Position numbers and translations under genes: made by a program
Shown here: positions 1-48,046 of the stretch, one piece after another
Layout: every line of letters begins with the position of its first letter
Position numbering within the stretch: position 1 is the first letter of the stretch
From: Desulfuromonas sp.
GTDB lineage: Bacteria; Desulfobacterota; Desulfuromonadia; Desulfuromonadales; UBA2294
Direction: 5' to 3'
Assembly (NCBI GenBank): GCA_002869615.1
Contig: PKUH01000021.1
Location: forward strand, 1-48,046
DNA: 48,046 nucleotides
Notes under the pieces: generated by a model
Databases searched by the model: none
What the model was told of the DNA's origin: nothing
The model's input: only the letters and a program-made list of their open reading frames with translations

Positions 1-1
1 G

Positions 2-259
2 ACGGACCACGATCCGGCTGAGAGAATCGAATGCTTTAACAAGGCTGCGGCGATGTTTGAAACCCTCTACCTCGGCCTGCGCACAGACCGGGGAGTTGAT
101 GACAAAATGTTCTCCAGCCGGTTCGGCTGTACAGTCAACGAAGCTTACCCCGAAGCAGTCGAACATTGCGGTGCCAGGATTGAGCGGAATGAGGGTTTCT
201 GGCGACTCGATATCGAAGGCTGGCTGCTATTCAATACCCTTCTCGCCCGTTTCGATTAA
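2..259 (+). CDS. hemW: HemW-type radical SAM protein, C-terminal fragment (partial)
   Basis: The open frame enters from the left edge and ends at a TAA at 257-259, so only about the last 85 residues are present. They read like the C-terminal winged-helix-like tail of HemW, the heme chaperone once called oxygen-independent coproporphyrinogen oxidase: a 'LGLRTDRGVD' stretch, then 'GFWRLDIEGWLLFNTLLARF' just before the stop. The radical SAM core with its cysteine motif lies outside the window. A hemW gene directly upstream of hrcA is a common arrangement in Geobacter-like genomes, which supports the call. The fragment carries no catalytic motif, so the assignment rests on tail similarity and context. 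Confidence 0.72.
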   Translation, partial: TDHDPAERIECFNKAAAMFETLYLGLRTDRGVDDKMFSSRFGCTVNEAYPEAVEHCGARIERNEGFWRLDIEGWLLFNTLLARFD

Positions 260-295
260 ACACCACAAAAACTCCGGATAATACCTCGTAAAGCC

Positions 296-324
296 TTGAC
301 AAAGCAGGGGGCCATTGCTATGTT
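296..324 (+). promoter_or_regulatory. sigma70-type promoter of the hrcA operon
   Basis: A perfect -35 box TTGACA (296-301) is followed after 17 bases by TATGTT (319-324). Transcription would start about 7 bases later, inside the CIRCE element, so HrcA bound there would block initiation. Confidence 0.75.
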
Positions 325-331
325 GAAACCG

Positions 332-358
332 TTAGCACTCGAACGCATTGAGTGCTAA
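332..358 (+). promoter_or_regulatory. CIRCE operator (HrcA binding site)
   Basis: The sequence is TTAGCACTC, nine bases, then GAGTGCTAA, an exact match to the CIRCE consensus with perfect 9-base arms. It lies at the predicted transcription start of hrcA-grpE-dnaK-dnaJ. HrcA is the first gene of the operon it represses, so heat-shock control by negative autoregulation is expected. Confidence 0.97.
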
Positions 359-409
359 CAAGGGCTGGCCGGTCGGACCGGCTTCAGTTTTTACAGGGAT
401 TTGCATGAT

Positions 410-1459
410 ATGAGCAACGAACTGAATGATCGCGGACGGGCGATTCTCGAAGCAATCGTTGATGACTACATTGTCTCCGGGGAACCGGTCGGATCACGCG
501 CGGTCACCAAAAGACATAATATGGATATTTCGCCGGCGACGGTACGCAATGTCATGTCCGATCTCGAGGATATGGGTTTTCTCATATCACCTCATACCTC
601 GGCCGGCCGGGTGCCGACCGACAAGGGCTACCAGTATTATGTCGACACCCTGCTGCAGATTCGCGACTTGAGCGAACTGGAAAAACAGACGATCGACAGT
701 CATTATCATGGCAAAAAGGGGACGGTCGAAAGTTTATTGCAGGAGACCGGAAAGGCCCTCTCCTCGCTCTCGAATTACGCCGGTGTGGTCATGGTGCCGC
801 GTTTCACCTCGACGGTTTTCCGGCATATCGAGTTTGTCCGGCTCTCGGACGGCAAGGCGCTGGTTGTTTTTGTCTCCCAGACCGGCATGGTTCAGAATAA
901 ACTGATCGATCTCGACAAGGAAATCAGCCAGCGCGATCTGGAAAAGATGACCAACTATCTGAACCGTAAGCTTTCCGGCATGACGATTCAGGAAGTGAAG
1001 AAGGTGATCGCCGAGGAGATGAAGCAGGAGAAGGCGCTTTACGACAAGCTGATGAAAAAGGCGCTGGAGCTTTCCGGGGCGGCCCTGGCTGAAGATATCG
1101 AGGGACAGCTTTTTATTGAGGGGGCATCGAGTTTTCTCGAGCTTCCGGATTTTGCCGAGGTCGGCAAGATGAAGAGACTGTTTCAGGCGTTTGAACAAAA
1201 AAACCATCTGATAGAACTGCTCGACAAGAGTCAGGAGGCCAGCGGCGTCCAGATTTTTATCGGCAGCGCCAACAGCTACAATCAGATCGAAGGCTGCAGC
1301 CTGGTAACGTCGAGCTACCAGAACGTTCACGGAACCATTGGCACGCTCGGTGTGATCGGGCCGAACCGGATGTCGTATTCCAAGGTCATACCGATCGTTG
1401 ACTACACGGCCAGGCTGGTGAGTCGACTGCTCGAAACCGGCCTGGGTAAGGAGAAATAA
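410..1459 (+). CDS. hrcA: HrcA, heat-inducible transcription repressor
   Basis: HrcA binds CIRCE as a dimer and represses chaperone operons; its active form depends on GroEL in the species where this was studied. The N-terminal winged helix is clear ('RGRAILEAIVDDYI', 'GEPVGSR', 'SPATVRNVMSDLE', 'TSAGRVPTDKGYQYYVD'), followed by the GAF-like dimerisation domain. At 349 residues from the ATG at 410 it has normal family length. A TTG at 401 in the same frame is an alternative start, but it lies almost on top of the weak AGGG ribosome site (395-398), so the ATG is preferred. A perfect CIRCE lies just upstream and grpE starts 4 bases after the stop. Confidence 0.96.
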   Translation: MSNELNDRGRAILEAIVDDYIVSGEPVGSRAVTKRHNMDISPATVRNVMSDLEDMGFLISPHTSAGRVPTDKGYQYYVDTLLQIRDLSELEKQTIDSHYHGKKGTVESLLQETGKALSSLSNYAGVVMVPRFTSTVFRHIEFVRLSDGKALVVFVSQTGMVQNKLIDLDKEISQRDLEKMTNYLNRKLSGMTIQEVKKVIAEEMKQEKALYDKLMKKALELSGAALAEDIEGQLFIEGASSFLELPDFAEVGKMKRLFQAFEQKNHLIELLDKSQEASGVQIFIGSANSYNQIEGCSLVTSSYQNVHGTIGTLGVIGPNRMSYSKVIPIVDYTARLVSRLLETGLGKEK

Positions 1460-1463
1460 AAAG

Positions 1464-2117
1464 GTGGGAAAAAAGAAAAAAGAGGAGAATGTTGTGGCCG
1501 AAGAAGAGAGCTGGAAATCTCCGGAAGAAGTTCCGGAAGATGCGGAAGAGAACGGGGCGGTGACAGAGTCATCTGAAGCTGATGCCGCGAGTGATGACGC
1601 AGTTGATTACCAGAGCGAAGCGCTCCACAACAAGGATCTTTATCTGCGGGCCCTGGCGGATCTCGAAAATTATCGTAAGCGGGCGCAGCGGGAAAAAGAA
1701 GATGCGATCCGTTATGCCAACAGCAATCTTCTGCGGGAGATGATCCCGGTGATTGATAACCTTGAACGGGCGGTTGAACACGCCAACGACGGCGATGATC
1801 AGGATCAGGGCCTGCTTGAAGGGGTTCAGATGACGCTTGAGCAGTTCCGTAAGGTTCTCGAAGGCTTTGGCGTCAAGATCATTGAGTCGCTCGGTCAGCC
1901 GTTCAATCCGGAATTTCATCAGGCAATGGGCGAGATGGTCACCAGCGAACATCCGCCGCACGCGGTTGCCCAGGAGATGCAGAAGGCCTATACCCTGAAT
2001 GGACGCCTGCTCCGACCGGCACTGGTCATGATTGCGAAAGCACCGGAAGCAGAGACCGAAGAGCTCGGTGAGGGCGCAGATGATAATGAACCGGATTCAA
2101 CTCAGGAAAACGAATAA
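1464..2117 (+). CDS. grpE: GrpE, nucleotide exchange factor for DnaK
   Basis: GrpE dimers drive ADP release from DnaK in the cytoplasmic folding cycle. The 217-residue product starts at GTG 1464, preceded by AAGGAG inside the end of hrcA. It has an acidic, low-complexity N-terminus (about 1-50), the long helix 'LYLRALADLENYRKRAQREKED' at about 58-80, and the C-terminal beta domain with 'GQPFNPEFHQAMGE' and 'NGRLLRPALVMIAK'. An acidic tail of about 20 residues follows. The 4-base spacing from hrcA and the downstream dnaK show one transcription unit under CIRCE control. Confidence 0.96.
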   Translation: MGKKKKEENVVAEEESWKSPEEVPEDAEENGAVTESSEADAASDDAVDYQSEALHNKDLYLRALADLENYRKRAQREKEDAIRYANSNLLREMIPVIDNLERAVEHANDGDDQDQGLLEGVQMTLEQFRKVLEGFGVKIIESLGQPFNPEFHQAMGEMVTSEHPPHAVAQEMQKAYTLNGRLLRPALVMIAKAPEAETEELGEGADDNEPDSTQENE

Positions 2118-2161
2118 GCGAGAAGCTTACAGAATAAACAGACCTTAAAGGAGGATGACTC

Positions 2162-4087
2162 ATGGGTAAAGTAATCGGAATAGACCTCGGGACCACGAAT
2201 TCGTGTGTCGCGGTTATGGAAGGTGGCGAACCGGAAGTCATCGCCAATGCTGAAGGAGCCCGGACGACCCCGTCGATGGTCGCCTTTGCCGAGAGCGGTG
2301 AGCGCCTGGTTGGTCAGCAGGCCAAACGCCAGGCGGTGACCAATCCGGAAAACACGCTGTTTGCGATCAAGCGTCTGATCGGCCGTAAATTTGATTCGGA
2401 AGCGGTCAAGAAGGATATCGAGATCAGCCCGTTCAAGATTATTGAAGCGGACAACGGTGATGCCTGGGTTGAAGCCCGCGGCAAGAAATACAGTGCTCCG
2501 GAAATTTCGGCGATGATTCTGCAGAAGATGAAGCAGACCGCTGAGGACTATCTTGGCGAAGAGGTTACCGACGCAGTTGTTACCGTGCCGGCCTACTTCA
2601 ACGATTCGCAGCGCCAGGCGACCAAGGATGCCGGCAAGATTTCCGGCCTCAATGTCCTGCGGATTATCAACGAGCCGACGGCGGCATCGCTCGCCTATGG
2701 TCTCGATAAGAAGGAGGATGAAAAAATCGCGGTTTTCGACCTCGGTGGTGGTACCTTCGATGTCTCGATTCTTGAACTCGGTGACGGCGTATTTGAAGTC
2801 AAGGCAACCAACGGCGATACTTTCCTCGGCGGCGAGGATTTTGACCAGCGGATCATCGATTACGTTGCCGATGAATTCAAGAAAGAACAGGGAATAGATC
2901 TGCGGGGCGACAAGATGGCCCTGCAGCGCCTCAAAGAGGGTTCCGAAAAAGCAAAATGTGAGCTCTCCTCTTCCGTGGAGACCGATATCAACCTGCCGTT
3001 TATTACGGCTGACGCCTCAGGCCCGAAGCATCTCAACATCAAACTGACCCGGTCGAAGCTTGAGAGCATTTGCGAAGACCTTATTAAAAAGCTGGTTGAG
3101 CCGTGCAAGATGGCACTCAAGGATGCCGGCTTGTCGGCTTCGGATATTGATGAAATCATCCTGGTCGGTGGCATGACCCGGATGCCGGCGGTCCAGGCCA
3201 AGGTTCAGGAAATTTTCGGCAAAGCGCCGAACAAAGGGGTCAACCCGGACGAGGTTGTCGCCATTGGTGCTGCGATTCAGGGTGGTGTTCTCAAGGGCGA
3301 GGTCAAGGATGTCCTGTTGCTCGACGTTACCCCACTCTCCCTCGGCATCGAGACCCTCGGTGGCGTCATGACCAAACTGATCGAGAAAAACAGCACAATA
3401 CCGTGTAAAAAGAGCCAGGTCTTTTCGACCGCTGCTGACAACCAGCCGGCCGTATCGGTTCATGTCCTGCAGGGTGAGCGCGAGATGTCGAGCGACAACA
3501 AAACGATCGGTCGATTTGAACTGGTCGGTATTCCGCCGGCACCCCGGGGCGTTCCCCAGATCGAGGTCACCTTCGATATCGACGCCAACGGTATTCTCAA
3601 TGTTTCGGCCAAGGACCTCGGAACCGGCAAGGAACAGTCGATCCGCATTACCGCCTCTTCCGGTCTGAGCGAAGAGGAGATCGACAAGATGGTCAAGGAA
3701 GCCGAGGCTCACTCCTCCGAAGATCAGAAGAAACGTGAGCTGATCGAGGTTCGCAACCAGGCTGACGGCATCATCTACACAACCGAGAAGTCTCTCAAGG
3801 AGAATCCGGAAGCGGTTGATGCCGAGACCAAGAAGAAGATCGAAGACGCTGTTGCCGAATTGAAAACCGCCATGGAAGGCGATGACAAGGATGCTATAAA
3901 CAGCAAAATGGAAGCCCTGGCCCAGTCGGCCCACAAGCTCGCCGAAGCGATGTATGCCAAGGCCGAAACCGAAGGCGGTACCGGTGCCGATGAGGCAGCC
4001 GGTGGAAGTGATGAAAACGTTGTTGACGCCGAATTCGAAGAAGTCGACGATGACAAGGATGAAGACAAGAATGAAGACAAGAAGTAG
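2162..4087 (+). CDS. dnaK: DnaK, Hsp70 chaperone
   Basis: This 641-residue Hsp70 binds and releases unfolded peptides in an ATP-driven cycle with DnaJ and GrpE. The nucleotide-binding domain shows '[13 protein letters not shown]' at 5-17, '[17 protein letters not shown]' near 140 and '[10 protein letters not shown]' near 193. The linker '[15 protein letters not shown]' near 385 leads into the substrate-binding domain and helical lid, and the protein ends in a very acidic D/E/K-rich tail, as usual. The start at 2162 has a strong AAAGGAGG site seven to eight bases upstream. A hairpin with T-run follows the stop and should lower transcription into dnaJ. Confidence 0.99.
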
Positions 4088-4120
4088 AACCTGTCAGTGC
4101 TGGAAGCAGCAACAGATTAT

Positions 4121-4148
4121 GGAAGCCGGGCTTGCCCGGCTTCCTTTT
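4121..4148 (+). terminator. Intrinsic terminator/attenuator between dnaK and dnaJ
   Basis: GGAAGCCGGG (4121-4130), loop CTTG, then CCCGGCTTCC (4135-4144) make a perfect 10-bp stem, followed directly by TTTT. It sits in the 84-base dnaK-dnaJ gap and should cause partial termination, setting dnaK expression above dnaJ. Confidence 0.8.
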
Positions 4149-4171
4149 AGCTGTAATACAAGGGAACCGTT

Positions 4172-5284
4172 TTGAGTAAACGCGATTACTACGACATACT
4201 CGGGGTCAATCGAAACGCCAGTGAGACCGAGATAAAAAAAGCCTACCGCAAGTTGGCAATCCAGTACCACCCCGACAAGAACCCGGGAGACAAGGCGGCC
4301 GAGGATAAGTTCAAGGAACTCTCCGAAGCTTACGCGATTCTCTCCGATCCGCAACAGCGGGCGACCTACGACCAGTTTGGCCATGCCGGTCTTGAAGGCG
4401 GTGGCTTTTCGTCCGGCGGCTTTAATTTTGGCGGAGCTCCTTTCGAGGATATTTTCGGTGACATTTTCGGTGATATTTTCGGTAGCAGTCAGGGTCGGCG
4501 CGGGCGCGGCCGGCGCGGTGATGATCTGCGCTATAATCTGTCGATTTCGTTTGAGGAAGCGGCCTTCGGGCTGGAGACCAAGATCCAGATTCCGCGCCAC
4601 CATACCTGTGAAAAATGCGCCGGTAGCGGTGCTGCCGAAGGGACCGAGCCGAGAACCTGTGACACCTGCGGTGGTGCCGGACAGGTCCGTTTCCAGCAAG
4701 GCTTCTTTTCCCTGACCCGCCCCTGTCCGGACTGTTCCGGTGAAGGGAAGATTATCGACAAGCCGTGCAAGGAGTGCAAGGGCAGCGGTCGGACCCGGGT
4801 CAAGAAATCGATTTACCTGAAGATTCCGGCCGGGGTAGAAACCGGGACCCGCCTGAAGATGAATGGTGAGGGCGAGGTCGGAGAAAAAGGGGGGCTCCCG
4901 GGCGATCTGTATGTTGTGATTTCGGTTGACGAGCATCCGATTTTTCAACGCGAAGGGCAGGATGTGATCTGCGAGGTTCCAATCAGCTACACCCAGGCGG
5001 CTCTCGGTTGCGAACTGCAGGTGCCGACGCTCGACGGCAAAGTCAAGATGAAGGTACCGCACGGCACCCAGTCCGGTAAAGTTCTGAAGCTCTCCGGCAA
5101 GGGGATTCCCTCGTTGCAGGGTTATGGGCGCGGTGACCAGCTGGTTGTCATCCGGGTTGAAACACCGACCAAGCTGACCGCCCGCCAGAAGGAACTGCTC
5201 GAGGAGTTTGCCCGTGAAGGGGGCGAAGACGTTAATCCCCTGGGTAAAAGTTTTTTCGACAAGGTTAAGGAAATTTTTGACTGA
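4172..5284 (+). CDS. dnaJ: DnaJ, Hsp40 co-chaperone
   Basis: DnaJ delivers substrates to DnaK and stimulates its ATPase. The 370-residue product has the full type I layout: J domain (about 1-70) with HPD at 33-35, a Gly/Phe-rich segment (about 73-110, including repeated 'DIFGDIFG'), four CxxCxGxG zinc repeats (about 146-207: [32 protein letters not shown]), and the C-terminal substrate-binding and dimerisation domains. The start is a TTG at 4172; the frame gives the canonical '[11 protein letters not shown]' from there, and AGGG (4161-4164) is upstream. It follows the dnaK attenuator. Confidence 0.98.
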
Positions 5285-5319
5285 TTTATGATATGCTGTG
5301 CCTCTCTCTGGGAAGAATG

Positions 5320-7278
5320 ATGCGCAACCTGTCCGTAAATACTTTGATTCTCCTGCTGCTTCTGGTTCTGCCGTCCGGAACAGTACGTGCCGAAGACCGG
5401 GATCTGTTTGGTGCTGAACCGCCGGTGGCCATCGATCTTCTGTCGGAAGGACTGGAGCTTTACCGGGCCGGGCAATATGAGGCGGCCCTGCCGATGCTTC
5501 AGTCGACGCTCGATGTCGAATCTGATCCGACCCGGCTCTACCAGGCCCACCTGGCGCTTGCCCGAATCTATCTCCACAAGAAAAAATTTGATGCGGCCCT
5601 CTCGGAAGTTGCGGCGATCCCGGTAGCAATGCGGGATGATGAGGCGCGCTATCTCGAAGGCCGCGCCCTGCTCGCGATCCATCTGACCGCGGAAGGGGTT
5701 GTCGCCCTGCAGGGGGTGCGTCCGGAGAAAATCGCTCCGGTTGACCGGGTGAACCGTCTGCGCGCTCTGGCCGAGGGGAATGCCGGTCTCGGGCAGTATC
5801 AACAGGCCCTCTGGTTTGCCCACCAGGCGATGCGAGGAGCTGCATCGGCCGACATCTCTGCCCTTTACGATTTTTCCCAACAGCTGGTCGATAAGAGAAT
5901 CAATGGCGAACTGCTTCCGGAAATCGCTTTCATGTTTGCCGATTCACCGGTCGGTGCCGCCGCCCGGCTCCGGCTCGTCGAAAACGCGCTTGCGGATGGC
6001 GACCAGCAGCAGGCCCGGACCCAGGTCGCTCAGCTTAATATCGGATTGATTCCGGCCTCACACCGCAGCGAGGCGATTAAGCTCTATACCCGGTTGACCG
6101 GCGAGAGTTGGCTCCAGCGTGCGGTTGGCGTTGTTTTGCCCCTTTCCGGGCGTTTTTCGGCTTTTGGTAATCTGGTCAGACGGGGGATGGACCTGGCTCT
6201 GGAGATGCAGGACAACGACGAGAGCGGGGTCCGCTTCCTTTACCGTGACAGCGAAGCTGACCCGGTGGCCAGCCGCGAGGTCGTTCGCAAGTTGTCGGTC
6301 AGTGATAAAGCGCTGGCGATTGCCGGACCGATTACCGGTTCGGCTTCGGAAGCCGCTGCCGAACAGGCCCAGACCGAAAAGATTCCACTGCTCACCCTGT
6401 CGCAGAGGAGCGGCCTGCCGGAGATCGGCCCGTATGTCTTCCGCAACTCCCTGACCAGCCGATTGCAGACCCAGGAACTGGCCCGCTACGCAGTCGAGGA
6501 ACTCGGAATGAGTTCATTCGGCGTACTCTACCCGGACAACCGGCTCGGCCGGGAAATGGCCCGGCTTTTTTCCGAAGAGGTCAAAAAAAGAAACGGTCTG
6601 GTCACCGATATCGAGAGTTATGGCGATGAAGATACCGATTTTGGTCGGCCGATCAAGCTTCTCAAGGGCGATGATCCGGGCTTTAACGAAGAGGAGATGA
6701 GCGAACAGGAGATCCTTGAAGATCTTTTCATTCCCGATTTCCCGCCGGTCAGCTTTGATGCCCTGTTTATTCCCGATTATGCTGATCGGATCGGCATGAT
6801 CGCACCGCAGCTTGCCTATTACGGAATTGAAGATCTGCCGCTGCTCGGCATCAATGGCTGGAATTCACCTGACCTGATCCGCCTGGCCGGGCCTTTTGTC
6901 GAGGGCGCTGTTTTTGTCGACGGCTTTTTTGCCTACAGCAAATATCCGTTCGTTGAGGAGTTTGTTAATCGCTATTTTGCCAGGTACGGAGAAGAGCCGA
7001 CGATTCTCGAGGCCCAGGGTTTCGATGTTGCCAATATTTTCATGACCCTGTTGAACCGTGACGATGTTCGCACCCGCGAAGACTTCCGTCTCGCCCTGAG
7101 CCAGTTGGCGAATTATCCCGGGGTGACCGGAGCAACGACCTTCAACCTGGTCGGCGATGCCGAAAAGGTCCTGTTCCTGCTAAAGGTTGAAAATGGCAAC
7201 ATCAGGCAGATAAACGGTCCCGACCACCTTGAGAACGAAATCCCGATCGAGGAAGGTGATGCGCTTTCTGTCGAATAG
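5320..7278 (+). CDS. Periplasmic TPR plus type I periplasmic-binding-fold protein (LpoA-like)
   Basis: The product begins with a Sec signal peptide (poly-Leu core 'LILLLLLVLP', probable cut after 'VRA'), then about 220 residues of TPR-like helical repeats ('GLELYRAGQYEAALPMLQ', 'AHLALARIYLHKKKFDAALSEV'), then a LivJ/Peripla_BP_6 domain ('VGVVLPLSGRFSAFGNLVRRGMDLAL', 'AIAGPITGSASEAAAEQAQ', 'PLLTLSQRSGLP'). This layout matches the PBP-activator LpoA and related ABC-type binding proteins. Lipidation is not predicted because there is no lipobox. Start codons at 5293, 5317 and 5320 are in frame; GGAAG (5311-5315) favours 5320. It may activate peptidoglycan synthases or bind a small ligand; the sequence does not decide. 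It follows dnaJ by about 35 bases. Confidence 0.8.
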   Translation: MRNLSVNTLILLLLLVLPSGTVRAEDRDLFGAEPPVAIDLLSEGLELYRAGQYEAALPMLQSTLDVESDPTRLYQAHLALARIYLHKKKFDAALSEVAAIPVAMRDDEARYLEGRALLAIHLTAEGVVALQGVRPEKIAPVDRVNRLRALAEGNAGLGQYQQALWFAHQAMRGAASADISALYDFSQQLVDKRINGELLPEIAFMFADSPVGAAARLRLVENALADGDQQQARTQVAQLNIGLIPASHRSEAIKLYTRLTGESWLQRAVGVVLPLSGRFSAFGNLVRRGMDLALEMQDNDESGVRFLYRDSEADPVASREVVRKLSVSDKALAIAGPITGSASEAAAEQAQTEKIPLLTLSQRSGLPEIGPYVFRNSLTSRLQTQELARYAVEELGMSSFGVLYPDNRLGREMARLFSEEVKKRNGLVTDIESYGDEDTDFGRPIKLLKGDDPGFNEEEMSEQEILEDLFIPDFPPVSFDALFIPDYADRIGMIAPQLAYYGIEDLPLLGINGWNSPDLIRLAGPFVEGAVFVDGFFAYSKYPFVEEFVNRYFARYGEEPTILEAQGFDVANIFMTLLNRDDVRTREDFRLALSQLANYPGVTGATTFNLVGDAEKVLFLLKVENGNIRQINGPDHLENEIPIEEGDALSVE

Positions 7279-8047
7279 TCGATTAGCTTCCGCATCAATC
7301 CCCCTGTTCCTACTGTTGCTCACGGCATTGGCCTGCAGTCCGCTGTCTGGCGGGCCAGAAACGCCCGGAAGCTCTGCCGTTACAACCGGGGTGACCGGAT
7401 CTGTACTGAAAAAGGACGGAACCGCCGCCGTCGGAGCCTATGTCTACGCCTACCGTTCGGCCAAAAATGGTTTGCGTGGCCCGGCTGATTTCGCGGCCCG
7501 GGTCGATTCCGCCGGCAACTATTTCCTCGATCTTGTCGAAGGCGATTACCATCTGGTCGCCCGCCTGCGCAAAAAAGGTGCTGACTCCGGACCGCCCCGA
7601 CCGGGTGATGCCTGGGCCCTGTTTGCCAAAAACCCCCTGACAATCGGAGCCGCAAAGGTCGAACAAGTCAATTTCCTGTTGCAGGGCGGTGCCCTGCCGC
7701 GCCAGGCACGAAAAGGGAGTCTGACCAGCGGTGATACCGGTTTTACCGGGCTTCTGGTTGACCAGAACCGGGAGCCCCAATCGGGAGCACTGGCGCTTGC
7801 TTACCGGACAGCCGAATTCCACCGGATGCCGGATTGGACATCGATGCCGGCTGGTCCCGGCGGTCGTTTCACTCTCTTTGTGCCGAATGGCGGAGTCTAC
7901 TGCCTGGCGGCCCGGATGAGTAGCCGTGGTCAGCCCCGGGCCGGTGAACCGTATGGGCGTCTCGGCCCGGGTGAAGAGAGTTGTCGGGAGATCTCGGACG
8001 GGGAAATGCTTGAAGTCGGCGAGATCGTTCTGCAGCCTTACCGCTGA
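7259..8047 (+). CDS. Lipoprotein with two carboxypeptidase-regulatory-like (CnaB-type) repeats
   Basis: The 262-residue product starts at ATG 7259, overlapping the end of the previous gene by 20 bases, with GAGGAAGG immediately upstream. The signal peptide ends in 'LLTALAC', an acceptable though not ideal lipobox. Two similar beta-sandwich segments follow: one near residues 40-105 ('GVTGSVLKKDGTAAVGAYVYAYR', 'AGNYFLDLVEGDYHLVAR') and one near 165-235 ('TGFTGLLVDQNREPQSGALALAYR', 'GGRFTLFVPNGGVYCLAAR'). Such Greek-key folds are structural modules and suggest an envelope-attached binding or scaffold protein. Translational coupling suggests work with the LpoA-like partner. No enzyme motif is seen. 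Confidence 0.72.
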   Translation: MRFLSNSRLASASIPLFLLLLTALACSPLSGGPETPGSSAVTTGVTGSVLKKDGTAAVGAYVYAYRSAKNGLRGPADFAARVDSAGNYFLDLVEGDYHLVARLRKKGADSGPPRPGDAWALFAKNPLTIGAAKVEQVNFLLQGGALPRQARKGSLTSGDTGFTGLLVDQNREPQSGALALAYRTAEFHRMPDWTSMPAGPGGRFTLFVPNGGVYCLAARMSSRGQPRAGEPYGRLGPGEESCREISDGEMLEVGEIVLQPYR

Positions 8048-8092
8048 ATCAACAGAATGATTTCGGGTAACGAGGTTCAAAGGAGACGAACC

Positions 8093-8218
8093 ATGCGCTT
8101 CCATTTTATATTACTCATTGTTATTCTTCTTTTCCTGTCGGGATGTCAGACCATGGAAGGTCTCGGCAAGGATATGAAAAAAGCCGGAGAGTGGGTCGAA
8201 GACAAGGCGGGAAAATAA
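8093..8218 (+). CDS. Entericidin-like small lipoprotein
   Basis: This 41-residue gene has an AAAGGAG site at 8079-8085. The product has a hydrophobic signal with lipobox 'FLSGC' (Cys18), then 'QTMEGLGKDMKKAGEWVED', matching the EcnA/EcnB family pattern of a short amphipathic helix with 'GxGKDxxKAGExxxD'. The mature lipopeptide would be about 24 residues anchored in the membrane. Enteric entericidins were described as an antidote/toxin lipopeptide pair, but the function of single-copy homologues elsewhere is unknown. It lies 45 bases after the preceding lipoprotein gene and 25 bases before the next gene. Confidence 0.85.
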   Translation: MRFHFILLIVILLFLSGCQTMEGLGKDMKKAGEWVEDKAGK

Positions 8219-8243
8219 TAACCGTGACAGCAGGGAGGACAGG

Positions 8244-8648
8244 TTGAACGAGGAAAGTCTGCTGACAGCATTTGACAACCACAACGGACCGGGAGTCATC
8301 GCGAGCTCTGACGGCAAGGGCGAGGTCAACGCCGCGGTATTCGGTTCGGTTCGCCGACTCGATGATCAGCACGTCGCGATGGCTCTTGGCGAGGGTCGAA
8401 CCCTGGATAATCTCAAGGTCAACGGCCGGGCCGTCTACCTCTTTTACCGCGAAGGGAAAACCGTACTCGAATGGCAGGGCGCCCGCCTCTATCTCGATGT
8501 CGTCCGTTTTGAAGATGAAGGAGGCCTGTTTGCGAGTCTGGTTGCCGAGGCCGAGCAGCAGGCCGGTAAAATGGCGGCCCGGATGCTCCGATGTGCTGTC
8601 GTCTTCCGAATCGATTCGGTGCGCCCGCTGATCGACTTCGGAGCCTGA
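8244..8648 (+). CDS. Small PNPOx-fold (split-barrel flavin-binding type) protein
   Basis: The 134-residue product starts at TTG 8244 with GGGAGG (8233-8238) five bases upstream. The pattern 'GKGEVNAAVFGSVRRLDDQHVAMALGEGRTLDNLKVNGRAVYLFY' is typical of the pyridoxamine-5'-phosphate-oxidase-like split barrel, where the segment around 'RTLDNLK' helps hold FMN in family members. The protein is a minimal single-domain version. Substrate is unknown; members of this fold include FMN reductases, heme-handling and F420-linked enzymes. It is the last gene before a new promoter at 8665, so it probably closes the chaperone/envelope gene string. Confidence 0.7.
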   Translation: MNEESLLTAFDNHNGPGVIASSDGKGEVNAAVFGSVRRLDDQHVAMALGEGRTLDNLKVNGRAVYLFYREGKTVLEWQGARLYLDVVRFEDEGGLFASLVAEAEQQAGKMAARMLRCAVVFRIDSVRPLIDFGA

Positions 8649-8664
8649 CGAGATCTCTGGTCTG

Positions 8665-8693
8665 TTTACAAGGATAACCTGGCAAGGTACAAT
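8665..8693 (+). promoter_or_regulatory. sigma70-type promoter for the radical SAM/KAS III unit
   Basis: TTTACA (8665-8670), a 17-base spacer and TACAAT (8688-8693) match the -35/-10 consensus at five of six positions each. It gives an untranslated leader of about 55 bases before the radical SAM start at 8756, making genes 8756-11205 an independent unit. Confidence 0.65.
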
Positions 8694-8755
8694 CGGGGTC
8701 CGACTGAAGGTGCCTGATCCATTTTTTCAAAATAGGCAGAAATGACCATACTAAG

Positions 8756-10048
8756 ATGAAGATACTCCTCGTAAACCCACCCAACAGCGGCCGATCGATT
8801 CCGGAAGAAAACTACGGCATTACCTCAGTCAAGCAGATCTTTCGCGGTGAGCCGTTGGCCCTCGAGGTCCTGGCCGGCAACCTGCCGGAGCACGATCTTG
8901 AAATTCTTGATCTCAAGGTTGAGCCGGGCCGTCTCGGCGAAGTGATGACTTCGTTCTCTCCGGATCTGGTCGGCTTCACCGCTATGACCTGTGAAGCGCA
9001 GGCCGTGCTCAAGCTGGCGGCCGAGGTGCGCCAGACGAGCCAGGCGGCTATCGTTGTCGGTGGTGTTCACGCTTCGGCTGACCCCGATTTTTTCAACCGG
9101 GAGGAGATCGACTGGATCGTTGTCGGCATCGGCAAGCAGAGCTTCCGGGAACTGGTAGATGGGCTTGCAAAAGGGGACGCAGAGTTCACTGTTCCGGGCA
9201 TTGCCAGAGTCACTCCGGATGGCCCCCTGCAGTACCAGCCGCGCACTTACAGCAGCAAGGATATGGTCGAAGATGTAGCGCCCCGCTACGACCTGGTTGA
9301 GCGCTACCGTTCCGACTACTACCTGGAGAGTCTCGGCATAGAACTCGGTTTCGTCAACTCGGCCGCCGGCTGTCCATACGACTGTTCGTTCTGTTGTATC
9401 TCACCAATAACCGGCGGCACGTATCTGACCGTTTCTGCCGATACGGTGATTCGCGATATTAAAACGCTACCGACCCCGGTGGTCCGGCTGGTCGATGCCA
9501 ACACCTTTGGCAACCCGAAACACGCGCTGGCGCTGGCCGATGCCATTGAAGCGGCCGGCATCCGCAAGCAGTTTCTCGCCGATGTCAGGTCCGACTCGGT
9601 GGTGCGGTATCCGGAGATGATGGAGCGCTGGAAGCGGATTGGTCTGCGCGCCGTTGTCATTGGATTCGAAGAGATCGACGATAACGCCCTCGGCGCAATG
9701 AACAAGGAAAACAGCGCCCTGATCAATCAGCAGGCGATCGAAATCCTGCACCGGATCGGCATCACAATTGTTGGTGACTTTATTATCTCGCCCGACTATA
9801 CTGAGGCGCAGTTTGACCGGCTCGGTGCTTTTGTCCGGACACAAAAAATCGAGCTGCCGATGTATACGATCCTGACGCCTTTGCCGGGAACCCGGCTTTA
9901 CCAGGAGATGAAGGATCGTATCAGAATTCATGATCTTGACTACTACACCCTCACTAATGCTGTTCTGCCGACCAGGCTCGATGAAAAGATCTTTTATCAG
10001 CGCTACGCAGATTTATTGGTCGAGGGCCATAAAACAGCGAAGGTTTGA
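8756..10048 (+). CDS. Radical SAM enzyme with N-terminal B12-binding-type domain
   Basis: The 430-residue enzyme has a Rossmann-like cobalamin-binding-type N-terminus (about 1-150: 'MKILLVNPPNSG', 'PDLVGFTAMT', 'AAIVVGGVHAS', 'DWIVVGIGKQSFRELV') and a radical SAM core with Cys206-x3-Cys210-x2-Cys213 ('CPYDCSFC') to hold the 4Fe-4S cluster. The order is that of class B-type B12-binding radical SAM proteins, which do methylations, ring contractions and other C-C chemistry. The product cannot be predicted. It is followed directly by a KAS III gene whose predicted start lies eight bases after its stop. It is the fourth enzyme of this kind in the window; the other three lie inside the facing PKS operon, suggesting a shared pathway. 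Confidence 0.88.
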   Translation: MKILLVNPPNSGRSIPEENYGITSVKQIFRGEPLALEVLAGNLPEHDLEILDLKVEPGRLGEVMTSFSPDLVGFTAMTCEAQAVLKLAAEVRQTSQAAIVVGGVHASADPDFFNREEIDWIVVGIGKQSFRELVDGLAKGDAEFTVPGIARVTPDGPLQYQPRTYSSKDMVEDVAPRYDLVERYRSDYYLESLGIELGFVNSAAGCPYDCSFCCISPITGGTYLTVSADTVIRDIKTLPTPVVRLVDANTFGNPKHALALADAIEAAGIRKQFLADVRSDSVVRYPEMMERWKRIGLRAVVIGFEEIDDNALGAMNKENSALINQQAIEILHRIGITIVGDFIISPDYTEAQFDRLGAFVRTQKIELPMYTILTPLPGTRLYQEMKDRIRIHDLDYYTLTNAVLPTRLDEKIFYQRYADLLVEGHKTAKV

Positions 10049-10056
10049 TATCGAGC

Positions 10057-11205
10057 ATGTCTGTTTTTATTACTGATCTGGCTTATTTTCTGCCGAACGA
10101 TCCGGTCTCCAACGAGCAGATGGAGAGCATTCTCGGGATGGTCAACGAGCTACCCTCCCGCACCCGCCGGATTATCCTGCGCAACAACGGAATCAAGTCG
10201 CGATATTATGCGATTGACCCGGAAACCGGTGCAGCAACCCACACCAATGCCCAGTTGGCGGCCGAAGCTGTCCGTCGGCTCAAGCCACATAGCGGTTTTA
10301 CGGTCGAAGAGATCGAGTGTCTCTGTTGCGGTACTTCGATGCCGGACCAGATGATGCCCGGACACGCGCCGATGGTGCATGGTGAAATTGGTGGCTCACC
10401 CCTGGAGGTGGTCAGCACCTCGGGAGTCTGCCTCTCGGGGATTACTGCACTCAAGTATGCCTGGATGAATGTTGCGACCGGACAGAGCCGCAATGCCGTC
10501 GCGACCGGCTCCGAGCTGGCATCGATTTCGATGAAGGCGCGGCAGATGAAGACGATCAGCGCCGAAAAAATCGCCGCCCTCGACAGCGATCCTGCGCTTT
10601 CTTTCGAGGAGGATTTCCTGCGCTGGATGCTCTCCGATGGGGCTGGCGCCGCCTACCTGAGCAAGGAGCGCCCGGACGATGACCGCCCTGTCCTGCAGAT
10701 CGACTGGATCGATATTTATTCGTTTGCCCATGAGTTCGAAGCCTGCATGTATATGGGCGCCAACAAGCTGGAAGACGGGACGCTCAAGAGCTGGCGGCAG
10801 TACGAACCGCTTGAAGCCATCCGCAACGGTGTCTTCAACGTCAAGCAGGATGTCAAGCTCCTCAACGCCGAAATCATTCCGACTGCGGCCCGGCGGACCA
10901 TGCCGCTGATCATGGAAAATCGGAACCTCAGGCCGGAGCAGATTGACTGGTTCCTGCCGCATTACTCGTCCAACTATTTCCGCAAGCCGTTGAAAGAAGG
11001 GCTCGATCAGATCGGCATGAATATCCCGGAGGAGAAGTGGTTTACCAACCTGGTCAAAAAAGGTAATACCGGTTCTGCTTCGTTCTACATCATTCTCGAA
11101 GAGATGTTCAAGACGGGCCGCTTGAAGAGAGGCGAAAAAATTCTCTGCTTTATTCCGGAGAGTGGACGCTTCTCGATCGGATATGTGCAGATGACGGTTG
11201 TCTAG
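10057..11205 (+). CDS. Ketoacyl-ACP synthase III (FabH-like)
   Basis: The product has a thiolase-fold KAS III layout with a complete Cys-His-Asn triad: Cys125 in 'VSTSGVCLSGITALKYA', His302 in 'FLPHYSSN' and Asn337 in 'KKGNTGSASFY'. Family members prime fatty acid or polyketide chains by condensing an acyl thioester with malonyl-ACP, or catalyse related Claisen or acyl-transfer reactions. The 382-residue length from ATG 10057 is longer than housekeeping FabH (about 320), and the motifs differ enough to suggest a specialised enzyme. TTG 10045 is an alternative start but lies only one base from GAAGG (10039-10043), while ATG 10057 is 13 bases from it. Co-transcription with a radical SAM gene points to a specialised lipid or polyketide pathway. 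Confidence 0.87.
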   Translation: MSVFITDLAYFLPNDPVSNEQMESILGMVNELPSRTRRIILRNNGIKSRYYAIDPETGAATHTNAQLAAEAVRRLKPHSGFTVEEIECLCCGTSMPDQMMPGHAPMVHGEIGGSPLEVVSTSGVCLSGITALKYAWMNVATGQSRNAVATGSELASISMKARQMKTISAEKIAALDSDPALSFEEDFLRWMLSDGAGAAYLSKERPDDDRPVLQIDWIDIYSFAHEFEACMYMGANKLEDGTLKSWRQYEPLEAIRNGVFNVKQDVKLLNAEIIPTAARRTMPLIMENRNLRPEQIDWFLPHYSSNYFRKPLKEGLDQIGMNIPEEKWFTNLVKKGNTGSASFYIILEEMFKTGRLKRGEKILCFIPESGRFSIGYVQMTVV

Positions 11206-11226
11206 ATTGCCGCGATATGAATATTT

Positions 11227-11261
11227 AAAAAGGGGTCTGAATTGAATCAGACCCCTTTTTT
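11227..11261 (+). terminator. Strong intrinsic terminator after the KAS III gene
   Basis: AAAAAGGGGTCTGA (11227-11240), a six-base loop and TCAGACCCCTTTTTT (11247-11261) form a perfect 14-bp stem with a T-run on the + side and an A-run on the other. It could end transcription from both directions between the two converging units. Confidence 0.9.
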
Positions 11262-11300
11262 ATGGTTCTTCGCAGATGAGAGTGAATACAATGTTAGAGT

Positions 11301-11359
11301 TCTCCTTCAGCAGGCTCAGGAGAGGCAAGAAAAGTCAGGACGGTCGTTCGATACCGGCG
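11301..11359. repeat. Degenerate REP-like element, copy 1
   Basis: A palindromic core 'CTCCTTCAGCAGGCTCAGGAG' type hairpin (arms CTCCT/AGGAG) is followed by 'AGGCAAGAAAAGTCAGGA' and 'CGATACCGGCG'. The same order recurs at about 11708-11794. The core resembles the common intergenic CTTCGACAAGCTCAG palindromes. No coding content is seen. Confidence 0.5.
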
Positions 11360-11376
11360 GTCTTGATTGGTCGAAT

Positions 11377-11603
11377 GGGGGCATTTCCCGAAGTTCAGGG
11401 AGGTGTCCCCTGAAGTGTCGGATTGCAGAAAAGAGTTTCCTAAAGACAAGGAAACCGCGCGGTCGCGGCCGCGCACTCCGCCATACTCTTTTATTAAGCC
11501 ATAAAAGAGTATGCAGAAAACGGCTCCCTTGCAGGGGGCTTTTTTGTTCGGTCTGAATTTTTTCTGTTCAATATGCTGCCAGGGAGTTCGCCTTGAGGCG
11601 AAC
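11377..11603. repeat. Multi-hairpin intergenic repeat, copy 1
   Basis: Five stems occur in order. The first has its loop GAAGTTCA at 11390-11397 inside a 13-bp stem (11377-11410). Then come GCGCGG/CCGCGC (11457-11474) with a 6-base loop, CATACTCTTTTAT/ATAAAAGAGTATG (11482-11513) with a 6-base loop, GCTCCCT/AGGGGGC followed by six T (11523-11545), and GTTCGCC/GGCGAAC (11586-11603). The copy at 47839-48046 has the same order and similar spacing with different bases in the stems. This is a repeat family or a structured RNA; no protein is supported here. Confidence 0.75.
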
Positions 11604-11999
11604 GCGGTTCGTCGCTGTGGCGGTTGCGATCGGGCTACGCATTATTGATGCAGGGTAAAAGGGGCGACCTCAAGAGCTCCGGGGGTGAGTCAAAATCATA
11701 ATTGGATTCCTCCTTCGGCTACTTCGGCGAGCTCAGTACAAGATAACTCGGGACAGGCAAGAAAAGTCAGGAGCAGGCCGGGCGATACCGGCGAACTGGA
11801 ATGATGATTTCATGGTGAGATTGGAAAAGTCTGGCGGTCTTTGGGTGCGCACAATTTATTCCCGATAAAACGCGATGAACCTTTTTTTGTTGTCGCCCTG
11901 ACCCGGTTCGGCGCTTCTTGTCCGTGCTCCTGCCGCAACTGTCGAGGCCTTTACAGCGCGGGTCAATGGTCAGTCCAAGGACTACAGATGACCGTCCGC
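11604..11999. other. Gene-free stretch between converging units
   Basis: Apart from a second degenerate REP-like element near 11708-11794, which repeats the order seen at 11301-11359, I see no gene, promoter or RNA here. Frames through the region lack family signatures and ribosome sites. The hairpin ACCGTCCG/CGGACGGT at 11991-12013 spans the stop of the next gene but has no T-run. Confidence 0.5.
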
Positions 12000-12266
12000 T
12001 CAGGCCGGACGGTTCTCTCGTATGTAGTTTGCCAGCGCGGTCAGGGATTGCAGGACTTCGCGACTGGTATTTTCGTTAGCAATTCGGACGCCGTAGGTTT
12101 TTTGCACGGCGACGACGATTTCGACGGCGTCGAGAGAATCGAGGCCGAACGGTGAATCGGGGCCGATCAGCGGCCGGTCATGGGGGATTTCATCCGGCTC
12201 GGCGTCGTCAACATTGCAGAAATCGATGATCAGGTCGATCAGTTCTCGTTCGAGGTTATCACTCAT
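12000..12266 (-). CDS. Acyl carrier protein, last gene of the PKS operon
   Basis: This 88-residue four-helix carrier has the phosphopantetheine site at Ser44 in 'GLDSLDAVEIVVAVQK'. It would hold acyl chains as thioesters for the cluster's ketosynthases. It resembles the ACP at 18675-18923 (shared 'LDSLDAVE', 'VQK', 'GV.I', 'LQS' positions) more than the ACP at 35602, so the two look like paralogues serving the distal half of the operon. It lies 18 bases after the ABC permease gene. A carrier next to an exporter suggests a late loading or hand-over step, which is inference. Confidence 0.93.
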   Translation of the reverse strand: MSDNLERELIDLIIDFCNVDDAEPDEIPHDRPLIGPDSPFGLDSLDAVEIVVAVQKTYGVRIANENTSREVLQSLTALANYIRENRPA

Positions 12267-12284
12267 CGTTCAACTCCAGGCTAA

Positions 12285-13601
12285 TCAGTTGCCGCGCCGG
12301 CGGTGTCGAAATACCGTCGAGGCGATCAAGATGCAGACCAGGAAAAATCCGCCGAGTGCTGCGACCCGGGGGAATACGCTGGTCAGGTTACCATTACGCA
12401 CAAAAATATCAAGAAAGGCATCGAGGCCCCAACCAAGCGGCGAGACGATGCTGAGATTCTGCATGACCTTCGGCATGACATATACCGGGACCATAACGCC
12501 ACCGAGTGCGGCAGCGATCACGACCGAGACGGCACCAAAGGTTGATGCCTGATCGTAGCTCCGGGCCAGGGTCCCGACCAGGATGCCGTAACCGCAGGCG
12601 GCCAGGGCCGCCGCCAGGGCGACCGCCATCAGGGCAAAGGGGGCGGAACCGAGTTCTAGAACCGGGGTGCCGAAGCGGGGCAGGATATAGAGGCCGACCG
12701 CCAGCATCAGGCCGAACTGGACCATGCAGATCAGAAGATAGGCGATCACCTTGCCGAGCAATAGCGAGCTGTTGGCAACCGGCATGGTCATCAACCGGGC
12801 CAGGGTTCCTTCCTGGCGCTCCCGGATCAGGGTTCCGGCGAGCGGGATAACGATGAAGAACATCCCGAACAGCGTCCAGGCCGGGACATTTTGCTGAACC
12901 GAGGTCGGCAGGGTTGAATATTTACCCGGGTAAGCCGATTCTTCCTGCAACTCGATCAGGGAACTGGTTGCCCAGCCGCTCGACAGTTGCGGCAGTTCGA
13001 CTGCAATACCGCCGCCATAGGCCGCCATCTCACGATCGATACTCTCCTGTAGTTTGATCGGTAGCAGACGGCTGAGCGCTTCGCCCTTGCGTGCGATTTC
13101 CAGGCCGAGCAGGCCGCGGTAGAGCGCATTGGTCACCGCCGTCCGGTAGACGCCGCGAACCGTCGGATCGAAATAAAGGGTCAGCTGCTGCGGTGAGGCG
13201 TCACTGCGTTCATCGTCGAGCGCCGCCTGTATAGCTGCATTGGTGGCGGTGCCGAGCTGCCTGCTGAAATCTTTCGGGACAACGATCGCAAACTGGTAAT
13301 CACCGGAAAAGACGGTCTCGCTGGCCAGTTCGGCATCGATGGCGCGGCCGGAAAACTGCTCAACCAGTTCGAGGGCGCCGGTCGTTTCGAGTTGTGCCTT
13401 AAGCTCGGCGCCGAGTTTTCCCTGGTCAAGGTTGACAAAAAGAGCCCTGGTCGCCGACTCGCCGGTTGCCCGGAAGAGATTGTCCTGGATCAGCGAGAGA
13501 ACCAGGACCAGCAGCATCGGCATGACGAACAGGACCAGTAGCCCGGCCCGGTCCCGGCTCAGCAATAACAATTCTTTTTTGATGTTGGCCAGAAGAATCA
13601 T
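12285..13601 (-). CDS. ABC-2 type transporter permease
   Basis: The 438-residue protein has one N-terminal membrane helix (about 18-40, 'LLVLFVMPMLLVLVLSLI'), a large extracytoplasmic domain (about 45-240), and five or more helices between about 245 and 435 ('FGMFFIVIPLAGTLIRERQEGTLARLM', 'LLICMVQFGLMLAVGLYIL', 'VSVVIAAALGGVMVPVYVM', 'LGGFFLVCILIASTVF'). This is the YhhJ/YbhR-like ABC-2 export layout. It lies 7 bases after its ATPase. In this operon it may move a lipid-linked intermediate or finished product across the inner membrane, next to the separate MMPL system. Confidence 0.9.
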   Translation of the reverse strand: MILLANIKKELLLLSRDRAGLLVLFVMPMLLVLVLSLIQDNLFRATGESATRALFVNLDQGKLGAELKAQLETTGALELVEQFSGRAIDAELASETVFSGDYQFAIVVPKDFSRQLGTATNAAIQAALDDERSDASPQQLTLYFDPTVRGVYRTAVTNALYRGLLGLEIARKGEALSRLLPIKLQESIDREMAAYGGGIAVELPQLSSGWATSSLIELQEESAYPGKYSTLPTSVQQNVPAWTLFGMFFIVIPLAGTLIRERQEGTLARLMTMPVANSSLLLGKVIAYLLICMVQFGLMLAVGLYILPRFGTPVLELGSAPFALMAVALAAALAACGYGILVGTLARSYDQASTFGAVSVVIAAALGGVMVPVYVMPKVMQNLSIVSPLGWGLDAFLDIFVRNGNLTSVFPRVAALGGFFLVCILIASTVFRHRRRGN

Positions 13602-13608
13602 GGTTTTC

Positions 13609-14370
13609 TCAGTCGCGGAGCTCGCGGCCGGTCAGTTGAAGAAACAGTTCTTCGAGGTTATCGGCTTCGGCCGACCCGGCGATAAGCGCGTCCGGTTTCC
13701 CGGCGGCCAGCGCCCGGCCATGGTCGATGATCACAATGTCATGACAGATCTGTTCGACCTCTTCCATATAGTGCGTGGTATAGAGCAGGGTCATGCCGGC
13801 CCGGTTCAGTTCGAGCAACCGGTCGAGAATCAGGTTGCGCGACTGGGCGTCGATACCGACCGTCGGTTCGTCAAGAAAAAGCAGCTCCGGCTCATGCAGA
13901 ACCCCGACCGCCAGGTTGGTGCGGCGTTTCATACCTCCGGAAAATTCGCTCACCCGCTTGTTGGCGACAGCAGCGAGGCCGACCAGGTCAAGACATTCGT
14001 CGACCCTCTGTTCAATCCGGTTGCCTGGAATACGCAGGATCCGGGCAAAGTAGCGGAGGTTCTCCCGGGCGGTCAGGGCCGGATAGAGGGCGATATCCTG
14101 GGGAACAACGCCGATCCGGCGTCGGATCTGGTCAGCCCGGCTGGTGACGTCATGGCCAAGAACAAGTGCCTGGCCCGATGTCGGCTGCAGAAGGGTACAG
14201 AGAATCGAGATCGTCGTCGTCTTGCCGGCTCCATTCGGGCCGAGCAGGCCGAAAATTGATCCCCGGGGAATTTCGAGGTTCAGATGGTCGATCGCCGGAT
14301 GATCCGACCCGGGGTAGACCTTGACCAGATCGTGCGTCGAAAGAATATTGTCGGAAGAGGCTTCTGTCAA
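13609..14370 (-). CDS. ABC transporter ATP-binding protein
   Basis: This is a single nucleotide-binding domain with Walker A 'GPNGAGKT' (44-51), Q-loop 'VVPQD', signature 'FSGGMKRR' (about 143-150) and Walker B 'LLFLDEPTVGID' (about 163-174), of the drug/lipid exporter class. I place the start at TTG 14370, giving 'TEASSDNILSTHDLVKVYPG', because GAAAGGA lies six bases upstream. A longer in-frame ATG at 14472 would run 86 bases into the preceding gene. It pairs with the ABC-2 permease just downstream. Confidence 0.93.
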   Translation of the reverse strand: MTEASSDNILSTHDLVKVYPGSDHPAIDHLNLEIPRGSIFGLLGPNGAGKTTTISILCTLLQPTSGQALVLGHDVTSRADQIRRRIGVVPQDIALYPALTARENLRYFARILRIPGNRIEQRVDECLDLVGLAAVANKRVSEFSGGMKRRTNLAVGVLHEPELLFLDEPTVGIDAQSRNLILDRLLELNRAGMTLLYTTHYMEEVEQICHDIVIIDHGRALAAGKPDALIAGSAEADNLEELFLQLTGRELRD

Positions 14371-14386
14371 CGGTGGTCCTTTCCGG

Positions 14387-15391
14387 TCATTTCGATATTG
14401 CCGTTTGCAGATCAAGAAAAAGCGCCTCTTCCCGGGCTGCGCATTGCTGAAGCAGTTCAGCCAGGTTGTCAAACGAGTCCTGGATCGTCGCCCGGCCGCG
14501 GCATACCCGTGAGGCGATCAGGGCAAAGTCGCGCCAGAGATCGCCGACTTCGGTACAGCTCCGTGAGAGTTCTTCAAGCCTTGAATTTTCGAGAATCCCG
14601 GCTGCTTCCTGCAGGAAGGCGGCGTAGATAAAGCGGAAACCGCCGCCGCCGGTTCCGATCTCTTCCTGCATCCGGATAATGTGGCCGAGATGAAGAATCG
14701 TTTTCTTTTCGCCGAGCTTGTTCGGCCATTTACGCAGCTGGCGCGAGAGCAAGCGGATGCCGCGGACCCCGGCCAACGGCACCGGCGTTTTCAGCATCAC
14801 CCGGCAGACTTCACGGATGCCGGCATCGACGGCTGTCGGCAGGTCGAAGCTCTCCGGCATCCTGTCGATGTAGTAGATTTTCCCCTTCGGGGCGAGGGCC
14901 CCCTTGGCAAAGCGGGCCTTGCGCAGATCAGGTGCCGGACAACGGACCGTCTCCTCGAAGATCGGATCACTGATCAGGTATTCATTACCTTCCTTGCCGA
15001 TGACGACGAGGTTGTGACCGTTAAAATGGAAACGGTAGGCCGGCGGGAAAAATGGCAGCCAGAAGACTCCGGTCTGGGCACCGACCGGGGTGCCGGCGGC
15101 AAGCAGCCGGTCAAGTTCTCGCTCGGCTGCAGCCGGACTGCGGAAGGTCTGCTTCTTCACTTCGATGCCGAGGCGCCTGGTCGCTTTTCTGAAAATCGAC
15201 CCCGGACCGGTCCGGAAGGTCGTCAGCGGCAGGAAATTGAGTTTGACGAACGGGACGTAGCCGAAGAACAGGCCGCCGCCGATACCGAACGCCATCGCCT
15301 CGGAACAGGGGAACCCGTGGTGGTTCAGAAGATTGGCGGTAACCCCGCTCTCGCAATGAGCAAACTGGCGATGTTGAAAATCGATCATCAT
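14387..15391 (-). CDS. BtrH-like acyltransferase (BtrH N-terminal domain plus DUF4872-type C-terminus)
   Basis: The 334-residue protein resembles BtrH, which moves an acyl group from an ACP to an amine in butirosin biosynthesis. The papain-like N-terminal domain shows a candidate catalytic triad: Cys13 in 'FAHCESGVT', His126 in 'HFNGHNLVVIG' and Asp142 in 'LISDPIF'. The C-terminal half is helical. In this cluster it is a good candidate for releasing an ACP-bound chain onto an amine or hydroxyl acceptor, which is inference. It overlaps the preceding small gene by 4 bases (ATGA) and is followed by the ABC ATPase 16 bases later. Confidence 0.8.
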   Translation of the reverse strand: MMIDFQHRQFAHCESGVTANLLNHHGFPCSEAMAFGIGGGLFFGYVPFVKLNFLPLTTFRTGPGSIFRKATRRLGIEVKKQTFRSPAAAERELDRLLAAGTPVGAQTGVFWLPFFPPAYRFHFNGHNLVVIGKEGNEYLISDPIFEETVRCPAPDLRKARFAKGALAPKGKIYYIDRMPESFDLPTAVDAGIREVCRVMLKTPVPLAGVRGIRLLSRQLRKWPNKLGEKKTILHLGHIIRMQEEIGTGGGGFRFIYAAFLQEAAGILENSRLEELSRSCTEVGDLWRDFALIASRVCRGRATIQDSFDNLAELLQQCAAREEALFLDLQTAISK

Positions 15392-15834
15392 CCCGATATT
15401 CCTCCCGGGGGATTGAGCTCGTCGAGTGACAGATCGGGCGCCTCCGGGATCTGCTGCAGGGTCTCGACCGAGATGCCGAACAGCTCGGCATAAGGAGTCA
15501 GGTCATCCGGGCCAAGCCTGGTGAAAACAGCCGGTTTGAGATGGCGCTTGACCCGCCAGCGGGCGATGCCGGAGTAACGGGCGAGCAGGGCCGGGTCCAT
15601 CTGGTTCTTGACCATGTGGTAAGCGAGGGGGCTTTTTGCTCCCGATCTGATTTCTTCAAGCACGTCGTTGAGCTGGTCAATAATCTCTTCCCAGGCCTGA
15701 CGCAGGGCGATGTTCTTCGCTTCCCAACCGACACTCGATTCGAGGGTATAGTGGCCCTGTTCGTCGACAGCGTAGTTGATTTCCCGGCAGCCGGCGTTGA
15801 GCCCGCCCTGTTGCGGTACGTCTTTTTTCTTCAT
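15388..15834 (-). CDS. Conserved small cytoplasmic protein of unknown function
   Basis: I do not recognise a named family. The 148-residue product has no signal peptide or membrane helix. Residues about 30-65 are helical ('WEAKNIALRQAWEEIIDQLNDVLEEI'), and residues about 70-130 ('SPLAYHMVKNQMDPALLARYSGIARWRVKRHLKP', then 'LTPYAELFGISVETL') look like a Cro/XRE-like helix-turn-helix with a trailing helix. That could be DNA binding or a protein-interaction fold. It overlaps the BtrH-like gene by 4 bases and starts 3 bases after the PagL-like gene, so it belongs to the operon and may be a BtrH partner or a local regulator. Confidence 0.6.
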   Translation of the reverse strand: MKKKDVPQQGGLNAGCREINYAVDEQGHYTLESSVGWEAKNIALRQAWEEIIDQLNDVLEEIRSGAKSPLAYHMVKNQMDPALLARYSGIARWRVKRHLKPAVFTRLGPDDLTPYAELFGISVETLQQIPEAPDLSLDELNPPGGISG

Positions 15835-15837
15835 CGT

Positions 15838-16422
15838 CTAGAACATGTAACCGAGCATCAGAAAAGCTGAATTGACACCACGGTTATCCCTGTAGAGGTT
15901 GCCGTTTGATAAATGATGCAGCCGTAGAGCGATCGTCCAGTTCTGCTCATGGCCCCGGCGGAACTCGACTCCAACCCCGGCCTGGGGATTGAAATTGAAA
16001 TGCAGGCCTTGCCCCTCGACCCGGAAACCGGTGTAGATCAGGCCGACGCCGGCCTCGATATAGGGCGTCCAGTGCCGCTGCACAGGCTCAGAAAAATAGT
16101 AAAGGGCCAGCATATTCACTGCGGCCAGGCCCTTGTCCCGGCCATCGGTCGTGATTCCGGCATTCGCTTCAAACTTCAGGTAGAGCTGCGCCGGCGCGTC
16201 GTGCCAGAAGATCCGATCGTAATCGACCAGCATCTGACCCTGCAGGATGACCATGCCGAAGCGTTCGGGATCGTAGGCACGGCCGACCAGCAGACCGACT
16301 CCGTAGCGGTTCGGCCGGTATTCTTCTGCATCTCCGATCGTGGCGGTTTCGGCCCGGACCGAAACCGGAAGCAGGCCGATGATAAGGCCGAGCCAGATGA
16401 TGCAGATCAGTGCGGAGCGCAT
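15838..16422 (-). CDS. PagL-like outer membrane beta-barrel (acyloxyacyl hydrolase family)
   Basis: The 194-residue protein has a signal peptide (cut after 'VRA', about 24) and a small beta-barrel ending in an aromatic residue (Phe194). The C-terminal 'RLHHLSNGNLYRDNRGVNS' aligns with the PagL active-site region: His170 and Ser172 match the catalytic His-x-Ser. The position 12 residues after the serine, a catalytic Glu in Pseudomonas PagL, is Asn184 here. PagL removes the 3-O acyl chain of lipid A. The protein could be a variant hydrolase acting on the cluster's lipid product or on lipid A, or a barrel without hydrolase activity. Confidence 0.75.
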   Translation of the reverse strand: MRSALICIIWLGLIIGLLPVSVRAETATIGDAEEYRPNRYGVGLLVGRAYDPERFGMVILQGQMLVDYDRIFWHDAPAQLYLKFEANAGITTDGRDKGLAAVNMLALYYFSEPVQRHWTPYIEAGVGLIYTGFRVEGQGLHFNFNPQAGVGVEFRRGHEQNWTIALRLHHLSNGNLYRDNRGVNSAFLMLGYMF

Positions 16423-16429
16423 CCGACCC

Positions 16430-17482
16430 TCACGCCGACAGGCGGATCAGACCGTAATCTCCTCCCGGTCCGAACTTGAGGCAGGAGATACCATCCTCTC
16501 CGGCGTCATCACCCGAAGCAGCCGGCGCGGCAAAGTGGCGGCCCTCTTTCAGGGAGAGGGCTGCGACCGCCAGGTCGAAACCGGCGGCGGCCGGGAAGCT
16601 GCCGTAAAGTGGGGTATAGGATGCCGCCGGTTTTCCTGCCAGGGTTTCGGCGTACCATTGGCCGCAGGCGCGGTGACCGTCGGCGCCGGCGATAATAAAG
16701 TCATTTTCGGGCAATGCGAGCGGCGCGGCGCAGTGGTTGCCAAGAGTGACCGTGTCGATATATCCGTAATCCGTCTGCTGCTCGTCGCCGCTCAGTACGA
16801 AAAAGGCAGCCCCTTCACCGACCATGGCGCTCTGCCGGTCAAAGTCGAACTGTGCCATCGGACCCTTCTCACCGTCGCCGAAAAAACTCTTGCGGCAATA
16901 GCGCAGAACATCGCAGTATTCATCGGTCGCGCCGAACAGAACCTGGTCAACCCGGCCCTCGGCCAGCCACTGCCGGGCTGTCAGCAGGGCCGAAGGGACC
17001 GACATTTCGAACTGGGTGACGGTCAGGCTCGGCGCCGTCGCCTTGAACTGCATCGAAACATGAGCGGCCGCGGCGTTGTGGACCGAGTTGGAAAAATGGG
17101 TCGGCGAACTGCACGAATAGCCGAAATCGAGGTATGAATCGAGAAAATCGAAGGTTGTCTTCAGGGCACCGTAACCGGTCGCGATGACTACGCCCATGCG
17201 CGAACGTTCGGCCTCGAGCAGATCGGCCTCCTTAAGAGCGAGGCTGGCACTGAGAAGGGTCATTTTCGAATAGTGGTCGATGCGGCGCAGGGCCCGTTTC
17301 GGGATAAATTCATCGAGTCCGTCGATCGCGGCGCGGTAGCAGGGGAAACGGTCGATCTTGCCGTTGCGCTCGACCGCAGCACTCTGCGGTTCTACCTGCC
17401 CGGCCTGCAGGGCCTGGTGCAGCGCTTCGCTGCCCTGACCGAAGCCGCCGGAGATCCCGATACTCTGAATCGCCATCCGCAT
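16430..17482 (-). CDS. Full-length chain-length-factor-like ketosynthase homologue (no active-site Cys)
   Basis: The 350-residue product has the KS fold ('YSKMTLLSASLALKEADL', 'VVIATGYGALKTTFDFLDSYL', 'GEGAAFFVLSGDE'). The nucleophile segment reads 'LTVTQFEMSVPSALL'. Ungapped alignment with the active KS just upstream puts Glu159 at the Cys position, and the later His motifs are lost. That is the pattern of type II PKS chain-length factors, where the position is usually Gln. It probably pairs with the KS at 17484-18671. GTG/ATG choice: ATG 17491 touches the AAGGGGG site, so ATG 17482, nine bases away, is preferred. It overlaps the stop of the KS gene closely, suggesting coupled synthesis of a heterodimer. 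Confidence 0.82.
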   Translation of the reverse strand: MRMAIQSIGISGGFGQGSEALHQALQAGQVEPQSAAVERNGKIDRFPCYRAAIDGLDEFIPKRALRRIDHYSKMTLLSASLALKEADLLEAERSRMGVVIATGYGALKTTFDFLDSYLDFGYSCSSPTHFSNSVHNAAAAHVSMQFKATAPSLTVTQFEMSVPSALLTARQWLAEGRVDQVLFGATDEYCDVLRYCRKSFFGDGEKGPMAQFDFDRQSAMVGEGAAFFVLSGDEQQTDYGYIDTVTLGNHCAAPLALPENDFIIAGADGHRACGQWYAETLAGKPAASYTPLYGSFPAAAGFDLAVAALSLKEGRHFAAPAASGDDAGEDGISCLKFGPGGDYGLIRLSA

Positions 17483-17483
17483 A

Positions 17484-18671
17484 TCAATCATCCCCCTTGC
17501 CGAGAATCAGAACCGCATTGTTGCCGCCGAAGGCGAGCGATTCCGACAGCGCGAAGTCGCCATCGATCTGCATTCTTTCGGTGACCGGTGTACCACTGAC
17601 CTCCGGGTCGGCATCGCTAAAGCCGATATTCGCCGGCAGCTCGCCGCGGCGCAGGGATGCGACACTGAAGACCGCCTCGATGCCGCCGGCAGCGCCGAGG
17701 GTATGGCCGGTATAGCCCTTGGTCGAGAGAAACGGGACGCCGGGGAGCATCGCCGCGAGAACGCCGCTTTCCACCTTGTCATTATCCGGCGTGCCGGTGC
17801 CGTGGGCATTGACAAATGCGATCTGCTCCGGGGCGATACCGGCGGTGGCAAAAGCCTCGTTCATCGCCTGCTTGAGGCCGGCGCCATCCGGTCGGGGTGC
17901 GGTCAGGTGATAGGCATCACAGGCCGAACCGTATCCGACAACGGTGCCGCGGGCCTTCCTGTCGCCACCGACGGCAGCGCTCTCAAGGATCATGATGCCG
18001 GCCCCTTCGCCGAGATTGAGCCCCTTGCGGTTGATATCGAACGGTTTGCACGGCGCCGTATCGGTGATCATCAGCGAGCTGAAGCCGGCATAGGTGACCC
18101 GCGAGAGCTCGTCGGCGCCGCCGGCGATAACGATGTCGCAGGCGCCGGCCCGCAGCCACGCGGCGCCGATGCCGATCGCATCGGTGCCGGATGAGCAGGC
18201 GTTGACCACGGTCTGGGTCGGCCCGTCGAGCTTGAGCTGGCGGGCGATGACCGCCGCCGGGTTGCTCCGCAGGAAGCGTTCGATGATGTCCATTTCCGGG
18301 TCGTCGCCATCCTTGTAGGCGCGATAGAAGTCGTCGCAGTTGAGGGCGCAGCCGACGGTCGTGCCGATACAGACCCCGACCTTCTTGCCGCGCAGCGACG
18401 CTGCGTCCCAGCCGGCGTCGGTCAGCGCCTCGAGAGCGGCGGCGAGAGCGAGCTGGCTGGTCCGGGCATAAACCTTCTCCTGGTCGTCGAGCGGCAACTT
18501 GAATTCATCGCGCAGCTCGAGCACCGGGTAGCTCGCCGGGTGATCGGTCGAAAAGCGGAATGGCGGCTGCGGGTTGCGTTCGCCGCGCAGCATGCTCTCC
18601 ATGCATTCGGAGAGATTCATGCCGGCGCCGCAGAGGCAGCCGAGTCCGGTGATGGCAATGCGCCGGTTCAT
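17484..18671 (-). CDS. Beta-ketoacyl-ACP synthase (FabF-like), distal KS
   Basis: The 395-residue KAS II-type enzyme has a complete triad: Cys159 in 'VVNACSSGTDA', His290 in 'FVNAHGTGTPDND' and His323 in 'TKGYTGHTLGAAGG'. It extends an ACP-bound chain by decarboxylative condensation with malonyl-ACP. It lies between its probable ACP (3 bases upstream) and the chain-length-factor homologue (overlapping downstream), a complete KS/CLF/ACP set separate from the proximal one at 25-27 kb. This suggests a second chain or a different length-controlled extension. Confidence 0.93.
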   Translation of the reverse strand: MNRRIAITGLGCLCGAGMNLSECMESMLRGERNPQPPFRFSTDHPASYPVLELRDEFKLPLDDQEKVYARTSQLALAAALEALTDAGWDAASLRGKKVGVCIGTTVGCALNCDDFYRAYKDGDDPEMDIIERFLRSNPAAVIARQLKLDGPTQTVVNACSSGTDAIGIGAAWLRAGACDIVIAGGADELSRVTYAGFSSLMITDTAPCKPFDINRKGLNLGEGAGIMILESAAVGGDRKARGTVVGYGSACDAYHLTAPRPDGAGLKQAMNEAFATAGIAPEQIAFVNAHGTGTPDNDKVESGVLAAMLPGVPFLSTKGYTGHTLGAAGGIEAVFSVASLRRGELPANIGFSDADPEVSGTPVTERMQIDGDFALSESLAFGGNNAVLILGKGDD

Positions 18672-18674
18672 GGT

Positions 18675-18923
18675 TTACGATTTTTCCTCGATGAATGCGG
18701 CGAGGGTGTTGATCGACTGCAGAGCCGGTCTTCCTTCATCCATATCCTTGATCTCAACACCGAAATGCTTCTGCACGACGACCACCAGTTCGACCGCGTC
18801 GAGCGAGTCGAGACCGAGTCCGTCACCGAACAGCGGTTCGTCGTCACCAATTTCATCCGGGGTGACATCCTCAAGGTTCAAGTCTTCAATCAGCACCTGC
18901 TTCAGTTTTTCCTTGATGTCCAT
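18675..18923 (-). CDS. Acyl carrier protein, distal PKS set
   Basis: The 82-residue carrier starts at ATG 18923 with CAGGAG about seven bases upstream; an in-frame ATG at 18971 would only add residues overlapping the previous gene. The phosphopantetheine site is Ser40 in 'GLGLDSLDAVELVVVVQK'. Its position 2 bases after the LPLAT gene and 3 bases before the KS makes it the likely carrier of the distal KS/CLF. It is clearly related to the ACP at 12000-12266. Confidence 0.94.
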   Translation of the reverse strand: MDIKEKLKQVLIEDLNLEDVTPDEIGDDEPLFGDGLGLDSLDAVELVVVVQKHFGVEIKDMDEGRPALQSINTLAAFIEEKS

Positions 18924-18925
18924 CT

Positions 18926-19873
18926 TTACTCCTGTTTGTCTTGCCGTATTGATTGCGGCGTCGCCGCCCACATATTGTGAAAGTTGTAAAACTGGTACGG
19001 GTAATTCCGGCTGAAGGCTTCAAGGGCCTCAGCAAATTCGCTGGCATACGGTGCGAAGGTCTCGGCTTCACGACCCGGATGATCCGGTACCCGGATGATC
19101 CGGGCAATTTCGACCTCGTAGCTGTCCGGCCCGCTCTTGCGGGTAAAGAAGATGATGACCGGGGCGCCGGTCGCCGAAGCGAGCTTGAAGGCGCTGAACG
19201 GAAGCGTTGCCCTGGCCCCGAGAAAATCAACCGAACAACTGCTTTTGTCGCTGCCGAGCAGACGATCGCCCATGACGCTGACGACATGTCCCTGCTTGAG
19301 GACTCCGAGCATCTCGAGAGTGCCGCCGAGATAACCGGTCGGGTCGATGACCCGGTAAGGAGGTTCGATCCCGGCATGTTCAAAATAATGCCGGTCGATG
19401 TCGCCATCTTCCTGTCGCATCAGCATGTGCACCGGCCGTTCGAGAAACTCGAGAACCGACATCGCAACCTGCCAGCAGCCGACGTGGGCCGTCATCAGGA
19501 TCATGCCCCGGTTTTCATCCCGGATTTTCAGTAGCTCTTCGCGTCCGGCCAGGCTGACCTTGAATGATTTCGGGCCGAGGATGCCGACCACGGCCCGATC
19601 AATCAGGACCTTGCCGAAGTTGAGAATCATCCGGTAGCTGTGCCAGAGTCGTTGCCCGCCGGTTGCCCCGGGGAATCTCCGGCTCAAATAGTGGCTCGCT
19701 CGTTGCCGGGCCAGACGGCTGAACAGCACGTAGTAACCAACTACGAAATATAACACAAAATAGGCCGCACGACGGCCGCCAATTTTTATCACCAGATAAA
19801 AAAACTGGTGCTGCCAGTTCCTGCCGATGCTGCGGCTGCTCCACCGGTTATTCTGTTCAGGCTGTTTCGACAT
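18926..19873 (-). CDS. LpxL/HtrB-type (LPLAT) acyltransferase
   Basis: The 315-residue protein belongs to the lysophospholipid acyltransferase superfamily. It has an N-terminal membrane segment near 36-52 ('AAYFVLYFVVGYYVLF') and the core 'MILMTAHVGCWQVAMSVLEFL'. The catalytic H-x4-D/E motif appears as His130 to Gln135, so the acidic partner is Gln here. Relatives accompany a GT2 gene in aryl polyene clusters, where they are thought to build the lipid anchor. It overlaps the upstream GT2 gene by 17 bases, so the two products are probably made together and act in sequence at the inner membrane. Confidence 0.83.
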   Translation of the reverse strand: MSKQPEQNNRWSSRSIGRNWQHQFFYLVIKIGGRRAAYFVLYFVVGYYVLFSRLARQRASHYLSRRFPGATGGQRLWHSYRMILNFGKVLIDRAVVGILGPKSFKVSLAGREELLKIRDENRGMILMTAHVGCWQVAMSVLEFLERPVHMLMRQEDGDIDRHYFEHAGIEPPYRVIDPTGYLGGTLEMLGVLKQGHVVSVMGDRLLGSDKSSCSVDFLGARATLPFSAFKLASATGAPVIIFFTRKSGPDSYEVEIARIIRVPDHPGREAETFAPYASEFAEALEAFSRNYPYQFYNFHNMWAATPQSIRQDKQE

Positions 19874-21032
19874 CTTTCCTCTGAACGAGTTGGGCCAGCA
19901 GAAGGGTTACAAGACCGACCAGCAGGGCAAGAACCGGGGCCAGCACCAGGGAACCGAGCAGCCATTCATAAACCCGTTCAAGGGCCTGATAGCCGAGGGT
20001 CTCCAGAGAGAGTTCGGTCAGCCAATGCCCGTGCCGCATGAAATAGCCGAGCTCGATGCAGAGTGCCGGCACGATCGGCGGCATGCAGAGCTGGCTGCTG
20101 CTGACCGCCGCCACCTTGTTCAGGCGGAAAAAGCCGCAGACCATGAGGATGATCACGGTGTGGCAAAAAATAAGCGGCAGGGCACCGAGCAGGACACCGA
20201 CCCCGGCAGCGACGGCGAGGCGTTGCGGGGTGCTGTTCTCCTGCAGCAGCTGCCGGATCGAACGCAGCGGGTGGATGACCGAAACGGTCCTCGGCTGTCC
20301 CTTGTCCGTCTGCTCGATAATTTTCCGGTGCGGCCACGGGATAATCGAACGGCCGGTCAGGTGGGTATTGAGCAGGGTCAGGCGCCAGTTGTCGAGGAAC
20401 CGGCGGAAATGTGAGATCCGTTGATCAGCCGGCGGGTAATAGACTGAAATATCGAGGTCACGCAGTTCCAGCCCGGCCCAGGCCGAACGGACCAGCACCT
20501 CGACTTCAAAGTTGTAGCGGCAGCACCAGAATTTCAGGTGTTCGAAGATCATCAGCGGGTAGGCACGAAAGCCGCTCTGACTGTCCTTGAGCTGGCAGCC
20601 GGTCTGGACGCGGAGCCAGAAGTTGGAAAATTTCCGGCCAAAACGGGATGATCCGGGAATCGAGGCCTGGTCGAAGTCGCGATGACCGACGATCAGCGCC
20701 TGCGGATGTTGCTCGATAGCGGCCAGGAAACGAGGGAGGTCGGCCGCGGCGTGCTGGCCATCGGCGTCGATCGTGATCATGTGGCTGCAGCCCTGCTCAA
20801 GCCCCCATTTTGCAGCGGTCTGTAGAGCCGCCCCTTTGCCGAGATTGCGCGGGTGCCGGATCAGGTCAACCGGCAGGCCGGTGAGGGCCGCGGTGACGTC
20901 GTCACTGCTGCCGTCATCGACAACCAGGACCCGGTCATGTTGTGCAAGCACACCCTCGACCACGCCCCGCAGGGTTGCCGCATGGTTATAAACCGGCACC
21001 GCGACAAATATGTCAGTTCGCTCAACGGCCAT
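19857..21032 (-). CDS. Family 2 glycosyltransferase fused to a DUF2062 membrane domain
   Basis: Residues 1-240 form a GT-A family 2 transferase resembling dolichyl-phosphate mannose synthases: 'VFVAVPVYN'-like start, 'VLVVDDGSSDD', 'LGKGAALQ', 'TIDADGQH' for nucleotide-sugar and metal binding, and 'DSQSGFRAYP'. Residues about 265-385 are a DUF2062 domain with hydrophobic helices ('LAVAAGVGVLLGALPLIFCHTVIILMVCGFF', 'LLGSLVLAPVLALLVGLVTLLLAQLV'). It should add a sugar to a lipid acceptor at the inner membrane, perhaps the anchor of the polyene. It overlaps the radical SAM gene before it by 11 bases and the LPLAT gene after it by 17. Confidence 0.9.
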   Translation of the reverse strand: MAVERTDIFVAVPVYNHAATLRGVVEGVLAQHDRVLVVDDGSSDDVTAALTGLPVDLIRHPRNLGKGAALQTAAKWGLEQGCSHMITIDADGQHAAADLPRFLAAIEQHPQALIVGHRDFDQASIPGSSRFGRKFSNFWLRVQTGCQLKDSQSGFRAYPLMIFEHLKFWCCRYNFEVEVLVRSAWAGLELRDLDISVYYPPADQRISHFRRFLDNWRLTLLNTHLTGRSIIPWPHRKIIEQTDKGQPRTVSVIHPLRSIRQLLQENSTPQRLAVAAGVGVLLGALPLIFCHTVIILMVCGFFRLNKVAAVSSSQLCMPPIVPALCIELGYFMRHGHWLTELSLETLGYQALERVYEWLLGSLVLAPVLALLVGLVTLLLAQLVQRKDVETA

Positions 21033-22470
21033 AACGCTTGTTACTCACTGCGAAGCGGAGGAATTGGCCGGCATTGGCAATGAACCGGCGCCAGCTGTCG
21101 GGCGATTTCCAGAGCATACTCAGATAGCCGAGCAGCACCCGGTTCCGCTTGAAATGGTTTTTGTAGAATTCGATAAACAGTTTCTCAAGCTGTTGTTCCT
21201 CCATGCCGTGCGGCACGAACTGGAAATGCATGCAGTCCATCTTCGGCCAGTCTTCATCGAAAGCTCCGAGTTCGTGAATGTTCTCGTAGATCGGCGAGCC
21301 GGGAAACGGGGTGAACTTGGCGAGATTGAAGTCATCGATCGGCAGGGAGTAGACGTAATCCATACTCCGCCGGATCGACTCTTCGGATTCACCCGGCAGC
21401 CCCATCATCAGCAGACCCTTGGTCCGGATGCCGCACGATTTGATGGTGCGGATGGTAGTGGCGAGCAGATCGAGGTTGGCGTTCTGTCGATGTTGGGCCA
21501 GTAGTGCCTCGTCACCGCTCTCGATGCCGAGGCTGACCATCCAGCAGCCGGCTTTCTTCATCAGCTGCAGCAGCTCGTGGTCGACATGTTCGGCCCGCAC
21601 CGCGCAGTTGTAGGTCATGCCGAGCGGCTGGTCGATCATCAGTCGGCAGAACTGCTCGACCCGCTGGCGCTGGAAGGTGAACTGATCGTCATAAAAGTTG
21701 ATATGGCGGATTCCGAAGCGTTGCTTCAGGTACTTGAGATGCTCGTAAAGGTACTCCGCCGAATTGAAACGGAAGCTCCGCTGAAAGACGCTGCGGTCAC
21801 AGTAGCTGCAGCTGTAGGGGCAGCCGCGGCTCGAGATGCAGCTGCTGTTCGGCGCCTTCGGGTAGTTGAAGATCGGCAGCTTGTAGGCATCGGGGTAGCC
21901 TTCAAGTTTTTCATAGGCCGGGAACGGCAGTTCGTCGAGGACCAGAGCGTCGTTGCGGTAGCCGTTGTTGACGATTGCTCCGTCGGTGTCGCGCCAGACG
22001 ACGCCGCCAATGTCGCGCGGCGGCTCACCGGCGAGCTGCGCCAGCTCGATCATCGTCTGTTCCCCTTCGCCGATAACGGCGTAGTCGATGACCGGGGAGA
22101 ATTCGAGGACCTTCTCCTGGAGCGCCGAGACGTGGGCGCCGCCGAAGGCGGTCCTGATCTCCGGCAGCTCCATCTTGGCAAGCTCGGCCAGGCGGACCGA
22201 ATCGTGAAAGCTCGCCGTCGTACAGCTGAAACCGATCAGGGCCGGTTTGTGCTCACGCAACAGTTCGAGCAGACGGCTGTCGGCATCGGGATGGGCATAA
22301 CAGTCGAGGATGCTGCTGTTCAGCCCCGCCTTGTCGAGGCAGGCGGCGATACTCGCCAGTCCGAGCGGCGGCATAATGTTCGCCTTGCGCGAGATGTCGT
22401 TGGCGGCGGCATCGACCTGGTAGCCGAGGGGGTGAACCAGCAGAATATTTTGAGCGTTTAAAGTTGCCAT
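21022..22470 (-). CDS. Radical SAM enzyme with B12-binding-type domain (third of the tandem)
   Basis: The 482-residue enzyme has a B12-binding-type N-terminus ('ILLVHPLGYQVD', 'PPLGLASIAACLDKAG', 'ALIGFSCTTASFHDSV', 'TAFGGAHVSAL', 'YAVIGEGEQTMIELA'), a radical SAM motif Cys217-x3-Cys221-x2-Cys224 ('CPYSCSYC'), and 'SLGIESGDEALL' and 'LLMMGLPGES', the usual barrel strands with SAM contacts. The C-terminal extension is rich in aromatic and basic residues. Related proteins methylate unactivated carbons or rearrange C-C bonds. It starts 7 bases after the previous radical SAM gene and overlaps the GT2 gene, placing it between chain synthesis and lipid anchor genes. Confidence 0.9.
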   Translation of the reverse strand: MATLNAQNILLVHPLGYQVDAAANDISRKANIMPPLGLASIAACLDKAGLNSSILDCYAHPDADSRLLELLREHKPALIGFSCTTASFHDSVRLAELAKMELPEIRTAFGGAHVSALQEKVLEFSPVIDYAVIGEGEQTMIELAQLAGEPPRDIGGVVWRDTDGAIVNNGYRNDALVLDELPFPAYEKLEGYPDAYKLPIFNYPKAPNSSCISSRGCPYSCSYCDRSVFQRSFRFNSAEYLYEHLKYLKQRFGIRHINFYDDQFTFQRQRVEQFCRLMIDQPLGMTYNCAVRAEHVDHELLQLMKKAGCWMVSLGIESGDEALLAQHRQNANLDLLATTIRTIKSCGIRTKGLLMMGLPGESEESIRRSMDYVYSLPIDDFNLAKFTPFPGSPIYENIHELGAFDEDWPKMDCMHFQFVPHGMEEQQLEKLFIEFYKNHFKRNRVLLGYLSMLWKSPDSWRRFIANAGQFLRFAVSNKRYGR

Positions 22471-22477
22471 GTTTTGA

Positions 22478-23836
22478 TTATGCGGAGCCTTCTTTTGGAA
22501 AGCGGACCAAACTGTTCCACATCAGCCCGCGTAAGCCGAAGTTCTTCATCACCTCAAGCCGTATGGTCCCTTCCGACGGCGGGAAAATCCGGTTCTTCTG
22601 TCCGTGGAATCGGGTCTTGATCGTCGCCTCCATCTTCTCGCGATCGATCTTCGGCGAAAAATAGTAGACCGGCTTGAGCAGCGAGGTTTCGGCTGTGATC
22701 ACGCCATCGTCGATTGCCCGTTGGTGCAGCGGCGAGTCGGGGTGGATGCGGATGCCGGAGAAGCCAAAGACGACCGATGCCCCGAGCCTGTCCATGTTGT
22801 CGAGCCCTTCGGCCAGGGTGTCGTCATCCTCTTCCGGGCCACCGAATATGACGAAGTGGGCGGCCGCCATTCTTTCGGCAAGGCAGGCCTCGTTGATCGC
22901 CAGAACCTCGGCAAAGGTCAGCTTCTTGTCAAGCCCGGCCAGGGTCCGGTCGCAGCCGGCGTCGGGACCGAGCTCAAGGGCGTAAAGACCGGCCCGCTTC
23001 ATCAGCTGCAGCTCGTCGCGGCCAAACCCCTGTGGCCGGAAATAGGCCGACCATTCAATTCCGATATCGTTGCGGATCATTGCTTCGCAGAGTTTGAGGT
23101 ATTCGCCCTGCGGGTCGTTGAAGACCGAATCGGTGAAGAAGATGCGCTCGACGCCGTGTTTCTCCTTGAGGGATTTAAGCTCCCTGATCACCAGCTCCGG
23201 ATCGCGGCGGCGAAAGCTGTTCCCTTCGAGGTGCGGGTACGAGCAGTAGGTGCAGCGGTACGGACAGCCGCGCTTGGTCTGGAGGTTGAGCATGCCGCTC
23301 TGTTCCAGGTAGAACGGCGCCAGCTCCGGGTCGAACAGCGGCGTGCTGAAGGCGTTGCCGTCGAGCGGTGCCGCCCGTTCGATCACCTGCGGAACCTGCT
23401 CGCCCCGGGCCAGTTTTTCGACCAGCTGCGGCAGAGCGACTTCCCCTTCACCGATAATCGCGTGGTCGACTTCGAGGTAGCTTGCGATCTCCTCCGGCAT
23501 AATGGTCAAAGCCGGACCGCCGACAACGATCGGAGCCGGGCAGAATTCCCGGATCGCGGCAACCAGGGTTTTGACCCGGGCCAGATACCAGGCGTCCTCG
23601 CCGGAGAACGAGTCGACGTTATCGATATTGCGCAGCGAGATCGAGATCAGATCGGGCATAAATGTGGTGATCCGGGATCGGAGTTTTTCAATATCATCGC
23701 CGTTGACCAGGCAGTCGTATTGTTCGACCTCGTGCCCGGCCGCCTTGACCGCACCGGAAACGACCGCCATACCGAGCGGATAGACCGGGTAGGGATCGAC
23801 GGTAACATTGCTGGAGATGAAAAAAACGCGACTCAT
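22478..23836 (-). CDS. Radical SAM enzyme with B12-binding-type domain (second of the tandem)
   Basis: The 452-residue product shows 'PYPVYPLGMAVVSGAVKAAGHEVEQYD', 'PDLISISLRNID' and 'APIVVGGPALTIMPEEI' from a B12-binding-type fold, then Cys191-x3-Cys195-x2-Cys198 ('CPYRCTYC'). Later strands include 'FFTDSVFND', 'ALELGPDAGCD' and 'AHFVIFGGPEEDDD'. It differs clearly from its two neighbours, so the three are not recent duplicates and probably do different steps. It overlaps the first tandem gene by 4 bases. Reaction unknown. Confidence 0.9.
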   Translation of the reverse strand: MSRVFFISSNVTVDPYPVYPLGMAVVSGAVKAAGHEVEQYDCLVNGDDIEKLRSRITTFMPDLISISLRNIDNVDSFSGEDAWYLARVKTLVAAIREFCPAPIVVGGPALTIMPEEIASYLEVDHAIIGEGEVALPQLVEKLARGEQVPQVIERAAPLDGNAFSTPLFDPELAPFYLEQSGMLNLQTKRGCPYRCTYCSYPHLEGNSFRRRDPELVIRELKSLKEKHGVERIFFTDSVFNDPQGEYLKLCEAMIRNDIGIEWSAYFRPQGFGRDELQLMKRAGLYALELGPDAGCDRTLAGLDKKLTFAEVLAINEACLAERMAAAHFVIFGGPEEDDDTLAEGLDNMDRLGASVVFGFSGIRIHPDSPLHQRAIDDGVITAETSLLKPVYYFSPKIDREKMEATIKTRFHGQKNRIFPPSEGTIRLEVMKNFGLRGLMWNSLVRFPKEGSA

Positions 23837-25092
23837 GCGGTTTCCTTTTTGAACTGGCGCCGTTTGCGCGGCTCGTAGCGGCGGTAGGTACCGTCCTCGA
23901 TTTCCCGGCGGATCACCTGCTCGAACAGTTTGCCCATCTTCAGGGCGTGGCCGCTGTCGGCGTTGAAGGTGTCCCAGGCATAGTAATACAGCTCCTGCAA
24001 TTTCTCCGGGGTCATCTGTTTCGGCTGGAAGACGACCTTGTCGGCGGTGTACCTGGACCAGTCATTCGACAGAATCCGTCCTTCCTGTTCAAGCTTGCGC
24101 CGGATTGGTGAGTGCGGGAACGGCGTCATAATCGTGAATTCGGCGACGTCGAGTTCGATCTCGATCAGAAAGTCGACGAGCCGCTTGATATCGTCTTCGC
24201 TCTGGTCGTCGGTGCCGAGAATGATCGTGCCTTCGATGCCGATCCCGTGATCCTTGAGCCGCTTGACCCGGTTGCGGATGACGTCGGAGGTGTCGAAGAC
24301 TGCCTGGTAGACGTACCAGGCGCCGGCATCGGCCGCCAGCTTGAGGACCTCGTCGTCATCGAGGATCGGATGCGAGACCCACTTCTTCTTCAGCGGCGCC
24401 ATCGCCTTGAACAGGTCGATCAGCCACTGCTTGTCCTGGGCCAGCGAGTTGTCGACGATGAACATCCGGTTATTGCGGATCGCCTCCATCTCGGCGATTA
24501 CCTTGTCGATCGGCCGCGGCCGGAAGGCCTTGCCGCCGAGGAAGCCGGTGCAGCAGGGGAAGCAATCGAACTTGCAGCCGCGCGAGGCGTGGACGAGGTC
24601 GAGCATCTGGACGCCGCGGTAGTTGTAAAGATCGCGCTCGAGGATTTCACGTTTGGCGGTGCCGACCAGGTTGATATCGGGGTGTTTCTGCATGTAGTCG
24701 TAGACCGGTTTGAGCTCGCCCCGCTTGAAATCGTCAACGACCTCCTGGAAACGGCCTTCGACTTCGCCGAGGAAGACCGAATCGGCGTGCTGCTGAACCT
24801 CCTCGGCGTGCAGCATCGTCGAGATACCGCCGAAGATCACGGTTTTGCCCCGTTCACGGAACTCGTGGGCGATCTCGAAGGCGCGCGGCAGCTGCGAGGT
24901 CAGCATGGTCGAAATGGCGACCAGGTCGCAGTCGGCGTCAAAATCGATGGTCTGCAGGTTCTCATCGGTAAAGTTGATCGTCACCTCTTCCGGCATGGCG
25001 GCCGCGAAAACAACCGGCCCGTGTGGCGGCAGGTGGAATTCGGTTTGCCGATCAAGCTTGGGCCAGCGGGGGTATATCAGTTCCATGTTCAT
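23833..25092 (-). CDS. Radical SAM enzyme with degenerate B12-binding-type domain (first of the tandem)
   Basis: The 419-residue protein starts at ATG 25092 with AAGGAG eight bases upstream. The N-terminal domain ('MNMELIYPRWPKLD', 'DCDLVAISTMLTSQLPRAFEIAHEFRERG', 'TVIFGGISTMLHAEEV') is a reduced cobalamin-type fold. The cluster motif is Cys173-x3-Cys177-x2-Cys180 ('CKFDCFPC'), followed by another Cys. It resembles the + strand radical SAM protein at 8756 in having 'C...CxxCC' and a similar C-terminal 'YTADKVVF' region. It opens the distal half of the operon after the largest intergenic gap (37 bases), which holds its ribosome site but no clear promoter. Confidence 0.88.
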   Translation of the reverse strand: MNMELIYPRWPKLDRQTEFHLPPHGPVVFAAAMPEEVTINFTDENLQTIDFDADCDLVAISTMLTSQLPRAFEIAHEFRERGKTVIFGGISTMLHAEEVQQHADSVFLGEVEGRFQEVVDDFKRGELKPVYDYMQKHPDINLVGTAKREILERDLYNYRGVQMLDLVHASRGCKFDCFPCCTGFLGGKAFRPRPIDKVIAEMEAIRNNRMFIVDNSLAQDKQWLIDLFKAMAPLKKKWVSHPILDDDEVLKLAADAGAWYVYQAVFDTSDVIRNRVKRLKDHGIGIEGTIILGTDDQSEDDIKRLVDFLIEIELDVAEFTIMTPFPHSPIRRKLEQEGRILSNDWSRYTADKVVFQPKQMTPEKLQELYYYAWDTFNADSGHALKMGKLFEQVIRREIEDGTYRRYEPRKRRQFKKETA

Positions 25093-25129
25093 TGCAGCAA
25101 CTCCTTGTTTTATTAATGAGGCGATGGCA

Positions 25130-25840
25130 TCAGTTCTTTATTTCGAGGCAGATAGCGATCAGCTCCTTGAGGCTTTCAATCGCCTTGCCGTTGAATGTCA
25201 ATTCGGCGCCGGAGAGTTCGAGAGTGCCGTACGGTGAGACACCGGGCCGGCCCCTTTTTTCGAGCAGCAGGAAGAGGCTCCCCGGCTGGTCGTCCACCGC
25301 GGCGAGCTCCGGCGGCGGCGCCAGGTCGGAAATGCCGGCGACAATCCCGTCCTGATCGGTCCAGGCAAGCTCCTCCAGCCCCAGCCGGATCGCGGCCAGG
25401 TAGCTGACGTCGCGCCGGTTGATGATCAGGCTGTTGCCGGTCAGACCGAAGCGGAGAGCCGCTTCACCGAGAAAACAGTTTGGCAGGGTGTAGGCAAAAA
25501 TATTCGGACTCGCCAGTTTGCCCTGCTCCGGAATCATCGTTTCAAGGTAATCAAGATCGGTTATCAGGCAGCCGTAGCGGCTTGCCGCAATAATGCCGAT
25601 CGCTCGTTTATTCGTCCACTCTTCGGCGCCACCGTCGCGCAGGCAGAAGGTTGCGGCGGCCAGGCCGATCCGTGAGAAATTATCGAGGCGGCCGAAGCGT
25701 CGGTCGATGCAGGAAAAAACCTGCTTGCGTGTCGGGATCGGCAGTTCGCCGTCAATCAGCGGCTGAACGAATGCGGTTCGACCGGCTCCGAGGCCGGCCG
25801 GGGTGACCCAGCCGATTCCGTTGATCAATGCCTTCATCAT
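25130..25840 (-). CDS. Truncated chain-length-factor ketosynthase homologue (ApeC-like)
   Basis: The 236-residue protein covers only the N-terminal part of a KS fold ('LINGIGWVTPAGLGAGRTAF', 'FSRIGLAAATFCLRDGG', 'RAIGIIAASRYGC'). At the nucleophile position it has Asp144 ('IINRRDVSYLAAIRLG') in place of Cys, so it cannot condense alone. Short chain-length factors of this size (Ketoacyl-synt_2 type) are characteristic of aryl polyene clusters, where ApeC pairs with the active KS ApeO. It overlaps the KS at 25837 by 4 bases (ATGA), fitting coupled synthesis of a heterodimer. Confidence 0.84.
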   Translation of the reverse strand: MMKALINGIGWVTPAGLGAGRTAFVQPLIDGELPIPTRKQVFSCIDRRFGRLDNFSRIGLAAATFCLRDGGAEEWTNKRAIGIIAASRYGCLITDLDYLETMIPEQGKLASPNIFAYTLPNCFLGEAALRFGLTGNSLIINRRDVSYLAAIRLGLEELAWTDQDGIVAGISDLAPPPELAAVDDQPGSLFLLLEKRGRPGVSPYGTLELSGAELTFNGKAIESLKELIAICLEIKN

Positions 25841-26955
25841 AACACCCCCTGCAGAACGAGCGCACCGTTGATGCCGCCGAAGCCGGAATTGGTGCTGAGC
25901 AGGTACTGGCCGGAGATCTCCCGGCCGGAGGAGCTGACCTGCCCCTGCCCTGCCTCTTCCGGTGTCGTGCAGCCGACCGTTCCGGGGATCTGCTGCTGCG
26001 CCAGAGAGTATCCGGCGATGATCGCCTCGATCGCCCCGGCCGCACCGAGGGTGTGGCCGATGCTCCCCTTGATGCCGTGCAGGGGCGGCAGGTGATCGCC
26101 GAAGATCGTCGCGAAAGCGGTCAGCTCCATGGCGTCATTATATGGGGTTCCGGTGCCGTGAGCACTGATCGCCGCGACCGCCGAGGTGTCGATACCGGCC
26201 CGTTGCAGCGCTTCTGTACTGGCGAGAATCAGGCCGCTGCCGTCACGGGCCGGGGCGGTGACGTGGTGGGCATCGTTGGCGGCGCCCCAGCCGGCAATCC
26301 TGGCCAGCGGTGCATCACCGGCGCCGGCTTCGTTGGTCAACAGCAGGGCGGCACCCGCCTCGCCGAGGTTCAGACCCTGGCGCCCGGCATCGAAGGGTCG
26401 GGCCGGGTCGGGGGAGAGCGCCTGCAACGATGAGAAACCGGAGAAGACGAACTCGCTGAGCAGGTCGGCGGCGTAGACCAGGACCGAATCGGCCTGGCCG
26501 TGGGCGATCAGGGCGGCGCCGCGGGCAAGGGCGATGGTTGACGAAGCGCAGGCGGCGTTAATGTTGGTGCCGCAATCATCGAGGCCGAAGCGCTTGGCGA
26601 TTTTATCGAGCAGCGGTGCAAACAGTACCGCTGCCGGCAGTTTCTGCCCGGCCCGACAGGCGGACTCGAGCCGGTCGATTTCCCCTTTGGTTGAGGCGAC
26701 CAGCAGCCGACTGGCGCCCGGCACCGGGCCGATCTGGTCGGCGAGCCGGTTCAACAGGTCGTCGTGACCTGAATGGTCAGCCGGGGCGACCAGGTCAGCG
26801 ATCACGGCGCCGAGATTTGAAACGTAGTTGTCGCAGCTGAACCGGCTGAGCGGCCGGATGCCGCTTTTGCCGGCCAACAGCTCCTGCCAGAGCCGGTCCG
26901 CTCCGGAACCGAGGGCGGTTACGCAGGCAACCTTGCTGATAAAGACCTTGTTCAC
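25837..26955 (-). CDS. Beta-ketoacyl-ACP synthase, aryl polyene chain elongation (ApeO-like)
   Basis: The 372-residue ketosynthase has a complete triad: Cys136 in 'NINAACASSTIALA', His266 in 'ISAHGTGTPYND' and His301 in 'IKGSIGHTLGAAG'. With the short chain-length factor encoded next, it forms the expected KS/CLF pair that elongates an aryl starter to a polyene on an ACP. The gene overlaps the thioesterase gene before it and the CLF gene after it by 4 bases each. Confidence 0.9.
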   Translation of the reverse strand: MNKVFISKVACVTALGSGADRLWQELLAGKSGIRPLSRFSCDNYVSNLGAVIADLVAPADHSGHDDLLNRLADQIGPVPGASRLLVASTKGEIDRLESACRAGQKLPAAVLFAPLLDKIAKRFGLDDCGTNINAACASSTIALARGAALIAHGQADSVLVYAADLLSEFVFSGFSSLQALSPDPARPFDAGRQGLNLGEAGAALLLTNEAGAGDAPLARIAGWGAANDAHHVTAPARDGSGLILASTEALQRAGIDTSAVAAISAHGTGTPYNDAMELTAFATIFGDHLPPLHGIKGSIGHTLGAAGAIEAIIAGYSLAQQQIPGTVGCTTPEEAGQGQVSSSGREISGQYLLSTNSGFGGINGALVLQGVL

Positions 26956-27413
26956 GTTAACTCCCCCGCCTGCCAGCGTTCGCGGAACGCCTGATGAAAT
27001 GGCGGTGGCACCATCAGGACGTTATGATCGGTGTCCATCAGCAACTGCACCGTGTAACCGCTGGTTGTAATCTCCCCGGCGGCATTGCGCAGAATAAATT
27101 CGTGGTTGAGCCTGGCCGCGTCCGACCAATGGAGAATCGCCTCGATGGTGAAGGGATCGCTGAACTGCAGCGGCCGGTGGTAGTCGACGTGCATCTGTTT
27201 GATCGGCGCAACGATGCCGGCGCGATAAAAATCGAGATAGCCGATACCGTATTTTTCCCCGAGCAGGACCCGCCCGTCTTCGAAATAGCTCGGGTAGCGA
27301 CCATGCCAGACGATACCGAGGGCATCGACTTCCTCGAAACGGGCGGTCCGTTCAACCGAGCAGCGCAGCGGCTCCGGCGCGCCTTCTGTCTTTTTGAAGT
27401 AGGGTTTCCTCAT
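26952..27413 (-). CDS. Hotdog acyl thioesterase (ApeK-like)
   Basis: The 153-residue 4HBT-family hotdog protein shows 'RFEEVDALGIVWHGRYPSYFEDGRVLLGE' with Asp30 and His37 in the usual catalytic region and 'DYHRPLQFSDPFTIEA' after it. It would hydrolyse acyl-ACP or acyl-CoA thioesters, as a proofreading or release step. Aryl polyene clusters normally carry one such gene beside the KS genes. It overlaps both neighbours by 4 bases. Confidence 0.9.
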   Translation of the reverse strand: MRKPYFKKTEGAPEPLRCSVERTARFEEVDALGIVWHGRYPSYFEDGRVLLGEKYGIGYLDFYRAGIVAPIKQMHVDYHRPLQFSDPFTIEAILHWSDAARLNHEFILRNAAGEITTSGYTVQLLMDTDHNVLMVPPPFHQAFRERWQAGELT

Positions 27414-27790
27414 GATTCCGCACTCTCTTCGAGAATCAGGGTGAAGTTTGAAGCCTCCTCGGCGCCAACCTGCATCCGCGTCGCGCAGTGCAGATATCCA
27501 TCTTTTTCACGACAGGTCACTTCGACGTCGATCCGGTCATCCGGCCGGAGCGGCCGACTGAACTTGGCTCGCTTAATCTCGCGGAAGGTGACCGGTTGAC
27601 CGATGATCTGTTCGGCAACAACCTGGGCCAGCAGGTTCTGCAGGACGCCGGGCAGAATCGGGTAGCCCGGGAAATGCCCGGAAAAACCGAGGAACGACTC
27701 GGCGAAGCGGAAACTCTGCCGGCCGCTCTCTCCGCTCAGCGTGGCCGGCGCCAGCGCCGACTGCATGATCGCTTTTCGCATTTTGTTCAT
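27410..27790 (-). CDS. 3-hydroxyacyl-ACP dehydratase, FabZ-like (ApeI-like)
   Basis: The 126-residue hotdog protein carries 'FSGHFPGYPILPGVLQNLLAQ' with His39, close to the FabZ/ApeI consensus GHFPGxPxxPG. It should remove water from 3-hydroxyacyl-ACP in each extension cycle, producing conjugated double bonds because no enoyl reductase is present in the operon. In characterised aryl polyene systems this subunit works with a second hotdog protein; the likely partner is encoded at 31458-31880. It is overlapped by 4 bases on each side. Confidence 0.9.
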   Translation of the reverse strand: MNKMRKAIMQSALAPATLSGESGRQSFRFAESFLGFSGHFPGYPILPGVLQNLLAQVVAEQIIGQPVTFREIKRAKFSRPLRPDDRIDVEVTCREKDGYLHCATRMQVGAEEASNFTLILEESAES

Positions 27791-28455
27791 GGTTCCAGTT
27801 TCACCTCGTGAACCTCGAGTGACAACCTGATGTTATCACGTTGGTCGTTCAGAATGATCTCCTGCGGCAGGCGCCATTTTTCGTGTTCCGCATAGCGGTT
27901 GTAGAGTACCCGCCAGTTGGTGTCCTTTCCCCGCGTGCGGCTTTCACGCAGGTCGCCGCGGCAGTCGAACAGCCCGGTCCGGGTTATGTCGTCGACGGTC
28001 CGGGTCAGTACCCGGTGGCTGCCGATATCGGTCGGCTCTGCATCGCTCGAAGCGGCTGCCAGCAAAAAAATACGGCGCAGGTTTCTGCCGACTGTCGCGA
28101 GCATTTGCGGTCGCTTCTGCAGCGGTGGAATCACCCGGTGGACCTCAGTGTCGTCGGCCGTGAACGTGAGGTCGAACAGGACCAGCCCGACTTCATTCAT
28201 CGCGACCAGGCGCCCTTGACCGGTTTTAAGGTCGAGCCGCAGAAACCCCTGCATCGCCAGTTTGCGAAAGCGGGTCTCGAGCAACATGGTTTGGTGCAAG
28301 CGCCAGACCGCTTTTTGCTGCAGCCACTGTTTTTCCTGCAACGAACCGAGCTCATGGTCTCTCGGGCAATCCTGCGGCAGTACCAGCGGCGGGACCGCCG
28401 GCGCGCAGGCACTGACCAGAACCAGAGCAAAAAGCAGGAACGCCAGCCACCGCAT
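27787..28455 (-). CDS. DUF3261 lipoprotein of aryl polyene clusters
   Basis: The 222-residue product has a lipoprotein signal ending in 'LVLVSAC' (Cys16). The mature part is beta-rich ('GFLRLDLKTGQGRLVAMNEVGLVLFDLTFTADDTEVHRVIPPL'), as in DUF3261 proteins and with a resemblance to LolB-like barrels. It follows an MMPL exporter and a LolA-like carrier gene, the usual trio in aryl polyene clusters, where it is thought to help deliver the product to the outer membrane. The stop and start with the MMPL gene overlap by one base. Confidence 0.85.
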   Translation of the reverse strand: MRWLAFLLFALVLVSACAPAVPPLVLPQDCPRDHELGSLQEKQWLQQKAVWRLHQTMLLETRFRKLAMQGFLRLDLKTGQGRLVAMNEVGLVLFDLTFTADDTEVHRVIPPLQKRPQMLATVGRNLRRIFLLAAASSDAEPTDIGSHRVLTRTVDDITRTGLFDCRGDLRESRTRGKDTNWRVLYNRYAEHEKWRLPQEIILNDQRDNIRLSLEVHEVKLEP

Positions 28456-30827
28456 CAGCCGGACCTCGGCCGGAAAGCCGGGATGACCAGCACCGCCGTC
28501 GGAACGGCCGCCGAAATACCGAGCAGCACGGTCAGACCGATTGAATGCAAGGCCGGATGCCGGGCCAGAATCAACGCCCCGAAGCCGACCAGCGTGGTCA
28601 GGCCGGAAACCACGATCGCCCGGGTCGAGGCGGTCTCGGCGGTTTGCCGGCTGTGGCAGACCATGAATATTCCATAGTCGACGCCGAGACCGATAATCAG
28701 AATCGTCGCGATCACGTTAAACAGGTTCATTTCGATCCCGAGCCAGCCCATGCCTCCAAACATCGCCAGCAATCCGGTCAATACCGGCAGCAGGGCGAGC
28801 AGGACATCCTGAATCCGGCGGAACAGCAGGAGCAGAAGCATCAGGACGGCGAGTCCGGCGTAAATGATGAAATTGGCAAAATCGGCAGCAATCTCGCGGC
28901 TCAGCTGGCGCCCGAAGCGGCTTTGCGAAACAAGGGTCACTCCGGGGATTGCGGCGAGTGACGGTTCCAGCTTTTCGATCAACTGCGGCCGATCGGGGAT
29001 GAGCGAAATCAACTGAGCGCCCTCTTTCTTTTTCGGCGCGAGATTGTCAAGCAGGCCACCGAGCCCCCACTGCTCAAGGCTTTTTGTGCTGATCGGTTCG
29101 GGGGTTCGTTCCAGGGAATCGAAAAAAGGCTGAAAAGCGTCCCCGGAAAAACCGTACTTGAGACCTGCACTCTGGACCAACCGGCTGGTCCGGTCTCCGT
29201 TTCTCTGCCAGAAGCGCTGCCAGTTATCAAGCCGTTGCTGCTGGGTTGCCGGAGCGGCGATAAGCGGTGCCAGGCTGACCGCTTCCGACTCGACCTGCTG
29301 CTGTTTGAGCAGCTGCCAGACCTTCTGGTTGGTATCGAGAGCGTCATCCATCGTCTCGGCGGCAACAAAAACCAGGGCGCGGTCACGCATCCGGCCCCAG
29401 ACATCAGCCAGTGATTGCTCGGCCCGCCGAAGTTCCTCCGGCCGGTAGCTGAGCTGGCGCAGTTCGCCGTTGATCGTCATGTTCTGGGCCTCAAAGGCAC
29501 TGACCATTGCCACCCCGAACCAGAGCAATACCACGACCCAGCGCAGGTTCGGCTGTTCGCGAAAAACCCGGTTAAGGTCGAACCAAGTCCTTGTTGATCG
29601 GGTTGCGCTGTTCGAGCCGACGTAGTGTGGCAGAACCAGCAGCGCCAGCATAAGTGCCGTGATGATGCCGGCCATGGCAAAAATGGCGAGCTGGCGTTGC
29701 CCCGGGAGATCCGAATTGAGCAGGATTGAAAACGCCGCCAGTGTCGTCAGGCCACCGAACAGGACCGGTCGGCTCACCGCTTTGAGCAGCGCCGGGCGCA
29801 ACCCGCTTCCGTGCTGCAGGGCAAAATAGACATGCAGACCAAAATCGATGGTGATGCCGAGCAGGACCGCGCCAAAACCGATGGTAATGCCGGAAACCCG
29901 GCCGAACCAGAGCGATGTGATCACCAGCGCCGCGGCAATGCAGAACAGCGGCAACAGGAAGACCGCGACAGCGTGCAGCCGCCGTAAAAAAAGGGTGAAC
30001 AGGAGCAGGATTCCGACCCCGGAGACGACGAGGACGCGCTGCATATCCTTCTGGATCGCCTCGGCGTTGGCCAGGGTATAGGGATGTCCGCTCAACAGGT
30101 CGGCGGTAATACCGACCGGCAGTACCCGGCGCGCCCCGGCAAAGGCGTCGACCAGTTTGCGCCCGGCGACGGCGTCGGTAATCAGGGCCGGGGTGTCGGC
30201 GAGGAGCAGGCTGCTCCGGCCGTCGGCGCTGACGAACTGACCCTGTTCGATGCGGACTCCCGGCAGCGGATTAAGATAGCCGAGTTTGGCGAAAGCCAAT
30301 TGTTGCAGGCCGAGCGGATCGTGGCGTATGGACTCCTTCAGGGCAATGCCCTGGGGCTGTAGCAGTTCGGCAAAACGGGTTGCCAGCTGCCGGTCGATTT
30401 TCTCCGGGGTCAGTTGCTGTTCGATCTGCTCGAGATCGTCCGCTTCCAGCAGAAAAGGCAAGGCGTTGCCGAGCCCCCTGGTCAAACCGATCGGATCGAT
30501 GTCGGTCGGGCCGCTCAACAGGTTGCGGAACAGGTCGGCCGGTAATGCGGCCCGCAGCCGGTCGGTTGCCGCGAGCAGCTGCTCGAGCGGAACATCCGGT
30601 TCGGCCCTCAGGTGAATCACCAGCTTGCGGGCGAACGGGGCCTGTTGCAGCAGCCCGAAATCGCTGGCGACGCGCGAGTCACCATCCGGCAGCATGGCGA
30701 CGATACTCTGTTCGACCTCGAGCCGCGAGAGCAGGCCGCCGGCGATCAGCAGCAGCACCAGCAGGGCTATGGTCAAGCCGGTTCTGCGGTGTTCCAGCTT
30801 CTCGTATGTCGTCGCAATCAGCTTCAT
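28455..30827 (-). CDS. MMPL/RND-type exporter of the aryl polyene cluster
   Basis: The 790-residue membrane protein has two repeats of one helix, a large periplasmic domain and a helix bundle. The first bundle is near 260-400 ('GVGILLLFTLFLRRLHAVAVFLLPLF'), with 'GITIDFGLH' on the inner helix. The second is near 655-785, with 'IIGLGVDYGIFM', the Asp-bearing motif of RND/MMPL proton relays. It should move the lipid-like product from the inner membrane toward the periplasm, using the proton gradient. The LolA-like carrier gene ends at its first base and the DUF3261 gene starts at its last. Confidence 0.92.
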   Translation of the reverse strand: MKLIATTYEKLEHRRTGLTIALLVLLLIAGGLLSRLEVEQSIVAMLPDGDSRVASDFGLLQQAPFARKLVIHLRAEPDVPLEQLLAATDRLRAALPADLFRNLLSGPTDIDPIGLTRGLGNALPFLLEADDLEQIEQQLTPEKIDRQLATRFAELLQPQGIALKESIRHDPLGLQQLAFAKLGYLNPLPGVRIEQGQFVSADGRSSLLLADTPALITDAVAGRKLVDAFAGARRVLPVGITADLLSGHPYTLANAEAIQKDMQRVLVVSGVGILLLFTLFLRRLHAVAVFLLPLFCIAAALVITSLWFGRVSGITIGFGAVLLGITIDFGLHVYFALQHGSGLRPALLKAVSRPVLFGGLTTLAAFSILLNSDLPGQRQLAIFAMAGIITALMLALLVLPHYVGSNSATRSTRTWFDLNRVFREQPNLRWVVVLLWFGVAMVSAFEAQNMTINGELRQLSYRPEELRRAEQSLADVWGRMRDRALVFVAAETMDDALDTNQKVWQLLKQQQVESEAVSLAPLIAAPATQQQRLDNWQRFWQRNGDRTSRLVQSAGLKYGFSGDAFQPFFDSLERTPEPISTKSLEQWGLGGLLDNLAPKKKEGAQLISLIPDRPQLIEKLEPSLAAIPGVTLVSQSRFGRQLSREIAADFANFIIYAGLAVLMLLLLLFRRIQDVLLALLPVLTGLLAMFGGMGWLGIEMNLFNVIATILIIGLGVDYGIFMVCHSRQTAETASTRAIVVSGLTTLVGFGALILARHPALHSIGLTVLLGISAAVPTAVLVIPAFRPRSG

Positions 30828-31453
30828 TAAAATTCCGGTGCCTCAAATACTTTATCCGGCAGGGCCCGGTTGAGTTCGACCTTTTTGAAGTGGAGCAGGG
30901 TCTGGTCGCCCGCTGTCTCCTGCAGGAGTACGGTTGCAATATGGCGCAGGTCTTCGGCAAAGGTGATGTCGAGATGCCGGATGAAGCCGGCCTCGCCCCG
31001 GTCGCGCGGAATCAGGCGGAGGCGGGGAGGCTGCGTCTGCAGCAGTTCCATCTGATAGCGCTGTTGCAGCCATTCAAGATCAACCCGGGCCCAGGCGAGC
31101 AATTGTTTGGCAATCATCCCCATCACCGGGTCGCGTTCGACCGAGAAACGTCCCCGTTCCCGGCTCAGTCCGTTCCAGCGCACGCCCTGGTCGCCGCGCA
31201 GAACGAAGCCCGATTTGAACGGCGTCAGCAGCTCCCAGCGGAGCTGATCCGGTTTGCGATAAGCAAACCGCCCCTCCGAGAGCAATTTCTCGGAAAAGAT
31301 CGCGAGATGCTTTTCCTGGATAAAGTCGCTCGACAGGGTTTGGGTCGCCGCCGCAGCCTGGCGGAGGCGCTCAAGCAGGGAGTCGAGCTCGTTGGCTCGA
31401 CCCGGCAGGGCGAGCAACAGAAACAGCAGGATTGTCAGGGAGAAAGACTTCAT
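30827..31453 (-). CDS. LolA-like periplasmic carrier
   Basis: The 208-residue product has a Sec signal ('SFSLTILLFLLLALPGRA', cut near residue 20) and a LolA/outer-membrane-lipoprotein-carrier fold: 'LSSDFIQEKHLAIFSEKLLSEGRFAYRKPDQLRWELLTPFKSGFVLRGD'. I place the start at ATG 31453; an upstream in-frame extension to 31582 lacks a signal and overlaps the previous gene. It probably carries a hydrophobic pathway product through the periplasm, between the MMPL exporter and the DUF3261 lipoprotein. Confidence 0.88.
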   Translation of the reverse strand: MKSFSLTILLFLLLALPGRANELDSLLERLRQAAAATQTLSSDFIQEKHLAIFSEKLLSEGRFAYRKPDQLRWELLTPFKSGFVLRGDQGVRWNGLSRERGRFSVERDPVMGMIAKQLLAWARVDLEWLQQRYQMELLQTQPPRLRLIPRDRGEAGFIRHLDITFAEDLRHIATVLLQETAGDQTLLHFKKVELNRALPDKVFEAPEF

Positions 31454-31457
31454 TATT

Positions 31458-31880
31458 TCAGTTGATCCAGACCTTGATTTCGCCTTCGGCGAGACACTCA
31501 TCGGCCCGCCAGATTTCGCCCCTGGCGATGGCGAGGTCGTCGAACTCGGCGATCGTCCGGATCGCGATGCGCAGGGTGTCACCGCTGTTGGCCGAGGCCT
31601 GGCGGGTCAGTTTCTTGATGCCGACGAGGAAACCCTGCCGCACCGGGGCGGCGTCAAGCAGATCGTTATAGCCCTTGATCATGGCGTAAGCCTGCGCAAT
31701 CAGCTCGGTCAACGCGATGTCATCGAGAACGCCGCTGGCGTCGACGAGCGGGCAGTCGGCCCTGATATCGGCTTCGATCGTGCCGTTTTTGTCGTCGATA
31801 TCGACCAGCCGGTCGACCAGCCGCATCGGCAGGCGGTGCGGGATCAGTTCTTCGGCTTCGAGCGGCAGGGTCAGGTCCAT
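31458..31880 (-). CDS. Hotdog dehydratase-like subunit (ApeP-like)
   Basis: The 140-residue hotdog protein has 'ELIPHRLPMRLVDRLVDID' with His15, then 'LTELIAQAYAMIKG' and a beta-rich C-terminus. It belongs to the ApeP-type branch, which pairs with an ApeI-like dehydratase in characterised aryl polyene synthases. The ATG at 31880 overlaps the ammonia-lyase stop (TAATG) and has GGGAGG four bases upstream; ATG 31892 lies inside the lyase gene and is less likely. Confidence 0.85.
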   Translation of the reverse strand: MDLTLPLEAEELIPHRLPMRLVDRLVDIDDKNGTIEADIRADCPLVDASGVLDDIALTELIAQAYAMIKGYNDLLDAAPVRQGFLVGIKKLTRQASANSGDTLRIAIRTIAEFDDLAIARGEIWRADECLAEGEIKVWIN

Positions 31881-33469
31881 TATGCCTCCCAATAGACCGA
31901 CAGGTCGTCGAACAGCTGGCTCGAAAAGAGCCGCTTACGGAATTTGACCAGATCGTCATGGAAAATCGATTCATTATTGTACTGGTTGAAATCCTCGTTG
32001 AGGATCCGGAAAATTTTCCCGGTTCCGGACCCGAGACCTTCGGCGTTGCGGAACGAGAGCGCCTGCAGGTCGGCGAGAACCTCGAGGGTGACGACATGTT
32101 TGGCGTTGCTGACCGACTTGAAGGCCTTGCGCGCCGCCACCGTCCCCATGCTGACGACATCCTGGTTCGAGGCGTTGCAGCTGATCGTGTTGGTGCTGAC
32201 CGGGTTGGCGAGCTGGCGGTTTTCGGCGGTGGTCGAGGTCGCCAGGTACTGCGCCCCCATGAAGCCCATGGTCAGTCCCAGGGTGCCGGGGATCAGAAAT
32301 TCCGGCAATCCTTCGTTGAGGCTCTTGTCGAGGTACTTGTTGGTGCGGCGCTCCGAGATATTGCAGAGAGTCGAGATCGCCATGCAGAGCATGTCCATGA
32401 CGAAGCCGATGCTCTGACCGTGGAAATTGCCGCCATGAATGACCTTTTTCTTCTCCGGGATGATAATCGGGTTGTCGTTGGAGGAGTTGGCCTCGATCTC
32501 GACGACCCGGCTCGCCTGTTCGATCGCCTCGGCGACCGGGGCGAGGACCTGCGGCGTGCAGCGGACCGAGTAGACATCCTGGACGTTGATACTGGTCTCG
32601 TAGACAGGGCCGTCCGATTTCTGGTCGCGGATCTTGTCGTGCATCTCCGAGCGCAGGGTAATATTCTGTGAACCGGAATAGAGCCGGCGGATTGTGTCGG
32701 CGATCTGCAGTTGGCCGTGGTGCGGCTTGACCCGGTGCAGATCCTCGTCGAAGGCATCATCAATGCCGCCAAAGATCTCGATCGCGAAGGCGCCGGTTAC
32801 GCAGCTGATGTTGAGCAGTTTTTTGGCACCGAAGATGGCGAAAGCGGCGAGGGCGGTCATGGCGCTGGTGCCGTTCATCAGGGCGATGCCCTCCTTGAAG
32901 CTGAGCCGCATCGGCTGCCGGCCGAGCTTGCGGTAGGTGGCCGCCGCATCGGTCAGTTCGCCGTCGTAGTAGAGCCGGCCTTCACCGATGATCGCCAGCG
33001 AGAGGTGAGCAAGGTGGATCAGGTCGCCCGAGGCGCCGACCGAGCCGCATTCCGGAATGTGGGCGGCAAGCCGCTCGTTGATCATCCATTGCATATGCTC
33101 GAGCAGTTCAATCCGGACGCCGCTGAACCCTTTGGCCAGGGTATTGAGCCGGACCGCCATCACCGCGATTGCGATGTAGTCCTTGAGCGGATCACCGAGA
33201 CCGGCGGCGTGACTGCGGATCAGGTTGATCTGCAGCTCCTCGATCTGCTCATCGTCGATGATCTTGTTGCACATCGGGCCGAACGAGGTGTTGACACCGT
33301 AGATGACCCGTTTCGCCGCGACCTCCTCCTCGAGAAAGCTGCGGCTGGCCCGGCAGCGCTCCAGCGCCTCCGGATCGAGAGCAACCTTGCGGTCGCCAAC
33401 ACCGATGGCTACTATTTCATCAACAGTCAGGTCGTTGCCGTTAAGGATAATGGCGGAATCTTTACTCAT
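31880..33469 (-). CDS. Aromatic amino acid ammonia-lyase (HAL/PAL/TAL family)
   Basis: The 529-residue enzyme contains the MIO cofactor triad Ala146-Ser147-Gly148 ('CGSVGASGDL') and the active-site Tyr57 in 'VIYGVNTSFGPM'. These enzymes remove ammonia from His, Phe or Tyr. In this cluster the likely role is making cinnamate or 4-coumarate from Phe or Tyr as the aryl starter, since an AMP ligase is encoded just upstream with a 4-base overlap. The selectivity pair is Ser86-His87 ('LIRSHAAG'), where Rhodobacter TAL has His-Leu and classical histidases have Ser-His, so substrate must be tested. No histidine-degradation genes are nearby. Confidence 0.92.
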   Translation of the reverse strand: MSKDSAIILNGNDLTVDEIVAIGVGDRKVALDPEALERCRASRSFLEEEVAAKRVIYGVNTSFGPMCNKIIDDEQIEELQINLIRSHAAGLGDPLKDYIAIAVMAVRLNTLAKGFSGVRIELLEHMQWMINERLAAHIPECGSVGASGDLIHLAHLSLAIIGEGRLYYDGELTDAAATYRKLGRQPMRLSFKEGIALMNGTSAMTALAAFAIFGAKKLLNISCVTGAFAIEIFGGIDDAFDEDLHRVKPHHGQLQIADTIRRLYSGSQNITLRSEMHDKIRDQKSDGPVYETSINVQDVYSVRCTPQVLAPVAEAIEQASRVVEIEANSSNDNPIIIPEKKKVIHGGNFHGQSIGFVMDMLCMAISTLCNISERRTNKYLDKSLNEGLPEFLIPGTLGLTMGFMGAQYLATSTTAENRQLANPVSTNTISCNASNQDVVSMGTVAARKAFKSVSNAKHVVTLEVLADLQALSFRNAEGLGSGTGKIFRILNEDFNQYNNESIFHDDLVKFRKRLFSSQLFDDLSVYWEA

Positions 33470-34785
33470 CGTTTCTCACTTTCCTGTTCGCTCTTTCGGT
33501 AGTCAAAAAATGTAATCGGTTTGCGCCGGTCCGGCCGCACCGTCTTCTGTGTAATCTGTTCCGGGCTGATCAGGACCACTTCCGGTCGCACCCGGGTTTT
33601 TCCGGCAATTTCACCGGCCAGATAATCGGCGGTCAGGGCGGTATCGCTGACACCGATGACGACCCGGACCCGGTCCGAGAGATCGAACTGCTGTTCGACC
33701 TCGAGGTAGTGGTTGACAACTCCGGGAATACGGTGCAGGACATTGCCGATTGCCGCCGGGTAGAGGGTTGTCCCCCGGACCTTGAGCATCTGTGATTTGC
33801 GACCGATGATCGGTCCGAGACGGGGTGTCTGTCGACCGCAGGCACAGGGCCCGGGATGAAGGGCGGCAATATCACCGGTCCGGTACCGCAACAGCGGCGT
33901 GCCCTCGATGCCGAACGGGGTAACAACGACCTCGCCCGGTTCGCCGGGCGGCAGCAGGGACCCCTCTTCATCAATGATTTCAACGGCAATCAGCTCCGGC
34001 AGCAGGTGACCGCCGCAGCCGGCCGGGCAGTCGGTAAAGGCGGTTGCCATTTCGGTACTGGCGTAAGTGCCGAAGACCGCCGCATCCCAGGCCCCGGTGA
34101 GGGCTTCCCCGAGCGGCGACAGGCTCAGGTCGGGGTTACGGATCGGTTCACCGATGCAGATCAGTTTGTTGATGCCGCAGGCGGCCGGATCGAGGCCGCG
34201 GCCCTGCATCTTCCGGGCGAGGCCGAGAAAGAGGCTGGGGACGCCAACCAGCACGTTCGGCCGCTGCTTTTCAATCGCTTCTGCGACCAACGCCGGTTGG
34301 CCCGAGCCGACCCGCAGGGCAGTCGCGCCGATCCGGCGCAGTCCGAGAAAATAGGCGAGGCCGGCCATGAAGCCGCGATCGAGAGCGGCACCGATCAGCA
34401 CTTTGTCGTGGCGGGTGATCCCGGCCGCGGCAAAAGAGAGCGCCTCGTTCAGGGCGAGCCGCTGCAGATCCTTTTCGGTCTGCCAGATGGTCACCGGTTC
34501 GCCGGTGGTGCCGGAGGTCTGGCAGATATCGACGACCTGGTCACTGCCGACTGCCAGAAATTGTTCGTTCTGGTTGGCGAGATCCTGTTTGCCGGTCAGG
34601 GGCAGCTGCTGCAAATCTTCGAGGGTTTGAATCTTGGCCGGTTCGATCCGGTTGCTGGCAAAAACCTCCCGGTACCAGGGTGATGCTTTATCCAGGTAGC
34701 TGAGGTGCTGTTGCAGAAGCTGGCACTGGCGCCCGGCGATGACCTCCGGGTCGGCAAAGCAGATATCGGGCACAACGTCACCCAT
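33466..34785 (-). CDS. AMP-dependent aryl acid ligase (PaaK-like)
   Basis: The 439-residue adenylating enzyme resembles phenylacetate-CoA ligases: ATP loop 'TSGTTGEPV' (90-98), 'FGTYASTEM' near 237, 'RYRTGD' near 300, and a C-terminal subdomain with 'GRKSQMLKVRGTTLYP' near 330. A 'CGRQTP' cysteine segment is present as in PaaK relatives. It should activate the aryl acid made by the ammonia-lyase and load it on CoA or an ACP as polyene starter. It abuts the acyltransferase gene and overlaps the lyase gene by 4 bases. Confidence 0.9.
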   Translation of the reverse strand: MGDVVPDICFADPEVIAGRQCQLLQQHLSYLDKASPWYREVFASNRIEPAKIQTLEDLQQLPLTGKQDLANQNEQFLAVGSDQVVDICQTSGTTGEPVTIWQTEKDLQRLALNEALSFAAAGITRHDKVLIGAALDRGFMAGLAYFLGLRRIGATALRVGSGQPALVAEAIEKQRPNVLVGVPSLFLGLARKMQGRGLDPAACGINKLICIGEPIRNPDLSLSPLGEALTGAWDAAVFGTYASTEMATAFTDCPAGCGGHLLPELIAVEIIDEEGSLLPPGEPGEVVVTPFGIEGTPLLRYRTGDIAALHPGPCACGRQTPRLGPIIGRKSQMLKVRGTTLYPAAIGNVLHRIPGVVNHYLEVEQQFDLSDRVRVVIGVSDTALTADYLAGEIAGKTRVRPEVVLISPEQITQKTVRPDRRKPITFFDYRKSEQESEKR

Positions 34786-35592
34786 TCAACGATCCTTCCT
34801 GTCGGCCCGCATCTCGACCAGGGCTGCACTCATCCGCTCCTTGGTGAGCTTGCGCAGGCGCAACGGGCCGTCATTGCCGGAAAATTCGGTGGTGTCAATC
34901 GGCTCGAGGGCGCGCAACTTGATGCGGCAGGGTCGCAATTGCTTACGGCCGGGCGGCAGCAGGATGTCGGTGCCGTCGATCACCAGCGGGGTCAGCTGCA
35001 CCCCGGCATCGATCGCCGCCTTGAAGCCGCCGGAATAGAAACGCTGCAGCTTGCCGGTCCGGCTGCGGCTCCCTTCGGGGAAGAACAGGACCGTGCCGCC
35101 GTTGGCAAAGGCCCGCTTACAGTTTTCCAGGGTCTCGAACCAGCTGCTGTCTTCGACATTCATATACCTGGCGAGGCGCATGAACTGTGAATACCAGAAC
35201 ATCCGGAACGGCCAGGCCCGGACCGCGAAGATGATGTCATGAACCGGCAGCATGGCCATACAGTAGGTGTCGAAAAACGAGAAGTGATTGACTACGAAAA
35301 GAGTCGGTTCTCCCGGCCTGATATGATCCATCTGTTCCCGATGAAAGCGGACAAACGGCCGCATCAACAGCAGCCAGCCGCGGCCGTAAATCCAGATGTA
35401 CCAGCGCATCAGCCGGTCGACCGGCCAGCGCAGGATGATTTTACAGAGGCCGAGGACAAGGGGAAAGACGAGGATCCCGAGCAGGGTCCAGAGGAACATC
35501 ATGCCGTAGCACCAGATGTTCATCAGGATGACCGGCAGGCTCCAGCCCCCGGTTTCATCTGTCGATTTACAGGTTTCGCTCACACCAGACAT
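34786..35592 (-). CDS. PlsC-like 1-acylglycerol-3-phosphate acyltransferase family protein
   Basis: The 268-residue membrane-associated acyltransferase has a hydrophobic N-terminus (about 20-50), the catalytic His103-x4-Asp108 motif in 'VNHFSFFD', and 'LFFPEGSRSRTG' (about 169-180) for phosphate binding. Relatives in aryl polyene clusters are believed to attach the polyene acyl chain to a lipid acceptor. The gene lies 9 bases after the ACP gene and directly abuts the ligase gene. Confidence 0.92.
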   Translation of the reverse strand: MSGVSETCKSTDETGGWSLPVILMNIWCYGMMFLWTLLGILVFPLVLGLCKIILRWPVDRLMRWYIWIYGRGWLLLMRPFVRFHREQMDHIRPGEPTLFVVNHFSFFDTYCMAMLPVHDIIFAVRAWPFRMFWYSQFMRLARYMNVEDSSWFETLENCKRAFANGGTVLFFPEGSRSRTGKLQRFYSGGFKAAIDAGVQLTPLVIDGTDILLPPGRKQLRPCRIKLRALEPIDTTEFSGNDGPLRLRKLTKERMSAALVEMRADRKDR

Positions 35593-35601
35593 CGTAGATT
35601 C

Positions 35602-35856
35602 TCAGCTGTGTTCTTCAACCTTCTGCAGGACGAAATTATGGATATCACCGAGGGTCCGGATCGCCCGGATCGATTCTTCTTCACGGATTTTGAAGTCGAA
35701 CGCGCCCTCGAGAACGATGACCATATCGACGGTATCGAGGCTGTCGAGGCCGAGGTCTTCGTAGATGTTCGCATCCGGGGTCATGTCGGCGCGGTCGAGC
35801 TCGAACTCCTCGGCGAGGCTCGAGTCGATCAGTTCAATTACTTCCTGTTCAGTCAT
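35602..35856 (-). CDS. Acyl carrier protein, proximal PKS set
   Basis: The 84-residue carrier has Ser39 in 'YEDLGLDSLDTVDMVIVLE', the classic FAS-like phosphopantetheine site. It differs from the two distal ACPs and is the likely carrier for the aryl polyene chain. It overlaps the upstream KS gene by 4 bases. Confidence 0.95.
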   Translation of the reverse strand: MTEQEVIELIDSSLAEEFELDRADMTPDANIYEDLGLDSLDTVDMVIVLEGAFDFKIREEESIRAIRTLGDIHNFVLQKVEEHS

Positions 35857-37085
35857 TCTTTGGTGCTCCTTAGGATAACGGTGGAGTTAATGCCACCCAT
35901 GGCAAAATTGTTTTTCAGGATGACGTTGGATTCGGTTTTCTTGTTCTGTTTCAAGTGCTCAAGACCGGCACAGTTGTTGTCGATCACTTCAAGGTTCCGG
36001 GTCGCAACCAGTTCGCCCCGCTGCATCATGCCGATACAGGCAGCCATCTCGATCGAGCCGCTGGCGGCCATGGTATGGCCGAGATGGCCCTTGAGGCTGC
36101 TCACCGGGGCCCGGTCGCCGACCAGATCACGAATCGCTCCGGCTTCCGCGGCATCGCCCTGCAGAGTGCCGGTGGCGTGGGCGTTGACATAATCAACCGC
36201 GGCGGCGCTCAGACCGGCATCGGCCAGGGCGAGCTGCATGCACTCGAGCATGGCGTTGGAGTCGGGATTGGCAATGCTCGAGGTGTCGGAGGTTGTCGCG
36301 AAGCCGCAAACTTCGGCCAGTATGGTCGCGCCGCGGGCCACCGCCCGGCTTTTTTTCTCGAGGAGCAGGATGCCGCTCCCTTCTCCACAAACGATGCCGT
36401 CGCGGGCGGCATCAAAAGGCCGCGGCGAATTCTCCGGCTGATCGTTGTAGCCGATCGAGGCGGCATGCATGACATCGAAGGTCGCGGTGGTCAGGGGGTG
36501 AAACTCGTCGGCGCCGCCGCAGAGGATCGCGTCCTGGCGACCGAAGGCGATCTGCTCGTAGGCGTAGCCGATCGCCTGGCAGCTGGTCGCGCAGGCGGCC
36601 GAAGGGGCCATCACCCGCCCGGTGATACCGAGTGACTGGGCGACGTTGGCGGCGCAGGAGTGGCCCATAATCTGGAAAAACAGTCCCGATTTCATCCGTT
36701 CAAGGCTGTAATCGCGGAAATAGTCGGCAAAGAATTTTTCACTGGTTTCGGTGCTGCCGAGGGTCGAACCGATGATGACGCCGAGGCGGCCGGCCGAGAG
36801 CTCCTCTTCCGGCCAGTTCGCCATCTCCAGCGCCTGCTGGCTGGCAAGATAGGCATAAATCGACATGTTCGACATCGAGCGCCTGATCTTGCGCGGCACC
36901 GATTTCGGATCGACTCCCTGAACCGTTGCCGCCAGGCGCGAGCGCAAGCCGCCGATCTTTTCGAGGCCGGCCTCGTGGCGGACTCCGCTTTCGCCGGCCA
37001 GCAGCGCCGTGACCAACTGATCGTAATCGAGACCGAGCGGCGAGATGATGCCGATTCCGGTGACAACGACATTTTCTAATGACAT
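35853..37085 (-). CDS. Beta-ketoacyl-ACP synthase (FabB/FabF-like), proximal KS 2
   Basis: The 410-residue enzyme has the full triad Cys165 ('PSAACATSCQAIG'), His303 ('YVNAHATGTLQGD') and His337 ('SLKGHLGHTMAASG'). Together with the KS at 38552 it may start or extend chains in addition to the KS/CLF pair at 25-27 kb; aryl polyene systems often have an extra stand-alone KS (ApeR-like). Its start overlaps the FAD enzyme gene by 10 bases and its end overlaps the ACP gene by 4. Confidence 0.92.
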   Translation of the reverse strand: MSLENVVVTGIGIISPLGLDYDQLVTALLAGESGVRHEAGLEKIGGLRSRLAATVQGVDPKSVPRKIRRSMSNMSIYAYLASQQALEMANWPEEELSAGRLGVIIGSTLGSTETSEKFFADYFRDYSLERMKSGLFFQIMGHSCAANVAQSLGITGRVMAPSAACATSCQAIGYAYEQIAFGRQDAILCGGADEFHPLTTATFDVMHAASIGYNDQPENSPRPFDAARDGIVCGEGSGILLLEKKSRAVARGATILAEVCGFATTSDTSSIANPDSNAMLECMQLALADAGLSAAAVDYVNAHATGTLQGDAAEAGAIRDLVGDRAPVSSLKGHLGHTMAASGSIEMAACIGMMQRGELVATRNLEVIDNNCAGLEHLKQNKKTESNVILKNNFAMGGINSTVILRSTKE

Positions 37086-38548
37086 GATCTGAGTTCTCCA
37101 CGCAGCTGGTCATGACCGAGGATCGAGCCGCAGGTCAGATAGCTGGAAACAACGGCGCCGAGCAGTCCCGGGGCGGCAATCGCCTGTCCCGAGAGGAAAA
37201 GTCCCGGCAACCGGGTCATCGGATGCGGATTATATTGACCGAGGAAGCGGCCGACGCCGTAGACCGCACCTTGCGGCGCCTGCGAATAGTCATGCAGGGT
37301 CAGTGGAGTCGCCAGTTCGAGCAACTCGAGGCCGGCCAGTTCCGGGGAGTTTTCGGCAAAAATGGCGAGCAGCTCCGCACCAACCTGCGCCTTGTGCCGC
37401 CGGTAATCCTCGCAGCGTTGCCCCTGCGGGGCGGCCCACCGGGAAACTTCGTCGTAAGCGGCCGGCATAATGCCGATAACGCCGTGCGCTCCGCCCTGGT
37501 CCGGCGCGGCCGCGGCCAGGTAGTATGCGCGCTGGTTCAGTGGCCGGTCCGTATTCGCTGCCATCAGGCCGGGTTGCGGCTGAACGAACATGTTGGATTG
37601 CTGCAGAAAACTGATCGGTCGGTCGCTCCGGGCAAAAACGATATAGGCCGAGCAGGTCTGTTCGAGCCGGCTCAGGCGTTTGCGGTAGGCCGGTCGCAGC
37701 AGGCCCTCCGGCAGCAGTTCCGGCAGCAGCGCCGGATTGATCGTTGCAACCACTTCCGATGCGGAAATCGTCTCGCCACTGCTCAGGGTGACCCCGGTCA
37801 CGGCCTCAGGCTCCGCTTCGATCGCCGTCACATCGGCCCGACAGCGGATTTCGGCTCCCGCTTCGGCGAGCAGCTCGAGCAGCGCCTCAATCAGGGCCCG
37901 ACCGCCGCCGCGGATGCCGTGAACCGAGTGGTAGTATGATCCGGCAACCTGAGTGTTCAGGGTCAGCGGCGCCGATTCGGCCGGGATGCCGTAAAGCAGG
38001 CTGTGCATCGACAGCAGGCTCTGCAGCTCCGGGGTCCCGGAAAACTGATCGAGGCTCTCCTTGAGCGATCTGCCGTGGACCGTCTGCATAGCGTAATCGG
38101 CAATGTCGGTGTCGAGGTTGAGATAGGGCAACCGATCCCAGGTGGTCTCGATTTCGCTGATAAAGCGGTCAACCTTCTGCCGCTCCTGCGGGAAGCGATC
38201 ACCGAGTTTTTCCCGGATTGCAGCAAAGCCGACCGGCAGAGTAAAGGTTTCGCCGGTCGCCATGATCTTCAGCTGGTCAAACCGATCAGCGGCAAACGGG
38301 TAGAGTTCCAGCTTGTCATCGAGACCAAGATGCCGGAACAGCGGTCGGAAAGGACCACCGTCGCCGAGGCCGCCGGCGTAATGGAAGCCGCTGTCGAAAT
38401 AAAGGCCGTGGCGCGAAAATCCGCGAACGACCGGCGCCGGCTGCGGGTGCTGCTCGAGCACCAGAACCTTGCGGCCGCTGCGGGCGAGCAGCAGGGCCGA
38501 AGTCAGGCCGGAAAGGCCGGCCCCGATAACGATCGCATCATATTGCAT
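37076..38548 (-). CDS. FAD-dependent oxidoreductase of the phytoene desaturase (CrtI) type
   Basis: The 490-residue protein has an N-terminal dinucleotide fold 'DAIVIGAGLSGLTSALLLARSGRKVLVLEQ' (4-33) and a C-terminal FAD closing segment 'PGLFLSGQAIAAPGLLGAVVSSYL' near 455-478, the layout of CrtI desaturases and carotenoid isomerases. It could desaturate, isomerise or oxidise the polyene chain. Most simple aryl polyene clusters do not need such an enzyme, whereas gene sets proposed for ladderane lipids do include CrtI-like proteins. It is flanked by two KS genes (3-base gap and 10-base overlap), so it probably acts on an ACP-bound chain. Confidence 0.87.
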   Translation of the reverse strand: MQYDAIVIGAGLSGLTSALLLARSGRKVLVLEQHPQPAPVVRGFSRHGLYFDSGFHYAGGLGDGGPFRPLFRHLGLDDKLELYPFAADRFDQLKIMATGETFTLPVGFAAIREKLGDRFPQERQKVDRFISEIETTWDRLPYLNLDTDIADYAMQTVHGRSLKESLDQFSGTPELQSLLSMHSLLYGIPAESAPLTLNTQVAGSYYHSVHGIRGGGRALIEALLELLAEAGAEIRCRADVTAIEAEPEAVTGVTLSSGETISASEVVATINPALLPELLPEGLLRPAYRKRLSRLEQTCSAYIVFARSDRPISFLQQSNMFVQPQPGLMAANTDRPLNQRAYYLAAAAPDQGGAHGVIGIMPAAYDEVSRWAAPQGQRCEDYRRHKAQVGAELLAIFAENSPELAGLELLELATPLTLHDYSQAPQGAVYGVGRFLGQYNPHPMTRLPGLFLSGQAIAAPGLLGAVVSSYLTCGSILGHDQLRGELRSCH

Positions 38549-38551
38549 GGG

Positions 38552-39766
38552 TCAGCTGAAATCCAGAACCAGCGCGGCGTTGGTACCGCCGAAGCCGGCC
38601 GAGTTGCAGAGCACTTTCCGTGGTGCCTGCGGGATGGTCTCACGGATAATATTGAGGCCGGCGGTTTCCGGGCACGGCCTTTCGAAGTTGGCGCTGGCGG
38701 CGATAAAATCCTGTTGGGCCATAATCGTCGTATAGACGACCTGTGATGCCCCGGCCATCCAGAGTTCGTGGCCGGTCAGCGCTTTCAACGCTGAAACCGG
38801 CGGCGTCCGTTCGCCGAACACAGCATGAATGTTTTTCGCCTCGGCGGCGTCACCGGCCGGGGTCGAAGTCGCATGGGCGCAGTAATAGTCGATCTCGGCT
38901 GCGGCGAGGCCGCTGTCGTCGAGGGCCATCCGCATTGCCCGGCTCATACCGTCGTCACTCGGCACCGAAAGCTGGCCGCCATCGGACGAAAAGCCATAGC
39001 CGAGGACTTCACCGAGAATCGTCGCTCCCCGTTTTTCGGCGAGGTCGTAGCGCTCCAGTATCACCGTCGCCGCGCCGCCGCCCGGAACCAGGCCGTCCCG
39101 CCCGGCATCGAATGGTCGGCTCGCCCCGGCCGGGTCGTCAATCCGGGTTGAAAAGGCGCCGAGGCCGTCAAAGCTGCACATCGACTCCCAGTTGATTTCC
39201 TGGGCGCCGCCGCAGAACATTCGCTGCTGACGGCCGAGCCGGATCAGGTCAGCCGCCTGGCCAATGGCGTGACCGCCGCTCGAACAGGCCGAGCTGAGCG
39301 ACCAGCAGGCACCGCGGGTCTGCAGCAGGGTGTTGAGATTCATGGTGATAACCGAGGTCATCGAGCGGAAGATGTGGCCGCTGCCGATCGCCTTGGTCTC
39401 CCCTTTTTTGCGCAGGGCGTCGACCTGTTCGATGGCGGCGATGCAACTTGAATCGCAGCCGTAGAGCAAACCGGTCTGCTCGTTGGCGATATCGGATTCT
39501 TCGAGACCGGCCATCGCCATGGCGTCACGGGCCGTGGCGTAGGTCCAGACGGCGAAGTCGGTCATGCTCTTACGCTGTTTACGCGACAGGATCGACTTGT
39601 CGAAACCGTCGATCTGTCCGGTCAGCGGGCTGCGAAAGCCGAGCTTCCGGCGTTCCTCGTCGACGACAATACCTGAAAGGCCGGCGCGCAGGGCGGTGCC
39701 GACCGTTTGCGGGTCATGGCCGAGACAGGAGACGATTCCGAAACCGGTGATGGCAACTCTGTGCAA
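38552..39766 (-). CDS. Beta-ketoacyl-ACP synthase (FabB-like), proximal KS 1
   Basis: The 404-residue enzyme has Cys161 ('SLSSACSSGGHAIG'), His298 ('YYCAHATSTPAGD') and His333 ('ALKALTGHELWMAGAS'). The 'ATSTPAGD' and 'TGHELWMAG' motifs are FabB-like (KAS I) and differ from the other three active ketosynthases of the operon. In fatty acid synthesis KAS I handles unsaturated chains, which would fit a polyene. It follows the ketoreductase gene by 13 bases. Confidence 0.92.
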   Translation of the reverse strand: MHRVAITGFGIVSCLGHDPQTVGTALRAGLSGIVVDEERRKLGFRSPLTGQIDGFDKSILSRKQRKSMTDFAVWTYATARDAMAMAGLEESDIANEQTGLLYGCDSSCIAAIEQVDALRKKGETKAIGSGHIFRSMTSVITMNLNTLLQTRGACWSLSSACSSGGHAIGQAADLIRLGRQQRMFCGGAQEINWESMCSFDGLGAFSTRIDDPAGASRPFDAGRDGLVPGGGAATVILERYDLAEKRGATILGEVLGYGFSSDGGQLSVPSDDGMSRAMRMALDDSGLAAAEIDYYCAHATSTPAGDAAEAKNIHAVFGERTPPVSALKALTGHELWMAGASQVVYTTIMAQQDFIAASANFERPCPETAGLNIIRETIPQAPRKVLCNSAGFGGTNAALVLDFS

Positions 39767-39779
39767 AACGGTTTCTCCC

Positions 39780-40511
39780 TTAAATATGGATGCCGCCGTT
39801 TACGGCGAAAACCTGGCCGGTGATATAGGTCGCCCGATCGGAACAGAGAAAGCCGACCAGACCGGAGACCTCCTCGGCATTGCCGACCCGGCCGAGTGGA
39901 ATCATCGGCAGAATCTGGTCCATCGGCAGCTCCGAGGTCATGTCGGTGGCGATAAATCCGGGCGAGACGGCATTGACCAGAACATTGCGGCGGCCGACCT
40001 CGGCAGCCAGCGAACGGGTCGCCCCGATCAGCCCGGCCTTGGCGGCCGAGTAGTTTACCTGGCCGGCGACGCCCGATTCACCCGAGGTCGAAACGATATT
40101 GATAATCCGGCCCTCTCTTTTTTTCTGCATCCGCGCGACGACCAGGCGGGTAACGTTGAAGAAGCCGTTGAGGTGAACCGCCAGAACCTTCTCCCAGCTC
40201 TCCTGGCTCATCATTGCCATGATGCCGTCGCTGGCGAAACCGGCGTTGTTGACCAGAACGAAGGGCACGTTGTCAGCGAGCAGCGGCTCGAGCGCTGCCG
40301 ATGTCGCCGCGGCATCGGCGACGTCAAACGGCAGGAGGTCGCAGCTGCCGCCGGCTGCCGTCATTTCGTCGGCAACCTGCCGCGCCGCATCATGGTCGCT
40401 GCGGTAGTTCAGCCAGATATGAAAACCATCGGCCGCCAGCTCTTTTGCAATGGCCGCGCCGATTCCTTTGCTCGCCCCGGTGACCAGGGCAATTTTCTTT
40501 TCTTCAGTCAA
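39780..40511 (-). CDS. 3-ketoacyl-ACP reductase, FabG-type (ApeQ-like), first gene of the operon
   Basis: The 243-residue short-chain dehydrogenase has the NADP(H) motif 'TGASKGIG' (11-18), 'NNAG' (88-91) and the catalytic set Asn115, Ser141, Tyr154, Lys158 ('YSAAK'). It should reduce each 3-keto group before dehydration. The start codon is TTG at 40511 with AAAGG about ten bases upstream. It is the promoter-proximal gene of the 30-gene string; the upstream 334 bases carry a candidate promoter and operator. Confidence 0.94.
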   Translation of the reverse strand: MTEEKKIALVTGASKGIGAAIAKELAADGFHIWLNYRSDHDAARQVADEMTAAGGSCDLLPFDVADAAATSAALEPLLADNVPFVLVNNAGFASDGIMAMMSQESWEKVLAVHLNGFFNVTRLVVARMQKKREGRIINIVSTSGESGVAGQVNYSAAKAGLIGATRSLAAEVGRRNVLVNAVSPGFIATDMTSELPMDQILPMIPLGRVGNAEEVSGLVGFLCSDRATYITGQVFAVNGGIHI

Positions 40512-40675
40512 AATGGTTTCGCCTTTTCCGCCTGTCGAGCAGTGACAGCCCGGTAAGAAAGGCTGCCGACAGGCACTTGATCGCAGGTGCTTGGAAAGGG
40601 GTGAAAAAGATCCCGAAATCCTCCTGCTACTGCTCTGTTGATGGTCGATTCAGTGCTGTTGGACAATAAACCTGC

Positions 40676-40704
40676 ATACTATGACAAGTCATCCAAGAAT
40701 TCAA
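40676..40704 (-). promoter_or_regulatory. Candidate sigma70 promoter of the polyketide operon
   Basis: On the minus strand, TTGAAT (40704-40699) is followed after 17 bases by TAGTAT (40681-40676), giving a start near 40669 and a leader of about 160 bases before fabG. Each box matches the consensus at four of six positions. It is the best match I found in the intergenic region. Confidence 0.5.
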
Positions 40705-40712
40705 CATTCTTG
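40694..40712. promoter_or_regulatory. Inverted repeat overlapping the operon -35 box (candidate operator)
   Basis: CAAGAAT, five bases, ATTCTTG is a perfect 7-base inverted repeat that covers the predicted -35 box. A regulator bound here could block RNA polymerase. Two copies of CCGACCGG at 40721-40728 and 40778-40785, each within a small palindrome, lie further upstream and may be a second site. The regulator is not encoded nearby. Confidence 0.4.
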
Positions 40713-40845
40713 AGCGTTTTCCGACCGGTTTCAGCCGGTTCAGATAATTGCTGGAAAAAGGTGATTTACAATGACAGCCGACCGGCTAGAATTCAGGGAG
40801 GTGAATTGATCTGCGTAATCTTTCAAGAGACAGGGAGGCGTTCCC

Positions 40846-41433
40846 ATGAAGATGAAGTTCATTCCTGTTCTGGTGCTGGTTCTGCTATTTTTCCCGGCCA
40901 GCGGTTTCGCCGCCGGCTGGACCGGTAATGTCAACGGATTCCTCGGTGCAAAGAGCCTCGATGAGGATGACTGGGAACCGCTGGACGAACATGGCGAAAT
41001 CGGCGTGCGCTTTGATTTTGCCCCGAAAACCGATTTCCCGATCAACTTTGCTATCGACTGGTATGTTTCCGGGACCAGCGAGGCCTACTCCGACCCCCGC
41101 TTCGGCGGCTTTGCCGACGTTGATGCCGCAACCAGCGAATTTGCCATCGGCTTTCGCAAATACATGCCGATTCCGCAGACCACTTTCAGCCCTTATCTCG
41201 GGGCCGGCTTGACCTCGATCGCCGCCAGCATTGAGGCTGATGACGGCTTTTTCACCTACAAGGATGATGATGTCGACGGTGGTCTCTGGCTCGAAGGGGG
41301 CATCGTCTGGACGATCAGGCATGTCAACCTCGGCCTTTGTCTGCGCTATTCCGATGCCGAGGTGACGCTGTTCGGTGAGGATCTTGAGGTCGGTGGCGGC
41401 CATGCCGGTTTGATCGCCGGGTTTCATTGGTAG
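40846..41433 (+). CDS. Outer membrane beta-barrel protein, function unknown
   Basis: The 195-residue protein has a signal peptide ('FIPVLVLVLLFFPASGFAA', cut near residue 23) and alternating amphipathic strands ending in 'GGGHAGLIAGFHW', a C-terminal aromatic typical of outer membrane barrels of about eight strands. The strands 'EIGVRFDFAPKT', 'INFAIDWYVSG' and 'FSPYLGAGLTSI' fit an OmpW/OmpX-like fold, but no specific family is certain. GGGAGG lies eight bases before the ATG. It is transcribed away from the polyketide operon and shares its intergenic region, so a linked role in envelope change is possible. Confidence 0.75.
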   Translation: MKMKFIPVLVLVLLFFPASGFAAGWTGNVNGFLGAKSLDEDDWEPLDEHGEIGVRFDFAPKTDFPINFAIDWYVSGTSEAYSDPRFGGFADVDAATSEFAIGFRKYMPIPQTTFSPYLGAGLTSIAASIEADDGFFTYKDDDVDGGLWLEGGIVWTIRHVNLGLCLRYSDAEVTLFGEDLEVGGGHAGLIAGFHW

Positions 41434-41573
41434 GGGCAGTAATCAGAAATCAGTGGACAGTTGGCAGTTGTATGAGCTGTAAGCCGGAAGGGCTAACTGC
41501 CGGTTTCCTGGTTGGAGCGTTGCAGGTACCAGACGATCGATTTAGATTTCCAGCCTCCAGCCTCCAGCGGCTC
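41434..41573. other. Short intergenic stretch between converging genes
   Basis: It holds small direct repeats such as CCAGCCT twice near 41552-41565 and ATCAGAAATCAG near 41442. I see no gene or convincing terminator. Confidence 0.4.
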
Positions 41574-42482
41574 TCATTCTCCCAGATCGAGCAGGCTGTA
41601 CAGCATCCGGATATGCGGTGTCTCGATCCCGGTAGCGGCGGCCCGTTCAAGCGGCTTCTCGTAGATGGAGTCGAGCTCGAGGGGGCGCCCTTCGAGGCGG
41701 TCGATCATCATGCTCGGCCGGTAGCCGCCCATGGTCCCGGTCGCCCCGATCATCTTTTCGATGAAGGGTGGGCCATCGATTGGCGACGTCAGGGGCTGGG
41801 CATTGGCGGCGGTGACTACCTCCTGCATGAGATCATTGATCAGCTGTCTTGACGGCGCATGGGCCAGCAGCTCGGCGACGTTCTTTCCGGTCAGCGCACA
41901 GAGACCGTTGAACGGAATATTCCAGACCAGTTTTTCCCAGCGCGTTTTGAGCAGATCCCCGACATATTCACAGCTGATCCCGGCAGCACTGAAGGTTTGC
42001 GCAACCTTTTCGGCCGCTTGACTCCGGCCGCCGCCGGCGAGTCCGATCCGGATTGCGCCCTGGCCGAGGTGGTGCACTGTCCCCGGCTCGCCCCGGTTGG
42101 CACAGAGAAAGGCGACGCCGCCAATGACCTGTTCCGCCGGGAAGGCGCCGGTCAGTAATTCTTCATTGCCAAGGCCGTTCTGCAGCGTCACCAGCATGGT
42201 TTCCGGCCCGACCAGCGGCCGCACCAGATCGACCATCTTTTTGTTACTGAAGGTCTTCAGACCGATCAGCACCAGCTCAACCGGTCCGATCGCGGTGGTG
42301 CTGCGGTAGCCCTTGACCGGTTTGAGGTGGAAATCGCCGTCGACCGAACAGACCTGCAGGCCCCGTCTGGTAATCGCGTCGTAATCACGGCGCAGCAGGA
42401 AGTGCAGCTTGTTTCCCGATTTTTGCAAGAGAGCGCCATAGTAAAGACCGAGAGCGCCGGCACCGACAACCGCGATTTTCAT
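41574..42482 (-). CDS. panE: 2-dehydropantoate 2-reductase family (PanE/ApbA)
   Basis: The 302-residue enzyme reduces ketopantoate to pantoate with NADPH in the pantothenate route to CoA. The N-terminal Rossmann motif is 'VVGAGALGLYYGALL' (GAGALG at 7-12), followed by 'LIGLKTF' and 'TLQNGLGN'. The helical C-terminal domain carries 'RWEKLVWNIPFNGL' with the catalytic-position Lys184 and ends in 'PHIRMLYSLL'. Length is normal. Ketopantoate reductase homologues with other substrates exist, so the exact substrate is not proven. Pantothenate supply would be useful for CoA and ACP phosphopantetheine, but the gene is not part of the large operon. Confidence 0.88.
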   Translation of the reverse strand: MKIAVVGAGALGLYYGALLQKSGNKLHFLLRRDYDAITRRGLQVCSVDGDFHLKPVKGYRSTTAIGPVELVLIGLKTFSNKKMVDLVRPLVGPETMLVTLQNGLGNEELLTGAFPAEQVIGGVAFLCANRGEPGTVHHLGQGAIRIGLAGGGRSQAAEKVAQTFSAAGISCEYVGDLLKTRWEKLVWNIPFNGLCALTGKNVAELLAHAPSRQLINDLMQEVVTAANAQPLTSPIDGPPFIEKMIGATGTMGGYRPSMMIDRLEGRPLELDSIYEKPLERAAATGIETPHIRMLYSLLDLGE

Positions 42483-42593
42483 AAAAGGCCCCTTCCGGAA
42501 AGACTCGGGAAGCTTTATATCATTTTTTATTTACGATGAACAATGTCGCAATAACGGTTTTCGGAAATTGATTTTGTCAGATGCAGGCGCGCC

Positions 42594-42621
42594 TTGACGA
42601 AAGTTGACAATTTTGATAATA
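42594..42621 (+). promoter_or_regulatory. Promoter of carD
   Basis: TTGACG (42594-42599), a 16-base spacer and GATAAT (42616-42621) fit a sigma70 promoter. A second TTGACA at 42605-42610 is too close to a -10 box to be used with it. AAGGAG at 42637-42642 precedes the ATG. Confidence 0.6.
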
Positions 42622-42649
42622 TGAACCCTTGTCCTAAGGAGTCTAATTC

Positions 42650-43132
42650 ATGTTTAAAGTTGGAGATAGCGCCGTTTACCCGACCCAGGGGATCGGTGTG
42701 ATCGAGGCAATAGAATCGAAGGATTTCGGCGGGGTCACGGCCGATTTTTATATTCTGCGGATTGTCGACAGTGATATGACAATCATGGTGCCGACCACGA
42801 ATGCATCGCACATCGGCATGCGCAGTCCGATTGATAAAAAACGGGTCAAATCAATTTTTAACGTACTCGGTGAAAAAACCAAGGTTTCGGCGATCGCATC
42901 ATGGAGCCGGCGCCAGCGTGAGTACAACGACAAGCTGAAAACCGGTGACCTCTTCGAGGTGGCCGAGGTCTTGCGTGAGCTCTACTGTATCCGCGAGGGC
43001 AAGGAGCTCTCCTACGGTGAGAAGAAGGTTCTCGAACTGGCCCGCAAGCTGCTGGTCAAGGAAGTAGCGCTGGCTGAAGGTGCCGATGAAGACGCGGTGA
43101 CCCAGCGGGTCGAGAAAATCTTTATCAACTGA
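42650..43132 (+). CDS. carD: CarD/CdnL-family RNA polymerase-binding regulator
   Basis: The 160-residue protein has the N-terminal Tudor-like RNAP-interaction domain ('FKVGDSAVYPTQGIGVIEAIE', 'YILRIVDSDMTIMVPTTNASHIGMR') and the helical DNA-binding C-terminus ('WSRRQREYNDKLKTGDLFEVAEVLRELY'). In mycobacteria and myxobacteria this family stabilises open promoter complexes, notably at rRNA promoters. AAGGAG is eight bases from the ATG and an intrinsic terminator follows, so it can be expressed alone ahead of ispD. Confidence 0.95.
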   Translation: MFKVGDSAVYPTQGIGVIEAIESKDFGGVTADFYILRIVDSDMTIMVPTTNASHIGMRSPIDKKRVKSIFNVLGEKTKVSAIASWSRRQREYNDKLKTGDLFEVAEVLRELYCIREGKELSYGEKKVLELARKLLVKEVALAEGADEDAVTQRVEKIFIN

Positions 43133-43146
43133 TTCGATCATGGCCG

Positions 43147-43175
43147 GGCCGGATGCCAAGCATCTGGCCTTTTTT
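43147..43175 (+). terminator. Intrinsic terminator after carD
   Basis: GGCCGGATGC (43147-43156), loop CAA and GCATCTGGCC (43160-43169) form a 10-bp stem with one G-U pair, followed by six T. Confidence 0.85.
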
Positions 43176-43227
43176 GTATATGTAACAGTTCCCTTTCGGG
43201 GTTGGACAAGGAACCCGGCAGATTCCA

Positions 43228-43923
43228 ATGAACGTACATGTGCTGATTCCGGCCGCCGGCGCCGGCCGCCGCATGCGGGCGGACGTCAACAAGCAATACC
43301 TCTCCCTCGGGTCGCGGCCGATTCTGGCGCATACCATCGACCTTTTCGAACAGCATTCCGCTGTTGACAGCATCACCCTGATCGCTCCTGAAGCCGAAAT
43401 TCCCTATTGCCGCGACGACATCGTGGCGCGCTTCGGTTTTGCCAAGATCCGGCAGATTGTCGCCGGCGGTGCAGAGCGCCAGGATTCGGTGCGCAATGGT
43501 CTCAGGGCGTGTGCCGCAGACGACGATGATATCATCCTGATCCACGACGGCGTGCGGCCGCTTCTGCCGGGCGGTTTGATTGACTCCGTGGTCGCGGCCG
43601 CTGTTGCAAACAGCGCCGCCCTGATCGCCGTTCCGGCCAAGGATACGATCAAGGTGGTGGTCGACGGCAAGGTCACGGCGACGCCCGACCGCAGCACGAT
43701 CTGGCTCGCGCAGACGCCGCAGGCTTTCCGTTATCGGCTTATTGCCAGCGCCCATGAAAAAGCGTATAACCACAACTATCGGGCGACCGATGATGCCCAG
43801 CTCGCCGAGTGGATCGGGGCGCCGGTCGCGGTTGTCCCGGGAAGTTACGCCAACCTCAAGATCACAACACCGGAGGACCTCGAACTCGCGGCATCGATAC
43901 TGCAGCGCGAAGAGGATGAGTAA
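43228..43923 (+). CDS. ispD: IspD, 2-C-methyl-D-erythritol 4-phosphate cytidylyltransferase
   Basis: IspD makes CDP-methylerythritol in the MEP isoprenoid route. The 231-residue protein has the nucleotidyltransferase start 'LIPAAGAGRRMRADVNKQYL', 'IVAGGAERQDSVRNGL', 'ILIHDGVRPLL', 'VPAKDTIKVV', 'LAQTPQAFRY' and 'NLKITTPEDLELA', all diagnostic. ispF follows after a 3-base gap, so the two pathway genes are co-transcribed. Confidence 0.97.
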   Translation: MNVHVLIPAAGAGRRMRADVNKQYLSLGSRPILAHTIDLFEQHSAVDSITLIAPEAEIPYCRDDIVARFGFAKIRQIVAGGAERQDSVRNGLRACAADDDDIILIHDGVRPLLPGGLIDSVVAAAVANSAALIAVPAKDTIKVVVDGKVTATPDRSTIWLAQTPQAFRYRLIASAHEKAYNHNYRATDDAQLAEWIGAPVAVVPGSYANLKITTPEDLELAASILQREEDE

Positions 43924-43926
43924 ACC

Positions 43927-44421
43927 ATGATGCGGATCGGCCACGGATACGACGTGCACCGGCTGGTGCCGGGGCGCCAGCTGATCATCGGCGGCGTCGA
44001 AATCGATTATGATCGCGGCCTGCTCGGCCACTCCGATGCCGATGTGCTCCTGCATGCGATCTGTGATGCCCTGCTCGGCGCGCTCGGCGCCGGTGATATC
44101 GGCAAGCATTTTCCCGACACCGATCCGGCCTACCAGGGAGCCGACAGCCGGCAGCTGCTCAAAAAGGTCGCTACCCTCGTCAGCACCGGCGGCTACCTGA
44201 TCGCCAATATCGATGCCACCATCCTCGCCCAGCAGCCGAAAATGGCGCCGCACATCGGAGAGATGATCGAAAACATCGCGGCCGCTTGCGGAGTCGCCAC
44301 CGGGCAGGTCAATGTCAAGGCGACGACGACCGAAGAGCTCGGTTTTGTCGGCCGCAAGGAAGGGATCGCCGCCCACGCCGTCGTGCTGCTGCAGCGCGCC
44401 GACGACCAGGAAATTATTTAA
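43927..44421 (+). CDS. ispF: IspF, 2-C-methyl-D-erythritol 2,4-cyclodiphosphate synthase
   Basis: IspF cyclises the CDP-ME 2-phosphate intermediate with loss of CMP. The 164-residue subunit shows metal ligands Asp9 and His11 in 'GHGYDVHRL' and His43 in '[17 protein letters not shown]', plus '[11 protein letters not shown]' and '[21 protein letters not shown]'. It works as a trimer. Tandem ispD-ispF is common in this lineage. Confidence 0.97.
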
Positions 44422-44456
44422 CCGGCCCGGCCGGATTGAAAGGATCACCCACTATC

Positions 44457-46124
44457 GTGAGCCAGCAGGAACCGACGACCAGTACCAACTTTATCCGCAA
44501 CCTGATTAAGGAAGATCTTGCCGAGGGGCGCCGCAACCAGGTGATCACCCGCTTTCCGCCGGAACCGAACGGTTATCTTCATATCGGTCATGCCAAATCG
44601 ATCTGTCTCAATTTTGGGCTCGCCGCCGAGTTTTCCGGGCGCTGCCACCTGCGGTTCGATGATACCAATCCGATCAAGGAAGAGGATGAGTATGTCGAGG
44701 CGATCAAGGCCGATGTCGAGTGGCTCGGCTTCGATTGGTGCGACCATCTCTACTTCACGTCCGATTACTTCGAGACGCTTTACGCGTATGCGGTTCGTTT
44801 GATCGAAAAAGAAAAAGCCTACGTCTGCAGCCTGCCGGCCGAGCAGATCCGTGAAACCCGCGGTACCCTGACCGAGCCGGGGAGTGAAAGCCCGTATCGC
44901 GAGCGCCCGGTTGAGGAAAATCTCGACCTGTTCCGGCGCATGCGAGCCGGCGAATTCGCTGATGGTGAACATGTGTTGCGGGCGAAGATTGATATGGCCT
45001 CCGGCAACCTCAACCTGCGTGACCCGGTGATCTACCGGATTCTCAAGGCGTCGCATCACCGCACCGGTGATCAATGGTGTATTTACCCGATGTACGATTT
45101 CGCGCACGGCCAGTCCGACTCGATCGAGGGAGTGACCCACTCGATCTGCACCCTCGAATTTGCCGATCACCGGCCGCTCTACGACTGGCTGGTGCAGGAG
45201 CTCGAAATCTTCGCGCCGCAGCAGATTGAATTTGCCCGGCTCAACCTCGGTTTCACCGTGATGAGCAAACGCAAGCTGTTGCAGCTGGTCAGCGAAGGCC
45301 AGGTCTCCGGCTGGGACGACCCGCGGATGCCGACCCTGGTCGGGATGCGCCGGCGCGGCTACCCGGCGGCAGCAATCCGGACCTTCTGCGAGCGCATCGG
45401 GGTCGGCAAGAGTGATTCGCGCATCGATCTCTCGGTGCTCGAGGACTGTGTCAGCGAGCAACTCAACGAAACGGCGCCGCGGCGTCAGGCGGTGCTCGAT
45501 CCGCTCAAGGTGGTGATCACCAATCTGCCGGAACAAGAGATTGTCTGTACGGCGGCCAACCACCCGCAGAAACCGGAACTCGGGCAACGTCAATTACCGT
45601 TGACCTCCGAGATCTACATCGAGCAGAGCGACTTCATGGAAGACCCGCCGAAGAAATTCTTCCGGCTCGGTCCCGGGCGCGAGGTGCGGTTGCGCAACGC
45701 CTGCATTATCCGCTGTGACGAAGTTGTCAGGAATGACGCCGGTGAAGTGACCGAGCTGCGCTGCAGCTGCGATCCCGAAACCTTTGGCGCCAATCCGAAG
45801 GACGGGCGCAAGATCAAGGGGACGATTCACTGGGTGTCGGCACACCGCGGGATCGAGGTGCCGGTGCGGATTTACGATCGCCTCTTCCGCGACGAGAATC
45901 CGGACAAGCTCGAAGATTATCGTGCCGGTCTCAATCCCGAATCGCTCCTCGTGCAGCGGGCCATCGTCGAACCGTCCCTGGCTTCCGCCGAACCGGGCAC
46001 AACCTTCCAGTTTGAGCGGGTCGGGTATTTCACCGTCGATCCGAAGGATTCGACAGCAGGCTCCCCCCTGTTCAACCGGACGGCGACCCTGCGTGACACC
46101 TGGGCCAAGCTGGCGTCAAGCTGA
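44457..46124 (+). CDS. glnS: Glutaminyl-tRNA synthetase
   Basis: The 555-residue class I synthetase shows 'PPEPNGYLHIGHAKSICLNFGLA' with HIGH at 42-45, 'LRFDDTNPIKEEDEYVEAIK' typical of GlnRS, and the KMSKS-type loop 'VMSKRKLLQLV', followed by the beta-barrel anticodon domain ('MEDPPKKFFRLGPGREVRLRNACII'). I place the start at GTG 44457, giving 'SQQEPTTSTNFIRNLI', with GAAAGGA twelve bases upstream. A longer in-frame reading to 44286 would overlap ispF. Having GlnRS suggests direct Gln-tRNA charging. ispF ends 35 bases upstream. Confidence 0.96.
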   Translation: MSQQEPTTSTNFIRNLIKEDLAEGRRNQVITRFPPEPNGYLHIGHAKSICLNFGLAAEFSGRCHLRFDDTNPIKEEDEYVEAIKADVEWLGFDWCDHLYFTSDYFETLYAYAVRLIEKEKAYVCSLPAEQIRETRGTLTEPGSESPYRERPVEENLDLFRRMRAGEFADGEHVLRAKIDMASGNLNLRDPVIYRILKASHHRTGDQWCIYPMYDFAHGQSDSIEGVTHSICTLEFADHRPLYDWLVQELEIFAPQQIEFARLNLGFTVMSKRKLLQLVSEGQVSGWDDPRMPTLVGMRRRGYPAAAIRTFCERIGVGKSDSRIDLSVLEDCVSEQLNETAPRRQAVLDPLKVVITNLPEQEIVCTAANHPQKPELGQRQLPLTSEIYIEQSDFMEDPPKKFFRLGPGREVRLRNACIIRCDEVVRNDAGEVTELRCSCDPETFGANPKDGRKIKGTIHWVSAHRGIEVPVRIYDRLFRDENPDKLEDYRAGLNPESLLVQRAIVEPSLASAEPGTTFQFERVGYFTVDPKDSTAGSPLFNRTATLRDTWAKLASS

Positions 46125-46262
46125 CCTCTCACCGTCTGCCGGAAACAGATGCAACGGGTTGATCCGACACACCATTTGCCCCCTTCAAAAGTTCCGGCAA
46201 CTGTGCTATGAAAGAGCGCGGGTACCCTGCCGGTATCTGAAAACAATCAGGAGTCAGTACCA

Positions 46263-47744
46263 ATGTCACTACGCCTTTACAACACGATGAGCGGTCAGAA
46301 AGAGCAGTTTGAACCGCTGGTTCCGGGCAAGGTCGGGATGTATGTCTGCGGCGTCACCGTCTACGACTACTGCCACATCGGCCATGCCCGCGCCAACATC
46401 GTCTTTGATGTGATCTACCGTTATCTCAAATATGCCGGCTACGAAGTCAACTATGTCCGCAACTACACCGACGTTGACGACAAGATCATCAACCGCGCCA
46501 ACGAGCGGGGGATTTCGAGCAAGGAGCTCTACGAGGAGTTCATCCGCGCCTTCGACGAGGATATGGCCGCGCTCGGGCTCGAGAAACCGACCCACGAGCC
46601 GAAGGCGACCGAGTATATCGACGAGATCATCGCCATCGTCGAAAACCTGATCGCCAAGGGGATCGCCTACGAGGCGGATGGTGATGTCTACTACGCCGTC
46701 GACACGTTCGACGACTACCTCAAGCTCTCGAAGCGCAACATGGACGAGATGCAGGCCGGAGCCCGCATCGCCCCCGGCGAGCAGAAACGCAACCCGATGG
46801 ATTTCGCGCTCTGGAAGGCGGCCAAGCCGGGCGAACCGGCGTGGGAATCGCCGTGGGGACCGGGCCGGCCGGGCTGGCATATCGAATGCTCGGCGATGAG
46901 CTCGTCGCTGCTCGGCGACTCGTTCGATATCCACGGCGGCGGCAAGGACCTCGTCTTTCCGCACCACGAGAACGAGATCGCCCAGTCGGAAGGGGCCAAC
47001 GAGAAGCCGTTCGTCAAGTACTGGATGCACAACGGCTTCGTCAATATCAACCAGGAGAAGATGAGCAAATCGCTCGGCAACTTCTTTACCATCCGCGACA
47101 TTCTTGAAAAGTACGACCCGGAGGTCGTCCGCTTTTTCATCCTCTCGGCCCACTACCGCTCACCGATCGACTTCTCCGACCAGAACCTCGAGGAGGCCAG
47201 GGCCGGCCTGAGCCGTTTTTACGAGGCGCTCAAGGCCGCCGACGAGATCCTCGCCGCCCATCCGGTGCCGGGCAAGGCGCCCTGTCCGGCGATCAAGGAC
47301 GAGGAGCGCGAGGTTTATGACCGGGTCGAGCTGCTCGAGGAGAAGTTCGCCGAGGCGATGGACGATGATTTCAATACCGCCCTGGCCCTCGGCCACCTGT
47401 TCGATGCGGTGCGCGGCCTCAATCGCCTGATCGGCGAGAAGCGCTTTGATGACTGCCCGCTGTCGCTGGCGGTCCTGCACGACGGGGCGCGGAAGCTGCG
47501 CGCCCTCGGAGCGGTGCTCGGCTTCTTCGGATCCGACCCGACGGCCTGGCTCGAAAAACAGAAAAACGCCGGTCTTGAAGGGGGCGAGTTGACGTCGGAG
47601 CAGATCGAGGCGCTGATTGCCGAGCGCAAGCAGGCGCGGGTCGACAGGGATTTCGCCCGCGCCGATGAGATCCGCGATGAGCTCGAGGCGAAAGGGGTGA
47701 TCCTGCTCGATTCACGGGAGGGGACGACCTGGAAGATCAAGTAG
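46263..47744 (+). CDS. cysS: Cysteinyl-tRNA synthetase
   Basis: The 493-residue class I enzyme has '[28 protein letters not shown]' with the zinc ligand Cys29 and HIGH at 38-41, '[12 protein letters not shown]' and '[15 protein letters not shown]' with further zinc ligands, and '[10 protein letters not shown]' for the adenylate loop. The C-terminal helical domain ends in '[13 protein letters not shown]'. An AGGAGT site lies eight to nine bases before the ATG. A 138-base gap to glnS holds no obvious promoter. A terminator follows the stop. Confidence 0.98.
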
Positions 47745-47753
47745 GGTCGGGTT

Positions 47754-47778
47754 AGAGTGAAGAGTGAAGAGTGAAGAG
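47754..47778. repeat. Short tandem repeat, AGAGTGA-type unit
   Basis: Three and a half copies of a seven-base unit (AGAGTGA) lie directly after cysS. The tract is too short and simple to be a CRISPR and probably reflects slippage. Confidence 0.7.
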
Positions 47779-47781
47779 CCA

Positions 47782-47814
47782 GGGGGGCGGGAGTTGATCC
47801 TGCCCCCTTCTTTT
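47782..47814 (+). terminator. Intrinsic terminator after cysS
   Basis: GGGGGCGGG and CCTGCCCCC pair with one G-U around a seven-base loop (about 47783-47807), followed by TTCTTTT. Confidence 0.75.
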
Positions 47815-47838
47815 GTTGGACGGGGACACTGTTGGACA

Positions 47839-48046
47839 GGGACACTACCCGAATCTCAGGGAAGTGTCCCCCTGAAGACAGAAAACAGGAAGAACCGCCG
47901 GGTCCCGGCCCGGCAGCCGGGTTCATTTCTTTATTGAGCGATAAAGAAACGAACCAAAGAAACCGCTCCCTTACAGGGGGCTTTTTCGTGCGGACTGAAT
48001 TGTTTCTGTTTAACTGTGTTGCCGGGGAGTTTGCATTGAGGCAAAC
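47839..48046. repeat. Multi-hairpin intergenic repeat, copy 2 (reaches window edge)
   Basis: The same order of stems as at 11377-11603. GGGACACT/AGTGTCCC with the loop GAATCTCA (47839-47870) comes first, then GCCGGG/CCCGGC (47897-47914) with a 6-base loop and a 14-base arm pair GTTCATTTCTTTAT/ATAAAGAAACGAAC with one mismatch (47921-47954). GCTCCCT/AGGGGGC plus T-run (47965-47986) and GTTTGC/GCAAAC (48029-48046) follow. Bases in the stems differ from copy 1 but pairing is kept. A 16-base direct duplication GTTGGAC.GGGACACT precedes it near 47816-47846. Confidence 0.75.

Follow-up and report, generated by a model that had tools for sequence, protein, structure and literature searches.

Three adjacent B12/radical SAM genes form a conserved module in a flexirubin-like gene cluster of Desulfuromonas

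The flexirubin clusters of Chitinophaga and Flavobacterium (PMC3992019) and the arcuflavin cluster of Azoarcus (PMC3949708) share with the locus described here a FlxY-like ligase, several ketosynthases (KS), dehydratases, LolA, an exporter, acyltransferases, a glycosyltransferase, a DarB-family enzyme and BtrH-type and ABC genes, with an ammonia-lyase in common with flexirubin. The present locus differs from them in carrying four B12/radical SAM genes, in the lack of a recognised DarA, in its variable starter genes and in its distribution among anaerobic lineages. A second set of similar clusters has been known since 2009 from anammox bacteria and deltaproteobacteria, with Geobacter and Pelobacter already mentioned, and was filed near ladderanes (Rattray 2009); the Kuenenia kuste3335-3352 and Desulfotalea clusters of that report have an rS2-type gene (see below), a CoA ligase, a CrtD-like enzyme, MMPL and GT2 in common with ours. 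We found no literature joining radical SAM enzymes with flexirubin, and literature on aryl polyenes with radical SAM yielded nothing on this cluster. Our additions are the interpretation as a flexirubin-type cluster, the exchange of starter genes and a fourth B12/radical SAM enzyme.

Gene content of the cluster

We analysed a 48,046-nucleotide contig of Desulfuromonas sp. (PKUH01000021.1; hereafter the window), which encodes the following features.

8756-10048 (+): fourth B12/radical SAM protein, HpnR-like, overlapping darB; missing from the first reading
10045-11205 (+): StlD/DarB-family beta-ketosynthase (dialkylresorcinol synthase family; 588 bits, cut-off 450)
12285-14472 (-): ABC transporter permease and ATPase, beside the Dar genes
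14387-15391 (-): DarH, BtrH-related acyltransferase (478 bits, cut-off 300)
15388-15834 (-): DarG-family dialkylresorcinol biosynthesis protein (148 bits, cut-off 70)
16430-18671 (-): second KS/CLF pair, KS_D and CLF_D
18926-21032 (-): LpxL-like acyltransferase and GT2-DUF2062 glycosyltransferase, directly downstream of the trio
21022-22470 (-): rS1, B12/radical SAM protein, apparent distant HpnJ/BchE relative (482 aa; CxxxCxxC at residue 217)
22478-23836 (-): rS2, TIGR04072 lipid-biosynthesis B12/radical SAM protein, TsrM/BzaD-like (452 aa; CxxxCxxC at 191)
23833-25092 (-): rS3, B12-fold radical SAM protein of an unnamed family (419 aa; CxxxCxxC at 173)
25130-26955 (-): KS_C and a short KS-like CLF_C, directly upstream of the trio
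26952-31892 (-): thioesterase, ApeI-like dehydratase, LolB-like protein, MMPL exporter, LolA, ApeP-like dehydratase
31880-33469 (-): aromatic amino-acid ammonia-lyase, FlxA/HAL-like, putatively a tyrosine lyase (457 bits against the FlxA cut-off of 700)
33466-34785 (-): FlxY-like acyl-CoA ligase (480 bits, cut-off 520)
34786-40511 (-): acyltransferase, KS_B, CrtD-like FAD enzyme, KS_A, FabG

In order of transcription the operon reads FabG, KS_A, the CrtD-like FAD enzyme, KS_B, acyltransferase, FlxY-like ligase, ammonia-lyase, ApeP-like dehydratase, LolA, MMPL and LolB-like genes; then the ApeI-like dehydratase, thioesterase, KS_C, CLF_C, rS3, rS2, rS1, GT2 and LpxL-like genes; and last KS_D, CLF_D, PagL, DarG family, DarH, ABC ATPase and ABC permease. 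An acyl-carrier-like reading frame, read by eye, lies on the minus strand near 12000-12266.

Because the DarB-family, DarH and DarG-family proteins pass curated cut-offs and the gene types match those of the published flexirubin and arcuflavin clusters, the locus looks like a flexirubin-type cluster, that is, one for an aryl polyene plus dialkylresorcinol lipid pigment. The product may nonetheless differ from flexirubin, since both the FlxA and FlxY equivalog cut-offs are missed and no DarA aromatase was recognised among the scanned open reading frames of the window. The more specific models are likewise missed by the DarB-family gene (496 against 550 for DarB itself) and the DarG-family gene (138 against 170 for the flexirubin DarG equivalog), and NF053540 (LolB2_flexi) has no match here. 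We also considered the RSHAAG motif of the ammonia-lyase as a guide to tyrosine or histidine specificity; the motif cannot decide, and published FlxA likewise looks HAL-like at this position (PMC3992019).

The pairing of an HpnR-like gene with a StlD/DarB-family gene recurs beside other clusters (L036, L082, L067, L029, L118 and L120). The pair (8756-11205, +, in the window) stands where aerobic clusters have darA adjoining darB.

The trio as a conserved module

The three genes between the KS/CLF and the glycosyl/acyl-transfer genes had been picked out by the original prediction as radical SAM/B12-type enzymes with separate functions in a polyene lipid operon, and this description holds up well. 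The CxxxCxxC motifs lie in the radical SAM domains of all three products at exactly the residues given (173, 191 and 217), the setting in a polyene lipid operon is supported, and the flanks are a KS with a truncated KS/CLF upstream and the GT2-DUF2062 and LpxL-like genes downstream. Transcription runs from rS3 through rS2 to rS1, with a 4-bp overlap between the first two and a 7-bp gap between the last two, a spacing from which we infer that the genes are probably co-transcribed in that order. The Pfam B12-binding and Radical_SAM domains score above cut-off in rS1 and rS2 (B12-binding 89.6 and 63.8, respectively), and in rS3 both fall just under it (28.6 vs 32.1 and 24.1 vs 29.5 bits); the AlphaFold2 model of rS3 (pLDDT 89.7) has a full Rossmann plus radical SAM fold with the same two domains as its siblings.

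Mutual identity is 21-26% (pairwise, over partial alignments), and on a 45-row tree each protein falls into a separate clade supported at 100/99 or higher, which rules out a recent tandem duplication and agrees with separate families. A housekeeping identity was also considered and rejected: scores against MiaB/RimO and hopanoid families are far under cut-off, and in the comparison with housekeeping families the three are not tRNA enzymes, rS1 being nearest to HpnJ but at 194 vs 578 bits.

A scan for rS3 relatives with one genome per species, reaching close relatives only, returned 77 loci, of which 76 were counted, the window included; rS3 is present in every one by construction, and some loci are cut by contig ends. 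The full trio, which Geothermobacter and Desulfuromusa carry among others, occurs in 43/76, an rS3-rS2 pair in 20/76 and rS3 with neither partner in 13/76. Because the same three genes adjoin one another in 43 loci, their adjacency is not chance: the trio is a real conserved module, with rS2 in a known family and rS1 and rS3 in unnamed ones. The loci nearest to the window come from Desulfuromonas and Desulfuromusa metagenome-assembled genomes (MAGs), and the carriers are by their titles Desulfuromonadales, Geobacteraceae, Nitrospirota, Kiritimatiellota, Lentisphaerae, Bacteroidales, Hydrogenedentes and others, for the most part MAGs from lineages that we take to be anaerobic. Within the order, 25 of 58 genomes have rS3 matches, 22 of them full-length orthologues and the rest a fragment or more distant paralogues. 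The third gene, rS1, is an optional addition that occurs in Desulfuromonadales and in a small number of other groups. None of the 77 loci, from a scan limited to close relatives, belongs to an aerobic flexirubin producer.

Three loci (L063, L071 and L084) carry rS3 near a CrtD-like enzyme with neither rS2 nor rS1 and represent another type of cluster using rS3. An AAT-type acyltransferase adjoins rS3 in L063 and L071, and in L063 a KAS III-like gene and a pair of genes for enoyl-CoA hydratases lie close to rS3 as well.

Family relationships and substrate of the three enzymes

The second enzyme, rS2, is a full member of TIGR04072 (rSAM_ladder_B12; 652 bits, cut-off 360) and the sole member within the trio, rS1 (106) and rS3 (44) falling outside; the ladderane association of the family name is unsupported here. 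Its next-best families are BzaD (208 bits) and then the TsrM family (TIGR04428, 119.5 bits, under the cut-off of 500). BzaD is a methylase acting on an aromatic carbon, and TsrM is an arene C-methylase that methylates C2 of tryptophan. TsrM is also the closest solved relative of rS2 by both sequence and fold (TM 0.86; rS2 model pLDDT 91.3). The loop after strand 3 supplies the residue beneath the cobalt in class 1 B12/radical SAM enzymes: Asn in OxsB, Trp in TokK and Arg69 in TsrM (PMC13331322; PMC8992657). TsrM also has Glu273, which keeps SAM off the cluster. When the rS2 profile is aligned to TsrM with HMMER, R68 of rS2, invariant in 24/24 sequences, aligns with Arg69, and the Glu273 position is V or I. 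Because the Arg at the lower face of the cobalt is shared and the SAM-blocking Glu, a feature of TsrM, is replaced by an aliphatic residue, rS2 looks from its sequence like a methylase with a TsrM-like cobalt site in which SAM is free to reach the cluster, so that radical chemistry remains possible. A C-methylase is thus the probable identity of rS2; the likeness to TsrM leaves its substrate unfixed.

In its sequence rS1 appears as a distant relative of HpnJ and BchE, its nearest named families by profile, although it is far under both cut-offs (TIGR03471, 193.8 vs 577.6 bits; TIGR02026, 176.5 vs 481); on the 45-row tree it groups first with an unnamed paralogue of its own genome and next with an HpnJ (98/93), and the branches are long. 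Its residue at the lower face of the cobalt, placed by hand alignment rather than by structure, is Thr83 (invariant in 18/18).

No family scores above cut-off for rS3 (best NCBIfam match 58 bits), yet it is the best conserved cluster gene across phyla, with a mean column identity of 71% and identities to Nitrospirota of 63-66%, compared with 40-45% for KS_C and 37-39% for rS2. AprD4 is its only PDB match by sequence profile and clearly its best fold match (Z 31.6, 2.6 A over 372 residues; MgmA follows with Z 25.9 and OxsB with Z 23.6), and this fold, together with a B12 domain under the Pfam cut-off, means that rS3 may not bind cobalamin. Against the AprD4 family model (NF033070, cut-off 500 bits) rS3 scores 24.9 and rS1 100. 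One reading of these data would make rS3 an AprD4-like, non-cobalamin radical dehydratase, which would dehydrate a hydroxylated chain and so form double bonds without a FabA-type enzyme. We find this improbable: identity to AprD4 is only ~17%, the substrate of AprD4 belongs to a different class (an aminoglycoside diol), and dehydratases are already present in the cluster. The Rossmann features and the invariant lower-face residue (Met62 in 32/32, again by hand alignment and not from structure) are moreover compatible with cobalamin. In L062 (11254-12261) a second rS3-like reading frame that lacks CxxxCxxC follows the full rS3; it is possibly a degenerate duplicate, or else a second partner.

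As to the substrate, the trio might modify the aromatic parts of the product, that is, the hydroxyphenyl head group or the resorcinol ring, by C-methylation or oxygen-free aromatisation, and leave the polyene chain alone. The closeness of rS2 to the aromatic-carbon methylases TsrM and BzaD points this way, and so does the methionine-derived methyl of flexirubin, which lies in the fragment traced by d3-methionine feeding (PMC3992019). The annotated genes of the cluster include no recognised classical methyltransferase, and the HpnR-like enzyme overlaps darB in a window where DarA is unrecognised, both of which would also fit. The trio sits, however, with KS_C and CLF_C, away from the Dar genes, and the starter genes argue further against an aromatic target. 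Among the 16 assessable trio clusters, defined as those with the acyltransferase-ApeP stretch visible, the lyase and ligase are both present in seven, the lyase only in two, and neither in the other seven. No FlxY-like gene passing 1e-60 and no close copy of the lyase (best matches 34-37% identity) was found elsewhere in the seven starterless genomes. The six clusters inspected mostly retain the upstream order FabG-KS_A-CrtD-KS_B-AT-ApeP, apart from a gene inserted or lost here and there, and no starter replacement was recognised upstream in them.

The trio is, then, independent of the aryl starter pair. Since 7/16 clusters have neither lyase nor ligase, the trio does not need an aryl head group, and the persistence of these trios makes methylation of the aryl ring no longer the leading proposal for rS2. 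It may be that starterless clusters are primed with an aromatic CoA thioester supplied by central metabolism, which would restore the aryl ring as a possible substrate; on balance we regard action on the aromatic parts as rather unlikely. Because the trio does not depend on the aryl starter pair, the polyene chain is the favoured substrate. To this extent the original prediction that the enzymes act on the chain stands, as a preference among substrates, and the action itself is something that we infer.

Starter genes also vary outside the trio clusters. In all seven assessable rS3-rS2-ligase clusters of Nitrospirota and Kiritimatiellota, a SPASM radical SAM protein fused to ApeP replaces the lyase. 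Such fusions occur in L052, L054-L058, L060 and L061 (e.g. L060:2070-3557, +) and are a possible alternative route to the starter unit. They contaminated our in-house ApeP profile, which explains why an anammox protein of 368 aa was unexpectedly labelled ApeP.

Ladderanes and the proposed pathway

The name of TIGR04072 (rSAM_ladder) and the similar clusters reported from anammox bacteria and deltaproteobacteria (Rattray 2009) suggest another role, in which the trio enzymes, or descendants of them, cyclise polyene chains into the cyclobutanes of ladderanes. We searched genome-wide for TIGR04072 and rS3 in 16 planctomycete genomes with HzsA-sized HZS_alpha matches, chosen by ORF length and regarded as anammox bacteria (HzsA-positive). 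TIGR04072 is above cut-off in three of these (G148, G228 and G318), and the two such clusters examined contain FlxY-like, SPASM radical SAM, rS2, FabG (or a dehydratase in its position), MMPL, CrtD-like and GT2 genes, in agreement with Rattray 2009. It is below cut-off in the other 13, which include genomes whose matches lie on single chromosome-sized contigs, and a close rS3 is present in none of the 16 (the best match has 266 bits, against about 800). Ten of the 16 genomes carry a sister family of rS2, and in the four loci examined no neighbour of it was recognised as a cluster gene. The Kuenenia-type clusters differ from ours in the absence of a close rS3 from the anammox genomes examined and in a ligase-adjacent second radical SAM gene of the SPASM type (one cluster examined). 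Because TIGR04072 is above cut-off in only 3/16 and a close rS3 is found in 0/16, the trio is not needed for ladderanes. Ladderanes were also undetected in Desulfotalea despite its cluster (Rattray 2009), and the present cluster contains Dar genes. A ladderane role of the trio is unlikely, contrary to the link originally drawn, and cyclobutane formation by these enzymes or their descendants is in our judgement very improbable.

In one anammox genome (G182; L107:8270-14189, -), a different B12/radical SAM protein adjoins a CrtD-like enzyme, two KS genes and a dehydratase, and matches of corresponding size to it occur in nearly all 16 HzsA-positive genomes. Its gene is a better ladderane candidate than the trio.

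Taken together, we consider it fairly likely that the trio serves as the radical-SAM tailoring module in a flexirubin-type cluster that is adapted to a strictly anaerobic host, with the following reactions. Polyene assembly would fall to type II KS/CLF, FabG and ApeP/ApeI-like enzymes, with a 4-coumaroyl unit from the FlxA/FlxY-like pair as the usual starter. The core enzyme of the module, rS3, would act right after KS_C/CLF_C, most likely on the carrier-bound polyene; rS2 would most likely move one or more methyl groups from methylcobalamin to sp2 carbons; and rS1 would make a further change, more likely of an HpnJ/BchE-type, non-methylase kind. The dialkylresorcinol would come from DarB/G/H-type proteins, which would also attach it to the polyene, and the LolA/LolB/MMPL and ABC proteins would export the product. 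A bolder extension, which we put forward only tentatively, is an oxygen-free branch of flexirubin biosynthesis in anaerobes, in which rS3, rS2 and rS1 and the HpnR-like partner of DarB perform new chain and ring chemistry.

If this is true, many so-called ladderane clusters outside anammox bacteria would be oxygen-free flexirubin-type clusters, and rS3 would represent a new reaction class on carrier-bound polyenes. Clusters called ladderane-like since 2009 would gain a concrete product class, testable in the culturable Desulfuromusa kysingii and Geothermobacter hydrogeniphilus, and the search for the ladderane synthase is pointed away from the trio enzymes. The module ties two uncharacterised B12/radical SAM families, rS3 and rS1, to a putative lipid pigment, and rS2, with its apparently TsrM-like cobalt site and free SAM site, could reveal new C-methylation chemistry on polyenes.
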